Assembly: GCF_932294415.1 (NCBI RefSeq)
Contig: NC_065541.1
Location: 51,314,290 to 51,378,289 of the forward strand
DNA from: Quercus robur
Taxonomy: Eukaryota; Streptophyta; Magnoliopsida; Fagales; Fagaceae
DNA length: 64,000 bases
Direction: 5' to 3'
Under the pieces are notes generated by a model that saw only the letters and a list, made by a program, of their open reading frames with translations, had not been told where the DNA came from and searched no databases. The translations under genes were made by a program, and so were the position numbers. Below are positions 1-64,000 of the stretch, one piece after another; position 1 is the stretch's first letter, and each line of letters starts with the position of its first letter.

Positions 1-543
1 ACGTGATTAGCACATGTCCCATTTATAAAATACAAATGATAACAAAAACGACCTATAGTTCATCTAAGCAGGGATGGAGCCAAAACTTATAGTTAGGGAG
101 GGCAGCTTTACTGCTGGTTGTGTGCAGTAACTTCAGCATTCGACTTTGTTGCTGCTTAGCTATTGAGGGTCTTTTTTTTTTCTTTTTCTTTTTTGTCTTT
201 GATGTGTGCACTGTTGGGTAAGGAAAAAAAAATTATATTGTTTACAATTTTTTTAAAAGGCCGAGTTGTTTGTTTTGGGCAAAATTGTTTGATTATACTT
301 AATCTGTTTTAGTTTTACTATTGGTAATTTTTGTTATTGGACTAATTTTTTTGGGGCTTGTGTATTTTGTTTTAGATTTTAGATCGATAAAATTTTTTTA
401 TGGTCTTTAAAATGAGAAAAATGCTAGAGCGACAAACTTTTTTACAAAGATGTGATGGTGTTATTAGTAAGCAAAAAAAAATGTAGTTGGTGGGTCCAAA
501 TGTGAACTAATAAGAATTTGTTATCTTAACAGTTTGTAAAAAT
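1..543. other. AT-rich intergenic flank with a lone hAT-like end
   Basis: No gene is visible. At 69 the sequence CAGGGATGGAGCC resembles a hAT terminal repeat and the end of the hAT element at 17829. The 8 bases before it (CATCTAAG) were not found next to a matching right end, so it is either a broken element or chance. Bases 539-543 (AAAAT) are the left target duplication of the LTR element that starts at 544. Confidence 0.4.
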
Positions 544-1455
544 TGTTGGGTTAAGATAACTTGACCCCGGTTAATTAATTCAATTACCCAAGTTAATTAA
601 TTAGGTTCAATTGCATGCAAATCGTGGAGGCACCAACAAATCACCAAAAATACTAAATGCAACGAAAAATAAATTTGACATGGTAATTTGTTGACAAATA
701 GAGAAAACCTTGTAAGGCAAAAATCTCATTGGGTGATTTTAACGTCACCACTCCCAAGAGTCCACTAATAAATAATTAAACGATTACAAGTATAAGAAAT
801 CTTACCAACTGCCCTAACCTATCCTGAAATACCAACCTACAGTTGAACCTTCGCTCCAATACCCAATTGAATTTGATCTTGTAGTAGCCTTCTTTCTCTT
901 GATGCACAAACCTCTAATTTGTGACTAACTCCTTTGCATTGATCCCAGTACGTGACTCACTCTAGCAACTTGAATGGTTGTTGTTGGCTGCAAAATTCTT
1001 CATTTCATCAACAATAAAGATCAAGAAGCACTTAGTTACAAAACCCAATGACATACAAATGTAGTAGCTTCTTACAGAGAAATTAAGCACTTGGTCACTA
1101 TATCTGTATATGAAAGCTTTTAAAATAAACCTTATATATGTCTAGGGTAGTATGAAAAGAAACCCTACACATGCACATAAGCTTAGGACAAATTTCAAAT
1201 CTGGAAATTCTAAAATTGTAATTCTCGATAGATCGAGCTTATGTCAAGCTTCGAATTAAGTCTCAATAGCAACTATCTGTCGAGAATTAATGAGCAATTT
1301 TTCTTCACTTGTTTCTTAGATCAATCTTCATGTCTTTAATATTTGACTTGAACAAAATGTTTCTTGAAGTACTAAACTCATCTTAAATCTACCCAATTAC
1401 AAGTAAAGTGATTTTGTCAAATGATTAGTCAATTACAAAAAATATAACCCTAACA
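544..1455 (-). repeat. 3' LTR of family A copy 1
   Basis: It is 912 bp and aligns along its length with 6743-7457 except for about 200 bp (about 1034-1232) missing from the other copy. On the minus strand it starts TGTTAGGG and ends CCAACA. It carries a TATATAAG box on the minus strand near 1130-1138 and the family motif TCGATAGATCGA near 1225-1290. Confidence 0.92.
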
Positions 1456-1469
1456 ATCTCCCCCTTTAG
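1456..1469 (-). other. Polypurine tract of family A copy 1
   Basis: On the minus strand the purine run AAAGGGGGAGA lies directly before the TGTTAGGG start of the 3' LTR, the normal place for plus-strand priming. A similar run, on the plus strand TTCCCCTTTTGTCAC, recurs near 1933-1947. Confidence 0.8.
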
Positions 1470-1965
1470 TAATTCGTGACAAAACCACAAACAAAAATTA
1501 TGAGAGAAGTCTAACACAACTATCCTATAACTTACAAAAGTGCATAAGTCTAACCCTACTACGAACACTTGAAATCTTTGCAAGAAGAAAGATCATGGCA
1601 TGGTAGACTTGCAACCTATCTTAACTAAAACACTTAAACAAGATTCATCAAGGCATCAAGTGTGAAACATAGACAAGTTGTATAAAAGAAGAAACATGTG
1701 TATAAAGAGGGAAAAGAAACAACACATGTGAGTTAAGGAGAAAAACATACATCATCATATATATAGAAAGAAGAATACAATGTATATAAAAATGGTCACA
1801 AGACCACGATACATGAAGTGAGAAAAGATACATCAAAACCTCACTACATCCCTCAAAGCACTCTCCCCCTATCCATTATATCCTATGCTAGCTCTCCTCC
1901 TAACATAATGATTATTCTCATATACAACACTACTTCCCCTTTTGTCACGAGTGACAAAGAGTGCA

Positions 1966-2462
1966 TCACTGAGAGGTCGTTATCTCATCATCATTAGAAG
2001 AACTAGAACCATCAACATCATCATCATCATCTCCACCACAAGAGGACTCTTCAGCAGGCTCAGATAAAGGTGAGGGCGCGAAACCACCAAGGCGAGACTA
2101 GAGGCGAGCGATGCGACCAATTCTGGTGTTCATCTGACACATTTCATCAAACAGATGGTTAAGACAACTACCAAAATCAGCACTCATGTGCTAAAGCTGA
2201 TCCATGATGTTAGCGAGAGAGACATTAGCCCTAGAGGAGGAAAAAAGGGTAGATAAATAAGAGGGTTGAGGGGTGGGGCTACATCCGTCGTCTTCGCATA
2301 AGGTCGCTTCACAGCTAGTTGCGCTGCGCTCCTCCAGATAGACTTTTTGCTAATGACACCCATGACATAGAAGAGAGGAGAGGGAGGAATATAAGAAGAC
2401 GAAAAAGCAGAACGACGATGTGAGATCGGGTTCCAAGAAAGGACTGACTTTTTAGGTGCTAT
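1966..2462 (-). pseudogene. Remnant of the second ORF of family A (Transposase_32-like), core deleted
   Basis: The N-terminal part (minus strand from 2462, ATA in place of the expected ATG) reads like IAPKKSVLSWNPISHRRS and matches the start of the ORF at 24965 in the sister element. The C-terminal part, with a GRIARL segment and an acidic Ser/Asp-rich tail ending in TGA at 1966-1968, matches the end of that same ORF. The conserved middle (EFY...N, RIQG and LHVPRV motifs in the sister copy) is missing, and an in-frame TAG interrupts the tail. This is an internally deleted relic of the accessory ORF between gag and 3' LTR. Confidence 0.65.
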
Positions 2463-3008
2463 AGACAAAAAACTAAATGAGAAGAGGGAAGAAAAAGAAA
2501 ACATGAACATAGCAGAACATTCTGGAAAGAAGGAAAGAAAGAACTATGCATGGTAATGCATGAGCATATGACGTGCAAAAGTACATTGCATTATGGGCAA
2601 AAACCCAATCCAATCTAATAGTATTCACAAGATATAATTAGTTACACAATCCTAGAATGCATGAAACAATTTTGTAATGCTCATATAATGCAATGCATGA
2701 ACATGTGCTAACAATTAAACAAGACCCATCCCAAAAATTTTAGCAAAAACACAAAATCCCCAATTTTTTCCCAAAACTAGAAAACTTAGGTCTAAACGCA
2801 TGAAATGCATGAAGAATGTGAAAAAGAGAGGATTAAGAACACTTACCAAGAAATTGAAGCTTGGGTAAGGCCGAAATTTTGAAGGGAAGAGAGATATTGG
2901 TGAAAAATGAGTGTTTAGGTGGAGAGAGAAGAGAGAGGTATCGAGATGTTTGAGAGTGAGCAAAACCGAGTTGAACCTCAATTATATATAATAATAATAA
3001 AAAAACAT

Positions 3009-3262
3009 AGCTCGATAGATCAAAGAGGTATCGAGAATTAATTCTCGATAGATTGAGAGGTATCGAGGAGGTGTTGACGGCAAAAAGGTCTTGATAGATT
3101 GAAAAGTTGTCGAGAAGCTATAGAGCTGACAGAAGGAAATTAGCTTGATAGATCGAGTTATCTGTCGAAAGGTGTTGAGAACAAACTCGGAAATCTCGAT
3201 AGAAGAGGCATGTGTCAAGCTGTTGTCAAGATGCTGTCAAGAAGGTATTGAGTAGCTATCAA
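3009..3262. repeat. Array of degenerate TCGATAGATCGAG motifs (family A copy 1)
   Basis: About five irregular units, each a 'CTCGATAGAT(C/T)GAG' half followed by a '(G/T)(C/T)TATCGAG' half, spaced about 30-60 bp apart, lie between gag and the second ORF. The same motif occurs in this family's LTRs (1225-1290, 7218-7290) and in the equivalent place of the sister element (25496-25775). The unit is close to palindromic. Function unknown. Confidence 0.75.
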
Positions 3263-4754
3263 GAGGCCAAACCCAAGGTTTTTCAAGGAGGAAAAACAAC
3301 ACAAGATGTATGCAACAAGATAAACACTATAACAAACATCCAAGCAACATGCTAAGCACTTAAACACGCCATCAACTCTAGATTCATAGCATTCCTAGAT
3401 CAAAACACTCCAAACAAGTCTAACCAATTTTATTTTCAAAAACAAGTTTAGACAATTTAGTAAGCATATATTACTACATGTATTCCTTGTGATGGCCAAA
3501 TCACATTTGTGCGAGCCCAATGGCTACTTGATGGGCCGGGATTAGAATTGGACTCACAATTTACTTGCATTAGTGGGCTTAGTATTTCCTACTGAGGGTA
3601 GTTCCTGACCAAATGACCTAACGGCACCCTTAAACCTTAACAAATTCTCTCTTTCTTCTCTCAGTGTGGGTGGGGTCCAATGTGATCATTCCTGAGATGG
3701 AATATATCTCATTGGAAACGGTGGTAATGGCATTGGAACTAATTTCCATCTCCAAAAGATTGCTCAATAGCGATACTCCCTAAGGAAATACCAAGCCACT
3801 GGGGAGGTATGTTGTTCTGGGCATACGCACTCCTGAACAAATCATAAATGGCCAGACATGGGCTTGTCTATCACACACTCAAAAACGATATGGACCTACT
3901 ATGGGGTTTGGACCCAGTTTTGGTTCTTGAGAATATTCGGGCCAATGCCATACTCCATACAACATTGTACCTACAAAGATATCAAGAGTAGCAAAGATTA
4001 CATGTGTTATGTGTGAAAATTTTGCAAGAAAGTATAAGTGATTCATATTTTGAAGAGTAATGATATGAGAAGATCAATTACACCCACACACAATCATAAC
4101 TGTTTGATAGGGACCACCACCTTCGAGGTACATCATATAACTCTCACATCTCCTAGAAACACGCTTGCAACCATATTAAAAGCATTTTGAATCTTTTTGC
4201 TTTTCATGTTCTTTGCATATTTTTCTTTTAAGCATATCATGCATGGGCATATAGGAGAGAGAAAAGAAAATACCCAATTACGTAAGTTAAACGTCTTGAT
4301 TTTGCTGTGCAAATGCTATACCTTACCAAGCACGGCTTTTATAAATTGCACACAAATTTATGATTGATAAATTTTAGTGGTGAGATGTTTATTTATGTCT
4401 TTCTCTTAGAATTTTTAAATCCTTCCCATCAAAAAGAGTGATATGAATATGAATGATAAAAGATCAACCAACCATACCCATCACAAAAATGAGCCACAAT
4501 GCTCACATTATTTAGTTGTGCATTGAGATGCTTATCTAAGTTACAAGTGATACAAAGTTAAGAAACTTTATTTCAAAGGCAATCTTAGGTACACAAATAC
4601 CAATGTACACAAACACACAATGTTTTTTTTTTAATTAAAAAAAAAAAAAAAAAGCAAGCATATAAAAAGAAAGCATAAAAAACTAGACTAACTCAAAATA
4701 TAAAATATAAAACAACAAACACACAAGCAACAGGGGAGAAAAGTGATAGAATCA
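3263..4754 (-). other. Non-coding internal region of family A copy 1
   Basis: There is no supportable ORF. A stretch near 4080-4180 matches the doubled segment at 26151-26349 of the sister element, so the region belongs to the element. A T10/A16 homopolymer junction lies at 4622-4653. Confidence 0.6.
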
Positions 4755-6671
4755 CTTGGAGTCATTTTCCTTCCAGATGGGAGACCTGGACGAGGAACCT
4801 TTCTTTTGCATGAACCTTTGTTCGGGTGGATAAGAAGGAGAATTGAATCCATTGAAGTTCGAAAGAAGCATGACAAGCTTAAGAAGTTCTCCAAGAGGAG
4901 CCAAAGAGATTTGGAGTTGATTTTGGCTACCAAAAGATGAACACACTATTGCTCTGTTGAGTGGCTAGCCACTTATAGCAATTTGGACATGTGTGCCCGA
5001 ATGCTCCACAATGATGACAGAAGTATGGCTTCTTTGGTTGAGACATTTTGTTGGTAGAGCGATGGCTACTTTGCTTGGTTTCTTTCTTAACAATCTTGGG
5101 GGGGGAGGGGGGGTGTGGTGCTCCTAGAATAGATTTTCTCTTATCATTTTTAGGTTCATTATCCTCAGAGTTATCATTATTAGTAGGAGGGATAAAAATG
5201 ACTTTATTATGAGCACGAGTAGAAGTATTATGAGAAGAGATAGAATGATCATACCCCAACCGGTTTTGTCAGAAGCTACTTTTTGGAAGTTAAGCATTTC
5301 ATTCTGCTTGGCACTTGAAGCCCTTTCCAATTGAGCTTTGACTTGGAACAATTCTGCATCCAATTTCTTGGTCCTTTCAGCTAGAAAATTGTTCTCAAAC
5401 CACAACACTCTAATGGTCTGATTAGCTTCATCAACCTTGGTGAAGAGTTCTTCTCATTCTAATTCCACCTCATTGAGCTTCTTTGTAGCAAGTCTATAAA
5501 GTTTTTCATGTTTCTTGGAAACTTTGTACAACTTTGAGTAGGCTGTATGGATGTCATCTAGTTCATCTATCTTCTCAAATTTGGGTTCCATCAACTCTTC
5601 TTCTTCATCAACAGACTCAACTGCTTCCTCAAGGGAATCAATAGTAGCAGTGAATGCACTTATTATCCCTTCTTGATTACTATCATCAGACTCAGCTTCT
5701 GGTTCCATATCACTCAAGGTGGCAGCTAGGGCTTTGCTCTTTCCAATGGATTTGAGAAAAGTAGGACATTCTTGTTTCATGTGTCTATACCCTTGACATC
5801 CATAGCATTTAAGCCCAGAAGGAACATTACTGTTTTGGCCACCATCTTTGGCTTCTCTCTTAGTTTTGTCTTGGGACTTGAATTGAGAGAATACAGATTG
5901 TTTGCGATCCTTGTCACTGCCCTTGGCATTCGCATTCTTGATGAACTTCTTAAATTGTCTAGTGATGCATGATTTTAACTTAGCATCCTCATCTTCAGAT
6001 GATTCATCTTTTTCATCACTTTTGGCCTTCAATGCAATGATTTTGCTCTTGCTCACTTTGCCAACCCTTACTAAACCTAATTCATAGGTTTGCAGATTCC
6101 CAATCAGCTCTATCAAAGGAATAGTATCAATATCCTTTGATTCTTCAATGACAGTGATCTTAGCATGAAATCTCTCTAGAAGAGATTTGAGAATCTTTCT
6201 AACAATCTTGGGCTCTAGAATCTTATCTCCAAGATTGAATGCTGAATTCACTATGCCCTTGAGCTTGGCATAGAATTCATCAAATGACTCATCATCATCC
6301 ACCATGATTTCCTCAAAATTGGTAGTGAGCCTCTGAAGTTTGGAGTTTCTAATTGCTTTTGTGCCCTTGTAGTTAGTCTAAAGAATAGTCTATACTTCCT
6401 TGGCAATTTCAGTTGAGGAGATCTTTTTGAATTCCTCATTAGTCATAGCACTAAACAAGGCATTCAATGCTCTACTATTAAAGTTTGCAGCCTTGATCTT
6501 GGTTTCATCCCACGTTGCAGGTGCATTTGTAGATTTAGTCCATCCTACTTTGACTGCCAGCCAAACTTTCTCATCTAGAAACTACAAAAAAGCTCTCATG
6601 CATACTTTCTAGTATGCATAGTTAGTCTCATCAAATAAAAGAGGAATAATCAAGGTTTTCCCACAATCCAT
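4755..6671 (-). pseudogene. Copia-type gag (UBN2/Retrotran_gag_2), decayed
   Basis: The reading frame starts at ATG 6671, just after the primer site, and is in frame with the long open segment 6305-5454. It encodes the copia-type gag fold (motifs such as NFNSRALNALF and ESFDEFYAKLK), then an acidic linker with a CCHC zinc knuckle (CYGCQGYRHMKQEC), a charged coiled-coil part and, after frameshifts near 5260-5450, a second knuckle (CHHCGAFGHTCPNC, about 5010-4960). Gag normally packages the RNA and forms the particle. Four in-frame TAG codons lie between 6671 and 6305; two of them are TGG or CAG at the same place in the sister copy at 27636. Nothing resembling protease follows. Non-functional. 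Confidence 0.88.
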
Positions 6672-6722
6672 AACAACAGGGGTTAATGGATCACACAGTA
6701 AAGATTAAAACCTAATCAGAGT

Positions 6723-6740
6723 GTGTCAGCTCTAATACCA
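6723..6740 (-). other. tRNA-Met primer binding site, family A copy 1
   Basis: On the minus strand TGGTATTAGAGCTGACAC lies two bases inside the 5' LTR. It differs by one base in the first 12 from TGGTATCAGAGC, the complement of the plant initiator tRNA-Met 3' end. Confidence 0.85.
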
Positions 6741-6742
6741 CT

Positions 6743-7457
6743 TGTTGGGTTAAGATAGCTTGACCCTAGTTAATTAATTAGGTTCAATGTAATTGCATGC
6801 AAATCGTGGAGGCACCAACAAATCATCAAAAATACTAAATGAAGCGGAAAATAAATTTGACACGATGATTTCTTGGCAAATGGGGAAAACCTCACAAGGC
6901 AAAAACTCTCATTAAGTGATTTTAAGGTCATCACTACTAAGAATCCATTAATCAACAATCAAGTGGTTACAAGTATAAGGAATCTTACCAACTACCCTGG
7001 CCTATCCTGAAATACCAACCTACAATTGAACCTTCGCTCCAATATCCAATTGGACTTGATCTTGTAGTAGTCTTCTTTCCCTTGATGCATAAACTTTCAA
7101 TTTATGACTAACTACTTTGCTCGGATCCCAGTACGTGACTCACTCTAGCAACTTGAATGGTTGTTGTTGGCTGCAAAATTCTTCACTTCATCAACAATGA
7201 AGATCAAGAAGCACTTGTGTCGAGCCATCTATCGAGTTTCGAATTAAGTCTCGATAGAAGCTATCTGTCAAGCTATCTGTCAAGAATTGATGAACAGCTT
7301 TTCTTCACTTGTTTTCTTGGATCAATTTTCATGTCTTTAATACTTGACTTGAATATCATGTTTCTTGAAGTATTAAACCCATTTTAGATCTACCTAATTA
7401 CAAGTAAAGTGCATTTTGTTAAAGAATTAGCCAATTACATAAAATATAACCCTAACA
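6743..7457 (-). repeat. 5' LTR of family A copy 1, promoter deleted
   Basis: It is 715 bp and collinear with 544-1455. A deletion of about 200 bp, joined after GCACTT at about 7216, removes the part that holds the TATATAAG box in the other LTR. It keeps TG...CA ends and the CTATCGAG/CTCGATAG motifs (7218-7290). Bases 7458-7462 (AAAAT) are the right target duplication. Confidence 0.92.
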
Positions 7458-7580
7458 AAAATATTGTAATAAATTTATGACTATAACAATACTCTTAAAA
7501 GAATTAATGCTTATTGTTAAGGGTGAAAAGTATAATTTTATAAAAACAAAATTACTAAAATTAGTACCCATATATATAAT

Positions 7581-8441
7581 TGATGAAGCAGAATTTCACC
7601 TTGTCAGTATGTTCCTTGTCAGTACGATGGATGACCTAGAGCTCGTCAATATGTATCTCATTAGTATGATGGACGACTTGGAGATCCTGTACCAAAGAGA
7701 GCACTAAGAAGTTAATGACACCGATTTAGGGCCTACCAAGGACCCTCCGATTCTTAAGTTAGCTTAAACTCTTTTAGAAATCTATAATTTGTAGAGTAAT
7801 TTGTGTATGTGTTCAATATGCCTCACTTACTTGTCTCTGTTGGCTTTATATAGCTTTTGTGTGAGTAAATGCTCAGTCTATTGTCCTCTCTAACGTTGTA
7901 CCACAACTGGAGGATTTATGGCCTAATAATGACCATTTATCCTCAGTACTTTAACGTTTGCAACAGCCATTAAATGCACATAATTGGACAGCAGTAACGA
8001 CTCCATGCTCATTTATCATCTGGACATTAAATGTTGTCTAGAACTAATGTGCTTACACTCGTCCATACTTTTACTCATCATTAACATGGACGGTTTGCAA
8101 TATGGAGGAGCATTTTATCGCTATCCATCAGTTATGGTTGAGCTAGAGGGTTAAATGGCTCATTTAATAGCCATTTAACTTCCCCATTCAATGTCCTGTA
8201 AAGACTGTGTAATGGTCAGCTTAAGATAATTGTAACAGTTGTGAGCTAGTGGCTAGAAATGTTGTACGTCTGTTACACTTGTGCCATTTAAGTAAAGAAT
8301 TTATATCTAAATATTAATTTGTGCTTATAATCACCTGTAGTAATGACAATCATCCTTGGTAATGACGATCGTCTTTAGTAATGATGGTCGTCCTTAGTAA
8401 TGATGGTCACTTTATAGACGACCATTTTACACTACTCGTCA
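7581..8441 (+). mobile_element. Solo LTR, family unknown
   Basis: An 861-bp segment begins TGATGAAGC and ends CTCGTCA, and is flanked by ATAAT on both sides (7576-7580 and 8442-8446). A TATATAG box at 7847-7853 suggests plus orientation. No internal element sequence is present, so it is read as a product of LTR-LTR recombination. ATAAT is a common string in AT-rich DNA, so the duplication alone would be weak; the TG/CA ends and promoter-like TATA support the call. Confidence 0.65.
8341..8410. repeat. 19-bp minisatellite
   Basis: About 3.7 copies of a 19-bp unit of the form TAATGATGGTCGTCCTTAG lie in tandem near the 3' end of the solo LTR. The copies differ by a few substitutions. Confidence 0.85.
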
Positions 8442-8625
8442 ATAATAATATTTTTTAAAAAAAAATTGGGTAGATGACTCCATCCATGCGTCTAAGGACA
8501 GAAGATATGCCACTGTCGTAATATCAAAACCCAGTGCAGAATCAACTCTTGCTCTCTTGCATTTCTTTGCTGTCATTTTGACAGTTTTTTAATGACTAGT
8601 GATACATTAGTTTATAAGCAATATA

Positions 8626-9738
8626 TGAAAGTTCAAATAATGTATAAAACACCCTTAAACGATTAGACCCCCAATAACAAAATTACCAATTCAAGCTTTA
8701 TGGCAAACAATAAGTGTACGGAAAATGAACACATGCTATAAACAGAATTAGTAAACAATCTAAGCCAATTAAAATCACATCCATAGCAGAAAATAAAAGG
8801 CAAAGATTAAGGGAAGAGAGATGCAAATACAAGGACAACACAACGATGTGTTATTGAAGAGGAAACCGAAACTCTCGGCGTAAAACCTCTCCGCCGCCCT
8901 GCAAGTGGTAAGTAATCCACTAGAAAATGTAGTTAAGATACATGAACAGCAATAGACCCTCCAAGCCTAATCTACCCAGTGTACCTAAGCCCTCCAAGCT
9001 TCTTGCTCCAACAAGGTTGCGCCAAACCTATTTCTTTTCTAACTTCCCGGATTCTGCTACTTGACCATAGCATCAACCAATGTGAAATTGGTTCCTTCCT
9101 AACTGCTTCCCAAAACACCAAACAGCCCTCTCACATAAATGGATATGGTGAGAAAAGGTTTTGGTAAAAAGCCTCTCAAGAATTTAACAATGGAGAGGAA
9201 GAGAGTTGAGGAATTTGAAGAGTCTCTTATGTGAAGATTGTGGATGAATCAATCTTGTTTTTCTCTAGGGTTTCTCTCTCAAAATTCTCTTTGCAAGCTC
9301 TCTTTATTTCGTGCGTATAAGGGGTATTTATACTAGGATGAGAATGGAATATGAAGAGTCAAGTTTTTTTTTTTAAAAAAAAACAGGACTGGCTCGCGGC
9401 TTGGCCTCGCGGCTTGACTAAGTCGCGAGTTCCAGCCGTGAGATAACCAAACGGCCAGTTGTCCTATTTTGTCCTGTAGTGCTCCAGTTAGCATGACGCT
9501 TCAACTTCTGGCATGCCTGGCACGTGTACAGCTTCTGGCGGGTTGCAGCCGCGAGTCACCCGCGAGATCCAGTCATGAGTCCCTGTTTTTCTTGCACACT
9601 CTTGAGCATTTCTTCACACTATCTCACTCACTACCCTTACAAGAATCCCACCTAAATACAGGGTTACTAATTGCTAAAATACAAGCAAATTTGACACGGA
9701 TAAAGACAACAAGATGGTTGATTAAATTCAACCTTACA
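8626..9738 (-). repeat. 3' LTR of family B copy 1
   Basis: On the minus strand it starts TGTAAGGTTGAATT and ends GAACTTTCA. It has a TATAAATA box on the minus strand near 9328-9336 and a cluster of CTCGCGG / GTCGCGAG motifs at 9390-9575. It is collinear with 15773-16869 and, in reverse, with 61178-62289. Confidence 0.93.
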
Positions 9739-9753
9739 ATCTCCCCCTTTGGC
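9739..9753 (-). other. Polypurine tract of family B copy 1
   Basis: Minus strand CCAAAGGGGGAGAT lies immediately before the TGTAAGG start of the 3' LTR. Further short purine runs occur at about 10518-10530 and 10572-10584. Confidence 0.8.
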
Positions 9754-10603
9754 TATTCCGTGACAAAACTCTAAAATAAACTCTAAACTTAACATGTAAG
9801 TTGGGAACAGTTGAACATAACTCACTCACGCCTAACTCTAGAAACTGTGAAGCTCTTGAATCATATGAACATGAATCTCCTGAAACACGACAATACACCA
9901 TGATCATTGTATGCAGAAAAGCATGAAATGCATATGAAGCAGGTATGATGTGATCAAGCAAAGATGGAGTTAAGAAACAAACCATGGCTTAATCAAACAA
10001 GCAATCACTACAAGGTAGTGACCACAATGCTCATTCACACTTAGAATGAACACTTGGACATACAAGCTAATAAGATCAATGCAAATTACTTGCATGCCCA
10101 ACACTCAACCAATGCATAATACACTAAGTATATACATCTAGGAACAATCCTACAAGGGCACAAGAGTGACAGTACTTAAAAGGAAAATGCATGACATTTA
10201 GTTAGAAGTACTGAGTTAACAAAACATAAAGGCTGCATAAAGCATAGTACAAACCATAAAGCCTACAAACTAAGAAAACAAACCCTAAAAACTTACAAAA
10301 GCAACATGGATACAAAACACATTGTATACTGAAAAACATCATCAATATATCAAAAAGTATCAAAGTTTCAAAACCATCCATGAGTTATGAGTTTAAACCA
10401 AACACTAACCATAACCACAGTGTATCAAACCCATAATAACAACAATTATCCAAAATATAAACAAAGTAAACAAGATAAACACTGTTTTTTATTGCTTTTG
10501 ACTGCTCCCCGTCAAATGTACTCCCCCTTAAGAGCTGCATGAATCTCAAAAAAAAAAAAAAAAAAAAAAAATCTCCCTCTTTTTGACCGAAATGGCCAAA
10601 GGG

Positions 10604-11651
10604 TCACTGCTCATAATATGTGGTGATACTGTCAAATTTTGCTGTGAGAACATTAAGCTGGTCTTGCATGGCTGCTATCCTCTCAGACTGCTCGGTCTGG
10701 ACCTCTCTGAGTCCCTCAAGTCTTTCCAGGATGACCTAAAATGCATCTGGAGGTATATATGAAGAAGTTGATGCTCTAGTTCTCTTGCCTCTCCTTCTGA
10801 GTGTTGAAGTTGATGCCTAACCTGCTGCCTCTGCCTCAGTCTCCATTAGGACACCCACTTCTTCATCACCTTCATCTTCTTCCCCTGGAAGACGTACACT
10901 TATCCTCTTGAAAGTTTGCTTGTTAATTGCTGAAGGTGTAGACATGGGACTGATATCTCGAGGGATTGCAACACCCTTCTTGCTGAAAATCCTCATAAGT
11001 AGACTAGGGAAGATCAGCTTAGGCCTAGAAGTGGTTCTAATCTCATCCACAATAGTATCAAATATGTGGGAGCTGATATCAATGAATGTCTTTTCCTTGA
11101 ACTCCATCAGAAAAATTGTTCTAGCATTGTTAATTGTAGTCAACTTCTTTATAGGATACAGGTTAAATATCATGATAATAGTGACACACCTCATGTCCAC
11201 TGGAAAGGCTATGGTATTTAGGTATTTCCCCTCTCTTTGTCCACCAATCATCTGCTGTATAGTTTCTATAGAAAGCATCTTATCCTTATAGTTGATGAAA
11301 TCATAATCTTCTAACCCCTCAAGACCTAGTACATCATCAATGTCATGTGCATCTAAGGTGAATACTGTTCCTCTAACCCAACAGCTCAACTCATCTTCCC
11401 TTATCATAGCATTGAAGTAAAACTCCCTAATCAAGGGTTCACACACAGCTGGTAAATCACTTAACAGCTTTTCTCATCCTCTCCCCTCAAAACAATTTGG
11501 GATAAAGGTGTCTCTCAAATCTTCCAAATCCACATACCTTTCTTGTATGATGCCTGCCCTTAAGAAAAAATTATTGTATCTCTCAAAATGTGAAACAGAC
11601 CTAAACAGCTTTCTTAACAGGTGTTTTCTTCTTTGGGGATGAAGGAGCCAT
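10604..11651 (-). pseudogene. Second ORF of family B, plant 'Transposase_32'-type domain protein
   Basis: The start ATG at 11651 gives a basic N-terminus (MAPSSPKKKTPVKK). A frameshift follows before the segment FERYNNFFLRAGIIQERYVD, then one in-frame TGA at 11474-11476 (after NCFEGRG), then the long part 11446-10817 with CEPLIREFYFNAM and the VRG motif (CWVRGTVF). This EFY...N...VRG pattern is that of the 'putative plant transposon protein' domain (Pfam Transposase_32), whose biochemical role is unknown. Two further in-frame TAG codons precede a C-terminal helix (VILERLEGLREVQTEQSERI) likely to form a coiled coil, ending in TGA at 10604-10606. It lies between gag and 3' LTR, where family A has its own version. 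Apart from the breaks it looks like a once-complete protein of about 350 residues. Confidence 0.75.
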
Positions 11652-12460
11652 CTGTAGACAAACAGAAAAGGCCACAACAACAAAGCATAGTATATGTATA
11701 CAAAAAAAATCAGTACTTTGTTAGTGTCATAAATAAATAAGTGTAGAGCAATAAGACCAAAGATGGCTTAGAGTTAGGTAAAGAGGAAATGGCTCAAATC
11801 AAAAACCAACAACTCAAAAGAGTGTACCCATTGGTAGAAACTCAAGAACAGACAACATTTTGCAGGAAAAGTTCTAATGTTGCAGAGTATAACATCACCC
11901 AAAGGGTAAACATATGTCAATGAGACATATCTTGATGAGTATGAAATGACTCAAAATACTCAAGACAGAAGCACACACAAGATATACTAACACAGAATCA
12001 AATCAATATAACCCAACAAACAAAACTCAATCATTTTGAATCAACTAAACAAAGTGAGTACAAATAAAAATGGGTAAAAGTCAGTCAACAAACCCTAAGC
12101 ATATAGTAAGACAACTGATAATGAACAAATCTAGCAACCTAAACAAGTTCACATAAACCAAGAGCCTCAACAAGCCATACATGGACAAAACCCAACACCG
12201 AATCACCAACCCATCGCAAATTAGAATATCAACACATAGAATCAAGAGGGAAATGCTCAAAACAAGAAATATTGAGTGAGAAAGTGAGAACCAATACCTT
12301 TTTCTTGAGGATTTTGAGTTGAGATGATGCAAAAATGGAGTTTGTAGAGAGTGACATGGAGTGTTTGGGTTAGTTTCAGTTGAGAGAGAAAGTGAATAGT
12401 CATAAAAAGTTCAAGGGAAAACTGAAAAAGGTTTTAAAAACTGCCCTTATTGTGCAAAAC

Positions 12461-12725
12461 ACGCGTTTTTTACGACTGAAGTAAGTCGCCAGAAAGTCGC
12501 CAATTTCACCCGCCAAACACTACAAGCCAAAAGTTTTGAAAAAATTTGCTAAGTGTTTTTCGCGACTGGAAGTCTCACTCACAAGGGAGTCGCAAGCTGA
12601 GCCGCGAAAATCTCTGTGTACCCCTCGTGACTGGACCTTTCCACTCGCGAACAAGTCGCCAAAACTAACCCACAAGCTCATGATTGTGGCATGCAACTTG
12701 TCTATCCCGCGACTAAGTCACCAAA
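12461..12725. repeat. Array of TCGCGA-type motifs (family B copy 1)
   Basis: Irregular copies of GTCGC(C/G)A, TCGCGACTGGA and CTCGCGAA occur about every 20-40 bp between the gag part and the second ORF. The same motif cluster is in this family's LTRs (9390-9575, 16532-16715, 61336-61530). This parallels the TCGATAGATCGA array of family A. Function unknown. Confidence 0.7.
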
Positions 12726-13861
12726 ACAGGGCAACACTGTTTTTTGAAATTTTTAGTTTTTTGAAAAAACAAAATACTTTCCAAAAACAGCTAAAACACT
12801 CAAAAATCTTTTTTTGTTTGAATCAACAAAAATTGAGCACGTGAAAACACATTTTATCAAGTACAATCACACAAATGAATATGGCATTCATTGAACATAA
12901 ATTTGTGTGTTGTGTGTGGATATCAACAATGAGATAGTCCTTATTCTAATATGAAGCTTCAATGATCAATTCAACCAAGGCATACACAATTAGCACTAGA
13001 TCATGTGATCCATTTCAATTATAGAAGTATGCATATATGACCTTCCACAAGACTTGATTGCATAACTTGAAGCTTTACATTTGACTCCATTTTCAGTCAT
13101 AACATTTGATCTTTTTGAAACAATCACATCTCATTATGAGAATGATGTCTGATATTTCACATTGATGGGATAGCCTTTGGCTTTTTGAAAAATCATACAC
13201 TTTATTTTTGGTCACTTTCCCTTTTTTCTAGTCAAATACTAGTATGTGTGACAGGTTTTTGCAGCTCAATATCTCTTTACATTTGGTGAGCTCTTTTTAG
13301 CAAAAAAAATAAAGAGCGAGAAGATATATAAGCACAAGTCTATGCATGTCTTAAGATCAACATAACCATTCACTAATCATTCATGACAAGTTTAAAGATC
13401 TATTTACAACAGTCACATAGATTTCAAGATTTCTTCCACAATGATAAGAGTGCGAAGGAACAAGCTACGCTCGTAAATGCACAAAACCATTAGCACAAAG
13501 GTACAAGGCAAAACAAGTTTTGAGACAAAACTCAACAATGTCGATCAAATTTTTTGATTTACTACTTTTTATGTGATTTTTGGATTTTTGACACGTAAGA
13601 AGGAAAAGATTGATCAAAAGCAACATTAAAAAAAAAAAAATATATATATCGAATGAAACAATGCAAAAACAAACAAACAAACAAAGTCACAAAGCATAGG
13701 AAGTATTGATGCATGGACATGTTGTAATGCTTATGCATGAGTACCCTTTTTCACCCACACATCACTTGCGTTTGGGGTGATTTCCTTATAGGATTGGGTA
13801 CGAGAGTTAGGGCTTTCAAACTTTCGTGTGAAGCTTTTCAAGCAGTTGATGAAAGCACCAA
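12726..13861 (-). other. Non-coding internal region of family B copy 1
   Basis: No supportable ORF is present. The part near 13160-13330 is recognisably the reverse complement of 63840-63990 in the plus-strand copy (shared TACTAGTATG/CATACTAGTA and AAGCCAAAGGCT segments). Conservation between two copies without coding potential points to a structural or regulatory role, or to recent common ancestry only. Confidence 0.6.
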
Positions 13862-15703
13862 TCATTTCATCACGTCCATCATTCCGGGATCACTACTTTG
13901 ATCTCTTGATGGTTCACCAGCCCAATTTCTCCTGTCATTTCTAGGTCCTCGTGACCTTGGAGCAGTTGCACTATTCATTGCTCTCAGTTTTTGACAATTT
14001 GGTCGAGTATGCCCTTGAAGTCCGCAGTGATGACACACATAGTTCGATCTAGAACCTCTTTGTGGTCGTGGACGAGACTTGGCTCGGGATTTAGACCTGC
14101 CCACAGATTGATTACGGGGGTTGTTCAACATCTGTTGGTTCTCCACATTCCTCTTCTCCTCCATCTTGGGCTTCTCAACAGTAGGGCCAACTTCAAATAA
14201 CTCTTTGGCCTTTATAAACTTCACTTCTTTGGTGATATTGCCAGATGAGCTACTCCCTCCGATATATCCCAACTCAGATTTTTCTGAAAAATGCTTTTAA
14301 GATGAAATAACATCATCTAACTTCTTGGTGGAGACCCTCTCTATCTGGGCATTTACTTGCACAGCCTCTTGCCCAAGAAATCTCACTTTTATGTAGGCTT
14401 CTGACAGCTCACCATTCAGTGTCTCTATCTCACATTTGGCCTCCTTATAGCGAATTAGGAGACTTTTATAGTCCTCCTCTACCTTCTTCATCTTTCTCAC
14501 AACTACCTTAGCCATCCTTGTGTACTCACCCGACTTCTCCAGGAGTAAGTTATAATTCTCTTGAAGATTGGTTGTGCTTTCATCTTCTTCTGCATCTGAT
14601 TCTTCAACAACTCCCAATGATTCTTCATCACTATGTTCTCCAAGCTCTTGTACAAGCAAATTCAACTCATCTGAAGACTCAACATGGGCAATAGTCATAA
14701 AAGTAGAGTAATTCCCTTCTTCGTCACAGCTTTCCTCAGAATCAGAGTTGGATGAATCCGAGTCACTCAGTGTCGTGGCATACACCTTGTCTTTCGATTT
14801 CAAATAATTCGGACATTCTTTCTTAAAGTGTCCATGCCCGTTGCATTCAAAACAAGTGACACCTTGTGTAGATTGGAATTCTTTTCCATCTTTCTTTTTG
14901 AATTCCCTTTTCTCCCTTCCTGAATTTTGGAATTTCCCTTTATCACCAAATTTGCCATTATTCTTAAATTTCAAGAATTTTTGGAAATTTTTCACAAGGT
15001 ATGCAACATCTTTGTCAACCACATCCTCATCTGATGAGTCATGGACTTCCGACCTTTCATTAATGGTCTTAAGAGCAAGAGATTTGCTCTTCCGTTGAGT
15101 GGGCAGTGACATTTCATATGTCTGAAGGAAACCAATCAGCTCTTGGACTTTGATGTCATCAAGGTCCTTGCTCTCTTCAATCACTGTCACTTTGGCACGA
15201 AAGCTTTCTGGAAATGACCGAATGATCTTCCTTACTATTTTAAAATCCTCCGTTTTCTTCCCCAAATTAAACTTGTTGACAACCATCTCATTCAGCTTGC
15301 TATAGAAAGAGTCAAAGAACTCATCCTCACTCATTTTTAGCTCCTCAAATCGAGTGGTCAGCATCTATAGCTTGGTGTCTTTCACTTTCTTCGTGCCTTT
15401 GTAGGTGGTCTCCAATATCTCCCATGCTTTTTTGGCAACGGTAATGTGAGAAATCCTGTGAAACTCATCTGGAGACACACCACAGAAAATCGCGTTAAGT
15501 GCTTTACTGTTAGCATTAGATGCGGCGAGTGCTGCCTTATCCCATGTGGATTTGGCTGCCTCAGGCCTGGTTCAACCTATATTAACAGCATCTCAAACTG
15601 ATTCATCAATGGAACATAAAAAAACTCTCATGCGAACCTTCCAAAATGCATAATTACTATTATCAAAATATGGAGGTGCATTTAGGGATTGAGACCGGTC
15701 CAT
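13862..15703 (-). pseudogene. Copia-type gag of family B, one frame with four stops
   Basis: From ATG 15703 one reading frame of 613 codons runs to 13862. It has the copia-type gag fold (motifs such as YAFWKVRMRVF, LNAIFCGVSPDEF and DEFFDSFYSKLNEM), a CCHC knuckle CFECNGHGHFKKEC, an acidic Ser/Asp stretch, a coiled-coil part and a second knuckle CHHCGLQGHTRPNC. In-frame stops are two TGA in the N-terminal third (tryptophan positions SV*DAV and IG*TRP), TAG before MLTTRFEEL (15365-15367) and TAA after DVISS (14297-14299). All four are one transition from a sense codon and I saw no frameshift. There is no protease downstream. Confidence 0.9.
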
Positions 15704-15750
15704 CTCAAAATGGGGTCAATAATCACACTATGGTAATGAAACCAATGAAA

Positions 15751-15770
15751 GTGTACCCGCTCTGATACTA
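15751..15770 (-). other. tRNA-Met primer binding site, family B copy 1
   Basis: The minus strand reads TAGTATCAGAGCGGGTACAC. The plus-strand copy at 62292 has TGGTATCAGAGC in the same context, so the second base is a G-to-A change here. Confidence 0.85.
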
Positions 15771-15772
15771 AT

Positions 15773-16869
15773 TGAAAATTCAAATAGTGTATAAAACACC
15801 CTTGAACGATTAGACCCCCAATAACAAAATTACCAATTCAAGCTTTATGACAAACAATAAGTGTGCGGAAAATGAACACAAGCTATAAATAGAATTAGTA
15901 AATAATCTAAGCCAATTAAAATCACATCCACAGCAGAAAATAAAAGGCAAAGATTAAGGGAAGAGAGATGCAAACATAAGAACAACACAATGATGTGTTA
16001 TCGAAGAGGAAACCGAAGCCTTCGGCGTAAAACCTCTCCGCCGCCCTCCAAGCGATAAGTAATCCACTAGAAAAAGTAGTTGGGATACATGAACAGCAAT
16101 AGACCCTCCAAGCCTAATCTACCCAGTGTACCTAAGCCCTCCAAGCTTCTTGCTTCAACGAGGTTGCACCGAACCTATTTCTTTTCTAGTTTCCCGAATT
16201 TCGCTACTTAACCATAGCATCAACCAATGTAAAATTGGTTCCTTCCTAACTGCTTCCCAAAACACCAAACAGCCCTCTCACAGAAATGGATATGGTGAGA
16301 AAATGTTTTGGTAAAAAGCCTCTCAAGGATTTAACAATAGAGAGGAAGAGAGTTGAAGAATTTGAAGAGTCTCTTATATAAAGATTGTGGATGAATCAAT
16401 CTTGTTTTTCTCTAGGGTTTCTCTCTCAAAATTCTCTCTGAAATCTCTCTTTCTTTCGTGGGTATAAGGGGTATTTATACTAGGGTGAGAATGGAATGTG
16501 AAGAGTCAGGTTTTTTTTTTTCAAAACAGGGCTGGCTCGTGGCTTGACTGAGTCGCGAGTTCCAACCGCGAGATAACCAAACGGCCAATTGTCCTATTTT
16601 GTCCTATAGTACTCCAGCTAGAATGACGCTTCAACTTCTGCCATGCCTGGCACGTGTGCAGTTTCTGGCAGGTTGTAGCCGCGAGTCACCCACGAGATTC
16701 AGTCACGAGTCCCTGTTTTTCTTGCACACTCTTGAGCATTTCTTCACACTATCTCACTCACTATCCTTACAAGAATCCCACCTAAATACAGGGTTACTAA
16801 TGGCTAAAATACAAGCAAATTTGGCACGGAATTAAGCCAACAAGATGGTTGATTAAATTCAACCTTACA
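15773..16869 (-). repeat. 5' LTR of family B copy 1
   Basis: Collinear with 8626-9738. TG...CA ends; the TCGCGA motif cluster is at 16532-16715 and a TATAAATA box at 16472-16479. Confidence 0.93.
16472..16479 (-). promoter_or_regulatory. TATA box in the 5' LTR of family B copy 1
   Basis: Minus-strand TATAAATA within GTATAAATACCCC, at the same place as the TATAAATAC box at 61574 of the plus-strand copy. It would drive the genomic RNA toward gag at 15703. Confidence 0.6.
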
Positions 16870-17828
16870 ATATATATTTTTATACCCTTAGCATCGGTAC
16901 TAAAAAGAAATTCTATTTGTGTGTTGTGCTCATGGTTCACTTTCCCCTACAAACATAACCAAAAAAAAAAAACTCTCTCTCAAGCAAAACTTATACTTTG
17001 ATAAACCCTAAAGTGGTATTACTTGGAAACCGGTAGTAGTAGTACTGTAGTATAGGTTTTATCAAAAACCAAAAAGAATAGCTATAGGTGGTCTATCATA
17101 CTCTCCTTTCTCTTTAAATAAAAATTTACCTTCTGAATTTACTTGTTGCTTTATATACACACACCAATTGTTAACAAAAAGTTGAGATTTGTGGAAGAAA
17201 AAAAAAAAGAACATCAAAGAAATGTATAACTAAGTATTATTAACTAAATTTATAATTAAAATATATTTAATTTCATTAAAATTTTCAATCATATTTTTCT
17301 AGTATTTGGTTGCTTCAACCAAGAGATAGTATTCCATTTAATTGTATTGTGTTCTTTTATTCAATGCATTGAGTAATCTAATAAATCTATCTTTATTTAC
17401 GTAGGTTGAGACTACTAAATAATTTTAAGGTTAAGTAAAGTTGCATGGTACATTTTATAAATTAGTTGCTATTACTATACACATGAAGTATTATAATTCT
17501 ATAGATAGAATTTCTTTTAATTAGTAATTTTGCATCTAACAAAACAAGACTAATAGATTTTAAGTAAACAAAATATTTTTTAATTGATATTTAACTATAT
17601 AAAATGTCTCAATTTAATTATTTCCTTAGGCCCTTAGTTCCCAAAATACATTAAGTCGGCCCTAGATTTGGGCCGCAACTACCTCACTTTTCAAGTCATA
17701 TTTGTTGGAAGAAAATAAGAAAGGCAAAAGCTAAAATAAGAAATAGTCATTGTTAGTTATAGGATAAAGTGCCAAGAGTCACATGCTCATAAAAAATGAA
17801 CATGATTGCCATGTTTCCTATTCATACA
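16870..17828. other. AT-rich intergenic stretch
   Basis: No gene seen. Near 17651-17682 the sequence around GTCGGCCCTAG resembles a hAT-type end but no partner was found. Bases 16870-16874 are the right target duplication of the preceding element. Confidence 0.4.
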
Positions 17829-19226
17829 CAGGGCTGGACCTAGGATTTCAAGCTAAGAGGAGTCGAAGTATAAGAAAAAAAAATCTAAATAAGTATCCAC
17901 ATAGTACTAACAAACTATCAACCATATATTAAGATGCAATCATTTACCAATAAAGATAAAATAATACAAAATAATATTGTTTTTTAAGAGCATCAACTGT
18001 TGCTAAAAAAAATTTGTGGGAGCTAGTTAATCAGGAGGTACTATTAAGGCTGTACTAATTGGGCCTATGGCCCAATCCGAGGACATTATCTAATCCGAGG
18101 ATGGCCAGATGAGGTTATAAGGGGAACGGTATGAAGAGAAAAGTAAAGATAGTATGAGATAAGTCTAACAAATGTCCAAGGAGAAAAGACTTCTCGAAAA
18201 CAAGGGTCCGAGGTCAGTAAAAGTGTCATATCATCATGGACTTTCTTCAAAGTTACATCACAACTAAGAGTTGGACGTTGGACAAGGAGTAGGAAAAGGG
18301 GAGGGCAACAAATATCTTCAAAAAGTTGTTACCTCCACATTAAATGCCTCCCAACTAACTATCTGGCCGCATTAATGTGGAGGTGATACCTGAACAGTGG
18401 TCAAGCAACCTTACAGCTACTAGTTGATGGTTCTGACAGCTACTAGTTGATGGTTCTGGAAGGTGTTGGATGGAACAAAAAGGAGTTCCCAGAATCTAAC
18501 CTACACGTGTATAGTAGGGATGATACCAAAATTGTAGTATATAGCATGAGAAGATGGCCTAAAGGGGGGGATCAGAAAAAATCAAGAAATTTTTGTAATA
18601 ATACTGTGAACTCTTGTAGCTTTGTTCATCAACAAGACATTATAATATAAACTCCTCAGGCCACTCTGAGGACAGACTTTCTTATCTTACTTGTGTCTAA
18701 TAGCCTTAAATTAGCAAATTTTATCGTTTTTCTTCTGGAGTAGATCTAGTTCTTTTATCCACGCTCTACAAATTTATTGTTTGAACTTTTTGGACTAAAA
18801 CCCAATCCTATATTGGGTCCAATCCAAATTCAGTCCTAACAAAATTATTTTCACAAACCAAAACTTACTTTCACTACTTTAATATAGCATTTGAAATATC
18901 TCGTATAGTAGTGTTTTTGGTATTTGACGTTCTAAATACTAAATATTTATCATTTAGAACACTTAATACTAGTACTCTAATACTGGGTTAATTGAGATTT
19001 TTTATTTTTTATTTTAAAATTTTGTTTTTATTAAATTTTTGAGTTTGGTAGTTGCTAATTGGACTACGATAATTAAAAGGGGGGAGTCTAAGTTTTTGGA
19101 AGAGTCAAGCACAACTTCGGAAATAAAAAAATATATATATAATCATTAAAAAAAATTTTTTTTTTTTTCTTTGGGCTAAGGGGGCCCAATTTTTTTTTTT
19201 CCTTTATTTTCTTTGCTCTATCCCTG
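17829..19226. mobile_element. Non-autonomous hAT-like element
   Basis: The left end is CAGGGCTGGACC and the right end, read inward, is CAGGGATAGAGC. The flanks are TTCATACA (17821-17828) and TTCATATA (19227-19234), an 8-bp target duplication with one mismatch. There is no transposase ORF inside. A solo LTR (18015-18841) sits within it, so the hAT insertion is older. Confidence 0.68.
18015..18841. mobile_element. Solo LTR nested in the hAT element
   Basis: An 827-bp unit starts TGTGGGAGC and ends GTCCTAACA, flanked by AAATT on both sides (18010-18014 and 18842-18846). No internal sequence remains. The ends could be read in either orientation. The short open frame at 18447 inside it is not considered a gene. 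Confidence 0.75.
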
Positions 19227-19757
19227 TTCATATATGAGTTAAACTTGTTGCATACAAACTTTATTATACATTTTTAAATAAAAATCCTAACTTCACCATT
19301 TCAATGCTTTTGGGTATGTGTAAAATAATTTGTGTAATAAACTACTGTTCATATTTTTTAATCTTTTAAGAGGCCAAAGTCGAGAATGCGTGATGATACA
19401 AATTGAGTTGACTTCATGGGGTCAGAAAAACCAGATGAGAAAAATAAATGTAAAAAAAAACGTTCTGTTGTTAATATTTAATACGGGCGGCATTTAAGCT
19501 GCCCACACTATCCTACAGTACTGTCAATATAGCCGCCCAGCCTCTCTCTCTCTCTCTATATATATATATAGTTGGAACATTTGTTTTGTTTTGTTGTTGT
19601 TTTTTATTTTTTTTTATTTTTTTTTTCAGAACCATATATCTTCTCAGAATACAAATGGGGGGACGAATGGATGACCACTTAAGAGAAATTTATGTACTTC
19701 TGTTCTATAGCTTTATTTGTTATTGCTATCTCGTTATTTGACAACAACATTTACCGC
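19227..19757. other. AT-rich intergenic stretch
   Basis: No gene. An imperfect inverted pair GGGCGGC / GCCGCCC (about 19485-19538) flanks about 40 bp and may be the relic of a small element. Confidence 0.35.
19542..19570. repeat. (CT)n(TA)n microsatellite
   Basis: A CT run passes directly into a TA run. Confidence 0.95.
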
Positions 19758-20107
19758 AAAGATGCTAAAAAATATAGTTTTTACTAACTCAAAATACTAC
19801 TTTTTTTTATTTTAACACTTAGTTTTATAATATATCCAACATCAAATATTTTATTTTAGTATTCAATACATTAAAATAATATAAACAACATAATAAAATA
19901 ATATTCCCAACACAATAAATAACCCCAATAAAATAAAGATGAGCGAGAATGAAATATTATACTTTTTTTTTTATAGCTTTGGAGCTACAGTAGAGTGTCA
20001 AAGATGACACTTTACTGTAGCTTGGTTTTAAATTTAGCTACCTTGATGTAGCTTTATCTTTTGTGTTTTTGTTGCTAAAATAAGTTTTAAGTCATTTTAA
20101 CATCTTT
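19758..20107. mobile_element. Probable MITE, 350 bp
   Basis: The ends AAAGATGCTAAAA and TTTTAACATCTTT are inverted repeats with one mismatch over 13 bp. The inside is AT-rich, with an internal inverted pair GAGTGTCAAAGATGACACTT near 19995-20014. No clear TSD was found next to these bases, so the true ends may differ by a few bases. Confidence 0.45.
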
Positions 20108-20963
20108 AGTGTGAGTGCTTAAGTTGTGAGAATTCAAATGCTTGAAAGCTATTGTTAAGAAACATTAGTTGCAGTGTTAATTATTATACACCGTGTATTA
20201 CACACATTTCAGTTCAAAAAATTCAAAAAATAACTTGTGTATGGTTTGTTCATCAACAATTATCCATATAAATATAAGCTTTATTAGTGACTCACAGTGC
20301 AAGCAACAGTATGATCGACAAACTGATCAAACGACAAACAGAGTGGTCATATCGACACTTTTAGCCAAGTTTGCACTATCCAGAAGAGGAACAACGTATA
20401 AGCGAGGACGAGCAGGGTACAAGTGAAGTTGGAAGGAATCTCGCTCTATGCTCACCCAATATCCACTCGAGCAAGACAATTACAAAATGCCAACTTTTGC
20501 ATAATGTTGCAAAATAAAAACAAACAAACAAAAAGGCCAACAACAAGGAAATGGGAGATTTCTTGTCCCTAAGGATTAGTAACAAGTAACAACATGAATT
20601 TCAAAGCTTGTACCGACTACCGACCAATGTGATTTTCCAAAAACTTTTCAAATGCAACACTCCATATATTGTCTATATATATAGAGTTCATATTAAAAAT
20701 TTTTACAATTTAAAACATTAGAGAAATCCACAGCATTCTCCAAGTTTGATATCTTGGAGGCAAATTTGTTTGTACCCTTTAGCAAACTAGCTCTTTGAGT
20801 GGAAGCAAATATCCTCTAAAAAAAAAAAACCGAATTCATTTATGCCTCTACACAATTGAAGTTTCTAGCGTTCTTTCATTGTTATCAGAAAGCTGAAAAT
20901 AACAAGCATAAGAGGAATCATGATTCTGATCCAGGGCATAAGAAAGGAAGCAAGTCCAGCAAG
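20108..20963. other. AT-rich intergenic stretch
   Basis: No supportable gene or repeat. Short open frames at 20193 and 20376 have no recognisable content. Confidence 0.35.
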
Positions 20964-21234
20964 TGTTAGTTTAGATTAGCCTCTTGTAATACGACATATA
21001 GTTTTTCCTTGTATGGTCTAAAACTACAGGTAGTTTAGTATAATGAGTTAGTTACATTATAATTTATAAGCCACGTGTATCTATCTCAGTGGCTGATTAG
21101 TTAGTTATTTAGGGGCACTAATTCAGCATAGTTTGGAGCTCATTAAGGGAATTAGTTAGAGGATTAATCTTTGCTAGATGTATATATATACTTGTAAGAT
21201 CAGATTAATGCAATTACACGAGATATTTTCATCA
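20964..21234. repeat. Possible short LTR relic
   Basis: The segment starts TGTTAGTTTAGATTAG and ends TTTTCATCA, with many TTAGTTA words and a TATATATATA box at 21181-21190, like small copia LTRs. No TSD, primer site or partner LTR was found. Confidence 0.3.
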
Positions 21235-22029
21235 AATCCTTTATAATTGGTAACCCCATAATCTTCAGCGCACTTGTGCAAGTAACACTATCAGTACATT
21301 CATCTATCGCTCCTTTTTGAAAGTTACACAACAAAAGAAAACCATCCGGACCAAGTACACTTTTATTTTGGATTGCAACTTGCAAGGAGTAGCTGACCAT
21401 ACAATAGAGGGTAATTCATGAATAAGTGTATAGTGATTAGTGAATAGTGACTAGTGAAGCCAATTAATGTGATGACATTTTGGAAAATAGGGGAAGGGTA
21501 CAACAGGAGAACCCTGAATACAAATCCTTTGTACCACATTTTATGTTCCACTTTATATTCCACCAATCACAACTTGTCATGTGTTTTTTTTTTTTTTTTC
21601 CGTCTTAAACTTTGGTTATTTTATAAGGTAAACTAAACAAATACATGATAAGTTATGATTAGTAGAAGATAAAAAATAGTATGGGGGAATTGTATTCGAT
21701 AGCACTAGTGTTTACGAAAATTTTCTTGCTTTTGTCTATCAGTCATAAATGAAATCTAACGCCATTTACGATGGTGTAGTGCATACATTTCTCTCTAAGT
21801 TATGCAGTCATAAATAAAATCTAACACCATGCCATTCTCCCGTGACTTCTGAGCTTCCTTGTATATAGTTGCAAAGGAAAAAGCCTTATAATGTTGCATT
21901 AAATGTAAATATTGTAAGTGAGTCACAATTAATATTTGATGCGAAGGGAGATATCTATACTTGGAGATATCTATGTCGACTAAACGACCAGGCTCAAAGT
22001 TCTGATCTATCAAGTAGTCTTTACTCTTA
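21235..22029. other. AT-rich intergenic stretch
   Basis: No recognisable gene. A 72-codon open frame (22013-21795, minus) lacks any family motif; it could be the edge of the Gypsy-type sequence that follows. Confidence 0.3.
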
Positions 22030-22233
22030 GGTCATTCTCGTTGAGTTGAGCTCTCGAGGCTAGGGAAGGTGTTAGGCATTCAAGACCACCCGGTTTGTGG
22101 GCTGGCCTCCATTATGTTTACTAAGCCATATTTAAATAAAGAAGTTATAAAAAGAGCCCTAATTTTTAACCTAAACATACATCATGTACTTAAATGAAAT
22201 AACACACACATGTCAAAGATCACATCACAATAT
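22030..22233 (-). repeat. Gypsy-type LTR fragment, left part of an interrupted copy
   Basis: On the minus strand it contains GCCTAACACCTTCCC and a CCGGGTGGTCTT stretch, typical of LTRs of large Tat/Ogre-type elements. It ends at the AATAT duplication of the element inserted at 22234 and is inferred to continue at 28684. Confidence 0.45.
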
Positions 22234-23241
22234 TGATAGGCCAAGAATGTATTGACCCCTTGTGATAAATTAACCACTTAATTAGTCAAGTGAATTAATT
22301 AAGTTAATTAGCATACAATACGCGTAGTAGCACAAACAAATCATCAACTAAGTTAATATGCAGATGAAAATAAAGTTGACATGGTAATCTATTTTTGAAT
22401 GGGGAAAACCTACATGGCAAAAATTCCACCGGGTAATTTTAAGGTCACCACTCCCAAAAATCCACTATTATCATAACAAGCGGTTACAAGTAAAAAATCG
22501 CAGTATCTTATACCAACCTATAGTTGAACATTTACCCCAATACCCAATTGCACTTGTTTTGTAGTGACAATCTCTACTTTTTAATGCACGACTCTCAGTA
22601 CGTGACTAACCAATCGATGCACGGATCCCAGTACGCAGCTTACACACCAACTTAAGAAAGATGTTGGCTACAAAGTTCTTTAGTTCATCACATGATAAAG
22701 ATCACGAAACTCCTAGGTTACAAAACCCTACAGTGTACAAACACAGTAACCTCTTGAAGAAAAAGATGAACTAGGGCATATGTCTCTAGTTCACAACATG
22801 CTTGTGAAAAACCTTTGCATCAAGTTGCACTCACTTGCATCATCTGTGACGGCTCTTAAAATAATTCTTATATATGTTTAGGGTTGTGAGAAAAGAAAGT
22901 CTAAACATGTATACACGGATTGGTGTGAAATCAGAATTGAAAATCTGACTTTTTTAAATCTCGATAGATACCCTATCTATTGAGCAGCTGTCAAGCATCG
23001 GGCTTAAACAGCCTTATAAACCTCGATAGATACTAGCTGTCGAGTTTTAAAATCCAGCACTTCTTCACTTGATTCTTGGACAGACTAGCATGGCTTTAAC
23101 ACTTGAATTTGAAACCTTGTTCCTTGAAGTATTAAATACATCCTAGATCTATCTAATTACAAGTAAAGTGTGTTTTGTTAAAGGATTAGCCAATTATATT
23201 AATAACATATATTCCTAACATGATTCACATATGTCCTAACA
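22234..23241 (-). repeat. 3' LTR of family A copy 2
   Basis: 1008 bp, TGATAGGCC...CCTAACA on the plus strand. TATATAAG box on the minus strand near 22866-22873. CTCGATAGAT / TGTCGAG motifs at 22955-23055. Collinear with 27709-28683. Confidence 0.92.
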
Positions 23242-23256
23242 ATCTCCCCCTTTGGC
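23242..23256 (-). other. Polypurine tract of family A copy 2
   Basis: Minus-strand CCAAAGGGGGAGAT abuts the 3' LTR. Further C5-type runs on the plus strand occur at about 23687, 23717 and 23757, before the end of the second ORF. Confidence 0.8.
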
Positions 23257-23793
23257 AATATATGACAAAACCACAATAAGCAAATAAACATATGAGAGAA
23301 GTCATAAATCACTCAACTCATATTCACTTGTTGAATACAATAAAATCTATCCTAACACAAACTCTTGAAAAACTTTGCAAAAAGAGAGTTTATGACAAGA
23401 AGACTTTGACAACTTGTATTTTTGAAACATTTTAAACAAAATTCATCAAGGCATCTTAGTGTGAAACATAAATAAAAGATTTCATACAATAAATAAGAAG
23501 TATGTGCATTAAGAGAGAAAAGAAACAACAAAAGTAAAGATAGGTGAAAGAATTGTAATAGCAACCTTATCATATATATAGCATCATAAGTACAAGGTTT
23601 GCTATCACAAAGTAAGAACAATGTATTTATAAAGTAAGAAAAAAAAATACATTAGTCCTCACTACATCCCTCAAAAAGAAAAACACTCCCCCTAACAAAA
23701 ATCTCCTATACTAACTCTCCCCCTATGTATATGACTACTCTCATACCCAAAACTACTCCCCCTTTTTTTCACGAACGACAAAGGGAAAGTAAC

Positions 23794-24965
23794 TCAAGCA
23801 GTCATCTCATCATCACTGGAAGAGCTAGCACCATTGTCCTCATCAACATCATTACTACCAGAGCCATTATCATTCTCATCCTCTGAAGCCAGTGGAGATG
23901 GAGAAGAAGAAGCAGTAAAACCACCCATGACAGCCTGTCGTCGTGTGATACGACCAACACGGGTGCTAACCTGACACAACTCATCACTTAGAGTGTCAAG
24001 GCGAGCATCCATGCACATAAGTTGTGCCATGATGGCCTCGAAAGTCACTCCACTCACAAAAGAAGGAACAGAGGTGGATGGAGCGGAAGAAGCTAAAGGA
24101 GTCACCGTCTCAATCCATGGCCGCCTCAGTTAAAGCTAGGTCTCACTCCGTCTAACAGTAGCAGCGTCTATAACACACATAACCGTAAAATAAGGAGACT
24201 CGGGATAGGAGACAGAAAAATGGTGAAGAAGCCTCGTGATAGCTGAAGGAAAAATGAGCTTATCACAAGTCGTCGTATCCTTATAGACATCTATAAGGGA
24301 AAGGATGAAGTGAGAGGGAAAATCTATGGTAAGCCTCTCAAGAAAGGACAACAAAAATTGAGCACGAGGCTCTGTGATAGAGTTATAGTGAGACAAAGGA
24401 TGAAGAACAAATGTCATCACCATGTTAAGAAACCTCGGACCTTTTGCAAAGTCCGAGCAAAGGGTGTTTTGACGGTCACCCCAAGAAGAAGGTGTCTCAT
24501 AGAAAAAAAAAGAGCCGAGAGTTCGTCTTTGGACACAGTCCTCATACGATCGCAGCCAAGGTAGTTAGGATGCGCTACCCTAGGAACATGTAGCACCTCG
24601 GATAAAACATTCGGAGTGACTACGATGCGCATACCTTGAATGCGAGTGATAAAATAAGGTACTGGATAGTCGAATCTGTGCATGTTGGAGTAGAACTCCT
24701 GTATGATCACGAAAGGACAAGTGATCAGGATGCCACACAGTGATTCCTAACCCTTACTGTAGATGACAGTGGGAAAGTTAGTATCGAAAAAGTCCGATAG
24801 AATGACTTGGCGTTCCGAATGAATGTCGCATCGTGAAAAGTTCTCCGAGAAGTCCGACTTGGCCTTCTCATCATGGAATCTAACATGGGAGGGGGTAGAA
24901 TCAGAGGAAGATTCCCCAGAACGAAGAGAGTTCTGGGACAAAGCAGATTTACGCTTAGGTGCCAT
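23794..24965 (-). pseudogene. Second ORF of family A, plant 'Transposase_32'-type domain protein
   Basis: ATG 24965 begins a basic, Ser-rich N-terminus (MAPKRKSALSQNSLRSGE). A TAG at 24747-24749 interrupts the frame just before the domain, which shows EFYSNMHRFDYPVPYFITRI, the RIQG motif, LHVPRVAHPNYLGC and SKDEL. A homopolymer at 24503-24511 shifts the frame; the correct frame resumes at MVMTFVLHPLSHYN and carries FPSHFILSLIDVYKDT and LIFPSAITRLL. A TAG (24136-24138) and a TAA precede the C-terminal part with a helix (MAQLMCMDARLDTLSDEL) and an acidic Ser/Asp tail ending at 23794. The EFY...N...RG pattern fits Pfam Transposase_32, known only from plant mobile elements and without a proven activity. 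It is the most complete family A version; the copy at 1966-2462 lacks the middle. Confidence 0.78.
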
Positions 24966-25495
24966 GGAGCAAGCTAACACATAGAAAGAGAGAGAGACAA
25001 ATAAAAAAGCACCAACACAGATCAATATAAGAATATAAAGAAATGAAGGTTCGTATGCATGAAAAATGCATGAGCATGTGATATTCAATAGTAAAAACAT
25101 TATGGGCTCAGCCCAATCCAATCCTACCAGCACACATGAATTCAACATATATAGTACACATCTATAATGCATGAAAATAAAGTTAAAATGCAAATGTAAT
25201 GCAATGCATGAACATTTAGGATCATTTGAACAAAACCCATCCCAAAAATTTTGCAAAAACTTCTTTAATTTTGAAAAACCCCAAAAGTTAGGTCACAAAA
25301 GATGAAATGCATGATAAATAAATGAATAAGAGACATATTAGAGGAAGAAAATGCTATTGAGACCAAAGAACACTTAGGGAAGAGGTTTGGAGTGAGAGAG
25401 AAGAGTTTGGGAAGGTGAGAAGACAGAAAGGATCAAAAGAGATCGAGAAAAATGAAGTAGAAATTGCGCTGACTCTTTATATAGAAATCCATAAT

Positions 25496-25775
25496 TCTCG
25501 ATAGATCGAGAGGTATCGAAAGGTGTCAAGATATAAAGTTCGACAAATACATCTATCGAGAAGCTATCCAAATGTGTCCACAACAAAAGGGGCTCGATGG
25601 ATCGAGAAGCTATCGAGCATACAGAAACTTCCTCGATGGATCGAGAAGCTATCGAGACAAATTCTCAAAAAGCTCGATGGATCGAAAATACGATAGCAGC
25701 TATCGAGAAAAGAAGCTGAAGAACTCGGTAGATAGCCTAGCTATCGAGAGGTGTCCAACAACTGTCGAGATTGTT
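25496..25775. repeat. Array of CTCGATGGATCGAGAAGC motifs (family A copy 2)
   Basis: Six units of the form CTCGAT(A/G)GATCGAG followed by AAGCTATCGAG occur within 280 bp. Three consecutive units (about 25590-25690) are nearly identical. The halves are mutually inverted, so each unit can fold on itself. It occupies the same place as 3009-3262 in the sister element and shares the motif with this family's LTRs. Confidence 0.82.
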
Positions 25776-26150
25776 TAAAATAGTTTTTCAAATAAGAGAA
25801 AAACACAGAAATGAATGCAATCAAGCATGCAACATAACCAAAGATCCAAACAACATTTTAAGCTCTCAAAAACATCTCTCATCAAGAAAAATGTCAAGCA
25901 TTTAGATCCAAAACACACACATACACATTAAACGAGTTTAACTAATTTTATATTTCAAAAACAAGTCTAGAAAGTTTAGTGAGTATACATTAACACATGT
26001 ATTCCTTATGATAGCCAAATCACATTGTACCTGCACATGTATCAAGAGCAACAAAGAATATTGTGTGTTATATGTGAAAAACACCACAAGATTGCATGAG
26101 TGTCTACATGTTATGACGATTTGAGATATGAGAAAATCATTTTAACTCAC

Positions 26151-26349
26151 ACACAATCATGACTACTTGATGGGGACTATCATCTGCAAGGTACATCTTA
26201 TAACTCTCACATCTCCTAGAAAACACGCTTACAATCATTTTGATTCTTTTTGCTTTTAACACAATCATAACTGCTTGATGGGGACTATCACCTACGAGGT
26301 ACATCTTATAACTCCCACATCTCCTAGAAAACATGTTTGCAATCATTTC
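26151..26349. repeat. ~109-bp tandem duplication in family A copy 2
   Basis: The segment from ACACAATCATGACTACTTGA to AACACGCTTACAATCATTTT is followed by a second, slightly diverged copy ending directly at the truncated 3' end of gag (26343). Copy 1 of the family has the segment once, near 4085-4180, about 0.6 kb away from its gag end. Confidence 0.85.
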
Positions 26350-27636
26350 TTAGCCAAGAAGTTGTTCTCAAATCGTAGTGCTTCAATGGTCTGATTGGCT
26401 TCATCAAACTTTATGGAAAGCTCTTCTCGATCAAGTTCCACATCACTCAGCTTCTTGGGCCAGCCTATATAATTTCTCATGCTTCTCAGAAACTTTATAC
26501 AACTTTTCATAGGTTGTATGGATAACATCTTGATCATCCATTTTCTCAAACTTAGAGTCCACCAAGTCCACTTCATCATCCACATCTTCAACAATTCCCT
26601 CAATAGGATTTACAGTGGCAGTGAAGGCATTTAGGATTCCATCATTTTTATTGTCTAAATCATCCTCAAGCTCGATGTCGCTCAAAGTAGCAGCAAGTAT
26701 CTTACTTTTCCTAATGGTCTTGAGATATGTAGGGCACTCTTGTTTCATGTGACCGAAACCTTGACACCCAAAACACTTTGGTCCTAAGGGAACAATGTAC
26801 TGATTGCCATCCCTAGCATCTGTCTTTCCTTTGTCTTAGTTCTTGAACTGAGACGAAACAAATTGCTTGCGGTCTTTGTCAAATCCTTTGGCATTAACAT
26901 TCTTCATAAATTTTTTGAATTGCCTAATGATATAGGATTTCATCTTAGACTCTTCATCGTCTGAAGACTCATCAATGTCACTACTCTTAGCTTTCAAAGT
27001 CATGCTCTTACCCTTACTAGATTTCCTAATCCTTGTCAAACCCAACTCATAGGTCTGCAGATTGTTAACCAACTCTATCAAAGGAATTTTGTCAATATCC
27101 TTTGATTCCTCAATCGCAGTGATATTGGCATAAAATCTCTCGAGTAGAGATCTGAGCACTTTTCTAACAATCTTAGGTTCAGGAATGGTTTCTTCAAGAT
27201 TAATGGTTAAGTTCACTATGTCCTTAAGCTTGGCATAGAACTCATCAAATGACTCATCCTCCTCCATCTCAATCTCTTCGAAACTTGTAGTAAGCCTCTG
27301 AAATTTCGAATCCTTAACAACCTTAGTTCCTTCATAGGTTGTCTGGAGGATGGTCTATGCTTCCTTAGTAGTTTCAGTAGAGGATATCTTTTTGAACTCC
27401 TCTTTTGTGACCGCATTGAATAACGCATTCAATGCCCTGCTGTTGAAGTTAGCTACCTTGATCTTAGCATCATCCCAATCAGCCGGCACTTCCTTAGGCT
27501 TGATCCAGCCTATCTCTACAACTTGCCACACTTTCTTATCTAATGACTACAAGAAAGCTCTCATGCATACTTTCCAGTATACATAGTTAGTGCCATCAAA
27601 TAAAGGAGGTATAATAAGAGACTGTCCTCTATCCAT
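26343..27636 (-). pseudogene. Copia-type gag of family A copy 2, truncated
   Basis: ATG 27636 follows the primer site. The copia-type gag fold is clear (YVYWKVCMRAF, NFNSRALNALFNAV, ESFDEFYAKLKDI), then a CCHC knuckle CFGCQGFGHMKQEC and a charged coiled-coil part. Stops: TAG after MRAFL, TAG after TTKEA, and TAA after SSQFKN (26836-26838) where copy 1 keeps CAA. The first two are at the same codons as two of the four stops in copy 1. A frameshift lies near 26455. The frame ends in the doubled segment; the second zinc knuckle of copy 1 is missing. No protease or other pol domain. Confidence 0.87.
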
Positions 27637-27690
27637 GACAAATAGGGGTCAATGAATCACACAGCAAAGATTAAAACCTAATCAGAATGT

Positions 27691-27706
27691 GCCTACTCTG
27701 ATACCA
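27691..27706 (-). other. tRNA-Met primer binding site, family A copy 2
   Basis: Minus-strand TGGTATCAGAGTAGGC lies two bases from the LTR. It differs by one base in the first 12 from the complement of the initiator tRNA-Met 3' end. Confidence 0.85.
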
Positions 27707-27708
27707 CT

Positions 27709-28683
27709 TGATAGGCCAAGATTGTATTGACCCCTTGTGATAAATTAACCAATTAATTAGCCAAGTGAATTAATTAACATGCAATACGCGTGGTAGCACA
27801 AGCAAATCACCAACTAAGTTAATATACAGTGGAAAATAAAGTTGACATGGTGATTTGTTTTCAAATGGAGAAAACCTATACGGCAAAAACCCAACCGGGT
27901 GATTTTAAGATCACCATTCCCGAGAATCTACTATTATAACAACAAGCGGTTACAAGTAAAGGAATCACAGTACCTTATAGCAACCTACAGTTGAACTTGT
28001 TCTATAATGACAATCTCTCCTTTTTAACGCATAGTTCCTAGTAATGACTAACCAATCGATGCACAGATCTCAGTACGTGGCTTACATACCAACTTGAGAA
28101 AGATGTTGGCTACGAAGTTCTTCAGTTCATCACACCGATGAAGATCACGAAGTTCCTTGGTTACAAAACCCTACGGTGTACAAACACAGCAGCTTCTTGA
28201 AGAAAAAGATGAACTAGGGCATATGTCTCTGGATCACAATATGCTTGTAAAAAACATTTGCATCAAGTTGCACTCACTTGCATCATCTATGACGTCCCTT
28301 AAAATAATCCTTATATATGTTTAGGGTTGTGAGAAAAAAAATCATGAACATGTATACATAGATTGGTGTGAAATCAGAACTAAAAATTTGACTTTTTAAA
28401 ATCTCGATAGATACCCTATATATCGAGCAGCTGTCAAGTATCAGGGTTAAACAGTCTTTTAAACCTCAATAGATACTAGCTGTTGAGCTTTAAAATCTAG
28501 CACTTCTTCACTTAATTCTTGAACAAACTTGCATGGCTTTAACACTTGAACTTGGAATCTTGTTCCTTGAAGTATTAAACACATCCTAGATCTACCCAAT
28601 TACAAGTAAAGTGCATTTTATCAAAGGATTAGTCAATTCTATAATGACATATGTTCCTAACATGATTCACATATGTCCTAATA
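27709..28683 (-). repeat. 5' LTR of family A copy 2
   Basis: 975 bp, collinear with 22234-23241. TATATAAGG on the minus strand near 28308-28316. CTCGATAGAT motif cluster at 28400-28500. Right terminal CA changed to TA. Confidence 0.91.
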
Positions 28684-29682
28684 AATATAAAAGGAAACAC
28701 AATCAAACAAATATATTAAAAAATGAAAGGATAACAAATAAACAAACACAAAATGAAAAATATCACAAACAACCCAAACATGGCAAAAAGACTCAAACAA
28801 ACATGGAAAATAATTAAACACAATTGACTAACCTAAACAAAGTCAAACAAAATCAAAGAACATATGAAAAATGATTAAAACAATAAAAATAATATTTTTG
28901 TCAAATTTAAGTTCGAAGTGCGTATGCATACTCAACTATGCATACGCATGATCGAAACAATGCGCACGCATACTCAATGATACATACGCATCCTTTAGCA
29001 CAGAAACGATAAATCACATTGTTATAGATTTAATAAAACAAAGATATAGCATGTGAAATCAAATAAGTGTGTTAGAAACCCTAAACACTAAACTAACATG
29101 AAGTAAATAAAACAAACACCAATAGAAGCAAATAAACATGAAACAAAATCAAATAAGTATACTAAACTAACATAAAATTAATAAACATGTTAAACTTTAC
29201 ATAAAACCAAAATAATAAAACAAAAACAACAAAAACAGATTATAATCAGCCCAAAATCATATTAACACATATCAAAAGAATTAAGATCAACAAACAAATC
29301 AAATAAAACAAATATAAAACTATGTTAAGAAACTCATGTAAATCCTATTAAACAAAGAAAGAATTCATGGGAAGAACACTCACCTTGCTTAAGATTATGA
29401 GTTTGCGATTATTTAACCAGCTCCTAAGTGCCTACAACACACAAATTAGATTGAGGGAATAAGAATAATTGAAAAACGCAACAATAGTTAGTAATTACAA
29501 CTCAAGAACATAAGGTTTTAAGAAATCCAATTAGGAACAAGTTTCTGCCTTAGTTTTGTGTTAGAAAAAGGTTTTGAATTTCTATTGTGAACTCTTTAAT
29601 TACCCTTGATTGACATATGTCAAGATCATCATTGGGGCCGGGGACCAAAATTTAATAACATGTACAAAATGAGGTGTCTACA
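28684..29682 (-). repeat. Gypsy-type LTR fragment, right part of an interrupted copy
   Basis: On the minus strand it begins TGTAGACACCTCATTTTG, the typical start of Tat/Ogre-type Gypsy LTRs, at 29682. It is A-rich and non-coding and runs to the insertion point at 28684. At 28920-28947 it has a perfect inverted repeat (GCGTATGCAT / ATGCATACGC, 8-base loop). With 22030-22233 it would form one LTR of at least 1.2 kb. Confidence 0.55.
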
Positions 29683-30046
29683 TTACACAAAATTAATTCC
29701 CTTACTTGTCATCATTCCATTTAGAAATATGCTAGAGATTCAAACTATTATAAACTTTTCTGTTCTACACAACAAGATGATAATGTCATTGCATCCCTCA
29801 ACATACAACAAAGAAACAAAGTTTGAAATAATGAAGAAAAAACAAACTGACAATGTCTTCTTCTTTTTTTCTTGTTATTTTTTTATTTTTTATTTTTTTT
29901 GAAAAGATTGACACAAACAATTAGATTTGTAAAACCGAACTTAAAAGAAAGAAACGATAAAGATTCCAATGCTATTGCAGCCATTTTTGAATGATAGGAC
30001 GAATAGAATGGTTGGGGAAGAATATTTACAGTGTGCAAACTTAGAA
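29683..30046. other. 3' flank of the kinase gene
   Basis: No gene. It should contain the 3' UTR of the minus-strand kinase. From about 30018 the sequence matches the flank of the second kinase copy (from about 52014). Confidence 0.5.
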
Positions 30047-32630
30047 TCATTCTGCGTGAAGTGTCATGCCTACTAGTCCAGCCGTCTCTTCAAAGCCTTG
30101 TACTACCAACATTGGTTCAAGTAAACTCTTGACATGATCTGACCCAAGGACTGGCCGATTCTTTCGGTACTTGTCACAACACTTCAAGGCCAATTGAGCA
30201 ATGTTTTGAGCAATCTCAATTGGCCAGTCTCCAGCCAAAGGATCCAAGCGGGATGACAAATTTTCAGTATCTATGACAACTTGCATTTCCATTGCTATCG
30301 TGAGGTCTGGTCTCTGCCCAGTCAACAATTGTAGTAATATGAGTCCAAACGAGTAAACATCTGACTTCCTAGTAAGCTTTCCTGAAACAAGGAACTCAGG
30401 ATCCATGTAAGGAACAGTGCCCATTGGTTGAGTAAGATGACATAGTGTTGTGTCGTTGCCTGAACTTCTTTCATGGCATAATATACGGCATATTCCAAAG
30501 TCACTAAGTTTACTCACAAAGTTTGCATCGAGAAGGATATTAGAGGGTTTCAAATCACCATGTACTATGCTGTGAGGTTTTCTAGAATGAAGATAAACGA
30601 GGACAGAGCACAACTCTATTGCGATGCGTATTCGAGTCTGCCATGGTAATGGAGGACTTTTGTTCTTGCAGTTGAGCCAATCTTCAAGGCTTCCATTGGG
30701 GAGATACTCGTAGATAAGCGTAAAAGTTTCCAAACAACATCCAATAAGTCTGACTAGATTGGGATGCCTCAGCTGACTCAACGCACGAACCTGATATACA
30801 ACCAACTAATCAGAAAGAAAGCCAAAGTAGTCACCTTATGCGTATTATACAAGCACAAGCCATGAATTTAGACGTGCAAATTAAAGTGCACGATCCAACA
30901 AGTACCGTGGTACTATCATACAATAAATAACCACGTAAGGTTGTAATTGGATGATAAGAGATTTTGTAATATCCGAGCACCACTATTCAACTTTGTCACA
31001 TTCTATAGGCTACAATCTACAGATAATTTTGTAACGTAATTATATATACCAACATAGTATAATACAGCATGACAGAATCTAGTTACAGATAAAATGCTTC
31101 AGTGAATTGTACTTAAAATAAAAAATAAAAATAAAAAGTATATATATATAAACCCTAATGATCTAGTATATATGCAGAGAAAAATTACATGCAAGCATGC
31201 CAGATACAGTAGTTAAAGCCTTAAAAGGGGGATAAGTCTACACTCTCAATAATTTAAAGGGCAACTATTATACAGGTAATAGTTTAAGGGAGTAAATATG
31301 TATTTTCATAGTTTAGAAGGGTAAATATAAAAAATTATAATTTAGAGAGTAAAGTGTAATTTTCCCACAAAATTGACATATTCTTTCATTTAAGATATCA
31401 ATTAAGATCATAATATAGTAAACAGCTTCACAAAAGCACCAAACTAGAAAACCATACCAATCTTGCCCTAATATTGACATCATATATAGCCAAAAGCCAA
31501 ATAAATCTTTAACTACATAAATTATTCGACTGATTCTCAAATGAACACACAAATTAACCTCCATTTCGAATTGTAAGGGGCCTTGGTTGCCATTAGATTG
31601 TAGCGTCTTTATAGCAACTTGGGCTTGACCCAGGAGACCTTTATAAACGTTCCCATATCCTCCTCGTCCAATTATAAGGGATTCATCAAAGCCTTGAGTA
31701 GCTTCTTCAATCTCGGAGAGAAAGAACTTAGGCACTTGTCTAGAGGCCTCTACTTGTTTTCTTCTAAGCCCTTCAGCTTCTTGCAATGCATTGTCACGCT
31801 CAATCTGCAACTCATCTCTCTTTTTTTCTAACTCTTCATTTTGGCTCTTTAATAATATATTTTCTTTATTGGCAATCCGAAGTTCTTCCATCATTTGGTC
31901 TTTCAGATTCTTCAACTTTTCAAGTTCTTCTCTCTCTTTCACTAGTGCTTCCTCAACTTCTTTCCTTTGTTTCACCTCTTCTTGGAACTGTTGATTGGGT
32001 TATCAAAACTTTGAGTAAGAATTTGAACCTTTTATCGTTTACAGTGGTATAATTTTCAAGCATATAGTTCATATGATAGTATAAGGTGTGCTACGTGTTG
32101 AGTATTCTACTCAGTACCAAGAAGAAATTTGTGATGCATCGTTTTAAAAATATTTAATAATAACTTATTTTATGTACCATGTATCCTACTTATTATGCAC
32201 AATAATATTTATCAACTTCAAATATATTATATGTCATTAGAGAAAGAGAATAATCAACAATATGAACCACTGGATTGAGTGAATAACAAATATTTATTTA
32301 TTTTTTTAATTTAAGTGCACTATTATCTTTTAAATTCCTCTTTAAAAGAATATATTTTAATTGCATGTAATCAAAATTGATTTCATCTTTTGTTGTATTT
32401 AGTTTGTCAAAACAACTAAATTTGAGCAAGAATATCATATTCCAAATTAATTATTTCTTATATAAATCTTATAAAAATATTTTAAATAATGTAATAAAAT
32501 TTTTAAGATTTATATAATTAAAATTGTGAACCTTAGATTACTAAGAATAAAGTTCCTTCTTTTATGGATATAGATATTAGTTGTAATCCATGTACTGCAC
32601 GGGAATTAAAGTTTAACATAATTAATATGA
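30018..32630. repeat. Segmental duplication, copy 1 (kinase 3' part)
   Basis: This block aligns with 52014-54852: 3' flank, last exon, intron 7, exon 7 and about 640 bp of intron 6. The match in copy 2 stops exactly at the Gypsy LTR boundary (54854). Confidence 0.85.
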
Positions 32631-35600
32631 TTTTTTTTTCTTTTTTTAATGTGGTATTTGTTAATTATAGTAGTTATTAATAGACATTTTTCATGTTCCT
32701 TTTGTATTGCCAACCCTTCCTCAAATTCTTTTTTTTTTCCCTCTCTTCTTAGGTCTGTTGATTGGATTATTAGAAATTGAGTCCGAATTTAGTATGTATG
32801 GGATATAAAACTCATGTTTTATACCATCCAAAAATTGTCATATCAGTTTTTTACTTAAAACTCAAAACATTCTATCATACATAATAACATTTCAATAAAC
32901 TCTCAGCTAAGTAAGATTTTCAATGGGTATTAGAATTAATTGAGTGTGATTATGTTTATTCTTTAATATGTAATATGATAATATAACATGCTGAAATTGG
33001 AAAGATAAAACTTAGATTTTACACCGCATCCTTATTAAATTTAATCTCTTAAAAATTTGAGTAAAATTTTGGACATTTTTAATTTTACATTGCATACTTT
33101 TCAAGAATAGTACATAGTCAACTATTGTATCTATTTGACTTTGTTGTATATCTATTTAAACCTCTTTTTTTCTATTCACAAAAGTACTTAACCAACTGTC
33201 AGTTTTTTTAAAACCTTCTCCTCTCTCTCAAGTGTGTGTGTTAAAAATATTTAATATTCTCAAAAGAAAAAACAGTGAGTTAATCCCACATTGAAAAATG
33301 AGTATGAGTTAAAGAAGTTTAAAGTCAGTGTTTTGTATCAAAGAGTTAGGCCCTTTTAGATATACACCACTGTCAATTTCTTTAAGACCTTCTATTTTCT
33401 CTCCCCGTATATGTGTGTCAAAAATACTTAGTATTTTCAAAAAAAAAAAAAAAAATTAACAAATAAACAAATAAGCAATGAACAAAAAGTGCGATCAGCA
33501 AAATTTGGCATCTAAATGCACTTTAAAATCTTTACCATGCGTGTGGTCTCAAGCAATTCTCTTTGGGCTTGTCGACGCATCTGTGCCTCAGTTCCAGCCT
33601 CTTCTATCACTTGTAGTAGAAGTTTCTCATAAAGAGATACATCCTGTTAGGATTTATGGTGATTGATCACGTGAATAACTTTGAAGTGACTTCAGGAAAG
33701 GATAATATCTATTACATACAAAACACAACACTGCGAATGAATGCTTTGCACATACCACTGCACTGCGAGATCCAATAGATGAGTATATTGATGTTGTACT
33801 TGCACTTGAAGTCAATGTCGGACTTGGTTGCAATAATGAAGATGCAGAAGGGCTTGCTGAATTAGTTGAAGCTGAAGAAATTGGGCTTAAGTCTAACCCA
33901 TTCGCATTCCACAAAGCCAGTGTTAAATCATCCACTTTTTGGGGAGGGAATGACGGGCAAGCAGAACCTGGACTAATGATTGATCCATCCCATTCATCAA
34001 AATTCCCAATCCCTTCTACCACTACATCCAACTTGTTCTTTGGAGATGAACACTCTTCTATACTTTCGTTGATAAGAAAATCCATCATTCTCTTTCCACC
34101 ATTTTCCCTTTCATTACCCAGCGTAACAGAATTTGATCTCAAGCAATTTGATGGTACAGCTTTAGTGATGTCCCCATTATGTCCCAAATTTACAGAATTT
34201 GATATCGAGTGGTTTGATGCTTCAGATTCAGTGTTGTCACTATCATGCTCCCAAGTAATAGATCGTGGTATCAAGTGCTTTGCTTGTCCATTTTTAGTGT
34301 CCGAACTTGCTTTTTCCTCCCTATTTTGATACTTGCATTAGTGATAAGATTAAGCTATTATTAAGTACGATAAATGTCAAAGTTTGAAATATTGTAGAAT
34401 GAAACATAAAGAATACGTAAGAAAGAAAGAACGGAAGCGATCAATGCCGTTCGGTCATATAGAACTCTACGTCCACACCACCAAAAGCCAAATGGCTAAA
34501 TCTTGAATTCACTTAATTGATGACACATTACAGAAGTGCCCATATTTATAATGACATTTATAGAATTTAAAAATAAGTCAGCTATCAATTTATTATATGG
34601 ATATTCTGATTTTTAATTTCATATTAGATTATCCAATCTTCTAATTTACTCAAAGCAATCAATTCCTTGATTTTTATCTTCAACTTGTGCAAAGTAAATC
34701 ATAATTATAAGCCCAACAATCTCCCTCAAGTTGTGTATGAATTTTTTATGAAATGCACAACTTGTAGAAACTGAATCCAAAATGTCTTCCTAATTTTTTG
34801 TTTCTCTATTTCTTTTTTGGAGTAGAATAAAATTAACAGACAAAATTGAAACTTGGTATGAACCAATGTAGGTGCTCAACAGAACATAAAGATAACAACA
34901 CTATTAAAATGGCAACTCTCAATCAATAACTGCAAAAATATTTCTTATGAAAATGTCACTATAATGTTGATGTGATGAAATCTATTGCTATGAAGCAATG
35001 TATTAAGTTTAGTTTATAAGCCTTACTAGTCATGATCATCAACTGACAGTTACTTTACCAAATATAATTAACAACCCCGTTAAGCAAACCTGGTATAAAT
35101 AAGGCGACTGTTGCAGATAAATAGTATGCGACAGGAAAGGGGTGCTCGTTTGCACACATATTTAGCTTTCTTAGACCTGAGGCTCATCTTCCTGCATTAT
35201 GAAGTGATGTTAATACTTTTAACGATATGCTGAGCTCTCCAATATCATATAGCAATCATTGATGTTAAATCATATAGAGGCATAGAATACTTAGATCATC
35301 AGGAACATGATAACTTAATTAAAACCAAAATCTCAACAAACAAGGAAGCAGATTGGGAAACACCCCATTCGACACCTAAAATGATAAAGCCATCTATGGA
35401 GGGAGTTCTATTAACTAACTGTACCTATCAATAAATGCAGAATTATAAAAAATAAAATAAAATAAAAAAGCATATCAAAATTTTATGGTATATTTATTCA
35501 TGATTTGTTTCAATCTTTTTTTATCAAGGAAAAGATTTATGGACAAAATTTAGCTACAAAATTAGTTGTAGTCTAAAACTACAATCTTACTCAAACTACA

Positions 35601-38600
35601 TATTTTGAAAATCTAACTATTAAATTACATGTTATTTACACTCTTAATACATGTATCAAATTTTGAGTCAATTGGATATTATTTACTATATGATCTATAA
35701 CTTTATATTTTATGCATGATTTCAAACTACAAAAACTTACAACTTAAACAATTTATTGATGATATAGCTATTGTTTTTTACTTTTCTAGAAATGTTGCAA
35801 GTATGGAAAATATAAGAAGAATATATAATTCAATGGTGGATTTGTCAAAATTCACCTCCAATAAAAAGATATTGAGTAAGGTTGTAATCTTAGGCTACAA
35901 CCAATTTGTAGCTAAACTTTGTCCAAGATTTATTTCATTCCTTAATTATTAGTTTAATTATTTTTTAGTTTAAGGCATTCTTTTCATTAGTTCCCCTTTT
36001 CACTTATGGTCTGAACATTGGGCTTCTTTGCATAATCCAAAACGCATGTTCTACGGTTAGGACCTATAAACATATATTCTAATTCCTATAGCAATACAAA
36101 TTGCCAGTAGATACCCATAGTCTATTATACATAGAACAAGAATTGAACATGAAAAATTAATAGAAAGCGTTTTATGTGGTTTGTACTCTTTATAATGCTT
36201 GTCTAATGATCCTCCCATTACAAGCTCCTTAATCCCATCACGAGAAATGAATTCTATAATTCCCTTCCCGATATCGTCCATTTCAATCCAGACTCTTTGT
36301 GCTTGTACCTAAATTTAAAAAACAATTAATGTCATTCAGCAGCCAAAAAAAAAAAAAAAAGTCAACAAATTTGAAAACTCAGATATGAGGCACTAGGATT
36401 TGAACTACAGCTATGAGGCACTACAAAAATGTGGTTACCATTGATGTAGTAAAACTACCACTTGAACCCAAATATTGAAAGTTTGAACCACTAATACCCT
36501 AAATTTTGAATTTTCAATGCTTGTAACTTATATATGGATTAGCCAATAAAAGATGATTGTTATTGATGCATCTTTTGGGGGATTGATTTTATTAACTTCA
36601 AATCCATTTTGGTAGAAAGAAATGTTGCAAACAATGGAAAATTATTATGTATTCTTAAAATACAGTGATTTGGTGATGTCTCCTCATGCACTTTAGACTA
36701 ATCATTTGGCAAATACTAACATAAAGTCCAAATCTTTGTCAACGGTCAGTTCATATGATATACCTTCCATAGTTTTTTTTTTTTTTTTTTTTAACTAAAT
36801 CAAAAATCCTAATCTACCCTACATATAATGCTCTCTTTGGAGCTTGAACTTGTGATCCCCCACTAGGCTTAATAGGATGATGTGGTGCTCTCTTCTCATA
36901 CACTCAACTAATCGTTTGTCTTTGGTTTCATTCCTGAAAACAGTAGGCCCCACTAGGTGAAAATGTGTTGGGGTGAAGTTTTTGTTTTCAGCTTTATAAA
37001 AAAATAAATAAAAAAAATCCAAATTTTGGTTATGAGAATAGACTAGGGCCCACACTAGTCTTGTTGTCTATATTAAAGTCAGATCTCTCTCTCGTACTCC
37101 TCACTCCTCACTATATGTTTGATCCTCTCACTCTCTCTTTCTCAATCCTCACTCTTTTATCTGTCCGTCCCTCCCTGTTTGAAAAGGTTTTTTTTTTAAA
37201 CTCATTTGGAAAAAAAACCTTTTAAACTTTTTTTATATTTTTTTATTTGATATGAATTTTGAAAATCTAATCATTAGATTATATATTTTTATTATATCCT
37301 CCATGTCTATAAACTTTTAAAAAGATCAAAAATCAATAATTATATATGTCATCAATCTCAATAAATAAAAAATAAAAAATAAAACTATATCATAAATCAA
37401 ATGTTTAAATTTCAAGTTTTTGTAGTCTAAAATTATGCTTAAAAAATATGTTTATTGATCGAATAGTAAATAACATATAATTTAAACAAAATTTGACTTG
37501 TGTGTTAAAGACAAAAAAAAAAAAAATACAACCAACAATTATATTTTTAAAATTCACATCCAATAGAAAGATATGTGAGGACTTTGAAAAGTTTCTCTCC
37601 AAATTCGTTTGGAGAGAAATCTTGACCCTCTCTTTTAGCCTCTCCGACTCCTCATTTTCACAATTTTGGGTGGTCAATCTAGGGATTTATGGGTTTATAT
37701 TGTGGTGTGGACGTGTGGTACGTAGGATGTGTTCACAACAGTGGTGGGCTCTTGTCTTGTTCTATTCTCAACACCAATTTCACGATCGTTGGGTTTTGAT
37801 TTTTCTACTTTTGTTTTTGATTCAAAGGTTCTCTTTAGTTTATGATTTTGAGTTTTGATCGTTGCCGGGAACTCACTTTTGTGACTTTGGAGTGTGGTGG
37901 AGAAGGAAAATTGTATTCGATAGGTTGAATTGGGATTTGGATTTTGGGTTGATCTGGGACAAGCAGAGAATTTTTGTGGATTGTTCTGATGGTTTGTTAC
38001 ATATATTCCAGTGGTGGTGATTTTGTGTTGAGGTGGTTGTGATATTTTTATGTTAAGAAATCGAGGGAGGAAATGAAAGGGTGCAAAGAGGAACAAAAAA
38101 CAGCTGTATGTGAAAACGAGCTCAAACAAAAAAGGGTCCGGCTTGTGTCCAGTTTCACTGGACACGTTGGATTGTGGACACGTGTCCACATCTCAAAACT
38201 AGTTTCAGATTAAGCTTTCAAAATATCTTTTTCTAGATTTGTAAACAAATAACAAAACTTGGTGTCCCAACAAATGTGGCAAGTACTCTATGATCATTTT
38301 CTATATGTTTGGGAGTATATAAATTTTGAGATGAGTAATGTTACATGGTCACAAACACAATAATCAATAATTTTCGCAATACGTTTCACAAACAATTGAG
38401 TTGACAAGTTTTTATAATAACTATCTAAGTTCACCGCTTAACATTATATTTTTAACCACCATTGAAATCTTACCGCCTCAATAAGTATGAAATATTTAAT
38501 GAAATTCCTTGTGTCTCTCAAGTATTATTTTGAAATATGCTATGTTTGTATATAAAAAAAAATTCTTAATTGTAAGGTAAATTTGTTAAGGAGATTTGAC

Positions 38601-39619
38601 AGATTTACCCCCTCTCGGTGACAAATAGAAAGGTATTCTTCTAGGATCTCATTCATAATTTTCCCTTCTGCTTTCCGGTAATCCCGTACAATCCTTTCGT
38701 CCAATGAGCTTACTGGATGGTTTCCACCCACTGCAAAATAAGAAAAATAAATTGCACTTTGAAATAATTAAAACCATGCAAGATAAAACTAAATCTTAAA
38801 GACAAAAGTGAAATTCTCCAGATCTCCATAGTCATATTTCTTCATATTACCAGATCATGAGTTTAAAATTCCACTCAAAATTTGTACGGTAAATGTTAGA
38901 TTGACCAATTTTTCCAAAGTTACTAAATTCTCCAAATTTATTTCGATCTCCACAACTGTGACCAATTTTTTTCCAAAGTTTCTTTTCAATTTGTTTCACG
39001 ATTCTAGCAGGGATCCTTTACTGATCCAAGAATAATTTTTAAAAACCCTCGTAAATTTTAGAACTATAATAAATTAATTATCAAGAAGTAGATCATTAAT
39101 ATCAAGTTTTTCATTTGGATTTTCTCCAAAAAACAAAAAAAAAAAAAAAAATTGTCATTTGGAGTTCCACAAATATAGTAAACCAAATGGACTTCTAGAC
39201 TTAAATACTAGAAAGTAATAAGGCTCTAAGCTAGCTTAGCACAAATGATCAATTTTTACCACATCAAAAACCGAATTCCCATCAAAACTTCCAAGCTTTA
39301 TATAAACATAATATACATGATCAGTTTTCCAAAAAAATAATATACATGATCAGACACAGTTCTGTATGTGGATCTTTGTGCATAAATGTAAGAGCCCAAA
39401 TAGCCACACACACATAATTTTTTCAAACTTACAACCGTTGGGGATCCACCGTGCAGGTCGATGAACATGAACGATACAAATCCTCTTTCCTCCAAAATTG
39501 CGTAAAGCCCATAACAAGATTGATTTGCAGTCTTTCACATCTGTTCCCACTGCAACGTATATCATTTCTTCGTTCACACTTGTAACCGGATCCTCTGAAT
39601 TCTCATGCCCACTTGCCAT
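30047..39619 (-). CDS. USP - coiled coil - protein kinase (PUB33/PUB52-type, U-box absent), 8 exons
   Basis: I assembled complement(30047-30790, 31559-31987, 33536-33643, 33756-34320, 35090-35191, 36187-36308, 38609-38730, 39433-39619). All junctions are GT-AG, phases agree, and the sum is 2379 nt for 792 residues. Residues 15-177 are a universal stress protein-like domain (EEMIYVAVGTDVKDCKSILL, IVHVHRP). Residues 178-366 are a Ser-rich linker. A charged coiled coil (about 367-480) follows, then a kinase: glycine loop GRGGYGNVYKG (about 511), lysine K529 in VAIK, catalytic D624 in HGDLKPSN, D642 in DFG. HGD replaces HRD, as in this family. The family normally ends with a U-box for E3 ligase activity; here the frame stops about 30 residues past the kinase core (ending MTLHAE), so it can be a kinase but not a U-box ligase. 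Start M is the first ATG before the USP domain. Likely cytoplasmic receptor-like kinase; substrate unknown. Confidence 0.85.
33190..33450. repeat. Direct repeat of ~85 bp in intron 6 of the kinase gene
   Basis: Two diverged copies (about 33196-33270 and 33365-33445) each hold an 'ACTGTCA...AAACCTTCT...GTGTGT(C/T)AAAAATA' sequence and end in a TATT(C/T)TCAAAA poly(A) stretch. They may be tails of retroposed sequences. Confidence 0.5.
35541..35924. mobile_element. Mutator-like MITE in intron 4 of the kinase gene
   Basis: 384 bp with long terminal inverted repeats of about 50 bp (left GGACAAAATTTAGCTACAAA, right end inward GGACAAAGTTTAGCTACAAA). Flanked by the perfect 9-bp duplication AAGATTTAT (35532-35540 and 35925-35933), the size expected for Mutator-type transposition. 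The 78-codon open frame inside is not a gene. Confidence 0.9.
37182..37622. mobile_element. Foldback-type MITE candidate in intron 2 of the kinase gene
   Basis: The left edge is a hairpin with 14-bp perfect arms (37182-37195 and 37210-37223). The right edge is a hairpin with 12-bp perfect arms TTTCTCTCCAAA around a TTCG loop (37592-37619). The inside resembles the 35541 MITE (shared ATTTTGAAAATCTAA and AAAATTCAC(A/C)TCCAATA segments). Precise ends and TSD not found. Confidence 0.5.
38145..38189. other. Nested palindromes with a CACGTG core in intron 2
   Basis: The inverted repeat GTGTCCAG / CTGGACAC with a 5-base loop (38145-38165) is followed by the perfect 16-bp palindrome GTGGACACGTGTCCAC (38174-38189), whose centre CACGTG is a G-box. 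Part of a GC-richer island (about 37640-38200) inside intron 2 that may be an inserted element; the 164-codon minus frame there has no recognisable domain. Confidence 0.5.
39111..39163. repeat. Minimal poly(A) retroinsertion in intron 1 of the kinase gene
   Basis: The 9-bp direct repeat TCATTTGGA (39111-39119 and 39155-39163) flanks TTTTCTCC followed by an A-rich tract. Confidence 0.5.
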
Positions 39620-40450
39620 AGTTGCCGATGTTCTAGAAAGCTAATATAATCAACCACTCACCAACCAAAACTTATTCATAAGAATACTTGCTTTCTCTAA
39701 ATAGAACTCGTGCTAATATTCACCACTTCCTTTCACTTTTTGAAGAGAACTTCAAATTTTTCAACCAAAAAAAAAAAAAAAAAAAGGAGGAGGAATTATA
39801 AAGAAGAATTGAAAAAAGTCTTTTGATGGTTCTGTGAAGTTTCTGAGCTCTGTATAATTACACGTACGATATTCATATAATAATTAGAGTAGCGTAAGGC
39901 TCATTGCTTCTCCGGACTCTTTGTGTACGAAGCATGGGCCCAAGAGTTACGATAGCCACATATTCAAACTATACATGTTTTTTATAAATATATATATATA
40001 TATATTAATTTCCTTCCCTCATTCCCTATCTCTTAACTTCTAAGTATTGATCCTCTAGAGGTCTAGAGACTTGGACCCTTTTCTCATTACTTCCATAATA
40101 TTTTAATTTATAACAAATTTTAAGTAATAAGTTATTATTGGATCAAATTTGGATCTAATATTAAAATAATCTTTTTCCTTACTAGTAACAATTAGTAATA
40201 TTTTATTATTTAGAATTTGTTATAAAAATATTGTAAACCTAGCATTACTCTTGAGCAAACTAACAAAACGTCACCTATGATAGCTTATGGATGCACAACA
40301 TGAGTCCGTCTCAAATAAAATAATCATATTACTTTAAAGAGTAAAGAGTAATGTTAAGAACGTTATAAATTTTTTATTCATTTAATTAAAAAATCATTGA
40401 TTTTTTTTTTTCTATAAATTGATTGATTTTGTTGTTGAGGTAATAGTGAA

Positions 40451-40503
40451 AACCAATCACATTAATAATTTTTTTTTTTTTTTGAGAAACCAATCACATT
40501 AAT
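40451..40503. repeat. Minimal poly(A) retroinsertion
   Basis: The perfect 16-bp repeat AACCAATCACATTAAT (40451-40466 and 40488-40503) flanks only about 21 bases, a T run followed by GAGA (minus strand TCTC plus poly(A)). Confidence 0.75.
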
Positions 40504-40626
40504 TGTACCCATACAGTAAGATAAATACTATATACCACAAAAAAGAATATATTATTCATGAGTCAAAAAAATTGTTACAAAATATATTAAATGAAAATAT
40601 AAGAAACTCTATGCACGGGATTTTAA

Positions 40627-40688
40627 TTAGCTAGTTATCTTCTTTTTTCTTTTTTTTCTTTTTTGAGGAGATTTTAGCTGGTTATCTT
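40627..40688. repeat. Minimal poly(A) retroinsertion
   Basis: TTAGCTAGTTATCTT (40627-40641) and TTAGCTGGTTATCTT (40674-40688) match at 14 of 15 bases and flank a T-rich tract ending GAGGAGATT. Confidence 0.6.
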
Positions 40689-42425
40689 AATAGTAAAATA
40701 TTTTCATAGAAAATATCTATTTACAGTATACTAGACTCATCACACGCACTTTGCGTGTGCAATAAGGTTCTTTTTTTTTTTTTTTTGGATTTAGTGAAAT
40801 AACATTTAAAAGTGAGATAAAGACAATGTCCTAATTTTTAAGATCTTGATAAAAGTTTGAAATTACTGATCAATAAATATATGGATTAAAATATCTATAA
40901 AAAAAGGGGGGGGCAATTCATTAAGCCTAAAATTTAGGAAATTTTTAAAAAATAATAAATTACTCTTTTAACCAATTTGTGTTTTTAAATTTAAAATTAT
41001 TCAACTAAAAGATATAGATATTTTAGAAAGTTTAAGAATTTATGTGAGAATATTTTAGTACGCAAAATGTTGAAACTCAACCAGGGAACCCTGTTATTAA
41101 CAGTGTAGATAACTTCTATTACAAAGTATTTGGATTTTAAGCCATTACACATTCTTGGAATTTTTGGACTTTTATTCTGTTACTTATTCACATGTTTCTT
41201 TTTCTTTAAAAGCTAGCTAGGTTATGATATCTTCTCAACCTAAAAATTTTATTTTTAAAAAAAAAGATAGACTATGTGAAAATAGATATTTCCTTTTCAC
41301 ATCAAATCAATAGTCCATTTGGATTGAAGGGAAGGGAGAGAGAATAGAGTAGATTTGATCCAAAATTAGTTTATTTTCAGCCAACTGTACTCCACTCCCC
41401 TCCACTCTATCAAAGAATTGATGAAATGATGAATTTCAGTATTGAATTAATTAGGAAAAAGTGATTACAAGAGTTTATATACACTAAATGTACCAAGCTA
41501 ACCGTCTAATTGCAAAACAGAAAAAAAATAAAATAAAATAACCACCTATACACGTGTCTACCTACAGTAATAACTAATCTTCACGCATGCTTCAACTTAA
41601 AGCTTTAAACTATCTGCTAAACTACAAGTCCTATATACAAGAAACACACTACAAGCTACTGTCGTTTGTGCTCTGTCTCTGTTCTAGCAATAGAGCTATG
41701 CTACTCTTATTGCTCACTGTTACCTTCAATCTGATACACTCCCCTTTCTTCTCCCTCTCATTCCAAACAAACCATAACAAGAAAACTTATAATTATAGCA
41801 TTTTTGGCTGCTAGAGCATTCTCATCAGGTTTTCTATAAATATGTCATTTTGACACACCAAAAAGCCTACTTTATTATTTTAGCACATCATTTTACAATA
41901 TACCCTACATCACATGTTTTATTCTTCAATTCCATACATTAAAATAATATATACAATACATTAAAATAATATATTAACTCAAAACTCAGCCAATATACAA
42001 AACACAAACAGTGGCAATGGCAATGGCAACGACCAACAACCACTGCCACAACCAGTGGCCACCAACCAACAACCACCTCATCCTCTATAGCCTAAAACAC
42101 AACTCAAAACAAACGAAATAAATTCCAGCCAAATACCCACAACAAACCCACAGCCATAACCGCCATAAATTAGATTTAAAAATAAAAACAAACAGGTAAG
42201 AAAGGTAGAGAGATTTGGCAATGGTGACTTTCTTTGTTGGCAATGGTGGTTTTAGATTGGCGGTAGTGGCTTAGATCGGCTTTGCACCGTGGCTGAGATG
42301 AGCATCAAACAAGCGGTGACTGCAACTTCAAGCCATGGTTGAGATGGGTTCAAACCGAGGCAGCATGGCAACTTCAAACCAAGGTGGCAATGGCGGCTTC
42401 AGACCGATGGTGATGGAGTCTTCAA

Positions 42426-42494
42426 ACCAGAGGCGACGGCGACGGCGATGGCAATGGCGATGGCGACGGCGACAGCGACGGCGATGGCGATGGC
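42426..42494. repeat. GGCGAC/GGCGATG hexamer tract
   Basis: About eleven imperfect hexamers on the plus strand. Translated frames give Arg/His or Ala/Val/Ile runs and are not genes. Confidence 0.85.
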
Positions 42495-42667
42495 TTGATC
42501 GGTGAGGGAGGCAGAAAGGAGAGGAGGGAAGATCCACAATCCACAACGCCGCCATAACCAGCTGACCCATGATCCAAAAACCCTTAACACCAATCCATAG
42601 CTCTGCCGCTCAATAAAGAGAGAAGAAAGAAGTTTATTTGGGTTTGATTTGAGGTGCAAAGAGAGAG

Positions 42668-43608
42668 TGATGGGGCAAAAATGTATTGACCCCTTACAAA
42701 TTAATTAATTATCCAAGTTAATTAATTAGATTCAATTACATGCAATGGTGTGGTAGCACAAACAAATCACCTACTAAACTAAATGCAGTGGAAATTAAAT
42801 TTGGCATGGTGATTTGTTTATGAATGGGGAAAACCACCAAAACAAAAACCCCACCGGGTGATTTTAAGGTCACTACTCCCAAAAATCTACTATTATCAAT
42901 CACAAGTGGTTACAAGTATAAAGAAACTTACCAAACCGTTTGGCCTATCCCAACATAATAACCTACAGTTAAACTCTTACCCCAATACCCAATTAGACTT
43001 GTATTATAACTGTAATCTTTCCGTTCAATGCACGAATCCCAATACGTGATTAACTAATGATGCACGGATTTCAGTACGTGACTAACTCCAGCAATTTGAA
43101 GAGGTTGTTGGCTGCAAAGTTTTTCAGTTCATCAACAATGAAGATTAGAAAACCCCTTGGTCACAAAACCCTTGGTGTAAAGGTACTGTAACTTCATCAG
43201 AGAGGACAAGGCACTAGGTCACTTTTTGCATGCTCGACGGCCTTTAAAATAACTCTTATATATGTCTAAGATTGTGAAAAAAGAAACCCTATACAAAATT
43301 TCAACATGGGCCGAAAATTAGATCTGGAAGTTCTGATCTCGTAAGTCTGATAGAAACAGCTTGTGTCAAGCTTTTGTTGAGTTTCGACTTTAAATTTCGA
43401 TAGAAGTCTTTCTGTTGAGATTGCTGTCAAGTTTTAATTTAATGAACAGCTTTTTTTCACTTGTTTCTTTGTCAAATTTTCATGGCTTTAATACTTGACT
43501 TGAACAACATGTTTCTTGAACTCTTAAACCCATCTTAGATCTACCCAATTACAAGTAAAGTATATTTTGTCAAAGGATTAACCAATTACATAAAATATGT
43601 CCCTAATA
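42668..43608 (-). mobile_element. Solo LTR of family A
   Basis: 941 bp beginning TGATGGGGC and ending CCCTAATA, collinear with the LTRs at 22234 and 544 (shared GTGATTTTAAGGTCACTACT and AATTACAAGTAAAGT stretches). Flanked by GAGAG (42663-42667 and 43609-43613). The terminal CA is TA, as at 28683. No internal sequence. Orientation follows the other family A LTRs. Confidence 0.88.
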
Positions 43609-43928
43609 GAGAGAAAAACGTTTGAGGTTGAGGGTGAGGGAGGGGCTGGGAATTTGATTTGAAGAAGAAAGAGGGAGAGAGAGAACACAAGTTGGGAGAG
43701 AGAGGCAAATTTGTGAGAAGAGAGAGAAAGAATCAAATAAAGAATTGAGAGGAAAGAGAAAAAGTCGAATAAAAAAAATTTGTTTGACATTTATGTCCAT
43801 ACCATTTCAAATTTAAAACAATACTGTTCACTTGTGCTAAGTGTTTTGGCATTTAAAATACCTGATGTGAAGTGTTTTCCGATGCTTGGTATGTCAGATG
43901 CCAATAGGCACGCCTAGTGAAAATGCTC

Positions 43929-44449
43929 TTATTACCTCATTTTTCTACAGGCATTTTGGCTGCTACTGGCCCTATTTTCCGGTCGTATTTGTTGAAAAAT
44001 AAATACCTGTCACAGAAATTCAGCAAATTAAAATAAATAAATACCTGTCACAGAAGTCAGAATCATTAAATGCAGAAAATGTCGTATTTGCTTATGGGAA
44101 ACCCCACACACATGCCCCCAACAACACAAAAAACGACAAAATGACAACAGGAACAAGAGAATAATTATTGAGCCTTGTGGATCTTTAGTCTTGCAGGAAA
44201 TTGTTGAAAGATAAGTCTTAAGCGAAACCAAATACAATCGATTAATCGTGCTATTTTGAAATTCTGTTAGTCGCCTTGAACTTACTGCTAGTTTAAAGTT
44301 TAAACCTCTAATAGCTGAAACTTATTTTTTTTAGAGTGCAATAATCTTATGCATAGGGAATAAATTTTTCATTGTGAAGAGTATGGCTGTATATAAGAAT
44401 GGCCACTATTTGTACATGGCTTTCTGTAATTTCCAAATGGTGTGTTATG
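43929..44449. other. Spacer between two Harbinger elements
   Basis: No gene. The 20-bp repeat AATAAATACCTGTCACAGAA occurs at 43999 and 44036. The string GCATTTTGGCTGCTA near 43951-43965 repeats the left flank of the element at 41814 (GCATTTTTGGCTGCTA, 41798-41813). Confidence 0.4.
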
Positions 44450-44452
44450 TTA

Positions 44453-44478
44453 GAGCATCCACAGCAGTGGAGTTAAAA
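44453..44478. repeat. Left terminal inverted repeat of the Harbinger element
   Basis: GAGCATCCACAGCAGTGGAG then TTAAAA. It pairs with the right end with four mismatches, all transitions. Confidence 0.92.
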
Positions 44479-44683
44479 ATTTAGCTTTTTAGCTCCACCA
44501 AAAGTTACTTTATCTATTTTACCTACATACATGCTGCAGCAGTGGATCTATTTTAGCTTTTAACACAATAAAATAATATAAACATCACAATAAAATAATA
44601 TATCCATTACAATAAAATAATATATCCATTACAATAAAATAATATATCTTATACAATAAACAACAACCACAACCACCTTCAAC

Positions 44684-44816
44684 CGCCACCGCCACCGCCG
44701 CCACCACCATCGCCGCCGCCGCCGCCGCCGCCGCCGACTTTTTTTCCACTGCCGTCGTCGCCGCCGCCGCCGCCACCGCCACCGACGACTCTTTTTCCAC
44801 CGCCGCCGCCGCGTGA
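44684..44816. repeat. CCG/CCACCG-rich microsatellite tract
   Basis: Imperfect GCC triplet repeats broken by two CTTTTTTTCC interruptions, near the left end of the Harbinger element. The glycine- or alanine-rich open frames across it are artefacts. Confidence 0.9.
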
Positions 44817-45156
44817 TAGTAAATAATCGTCTAGTATTATATTTTTTTTTAACCCCAAATTATACTCATACATTTTTTTTTTAGTAAAACAATTTTTCAA
44901 TTATCATGATAACGTATTATCGTCTCAATTATCCGGAAGCAACCTTGAAATAATGTGAACTATGAAATGAAGGAACTTTATAATGTAGTCCATAGATTTA
45001 TAAGAAAACATAGAAAATAAAATACATATTATAGCAAGAACAATGTAGTCCATAGATTTGCTTACATACATAATTCAAACCAAATTACAATAAAACTCAC
45101 ACACTCGCACAAGTTCTTATGACTCATACTAAACCCACATACAAAAAAGAAAGTTC

Positions 45157-46419
45157 CTACGACTCGCCTTGCAATTGCCATAAATGTTTAATAAGGTCCG
45201 ACTGGAGTTGAAAATTGATTTCTCGGTCTCTAATGCGTCCATGCCTCTCAATGTATGACAAAAATTCATCACTTTGTTCACGTAACATTTGCAGAGGAGG
45301 ATTATCCACTCCATCATTTTGTTCATAATCCAAATCTACCACTTCATTATCATCCCGCTCATCTTCTCGCTCATCTTCAACAATCATATTATGGAGAATT
45401 ATGCACGCTTTCATGATCTTTTTGAGTGTTTCAAGATGAAAAAATCGTGCAGGTCCACGGACAATTGCGAAACGTGCTTGAAGCACTCCAAATGCACGCT
45501 CAACATCCTTCCTATACCCCTCTTGGGCTGCTGCAAATAATTTATACTTATGTCCTTGTGGAGCTGGGATTGTTTTCACAAATGTTGCCCACTTTGGATA
45601 TATACCATCAGCAAGGCAATATCCCATAGTGTAGTCATGACCATTAATTGAGTATTGTATTGTAGGAGCACGTCCTTCAGCCAATTCATTAAATACATGA
45701 GATCGCTCTAACACATTAATATCATTATTTGACCTAGGTAATCCAAAAAATGCATGCCATATCCAAAGATCATATGATGCTACTGCCTTCAAAATAATAG
45801 TAGGCTCACGAATATGACCACAATATTGACCTTTCCATGCAGATGGACAATTTTTCCACTTCCAATGCATGCAATCAATTGAACCTAACATACCTGGAAA
45901 ACCTCGACGTTCGCCGTGAGCTAACAGTCTAGCAATGTCTTCATTGTTTGGCTTTCTCAAGTATTCTTCAGAGAAAACATCAATTACTGCAGTAACAAAT
46001 TTTTTCAAACTTTCTAATGCAGTAGTTTCTCCAATCCGCACATATTCATCTATCAAATCACCCGATACTCCATACGCAAGCATTCTAAGTGCAGCAGTTA
46101 TCTTTTGCAATGAAGATAAACCAAGTTTGTTAGCACTATTTCTTTTTTGGACAAAATAAGAGTCATGAGCTTCAACTTGAGATTGAATACGAAGAAAAAG
46201 AGAACGCTTCATTCGAAATCTCCTACGAAATAAAGTAGGTGGATATACTGGTGTGGGAGCAAAATAATCAAGAAAAAGCCTCTCATGGCCTACCAAATGA
46301 TTACGTTTGATAGAACGACGACGACGCTTAGGTTGTGATGCTTCCATAACAAGTTCTTCGATTATCTCATCTTCATCTGAGTCATCAAGAAGGAACTTGT
46401 GAATCACAAAGTGATTCAT
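45157..46419 (-). CDS. PIF/Harbinger DDE transposase
   Basis: 420 residues from ATG 46419, open to TAG at 45157. It cuts and pastes the element at its inverted repeats and inserts at TTA/TAA targets, acting in the nucleus with the ORF1 protein. The catalytic triad is visible: D182 (GSIDCMHW), D233 (RSNNDINVLERS) and E307 (YRKDVERAFGVLQARF). These are the signatures of the DDE_4 / plant transposon protein family. A basic cluster KRRRRSIKR (31-39) is a likely nuclear localisation signal, and LSSLQKITAALRMLAYG (101-117) fits the helix-turn-helix part. Length is normal for the family. I preferred ATG 46419 because upstream in-frame codons lack ATG; an AG dinucleotide just above suggests a possible 5' intron. 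The acidic tail (DEREDERDDNEVVDLD) is common. No broken residues seen. Confidence 0.93.
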   Translation of the reverse strand: MNHFVIHKFLLDDSDEDEIIEELVMEASQPKRRRRSIKRNHLVGHERLFLDYFAPTPVYPPTLFRRRFRMKRSLFLRIQSQVEAHDSYFVQKRNSANKLGLSSLQKITAALRMLAYGVSGDLIDEYVRIGETTALESLKKFVTAVIDVFSEEYLRKPNNEDIARLLAHGERRGFPGMLGSIDCMHWKWKNCPSAWKGQYCGHIREPTIILKAVASYDLWIWHAFFGLPRSNNDINVLERSHVFNELAEGRAPTIQYSINGHDYTMGYCLADGIYPKWATFVKTIPAPQGHKYKLFAAAQEGYRKDVERAFGVLQARFAIVRGPARFFHLETLKKIMKACIILHNMIVEDEREDERDDNEVVDLDYEQNDGVDNPPLQMLREQSDEFLSYIERHGRIRDREINFQLQSDLIKHLWQLQGES

Positions 46420-46915
46420 GGATGCAACCTTCAAGACAATTGAAAATCAATTATTACTATAGATGCAAGATTAAAATTAAGTGACAAACCACATTAAAAT
46501 AAATATAACTAATTCACGCACAAATCACAACACAAACACATACATCTAAAAATAAAAAACTTGAAAATACTATGGATGCTCATTGTTCATAGATTTATTC
46601 TAAGACCTGTCATCTCAAAACCAAGCATATGATACTAGGCACTCCATAGTGGCTGTAATACTCATAGTTGATCAAATAATAATTTCATTGAATTAAAGAA
46701 TCATATCAATGCCTATCACAAGATCAAATAGAACTTAACAAAAGATAAAAAAGATTGCACTTCAAAGTCTTTGCTAGATTGCACTTCAAGTCATAACACA
46801 AATACATACATATAGTTTAAGATAATTCATCAAGTGACATAAGCCACTACAAAATACATAAACCACTACAAAATACATAAAAGTCTAAACTACATCCAAA
46901 ATACAATTAAACTCA

Positions 46916-48024
46916 TTAACTACATGATCTTCGTTTTGCCATGATTTCCTCTTGGAGTTGTTCATAAAAAGCTTTTTGTGCTCCGGTTAAGCCACTTGTA
47001 TCTATCATCATGATTCTCTCTTCCTCTAACCTTTCTTCTCGCTCACATTTTTTCTTCTCAATAATCATTCTTTCCCTCTCAATCTTAAGTTTTTCTTCCC
47101 TACTTGCCTTTTCAATTGCAAGTTTTTCCCTCTCAAAAGACATTTTTTCCTCTTCCAACCGAGTTACATCCTCAATCAATTTCAATTTTTTGTTCAAATA
47201 TTCCCCTACATCTTTTCCGGCGGCTTTGTTCTTTCGGATGGCCTTTTCGGCCTTCCTACCAATAGGTCTCTCCAAGTTAGAAGTGTCACCAAGTCCGGAC
47301 CCACAATCCCCTTCACTAATAGATATTGGCTCTGAAGTTGGAGGCACATATGATCTCGATCTAGCATTATTAGGATCGGCAAACTTTGGTTGGTCCTTTA
47401 ACATGAGCCAACAATGATCAAGAAGAAAGGGTTTCTTGTACTTCTCTAAATACAAAGCCTTCGCATTGATAATCTAAAAAAAAAATTAAAACAAATATAA
47501 CATAATTAATATTATCAAACTATTGGTGAATGAACATTTTAACACTATTGTAATATAATTTATACCTTATCTTCTTCGGTTATACCACTTTGATGAAGTG
47601 CGTTAATTTGAGCCATACACCCAGCAAACTTATTTGTCTTTTCACTAATCGTACCCCAACGACTTAGTAAGGAGATAACAGTGCGTGTGGTACCGGATGT
47701 ATTGTACTGCATAAAATATTCCCAAACTTTTTGACGAAAGGTATTTTGTGTTTGTTCATTACTGCTTATGGCATCAACACTAGTATTGAGCCATGCTGCC
47801 ACTAAAAGTTTATCTTCCTCTACAGTAAAATTAGAGCCCCGTTTTCCTTTTGTAGAAGAGGTATTTTCAACTTGTGGTGGTGGTGGAGGTGGAGAATCAG
47901 AAACTGACGTAGGAGTATTTTGAGACGTTCCCAAAAATTGAGAGTCAATTTCTATATCCCCGTTCATGATACCCGTGATAAATGTTAGGTCTCTATGTAA
48001 CTCTGTGTCCCTACGTGACTCCAT
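46916..48024 (-). CDS. PIF/Harbinger ORF1, Myb/trihelix and NAM-associated domain protein
   Basis: complement(46916-47473, 47566-48024): exon 1 is 153 codons ending EEDK at AAG|GTATAA, exon 2 begins after a T-rich ...TAG acceptor with [16 protein letters not shown]; 338 residues in total. The N-terminus has a proline run (PPPPPPQ). Residues 60-140 are SANT/trihelix-like ([38 protein letters not shown]), expected to bind DNA or the transposase. The second half matches the NAM-associated C-terminal domain, with a [18 protein letters not shown] motif and a long charged coiled coil ([21 protein letters not shown]). In this superfamily ORF1 helps the transposase bind the ends and enter the nucleus. 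It lies upstream of the transposase in the same direction, separated by about 0.5 kb. Both exons are open. Confidence 0.88.
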
Positions 48025-48132
48025 AAAATTAGAAAATATATATATAAACTTCCCTGCACACAGAAAATTTCCAAACTAACATTTATATCGACACAACAAA
48101 TTACATAGATAAATTACACAATAAACTTACAT

Positions 48133-48185
48133 TTATATTACAGAGACATTTTTTTTTTTTGATAGGTTATATTACAGAGACATTT
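48133..48185. repeat. Minimal poly(A) retroinsertion inside the Harbinger element
   Basis: The 19-bp repeat TTATATTACAGAGACATTT (48133-48151 and 48167-48185) flanks a T run with GATAGG, upstream of ORF1. It must be younger than the Harbinger element's arrival or part of its lineage. Confidence 0.75.
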
Positions 48186-48639
48186 ATATGAGCCATGAGT
48201 CAATTTTGGTTTTATGCAACACAGGAACGTGGTTTTGTGCACACAATTTACACTAACAACAAAACATAGCTTTCCCGCACAAATTCACACAACCAATTCC
48301 AAGGGCACAGAGACCACAAATTCACACTAAGAGACCACATAATCCACACAACCAATTCCTGCAAATAGAAAATTCCCAATACAGAGTGCACAGAATCCAC
48401 TCAACAAAATAACACAAAATTTCCAAACACAAAATTTCCAATACAGAGACACATAATCCACACAACCAATTCCTGCATAATCCACACATAATCCACACAT
48501 AATCCACACAAAATTTCCAACCACAAAATCACACTAAACCCAGAACAGAAAAAACAGAAAAAATTCATGTGCACAGAGACCAAATAACAGAAAAAATTCA
48601 CTACAATAGAAAAGAGAGAGCACTGACCTGAAGTGGATC

Positions 48640-49060
48640 GGCTGGGACGGCGACGGCGACGGCGACGGCGTGGGCTGGGCTGGGACGGCGACGGCGTGGA
48701 GAGCTTGATGAGTGAGATGAGAGCTTGCGACGGCGACGGACGGCGACGGTGACGAGTGAGGGAGATGAGCTGGAGTGCGATGAGCGAGGGAGATGAGTGA
48801 GGGAGATGCGGCGACGGCGTGGGCTGGGTTGGGCTGGGACGGCGAGGGACGGCGTGGGCTGGGCTGGTCTGTGGCGGCGACGGTGATGAGTGAGGGAGAT
48901 GAGTGAGGGAGATGCGGCTGGGACGGCGTGGCTGGGCTGGGCTGGGACGGCGAGGGACGGAGTCGGGCTGGGTGGTCTGTGGCGGCGACGGTGATGAGTG
49001 ATCTGGGAGTTGAGAGTGAGGGAGAAGGAGTTGAGAGTGAGGGAGAAGGAGACGGTGAGA
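48640..49060. repeat. G-rich tandem repeats upstream of Harbinger ORF1
   Basis: GGCGAC hexamers (48650-48670) are followed by two copies of a ~95-105-bp unit (about 48792-48885 and 48899-48992) containing GCTGGGACGGCGAGGGACGG and GTCTGTGGCGGCGACGGT. This lies where the ORF1 promoter is expected. Confidence 0.85.
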
Positions 49061-49270
49061 TATAAAATAAAAGAATGAAAAAAAGTGAGTGGGAGTGATT
49101 ATTTTAATCGGCTGATGATTAAAAATTTTTTTTTTTTTTTTAGATGAGTGCTACAGTGCACATCTATCTTTAGATGTGCACTGTAGCAAATCAGCCAAAT
49201 TTTATGGCTTTAGCTCCACTGCTGTGGGCTTATTTTGCTATATTGGTGGAGCTAAAATAGCATTATAGCT

Positions 49271-49296
49271 TTTTAGCTCCACTGCTGCAAATGCTC
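49271..49296. repeat. Right terminal inverted repeat of the Harbinger element
   Basis: Read inward it is GAGCATTTGCAGCAGTGGAG then CTAAAA. Followed by the TTA duplication. Confidence 0.92.
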
Positions 49297-49299
49297 TTA

Positions 49300-49776
49300 A
49301 CATGGTGGAACCTATCATGATTCATATTTATCTACGATCATTGCAGAGGTCACCATTCACCAACTTATGGATTTATATAAACTGTGAGCTCTAGATGTTC
49401 ACTTCCCACATAGTTTTGTATATATTTACATGTCTGTCTTGATTGCATATAAATACAAAGAGATGTGGTGTTCTCATTGTTGAATGATATCTGGATAGTT
49501 TGGAATGGAGACACGAGCTTGATTGAGTTTTTAGCTCTCTAGAACAGTTTTTTGGTTCTTTTCCATGGTATGATCTCTTTGTAAAATTCCTTTTTGCCAA
49601 ACCTAATACATAAAATGGTTTTCTCATGTAATGATTTTGAGAGGCAAAGGCTTAAATTGTGCTTGCGTAAACAGAAATTTTGAGTCTCCTATTCTGTTTC
49701 CTCTTTTGTGGCTTGAAAATGAACTCTATGAACTAGTATGTATACTCGTCTTAGTTTAGTTTTTCAGTCCTTGCAG
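49300..49776. other. Region before the PRD3-like fragment
   Basis: No exon of the expected N-terminal part of PRD3 was seen here or upstream of the Harbinger insertion. A TTTTTCAGTCCTTGCAG acceptor ends the region. Confidence 0.4.
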
Positions 49777-51454
49777 AGATTTGGTTCTCAAGAACCAGAA
49801 AACTCTGTAAAGAAGATTTCTTGCTTGCCTCAACCTAGTTGTACACAAGAAGAGAGTCAAATGCAAATCTCAAGATCTTCATCCAATCTAATGCGGAAAT
49901 GGAATTCTGCTTCTGTTACAGATCATAGAAGTAAGTTCAAAATTTACTTTGTTTTCTTGAAATTGTTTAAGTATCTTTGTATGTGCTGTAAAAATATTAC
50001 TAGAAAATGTGGTTTCCTTTCTTTACGGTTATGCAAAAGTAGGCATGTCAATTAAGATTTTGTTCTTGATTGCTTTCACGGATATTGAACTCTTTATTTG
50101 CCTGAGCAGGTCAGATTAGTGAAGAACTTGAACATCGAATTGGATTGATGGAAACTTCATTAAACAGGTTTGGAATGATCCTGGATTCTGTTCAGAGCGA
50201 TGGCATGCAACTAAACAAAGGAATGAAAGAAGTTTCACTGGAGAGTGAGTAATCTAGTCCAACAATCAATACATTACAAAGTAGGATCTGAAGAGAAACT
50301 ATATAACTCAATCTTTAGAAGTAATACTGTCATTTTCTATATAAGAGACTTGTGACATAAAAACCAGGAAATATTTACTACTTTCATGAAATTTCAGATG
50401 AATTAAGTTTACTTATTTGATGTTGATGTGTGGCTTTACTTATGGTTTGGTTGCATTTGATGATGAATTTGCTTGATTTGAATTATGTAAAGATCTTCAT
50501 CTATTAGGTAGGACTTAGTTAGATTTGATGAACAGTGAACACAATAAATTGTTCAGTGCGAACAACTGTGCTTCCAAATCTATATTGTATGCAATCTAAA
50601 TAATTGGGGAACATAATTAACAAAATAATTTTCTTATGTTTTCTCAAATTTGATTCAGTGGACAGCATACGGCGGAAACTGATTGTTCGAGATAACTTTC
50701 TGCAGTCAGTGGTAAAGCCTTCTGATGTGATGTTTGAGATATGGTTTCTTCTAACACGATTGAGATATGGTAAACCAGAACAAGGGACATGAAGATTTGA
50801 AAGCTAGCGTTGCTGGGGGATTTAAGTTGATATCTGATCGGCTTAGCAAAGATATATATCAAGAGTTCAAGACAAGTTACAGGAGATTTTCAAGGTGGTC
50901 TCAACCTTACCACAGCAGGTGGAAGCATCTATATTGAGATTACAAGATAAGCTCGGCAACACCCTCTTCAAAGAAGTGCAAGTATGTACGATGTCGTAAT
51001 GGAAACTGCTGATATATGTGTGATTCAAGGCTTTAAGATAATTCATTTTGTGGTCCTTGTTTGACTGTAGTAAATGTTTTATTGAATTTTATTTCTTTGC
51101 CTGACACAAACAATGCTCAAATCTTCCCTAATCTCTTTCTTTTCAATTTTCTCAACTCAATATTTCTATTATAAATATTAAATAATGTAATGCCTCTCAG
51201 CTTATTGAATGCCTTTTTTCTTCATCAATTATTCTCAGGCAATGGCTTGCAGCCTGAAGACTCCTAACCAATAATCTATAGCAGCCTCTGTCCTCCTCCG
51301 AGAGGTGCTTTATTCTTATTGGATAATGACCCATGAGCTTCTTTAAGTAATCTGTGTAGTGAATGTGTGATCTCAAAAAACCTCTTACATTTATCAATCT
51401 GCAGGGTACTGACCAACGTGATACTTCACAGAGATATGCAAAGCCTCCTAGGGA
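49777..51454 (+). pseudogene. PRD3/PAIR1-like meiotic recombination gene fragment
   Basis: Six exon-like blocks with GT-AG borders: 49777-49930, 50110-50244, 50659-50711, 50779-50981, 51239-about 51300, 51405-51454. The first three are in phase and encode RFGSQEPENSVKKISCLPQ, SSSNLMRKWNSAS, then QISEELEHRIGLMETSLNRF with GMILDSVQSD and MDSIRRKLIV. I recognise this as the central part of PRD3 (rice PAIR1), needed for meiotic double-strand breaks. In the fourth block the frame of KGHEDLKASVAGGFKLISDR is lost before LQEIFKVVSTLPQQVEASIL by an indel near 50870, and the fifth block has a TAA soon after LKTPNQ. The N-terminal exons are missing. Likely a non-functional partial copy. The identity is from memory of the family, not from a search. 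Confidence 0.62.
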
Positions 51455-52013
51455 GTATGTAAAACTCAGTTTTTTTTCTGTTGGATATAGTCCTGCTTAA
51501 TTGGACAAGTTACATCCCCTATCCGATCCTCAGAAATAATGTGATCTCCCTAAATGTTTCAAGTATCAACTGAAACTTAAAGTCTAGCTTCTAGGATATA
51601 TTCTTTACTTCTCTTTACCTGCCCCTGCCCTGGAGAGGGCTAGAAAGGATTTCTTTTTTATTCGTAAGTTACATGCACACACTCAATGTTGAACCCATGA
51701 TCTCATCCTTCATCTTTCTTATAAAATAAGGAGTGTCATTTAAGCTAGAGCTCATTGGAAGAAATCTAGAAAGGATAGACTAACAATAGATTCATTTGAA
51801 ATCATCCGTTGACTGAAATGGAGGGTCAAGAAATCTCTTGATCATTTCCAAAAGGGAAGAAAGAAAGATTTTATAAGCACATGCATGAAGATGGTGTTCA
51901 AATCAATAACTCCTGTTATTGTTTTTGTAGAGCTTTAAATTGTCTGGTGCTTGGTTGTAGTGTTCCTAGTTTAAAACTAGAGTCTTCTTCCGTCATTGTG
52001 ATCAGGAATTTAG
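51455..52013. other. Spacer between PRD3-like fragment and second kinase copy
   Basis: No gene recognised. The 3' part is the downstream flank of the minus-strand kinase copy. Confidence 0.4.
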
Positions 52014-52069
52014 AATATTTACAGTGTGCAAGCTTAGAAATTAGGATCATCCTGCCTGACGTGTTATGC

Positions 52070-54155
52070 CTACTGTCCAGCCGTCTCCTCAAAGCCTCTG
52101 CTTGATGTAAAAAACCTTGTACTCGAGTCTGCCGCTAGAACTTGAAGATATTTCCTCTTATGGCCAGGGGATGAGGATGAGGCCACACATGAAGCTCTCA
52201 ACGGTTCAAGTACCTTCCTGACCTCTGAGCTAAGGTCTGGTCGGTTCCTTTGGTACCTGTCACAACACCTCAAGGCCAAGTGAGCCAACTCTTCAGCAGT
52301 CTTAATTGGCCAGTCTCCAGCCAAAGGATCCAAGAGGGATGGCAACTTTCCAGCATCTAAGGCAACTTGCACGTCGTTTTCCATTTCGAAGTGTGGTCTC
52401 TGGCCCGTCAACAATTGTAGTAATATGACTCCAAATGAGTAAACGTCTGACTTCCTAGTAAGCTTTCTTGTTTCACAAAACTCGGGATCTATGTAATGGA
52501 AAGTGCCCTTTGGGTCTGTAAAATGACACAGTGTTGTATCGTTGCTTGATCTTCTTTCATGGCATAATATACGGCAGAGTCCAAAGTCACTAAGTTTACT
52601 CTTAAAGTTGGCATCAAGAAGGATATTAGAGGGTTTCAAATCACCATGTACTATGCTGTGAGGTTTTCTAGAATGAAGATAAACGAGGACGGAGCACAAC
52701 TCTGTGACAATGTGTATTCGAGTTTGCCATGATAATGGAGTACTTTCGTTCTTGCAGTTGAGCCGATCTTCAAGGTTTCCATTGGGATGATACTCATAGA
52801 CGAGGACAGAAGCTTCAGAACAATATCCAATAAGTCTGACTAGATTGGGATGCGTCAGCTGACTCAATGCACGAACCTGATATACAACCAACTAATCAGA
52901 AAGAAAGACAAACTTTTGATCCAACTTATTCTTTCTAGGTAGTGGAAAAAAATTTCGAGATAGAGAAGTGCGTTAGATATTACTAGCTTGTTTTGATTAC
53001 AGAAAAGAGTTACAAACTACTAATTAAGTTGTCACCTTATGCATATTATACTAGCATAAAGTCATAAACCATGATTTTACGAGTGCAAAGCGCATGAAAA
53101 GCAAGTACCGCAGCACGTAGTATTAACTATAACTACGTAAGGTTGTAATTGGACTATAGGAAATTTTGTACTACCTGAGCATATTGTCTCATTCTATAGG
53201 CTACAGTCAACCGATAATTTTGTAACGTAATTATATACACCTACATAACATAATACTGTATGACAGAATGTAGTTACAGATAAAATGCTTAAGTGAATTG
53301 TACTTAAAAATGAAATATATATATCAGATCAGGAAAAATGAAATATATATATATATATATCTCCTAATGCTTTGGTATGCAAAGAGAAATTTACAGTAGT
53401 TAAATTTATCAACATAAATGAATGATTACAGATACTCTCCAAATAAACAGGCATCTACATAATTCCAAATTATTTAAGCAACTGATCATCTCATCATCAT
53501 ATATAGAAGATCGAGTTGGATGCACCAAAATTTTTTATCAATTTTTCAACAAATTTGACATATTCTTTTGGTTGAGATATCAATTAAGATCAGAATATAG
53601 TAAACAGCTTAACAACAAACAATAAAACTATACTAATCTCACCCTAATATTGAAATCATAGCCAAAGGTCAAATAAATCTTTACCTAAATAAATTATTAA
53701 ACTGATTTTCAAATGAATACACAAACCTCCATTCCGAATTCTGAGGGGCCTTGCGAGCCATTAGATTTTAGACTCTTTATAGCAACTTGGTTTTGACGCA
53801 GGAGACCTTTATAAACGTTCCCATATCCTCCTCGTCCAATTATAAGGGAATCATCAAAGCCTTGAGTAGCTTCTTCAATCTCAGAGGGCAAGAACTCAAA
53901 CATTTGAATAGAGGCCTCCGCTTGTTTACTTCTCAACCCTTCAGCTTCTTGCAGTGCATTGTCACGCTCAATCTGCAACTCATCTCTCTCTTTTTGTAAC
54001 ACTTCATTTTGGCTCTTTAATAATGCTTTTTCTTCTTTGGCAATCCGAAGTTCTTCCATCATTTGGTCTTTCAGATTCTTCAACTTTTCAAGTTCTTCTC
54101 TCTCTTTCACTAGTGCTTCCTCAACTTCTTTCCTTTGTTTCACCTCTTCTTGGAA
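52070..54155 (-). pseudogene. Second copy of the kinase gene, only the last two exons in the window
   Basis: complement(52070-52876, 53727-54155). The upper exon has exactly the same length (429 nt) as exon 7 of the first copy and carries the coiled coil and GRGGYGNVYKG loop with VAIKSLK. The lower one has the rest of the kinase (HGDLKPSNILLD, KLSDFGLC) and a longer tail than copy 1 (VRKVLEPLRASCVASSSSPG, ending GFEETAGQ). Catalytic residues are intact and both exons are open. Exons 1-6 are not found: the Gypsy element begins at 54854, about where exon 6 would approach. They may lie beyond the other end of that element, outside the window. So it is either a gene split by a very large intron insertion or a disrupted one. 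It also lacks a U-box. Confidence 0.72.
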
Positions 54156-54389
54156 CTGTTGATTGGGTTATCAAAACTTTGAGTAAGATTTTGAACCTTT
54201 TAACATTTATAGTGGTATAATTTTCAATTATATAGTTCATATAATAGTATAAGGTGTGCAGTGTGTGCTGCGTGTTGAGTATTCTACTCAGGAACAAGAA
54301 ATATTCTTAAGGCACTGTTTTTAAAATATTTTATAAGAAATTATTTTATGTATCATGTATCCTACTTATCATGCACAATAATATTTATC

Positions 54390-54442
54390 AACTTCAAATA
54401 TATTATTTTCTCAAAAAAAAAAAAAAAACTTCAAATATATTA
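54390..54442. repeat. Minimal poly(A) retroinsertion with an empty-site paralogue
   Basis: The 16-bp repeat AACTTCAAATATATTA (54390-54405 and 54427-54442) flanks TTTTCTC plus a run of A. The first kinase copy at about 32215-32230 has this 16-mer once with nothing inserted, showing the unoccupied state. Confidence 0.85.
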
Positions 54443-54853
54443 TATGTCATTAGCTAGAAAGAATAATCAACCATATGAACCACTTACTTGAGTATATTGA
54501 CAAATATTTAATTATTACATTAATTTAAATGCACTATTATCTTTTAAATTCCTATTTCAAAAATATATCTTAGATTCCTAATTGCATGTAATCAAAATTG
54601 CTTTTATCTTTTGTTGTACTTAGTTTTTATTATTGTGAAAACGATTAAGTTTGAGTAAGAATATCTTATTCCAAATTAATTGTTTCTTATAAATCTTATA
54701 TAAAATAATATTTTAAATAATAATGTAATTAAATTGTTAAAGAACTATATAATTGAAATTATGAACTTAGATTATCAAGAATAAAGTTTCTGCTTTTATG
54801 TATATAGATATTAGTCGTAACTCATGTATTACACTAGAAAGTTTAACATAAGT

Positions 54854-55384
54854 TGTTCATACCCAATGGGCTTTTGATTATCCTACAATGGGCTTTTGAG
54901 TATCCTACAATGGGCAGCTCCTAAGTAGATTAACCCTAAATTGACTAAAGTGATTAACTTCTTTAATCGAACACCCAACTATTAATGCTCAGTTACTTTC
55001 CTAGTTCTCCCTCTCTGGTGTCTAACCCCTTTCTCTCAAGTGGTTTCCCTATTTATAGCCTTGCCTCAATGGGTTAGTAATGAATCTAATGATTTCCTCA
55101 TTTCTCCACTCATGTGGGAGGGGCCCGATTAAATTATTACTAACGAAAAGGGGTCCCACATTGGAAATAGGAGCCTTGGAACTAGTAATAGACACCAGTG
55201 ACTGTTTGGCAGCGATATTACCCAAGGCACTACCAAGGTTGTTAGGACCGAGCCCAAGTTGCACTGGGCTCATGGGCGGTATAACCACTGGACTGATCTG
55301 CTAAGCAAGGTAGTCCCCCCATTGTTTGGTACAAATTGTTTGGGCTTTTGACCTTGGACCAAGGGTCACAGGTCCATGACCGTA
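54854..55384 (-). repeat. 3' LTR of the Gypsy element
   Basis: 531 bp; on the minus strand it starts TGTACGGTCATGG and ends GTATGAACA. The partner LTR is outside the window. Confidence 0.75.
55051..55057 (-). promoter_or_regulatory. TATA box in the Gypsy LTR
   Basis: Minus-strand TATAAAT within GGCTATAAATAGGG, suitably placed in the LTR for transcript initiation. Confidence 0.5.
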
Positions 55385-55398
55385 CAATAGCCCCCCTT
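55385..55398 (-). other. Polypurine tract of the Gypsy element
   Basis: Minus-strand CAAAGGGGGGCTAT abuts TGTACGG of the 3' LTR. Confidence 0.75.
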
Positions 55399-55861
55399 TG
55401 ATTCTTTTCCCATTCTCAGGGATAAAATCAAAGATCCTTAATAAAGATTTCCATTTTACTTCTCGGGAATACCAACCGCTAGTTTCATTAATTACAGACA
55501 AGACAGTCCACATGTTTTGGGAAAATGGGTATGACAGGCTCTCCCATCCAACGGTTATGATTATCTGATGCTTCATGTACCGAGGCAATGCGTGTGACAG
55601 TTTCAAAAAGAGGTTGTAATTATTTCTCCCACTTGATTACACATTCAATGCTTGTTAACTTCTTTTGGCCTATAAAAATCATCTTCCATCTCTTTGTTTC
55701 ACTTTCTACTTCTTCCATTTTTGAGTGCCCTAAGTTACCGAGCACAAACTCCTTCCCGAGCAAATCCCTCTTAACATTTCTACTGTAAGTCATTTGCTTT
55801 TTCCTCTTCTCTTAAGTTTTCCTTCTAATTGTTTGATACATTAGAATAGGCGTTTCTCATC

Positions 55862-58099
55862 TTCTTAAGACCGAGGTTACCTTAGCCAATTTTAGGGCTA
55901 GATTTAACATCCCTTTAGACGTAGATGTAGCTTACTGTCATGAGGGTAATATAGCACTAGAACGACGTCCCTATGTAGTATTCTTCCCATTAATGTCTAT
56001 ACTAGAGGGTGGGGTGAGGTTTCCCGTAGACTTGTTAATACTTAGAACCCTTAGGTTCTACAGTCTTTGTCCTAACCAACTTCCACCCAATTTTTACCAA
56101 GTGGTGAGCAGTGTTAGCCAGTTAAATAACTTGTACGAGTTACACCTCAACCAACACCACATTAATTTTATGTATAGTTTGTGCAGTAATGAGAGGTCGG
56201 GGTATTAACTTAAAGTTAGGGACACACTAGTACAGTTGATATCGTGTTTTCCTGATTCTAACAGAAACTCAGCTGGAGAATTTGTTCAGGTGAGCAGCAA
56301 TTGGCTTACCAATGAGCTCACCTACCCGACCTCGCCCCGAGATAGTGGTCTGTACCACTCACATTTAATTTTAATTTCCTATTGTCACCATGATTTTGTT
56401 ATTTATTTTAGAGTTAACCTTATTTCATTTGAAAATGCTAATGACTCTTTCTAATTGTGCAAATGCTAAAAGATTCAAACCAGACCGTAACGCCATCCAT
56501 GTTCGGGATTTAAACTTCGTTCTTCGGTCTGAGATCTTTGTACACTTCGACGATCAGTTACGAGCCTTACACCTTATCCTTGGCTGTACTCTAGCATATA
56601 CTAGTTTTCAGGACCAAAGGCAAGTGCTGACAGTTGGAAGTCCCCTACTGTCTTACCTAGACGTTCGGTTTGGCAGACGCGGTATTTTACGGCCGAGCAG
56701 AACACAACCTTATTGAGGAACCCCACAAAGAGGCTCAAGTCGCAGATCAGGTAGAGGTTGAGTCGGTTAGTTCATCAAAGGAATCCGATATCAAAGACCC
56801 GAAAGACAAAATGGTGGTGCGACGGACCATGACCGTTGATAGATTTTTGCCTAGTGGGTGGCCACCTATGCAGCAGCAAGTTCCTCCTCCAACGCCCTGT
56901 GGATGAAAGAGACCTCGAAATGCCAACGAACCCTCTGAGAGGCCGGAAGTTATGCCTCCAAGAACCCCTCCTGCACCAACTGTGGCTCCTTTGACTATCT
57001 GGGAACCCGGCACAAATAGTCTTCCAACCGTGGAGGTGGGTTCAAACATAGCTTCTTACTCAGCACCTCCTTCCGTTGGATGGCAAAGTACTTTCATGCT
57101 TGGTGATAGTCCTCTCCCGGTGATAACCAGCTTAAGGAATTGGTCTGCCGAGGAGGGTGGGAAGATTGCACGGAGTTTGGGGCAAGCTCTACAATTGCCG
57201 AACGACGTGCATTAACTCTCGAACAGTACTAATGAGGCGGTGGCTGCCAGACTTCAATGGCATACTATTGCAGTAAGGCTTAATCCTTATCTTTCCCTTT
57301 ATTTCCTGCTAAAAACATATTATTATTATTATTATTATTTATTATCGCTATTCTTACGGTGTATCTCTTACATAGTTGTTTATTATTGCAGTGATAGGCG
57401 GCCCAACTAGCATACATGATGGAGGATTGGCTGAAGAACGCTACCAAGGAGGCTGACACAGAGAAGGAATTAAAGGAGGTTGTTGAAGCCACTGCAAGGG
57501 ATAGGGATAGAGCCACAGAGGCAGTTGAGGAAAAGGCTAGAAAAGCCGAGAGAGCACGCATTCTTGCCAAGCAAAGGGTAGCTTATCTAGAGACTAAACT
57601 CAGGGAGATGGAGCTCAAATTGGCCGAGGTAGAAAGCATAATATCAGCCAAAGATAAGGAAGTAGTCGAGCTGAAATCGGCCCTAAAGGAGAGCGAGGAC
57701 AAGTTCTACGACATGGGCTTTACCAATGCCGAGAAATCCCATGAGCCCGTTGTGATGCAGACACGGAGGTACGGGTTCAGCGAGGGGTGGATGGTGGTCG
57801 TGTTTGCCATGGATGTTCCTAAAGAATCACCATTCAGAAATCTCGATCAAATTCCTTACCCCAAACCTCCTCCTCCTCCAATTCAAAGTCTTGCTCATGC
57901 TGAGGACGAAGATAGTCAGAGCATAAAGGCTTTAGTAGAAGAGATTGATTCTCATGCCGAGCTAATTGACCTTGAGATCACCAGCAATTCGACTAGCGCA
58001 CAAGGACAAACACAGCCCCAACTTCCAGAGCCCAACCTCCAGTCTACAATGGATGCTACCCCTAGTCAACCCGAACAACCGCAGGACCTGACCGTTTGA
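55862..58099 (+). pseudogene. Antisense ORF of the Gypsy element, 'gypsy type transposon' (Transposase_28) protein
   Basis: Opposite to pol. The first part, from about 55862, encodes the domain with LANFRARFNIPLDVDVAY, FFPLMSILEGGVRFPVDLL and the CPNQLPPNFYQVV motif, which I know from the 'putative gypsy type transposon' domain (Pfam PF04195). A TAA follows SNERSGY at 56206-56208. Later parts have a Pro-rich stretch (56952-57215), an intron-like gap with a (TTA)n run, a charged coiled coil (57416-57750) and an acidic tail ending at 58099. Stops occur at 57213-57215 and near 57393. Such ORFs have no proven function. The protein would have been about 650-700 residues. Confidence 0.68.
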
Positions 58100-58322
58100 A
58101 TTATGACAATTAGTTTATATCTGTCTTTTACCTTAATTTGTCCCTAGTCACTGGGGTGAGGTGACATAACATGATACTGGTGGTCATCATGGTTTTGGTG
58201 ACAAACACTTTTAAATTTCAACTATTTAAGCCTTTTTTCCTTTTCTTAATTTGAATTGCCTAGTTAATTTTGTTCATTACCTTAGTGTATTATATGCCCT
58301 GCCTGAGCTTTCTTAAAAAATG

Positions 58323-58805
58323 TAGCGAGGTTTTCACCTGGTCGATGACAGTGGTCGAACTGAACTTCGGTTTTTGTTCTTTGAAAATTTGAAATAAAGT
58401 TTCCACATGGTTGTTGACAAGGGTCAAACCGAGCCTAGGTTCTAGTCCTTAGAAAATTGGTAGCAAGGTTTCCACCTAGTCGGTGACCAGGGTCGAACCA
58501 AGCCTAAGCTTCTGTCCATGGGAGATTCGTAACAAGGTTTCTACCTGGTCAATGATCGAGGTCGAACCAAGCCTAAGCTTCTGTCCTTAGGAAATTTGTA
58601 GCAAGGTTTCCACCTGGTCGGTGACCAAGGTCGAACCGAGCCTAGACTTTTGTCCTTAGGAAATTTATAACAAGGTTTTTACCTAGTCGGTGACTGGGGT
58701 CAAACCGAGCCTAGGTTCCAGTCCTTAGAAAATTGGTAGCAAGGTTTCCACCTGATCGGTGATAAAGGTCGAACCGAACCTAGGCTTCTATCCTTAGGTA
58801 ATTTG
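58323..58805. repeat. 69-bp tandem repeat, seven copies
   Basis: Unit starts fall at 58323, 58392, 58461, 58530, 58599, 58668 and 58737, an exact 69-bp period. Each holds AGCAAGGTTTCCACCTGGTC, GGTCGAACCGAGCCTA and TCCTTAGGAAATTT. Copies differ by about 5-15 bases. It lies between the antisense ORF and RNase H, where integrase is expected. 69 is a multiple of 3, but no long frame crosses the array. Confidence 0.92.
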
Positions 58806-61100
58806 AACCAACTTCATCTTCTGAAACTTGCTCACCATTTGCTTCACGAGCTTCAAGTGGTCAATCATCCGAGAATCTTTGGCTTCAAAGCTTCCTTCAA
58901 CTTGACTAACTTCCAGTCGAGAGTCTAAATACACCTCCAAGTCGACCACTCTGAGGCTAAGTGCGGCCCTCAATCCTACAAGAAGAACCTCATACTCGGC
59001 CTCATTGTTTGATGCCCTAAACCCCAATCTGAATGAATACTCCACTTTCACTCCTTATGGTGATATCATAACAATACCAGCCCCCGCTCCCATTGCACTA
59101 GATGCACCGTCCATAAACACCCTTCAGGGTCGGGCCTCTACATTACACACAACCCCCTGGTCTCTTCGAGGAGTAAACTTTGCGACAAAGTCGGCTAGTA
59201 TTTGGCCTCTGACCGAGCTTCAAGGCCGATACCGAATATCAAATGATCCTAGCCTAGTCCTTCACTTGGCTATCCGGCTTGTAAAGCTGGACCTCTTAAG
59301 CAAATATTGTAGTGGGTACTTAGTCAACACATACATCATATAAGCTTGAAAATAGTGAGGTAGCTTTCTAGTTGCATGCACTAATGCTAACGCCAACTTT
59401 TCCAAGGGCAAATACCTCGTCTCAATGTCGACCAAGGTTTTACTAATGTAGTAGATGGGCTTCTGAACTCCTTGATCTCTCAATAATACAATGCTTATTG
59501 CGTGTTCAAATACTGACAAATACATAAATAAGTCCTCACTAGCCTCCGAGGCAGACAATATCGGTGTGTTTACTTCAGGTCCTGAAAAGCCTCCTCACAC
59601 TCCTCGATCCATTGAAAACCTTTCAACTTTTTCATTAATTGGTAAAATGGACGACACCGATCAGCAGACTTTGAAACAAATCAGTTTAATGCAGCTAACA
59701 TCTCGGTCAATACCTGAACCTCCTTTGGATTACTCGGTGGCTTGAGACGCTCTATGGCACTTATTTGATCGGGATTCACCTCTATTCCTCAATGGGTGAT
59801 CATGTACCTGAGAAATTTACCAGCTCCTACACCGAAGACACATTTATCGGCATTGAGACGTAACCTGTACCACTTGAGTATTTCAAATATTCCTATTAAG
59901 TCACCGACATGTCACTGATTTGCCTTGCTTTTAACCACCATTTCATCAATGTAGACTTCCACTATATTCTCAATCTTCTCCCTGAACATTCTGGTCAACA
60001 TTCTTTGATAAGTGGCCCGGCCACATTCTTTAGCCTAAATGACATTACTATGTAATGGTAGTTAGCTTCAAGAGAGATGAATGACGTCTTCTCCTAGTCC
60101 TCAGCGGCCAAAGCATTTTAATGATAGCCCTGAAAAGTATCTAAAAAGCTCATCCTAAGGTGTCTACATGTGGCATCCACTAACTGATCAATCTTCGGCA
60201 CTGGGAAGGGATCTTTCGAGCATGCTCAGTTAAGGTCGGTAAAATCCACACAAACCCTCCACTTAAAGTTCTTCTCCTTCACTACCATAGTATTAGATAG
60301 CCATTCTGGGAAAAAGACTTCTTTTATCGCCCCTGCTTCCTTCAACTTTGCAACCTCTTGCTTAACAGCTTCAACGTGTTGCTTAGCCGATCTCCTCGGC
60401 TTTTGCTTCTTTAGTGGGAATAACGGGTCCACATTGAGTTTGTGGGTTATAAATTCCGGATTCACTCCGGGTACTTCGTATAGACTCCATGCAAAAACAT
60501 CCAGATTCTGAAATAGCAACAATAATAGGCTCACCCAATCCTCATGCGTCATACTTGTTCCTATTTGAAAACTCCTATTCTCATATGGAAGTATACTTAC
60601 CCTAATCAAATCCTTGGCACCGTTAGCCCCCTGGCCCTCTTGGGGCTCCTATAATTGCTATAAAAGGACCTCTTCGGCAGATTCTTTTTGCTTTATCTCC
60701 CGGTTTACTGCTGCCACTAAACATTGTCTCGCTACCTGCTAATCTCCTCTTACTACTACAATACCATGATCGATATGAAACTTCACCTTAACATGTAAAG
60801 TGGATGGACCGCCCCCATCATGTGAATCCATGGCCTGCCGAGTAGGCCATATAGGGAGAAAATGAGCCGACTACAATAAAGTTTACCATCACCTCCTCTC
60901 CTTCCGTGTTCACGGGAAGTGAAATCTGCCCCTCAAGTACCACCATTCAGCCATCAAATCCCACCAGAGCTGTGTCATACTTGGACAAGTCCTCAGCCTT
61001 TAATCCTAGCCCTTTAAACAGGTCAGGATACATCACCTTGGCCCTACTTCCCTAGTCTACCAACACCCTTTTGACTATAAAAATTTTTTTTGAGTAGTAA
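58794..61100 (-). pseudogene. Gypsy (Tat-type) pol remnant: protease, RT, RNase H
   Basis: Reading down the minus strand: a retropepsin-like part near 61075-60930 (VLVD*GSRAK then YPDLFKGLGLKAEDLSKYD; the stop is where many Tat elements have Gln), the RT start at 60609-60226 (NVDPLFPLKKQKPRRSAKQH, FPEWLSNTMVVKEKNFKWRV), RT core pieces around 60200-59650 with a YIDE box in place of YIDD, the RT-connected RNase H part at 59558-59262 (VQKPIYYISKTLVDIETRYL, LEKLALALVHATRKLPHYF) and the RNase H end at 59051-58794 (FRASNNEAEYEVLLVGLRAA). Many stops and shifts; not functional. Integrase is not seen. Confidence 0.85.
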
Positions 61101-61177
61101 CCACAAGTGCATCATCATATGGTTAGGTTGTTCCTTCTAAATCATCGTCGAACACAATCGACTCTCGAGTAGGCTTC

Positions 61178-62289
61178 TGTAAGGTTGAATTTATTCAACC
61201 ATCTAATTGGCTTTATTCCGTGCCAAATTTGCTTGTAATTCAGCATTTAGTAACCCTGTATTTAGGTGGGATTGTTGTAAGGGTAGTGAGTGAGATAGTG
61301 TGAAGATTGCTCAAGAGTGTGCAAGAAAACAGAGTGTCGCGGCTGGGACTCGCGACTGGACTCGCGGCTTCAACCCGCCAGAAGATGCACACGTGCCAAG
61401 CATGCTGGAAGATGAACAGTCATGCTAGCTGGAGCACTACAGGACAAAACAGGACAACTGGCCATACGGTTAACTCGCGACTGGAACTCGCGACTTAGTC
61501 AAGCCGCGAGGTCAAGCCGCGAGCCACCCCTGTTTTGGAAAAACCTGACGTTTCGCATTCCACTCCTCTTCAGTATAAATACCCTTTTAACCCACGATTG
61601 AAAGAGAGCTTCCAGAGAGAATTTTGAGAGAGAAACCCTAAAGAAAAAACAAGATTGTTTCACACACAATCCCTACCTTAGAATCTCATCAAAATCCCCC
61701 ACTCTCTTCCTCTCCATGGTCAAAACCTTGAGAGGCATTATACCAAACCTGGTTCTCACTATTATCATCTCTGTGAGACAGTCGTTTGGAGTTCTGGGAA
61801 GCAGTTAGGAAGGAGCCAATCTTCATTGGTTGATGCTACGGTGTAGTAGCGGAATCCGGGAAGCTAGAAAAGAAAAAGGTTCGGCGCAACCTCGTTGGAG
61901 CAAGAAGCTTGGAGGGCTTAGGTGCACTGGGTAGATTAGGCTTGGAGGGTCTATTGCTGTCCTTGTATCCCAACTGTATTTTCTAGTGGATTGATTACCG
62001 CTTGGAGGGCGGCGGAGAGGTTTTTCGCCGAGGTCTTCGGTTTCCTCTTCGATAACACATCGGGTGTTATCTTTGTGTTTGCATCTTCCTTCCTCTCTAT
62101 CTCTGCCTTTACATTATCTGCTGTGGTTTAATTTTGTTATGGCTTAGATAGTTGTTTAACCAATTTCATATTATAGCATATGTTAAGTTTCCGCACACTA
62201 GTTGTTTGACATATTGCTTGTGTTGGTTAAGTTAATTTTTGGGGGTCTAAACGTTCAAAAGTGTATTGGTACACGTTTTTGAACTTTCA
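61178..62289 (+). repeat. 5' LTR of family B copy 2
   Basis: 1112 bp, TGTAAGGTTGAATT to GAACTTTCA. The TCGCGA/CCGCGAG motif cluster is at 61336-61530, upstream of the TATA box, so in U3. Confidence 0.93.
61574..61581 (+). promoter_or_regulatory. TATA box of family B copy 2
   Basis: TATAAATA in CAGTATAAATACCC, about 45 bases after the motif cluster. Same place as in the other family B LTRs. Confidence 0.7.
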
Positions 62290-62291
62290 AT

Positions 62292-62311
62292 TGGTATCAG
62301 AGCGGGTACAC
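62292..62311 (+). other. tRNA-Met primer binding site, family B copy 2
   Basis: TGGTATCAGAGCGGGTACAC begins two bases after the LTR. The first 12 bases fit the plant initiator tRNA-Met 3' end. Confidence 0.9.
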
Positions 62312-62365
62312 TTGTTGTGGTTTAAATACCTAAGTGTGATCCTTGACCCCTTGTGTTTATTTGCC

Positions 62366-63388
62366 ATGGATTGTGCTTTGTATGACTCTTTGCATGATTT
62401 GGTTGGTGATGAATGTAACATGCCACGTGTTTGTGAAAATACCTCTATGAGTGTTAATCCTCATAAGTGTGATGACATGTTATTTAAATCTATGGGTGTT
62501 GTTGACAAACTCTTGAAGAAAAATGCTAAGAAGTTTCAAAAGAATTTAAGCAAGTTGTTTTGTGAAAAGGATGATTTGATTGCTAAGCTCAATGAGTCCA
62601 ACAAATTGGTTGAGAAATATAAAAAACTTGTTGAAGATTCTCTTGAAAAGCTAAAAGAGTTTGAATGTTTGAATATGGACTTGGATGCTAAACTTGTTTT
62701 GTCTAACAAACTTGTTGATGAGTTAAAATGTGAAAATGAATCTCTTAAGATGCATGCCAAGTGTTTGATTGCTGAACCCATTGATAAAATGGATGATAAT
62801 ATTTGTTGCAATCATGTTGTGGTACCCGATTTTGTGCCTAGTGTGTGTTCTACCTTAAAGGACAAATCGGTGTACATTCCTCCACATAAAAGAAATCAAA
62901 AGGTGGAGAGAAAGGCTGTTAAGTCAAAACCTTCGTTTAGGTCTCAACCTAAGGCTTTGGATGGATCTAAGTTTGTTCCAACTTGCCACCATTGTGGTGT
63001 GATTGGTCATATAAGACCTCAATGTCATAAGTTGAAGAGGGAACAAAACCATGTTGCTAGATCTATTCCCAAAAAGCCTAGTGGACCTAAACACATTGTT
63101 TGTCACCATTGTGGTGCCTTTGGTCATCTAAGACCTCATTGCTCTAAGTTTCAAGCTCTTAAGAGAATCAAAAGAAAAGAGAAACTTGAGTTTTTTGGAA
63201 GTTGTGCTAAAAAGAGTAAACTGGATTTGAGTGAAAATAACATGTTGTTAAAGAAAATGTTTAATGCTCTTAACTCCTTGACTATGTGCATCTCCGGTTC
63301 TCATTCTTCCAACCCTCGTCTTGCTTCTCTTGAGACACTCATTCCAAACAATCGTTCCGTTTGGATGAGGAAGGGTTCCTATGGTTGA
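62366..63388 (+). CDS. Short gag-like protein with two zinc knuckles
   Basis: 340 residues from ATG 62366, the first ATG after the primer site, in the frame open since 62261. It lacks the copia-type gag fold of the other three elements. Residues 45-135 are lysine/leucine-rich and likely coiled coil (KLNESNKLVEKYKKLVEDSL), matching the coiled-coil part of copia gag. Two CCHC knuckles follow at about 207-220 (CHHCGVIGHIRPQC) and 246-259 (CHHCGAFGHLRPHC), then a basic tail and RSVWMRKGSYG, typical of the segment before the protease in copia polyproteins. Zinc knuckles bind the genomic RNA. There are no stops, unlike the gag of the other copies. No protease follows in the window. Whether it can still package RNA, perhaps in particles formed by a helper gag, is unknown. 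Confidence 0.8.
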   Translation: MDCALYDSLHDLVGDECNMPRVCENTSMSVNPHKCDDMLFKSMGVVDKLLKKNAKKFQKNLSKLFCEKDDLIAKLNESNKLVEKYKKLVEDSLEKLKEFECLNMDLDAKLVLSNKLVDELKCENESLKMHAKCLIAEPIDKMDDNICCNHVVVPDFVPSVCSTLKDKSVYIPPHKRNQKVERKAVKSKPSFRSQPKALDGSKFVPTCHHCGVIGHIRPQCHKLKREQNHVARSIPKKPSGPKHIVCHHCGAFGHLRPHCSKFQALKRIKRKEKLEFFGSCAKKSKLDLSENNMLLKKMFNALNSLTMCISGSHSSNPRLASLETLIPNNRSVWMRKGSYG

Positions 63389-64000
63389 GTTTTTGCTCTT
63401 TTGGTCCTTGATCTAATTCTTTCGATCTTTGTAGGACCCTTCATGCATTAAATGTCATATCTTCATGCATTTTGTGCATCTTGCATTTATTTGTATGCAT
63501 TGTTTCGTTTTTTATCTTACTTTTATGTTTCTATTTTGTGTGAGTAAAAATCCAAAACCACATAAAAAGTGAAAAATTCAAAAAGTTTGATCGTATTTGT
63601 TTGAGCACATATCACATGTGAGTTTGGCCTTGTACTTTTGTACAAATGGCTTTGTGCATTTACGAGCTTAGCTTGTTATTTTTGCACCTATATCTTTGTG
63701 GGAAAAATCTTGACATCTTTGTGTGATTGTTGTAAATCGATCTTCAAGCTTGTCATGAATGATTAGTCAATAGTCATGTTGGTCTTGATACATGCGTAGA
63801 CTTGTGCTTATGTCTCTTCCCACTCTTTTATTTTTATTGCTTAAAGAGCTCAATTAATGTAAATCTCAAAATGAAAAGAGATAATGAGCTGCAAAAGCCG
63901 TCGCACATACTAGTATTCGACTAGGAAAAAGGGAAAGCGACTTATATGAAAATGTATGATGCCCAAAAAGCCAAAGGCTTGTTCTTCAAAGTGAAATATC
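63389..64000 (+). other. Non-coding internal region of family B copy 2
   Basis: No ORF. The end part (63840-63990) is the counterpart of 13160-13330 in the other family B copy. The element continues outside the window. Confidence 0.6.

Follow-up and report, generated by a model that had tools for sequence, protein, structure and literature searches.

Both families of LTR retrotransposon in the 64-kb oak window (the window being the whole stretch of DNA analysed here) carry family-specific motif arrays that are real, and the pattern is stronger than first noted and reaches beyond the window. Within one element, the same motif appears to stand upstream of two promoters, one in the LTR and one internal, the promoters being putative and placed from TATA boxes. 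Of the functions suggested by an earlier sequence-only reading of this DNA, sites for a DNA-binding protein are the best supported, owing to the promoter position of the arrays, their family specificity at both places and the conservation of their non-CpG letters, and we consider it probable that a protein binds them.

Self-comparison of the window delimited four elements, A1, A2, B1 and B2, and a solo A LTR (Table 1); the minus strand carries A1, A2 and B1, and the plus strand B2, which extends past the window edge. Families A and B show the features of copia-type LTR retrotransposons, namely LTR pairs, a PBS-like TATCAGAG.. after the 5' LTR, which we take to be a tRNA match, a PPT-like GGGGGAGATTG before the 3' LTR (both found by eye) and a copia-type gag (PF14223), detected in A1, A2 and B1 by a profile scan of ten window ORFs. 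The second gene, ORF2 (PF20167, 'Putative plant transposon protein'), was found in B1 (52.8 bits, cut-off 45) and, as fragments below the cut-off (37.2 and 19.4 bits), in A2. The first ATG of B1 ORF2, at 11651, lies 3' of a CAG acceptor-like site, and an early stop is present. The internal arrays of A1, A2 and B1 are placed between gag and ORF2. No pol match was obtained among the ten scanned ORFs, which include the gag and ORF2 pieces of A and B. A long ORF at 62261-63388 with a weak zinc-knuckle match (17.3 bits, cut-off 20.8) is perhaps a gag-like part inside B2.

Table 1. Elements and motif arrays of the window, and arrays at further PF20167 loci of the genome (L numbers denote loci)
Feature	Position or locus	Strand	Remarks
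A1 3' LTR	571..1456	-	sites 1224 and 1232; TATA 1138
A1 internal motif array	3009..3262	-	6 ATCGAG sites; TATATATAA at 2990
A1 5' LTR, diverged	6763..7458	-	sites 7231 and 7250; TATA not found
B1 3' LTR	8626..9740	-	U3 array 9390-9575; TATA 9332
B1 ORF2, PF20167	10817..11651	-	open frame 10817-11473
B1 internal motif array	12461..12725	-	6 CGCGA and 6 AGTCGC, upstream of ORF2; no canonical TATA
B1 gag, PF14223 and zf-CCHC	14297..15364	-	
B1 5' LTR	15773..16871	-	U3 array 16532-16715; TATA 16479
A2 3' LTR	22233..23242	-	sites 22960 and 23022; TATA 22874
A2 ORF2, PF20167 pieces	23794..24965	-	ATG 24965 (MAPKRK...), split over several frames
Putative TATA box TATATAAAG of A2 internal (ORF2) promoter	25475..25483	-	
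A2 internal motif array	25496..25775	-	12 ATCGAG half-sites, directly 5' of putative ORF2 promoter
A2 gag region, PF14223	26359..27640	-	broken frames; zinc knuckle under cut-off
A2 5' LTR	27708..28684	-	sites 28403 and 28422; TATA 28317
Solo A-type LTR	42668..43606	-	single TATCGA left, at 43397
B2 5' LTR	61178..62289	+	U3 array 61336-61530 (10 CGCGA); TATA 61574
Family C array	L070, L075		TAACTCGATTT clusters upstream of ORF2
Family D array	L076		TAACTCG clusters upstream of ORF2
Family E1 array	L073		TTTCGACCGATCGAAA clusters upstream of ORF2
Family E2 array	L078		TTTCGATCAATCGAAA clusters upstream of ORF2
Family F1 array	L074		CTCGCG-type clusters upstream of ORF2
Family F2 array	L077		CTCGCG-type, B-like clusters upstream of ORF2
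Family H array	L072		CTCGC, weak cluster upstream of ORF2

Site counts in the window bear out the clusters that had been placed in A and B from the letters. Inside six A clusters lie 26 of the 39 occurrences of ATCGAG/CTCGAT, and inside four B clusters 26 of the 28 of CGCGA/TCGCG; the five 280-bp segments with at least five ATCGA all overlap or adjoin the internal arrays of A1 and A2, and the nine with at least three TCGCG are on B clusters. By the same window count CGCGA is absent from the A clusters and ATCGAG from the B clusters, in agreement with the earlier statement that the families use equivalent positions and differing motifs. The 18-mer CTCGATGGATCGAGAAGCTATCGAG of family A occurs as two exact copies in the A2 internal array, at 25593 and 25632; the A1 internal sites have the form ATCTATCGAG, the exact 18-mer not being present there. 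The three B LTR clusters hold 6, 4 and 10 CGCGA (10 in B2). For the A LTR clusters the words 'arrays' and 'palindromic' were generous, since the sites are present but number only two ATCGAG in each. CpG density per 100 bp is 3.9-8.7 in the internal arrays and B LTRs and 2.0-6.1 in the A LTR clusters, compared with 1.63 for the window. Tandem Repeats Finder returned no row at the three internal clusters and one row in each of two LTR clusters (units of 12 bp at 7258-7284 and of 13 bp at 61498-61523); with irregular spacing and no such row, the A and B internal arrays are not minisatellites of head-to-tail units.

A search of the genome (785.7 Mb) gave 5084 first-look ORF2 candidates for B, 4606 for A and 6385 for the PF20167 profile, 150 of each being scored, and the copies examined were, for each family, the 30 that best match the window ORF2s, which are not a random draw. 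In the 30 A copies ATCGAG occurs 275 times (shuffle mean 35, maximum 45), and in the 30 B copies CGCGA occurs 373 times (mean 10, maximum 17; 20 shuffles each); the motif of the other family is not enriched (CGCGA in A, 27 against a mean of 32; ATCGAG in B, 4 against 16). Binned over the 30 copies of each family, site density peaks at two places, upstream of ORF2 and in the LTR. At least three internal sites are present in 26 of the 30 A copies and 24 of the 30 B copies (fewer in 4 and 6, respectively), and at least two LTR sites in 15 and 25. Loci retrieved by the A 18-mer alone carried an A ORF2 in all eight cases (the first 8 of 105 genome matches). Facing half-sites 8 bp apart are the commonest neighbours in the A internal arrays (24), with in-line half-sites at 11 bp (17) or 22 bp (11); the 8-bp facing pair is not among the spacings listed for A LTRs. 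Most B internal sites (89) are the TCGCGA palindrome.

The position of the arrays relative to TATA boxes is consistent with a role at promoters. In the window, clusters lie 5' of a TATA box in the LTR of B2, as the sequence-only reading had remarked, in both LTRs of B1 and of A2 and in the left LTR of A1, and the internal arrays of A1 and A2 end within about 20 bp 5' of one on the element strand; no TATA box was found in the right LTR of A1, and no canonical one at the B1 internal array. Among copies with at least two sites, 13 of 26 in A have a TATA box no more than 80 bp 3' of their last internal site, and none of the 26 has one on the 5' side, the background being 0.08. In the LTRs it follows the last site within 200 bp in 14 of 15 A copies (mode 91 bp) and within 120 bp in 18 of 25 B copies (mode 56 bp). 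TATA boxes are scarce at the internal B arrays (downstream in 1 of 24, and one upstream), and a splice-donor-like match lies 171-176 bp beyond the array in 12 of 24 B copies, compared with 1 of 26 in A.

The LTR and internal motifs agree with each other by family. Six families (A, B and the further families E1, E2, F1 and F2) were compared by k-mer enrichment between whole U3 and 600-bp internal regions, U3 being taken from the copies with a clear PPT in A (13 of 30) and B (17 of 30) and from one locus for each of the others. The true LTR-internal pairing is alone among 720 in reaching its score at k = 5, 6 and 7; since the families are related, 1 in 720 should not be read as an independent probability. 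At 5- and 6-mers the LTRs of A, B, E1 and E2 each match their own internal array best (at 7-mers E1 goes to E2), and those of F1 and F2 are nearest not to their own but to the internal array of B, a relative with the same motif type. Between single copies the LTR of an A element is no better a match to its own array than to others (11 copies; 1569 of 2000 permutations as good) and that of a B element only weakly so (14 copies; 78 of 2000), and the matching is therefore at the level of the family.

We propose that the arrays may be clustered sites for a sequence-specific DNA-binding regulator, serving as upstream elements of two putative Pol II promoters, one in the LTR (U3) for genomic RNA and one internal for ORF2, with each family having its own motif, matched at the two places. 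The element itself would most likely encode the regulator, for which the PF20167 product of ORF2 is the foremost candidate. Acting on its own promoter and on the LTR promoter of family copies, it would form a positive loop leading to activation or freedom from silencing. Array position, family specificity, LTR-internal concordance and low dN/dS of ORF2 are matters of observation, and site conservation is so in part. As a whole, with regulator sites at both promoters, a positive loop and ORF2 as lead candidate, the proposal stands at about even chances. That the ORF2 product is the binder falls slightly short of an even chance, and that the effect is activation or anti-silencing is put forward tentatively.

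All 16 aligned ORF2s match the PF20167 (Transposase_32) profile (best E 1.4e-26), and a Pfam scan of the 16 gave otherwise chance matches only. Pfam, NCBIfam and PDB profile searches found no DNA-binding domain in PF20167; one NCBIfam match (E 0.076, far under the cut-off) is taken as chance, as is one PDB match (E 0.28), the PDB profile search giving no solved relative. An AlphaFold single-sequence fold of ORF2 had a pLDDT of 31.9, which is no usable model. Several ORF2s have, by eye, a short basic start (MGPKRTKR, MAPSSPKKK) and a coiled-coil-like or acidic tail, which would suit a nuclear regulator and proves nothing. Median dN/dS of ORF2 is 0.23 in B (209 pairs from the 21 of 30 copies with open frames; range 0.04-0.88) and 0.35 in A (66 pairs from 12 of 30; range 0.19-0.70), calculated on open frames only, which favours low values, and with one B pair of dS ≤0.02 dropped.

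Arrays are also found with other PF20167 genes. Ten further loci were hand-picked for variety out of the 150 scored, and eight of these have arrays, whose motifs come in several versions, most of them with a YTCG core (Table 1); two show none. At L071 no array was seen on reading of the locus, and a CTCAAA cluster at L069 was judged to be of a different kind from the A- and B-type arrays. A tree of ORF2 drawing on 22 of 40 open frames (minimum length 220 aa, no more than six per family; the tool flags long branches) separates B, F and H from A, E, C, D, I and G with support of 100/100, and where arrays exist this split coincides with that between CTCGC-type (B, F, H) and CGA-type (A, E, C, D) motifs. 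For family E, the LTR at a further locus (L083:438-2148) is of E type and shares 80.4% identity with the L073 LTR; it bears two units of the E2 kind as well as a TATA box, and a copia integrase follows it. This suggests that E has its own pol and is a pol-bearing relative with the layout of A and B, a 1.5-kb gap to L078 being unread. F1 and F2 have related ORF2s and flanks that align, with arrays between them that do not. At L077 the LTR and internal region of B (75-91% identical) surround an F-type ORF2, so that motif and ORF2 can be uncoupled; together with the F1/F2 alignments, this indicates that arrays and ORF2 are exchangeable and that arrays turn over fast.

The foremost alternative is that host transcription factors bind the arrays, which the element would use as promoter boxes, as the stress-responsive plant retrotransposons ONSEN and Tnt1 carry promoter boxes used by host factors. 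A place 5' of TATA boxes would fit any activator, binding by ORF2 is itself putative, and at L077 B-type arrays accompany another ORF2. However, the motifs differ among families of one genome, and they differ together in the LTR and internally, so that a new host factor would be needed for each family at both promoters; motif type also broadly tracks the ORF2 tree. We regard host factors as unlikely, though not negligible, binders.

Family C brings a second kind of candidate protein into view. Families C and D share a common motif unit, yet their arrays do not align, and no LTR pair was seen in a one-strand comparison between the three pieces of C and of D that were read (12.5 kb each). One C array lies before ORF2 and another of the same kind ends about 110 bp 5' of the ATG of a B3-domain gene, B3-1 (PF02362, E 1.7e-17); a second B3 fragment (25.2 bits, cut-off 30.1) is on the opposite side of ORF2. 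The B3-domain genes of C are at L080 (minus strand, ATG at about 3112) and L079:731-946, in a unit without visible LTRs. B3-1 is present at 95-100% identity in at least 36 places of the genome, and the second B3 type recurs a few kb away from places with C ORF2, on the opposite strand. In C, and perhaps ancestrally in all families, the arrays might then be bound by a different element protein, for instance one with a B3 domain, with ORF2 as a partner. The C array close to the B3-1 ATG and the B3 fragment past ORF2 speak for this; on the other side, no B3 match came from the ten scanned ORFs of the window, among them gag and ORF2 pieces of both families, yet A and B have arrays. We consider a B3 binder improbable.

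Conservation of the sites bears on whether the arrays have a function at all. In aligned copies with at least four sites (25 of 30 in each family, a choice that favours conservation), the non-CpG letters of sites have a higher pair identity than letters beside other CpGs, 0.901 against 0.803 in A and 0.879 against 0.830 in B; the pairs were formed without the reference copy, which defines the sites, and references are not independent of each other. When the sample is widened to the full 30 copies, including those that align poorly, the excess persists in A (0.802 against 0.732; 25 of 27 references) and weakens in B (0.776 against 0.758; 19 of 26). Greater conservation of motif copies than of their flanks, as looked for by the sequence-only reading, is thus seen in both samples for A, and for B in the 25 copies and less strongly in the 30. 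CpGs within sites are nearly as variable as other CpGs (A, 0.666 against 0.636; B, 0.750 against 0.734), and this decay suggests methylation; it fits the earlier idea of methylation targets, except that the CpGs are not the conserved letters.

The arrays could instead be functionless, with the internal array an ancient duplicate of U3, or U3 of the array, or else a drifting minisatellite. Array turnover, with F1 and F2 aligning only around the array, would be consistent with this, as would the repetition of the C upstream array at 154-bp spacing and the weaker conservation in B when all copies are used. Against it, blastn of internal region against LTR (E 0.01; best match per copy, regions cut at fixed offsets, some copies without a true LTR) gave no match in 38 of 60 copies; in 20 of the 22 with a match the best one was of motif length (14-39 bp), longer ones being confined to L044 (224 bp) and L035 (465 bp), so that an internal array duplicated from the LTR has little support. 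The irregular spacing and lack of tandem rows at the internal clusters of A and B in the window, and the conserved sites in aligned copies, also stand against it. The data show neither neutral drift nor a single minisatellite expansion, though B supports this less strongly, and we hold an absence of function to be quite improbable.

An RNA signal (dimer, packaging or structured leader) is the least probable reading, since the folding z-scores of -2.29 (A2) and -2.47 (B1) and the 8 of 70 predicted pairs with a sequence changed on both sides in an alignment of 14 B arrays are set against a covariation term of only -0.12 kcal/mol in that alignment, the fact that inverted repeats of any kind fold well, and LTR sites 5' of TATA, which lie outside the 5' end of the transcript, as the 5' end of retrotransposon genomic RNA excludes sequence 5' of the LTR TATA box. 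A search for known RNA families gave no Rfam match at gathering scores.

Returning to the two-promoter proposal, its closest known parallels are the VANC proteins of Arabidopsis VANDAL elements and the Tas protein of foamy viruses, as far as the accessible parts of the sources describe them. VANC proteins bind family-specific motifs in non-coding VANDAL DNA and reduce methylation (PMC5735166). As in the oak elements, a short motif is dense in the non-coding parts of one transposon family and rare in its relatives (PMC5735166, PMC12844716), target motifs differ from one related family to the next and are subject to turnover, and in VANDAL the element encodes the factor. The oak arrays share the family-specific motif dense in non-coding DNA. 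VANDALs, however, are Mu-like DNA transposons with the motif YAGTATTAY in one orientation and binding established by ChIP-seq and EMSA, whereas the oak arrays belong to LTR retrotransposons, occur in both orientations, have a CpG-bearing motif and are associated with a PF20167 protein whose binding is putative. Foamy virus Tas, an element-encoded protein, serves both the LTR and an internal promoter, and the oak elements likewise have the same sites at the LTR and internal promoter (promoters from TATA boxes, the internal one of B being without TATA); the effect of Tas has been shown whereas that in oak is inferred. For the oak arrays the likeliest interpretation is a two-promoter, family-specific regulatory system that would work like VANC or Tas, and we count it as a member of neither.

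Extra ORFs are common in plant LTR retrotransposons and are described as of unknown function (PMC11728184, in the part available). The same source, the one paper of our search that names PF20167 by accession, identifies it in a 3' additional ORF of sunflower Athila, which is similar in being a predicted nuclear protein of a plant LTR retrotransposon, and differs in belonging to a gypsy element and not one with copia-type gag; the available text gives no target motif for it (PMC11728184). The TRP28 proteins and the tandem repeats of Retand are also similar, in that an extra protein is a proposed DNA-binding regulator and family-specific repeats lie between pol and the 3' LTR, but the domain is PF04195, in antisense, and the repeats are, in the part available, not tied to two promoters (PMC11963269). 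A 2026 sunflower paper, in its accessible part, does not settle whether modulators of this kind are encoded by Tork and Athila elements (PMC12844716). Our literature search, with most subscription journals outside its scope, found none among the papers listed that links PF20167 to a target motif.

More broadly, PF20167 proteins may be sequence-specific regulators encoded by plant transposons and form a large class that has gone unrecognised, each with a private, often palindrome-like motif mostly on a YTCG core at the LTR and internal promoter (in C at two gene promoters, no LTR being seen), which would switch on or un-silence their own family, with protein and motif co-evolving within one genome in the manner of VANC and its targets, here in LTR retrotransposons; we advance this as a conjecture, somewhat more doubtful than not. 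It gives PF20167, with its 6385 first-look candidates (150 scored), a concrete hypothesis, that protein X binds motif Y, and about seven natural protein-motif pairs are available to compare against each other. If true, sequence-specific anti-silencing or self-activation would extend from Mu-like DNA transposons to LTR retrotransposons, and the proteins would make up a natural series that differs in DNA specificity.

Outside the A and B elements, the window contains two diverged kinase-like gene regions (30019-32621 and 52012-54851; kinase by eye), which are 75-86% identical in aligned pieces. A 425-aa minus-strand ORF at 45157-46434 resembles a Harbinger-type transposase, and a tandem array with a 69-bp unit in about seven copies lies at 58321-58811.
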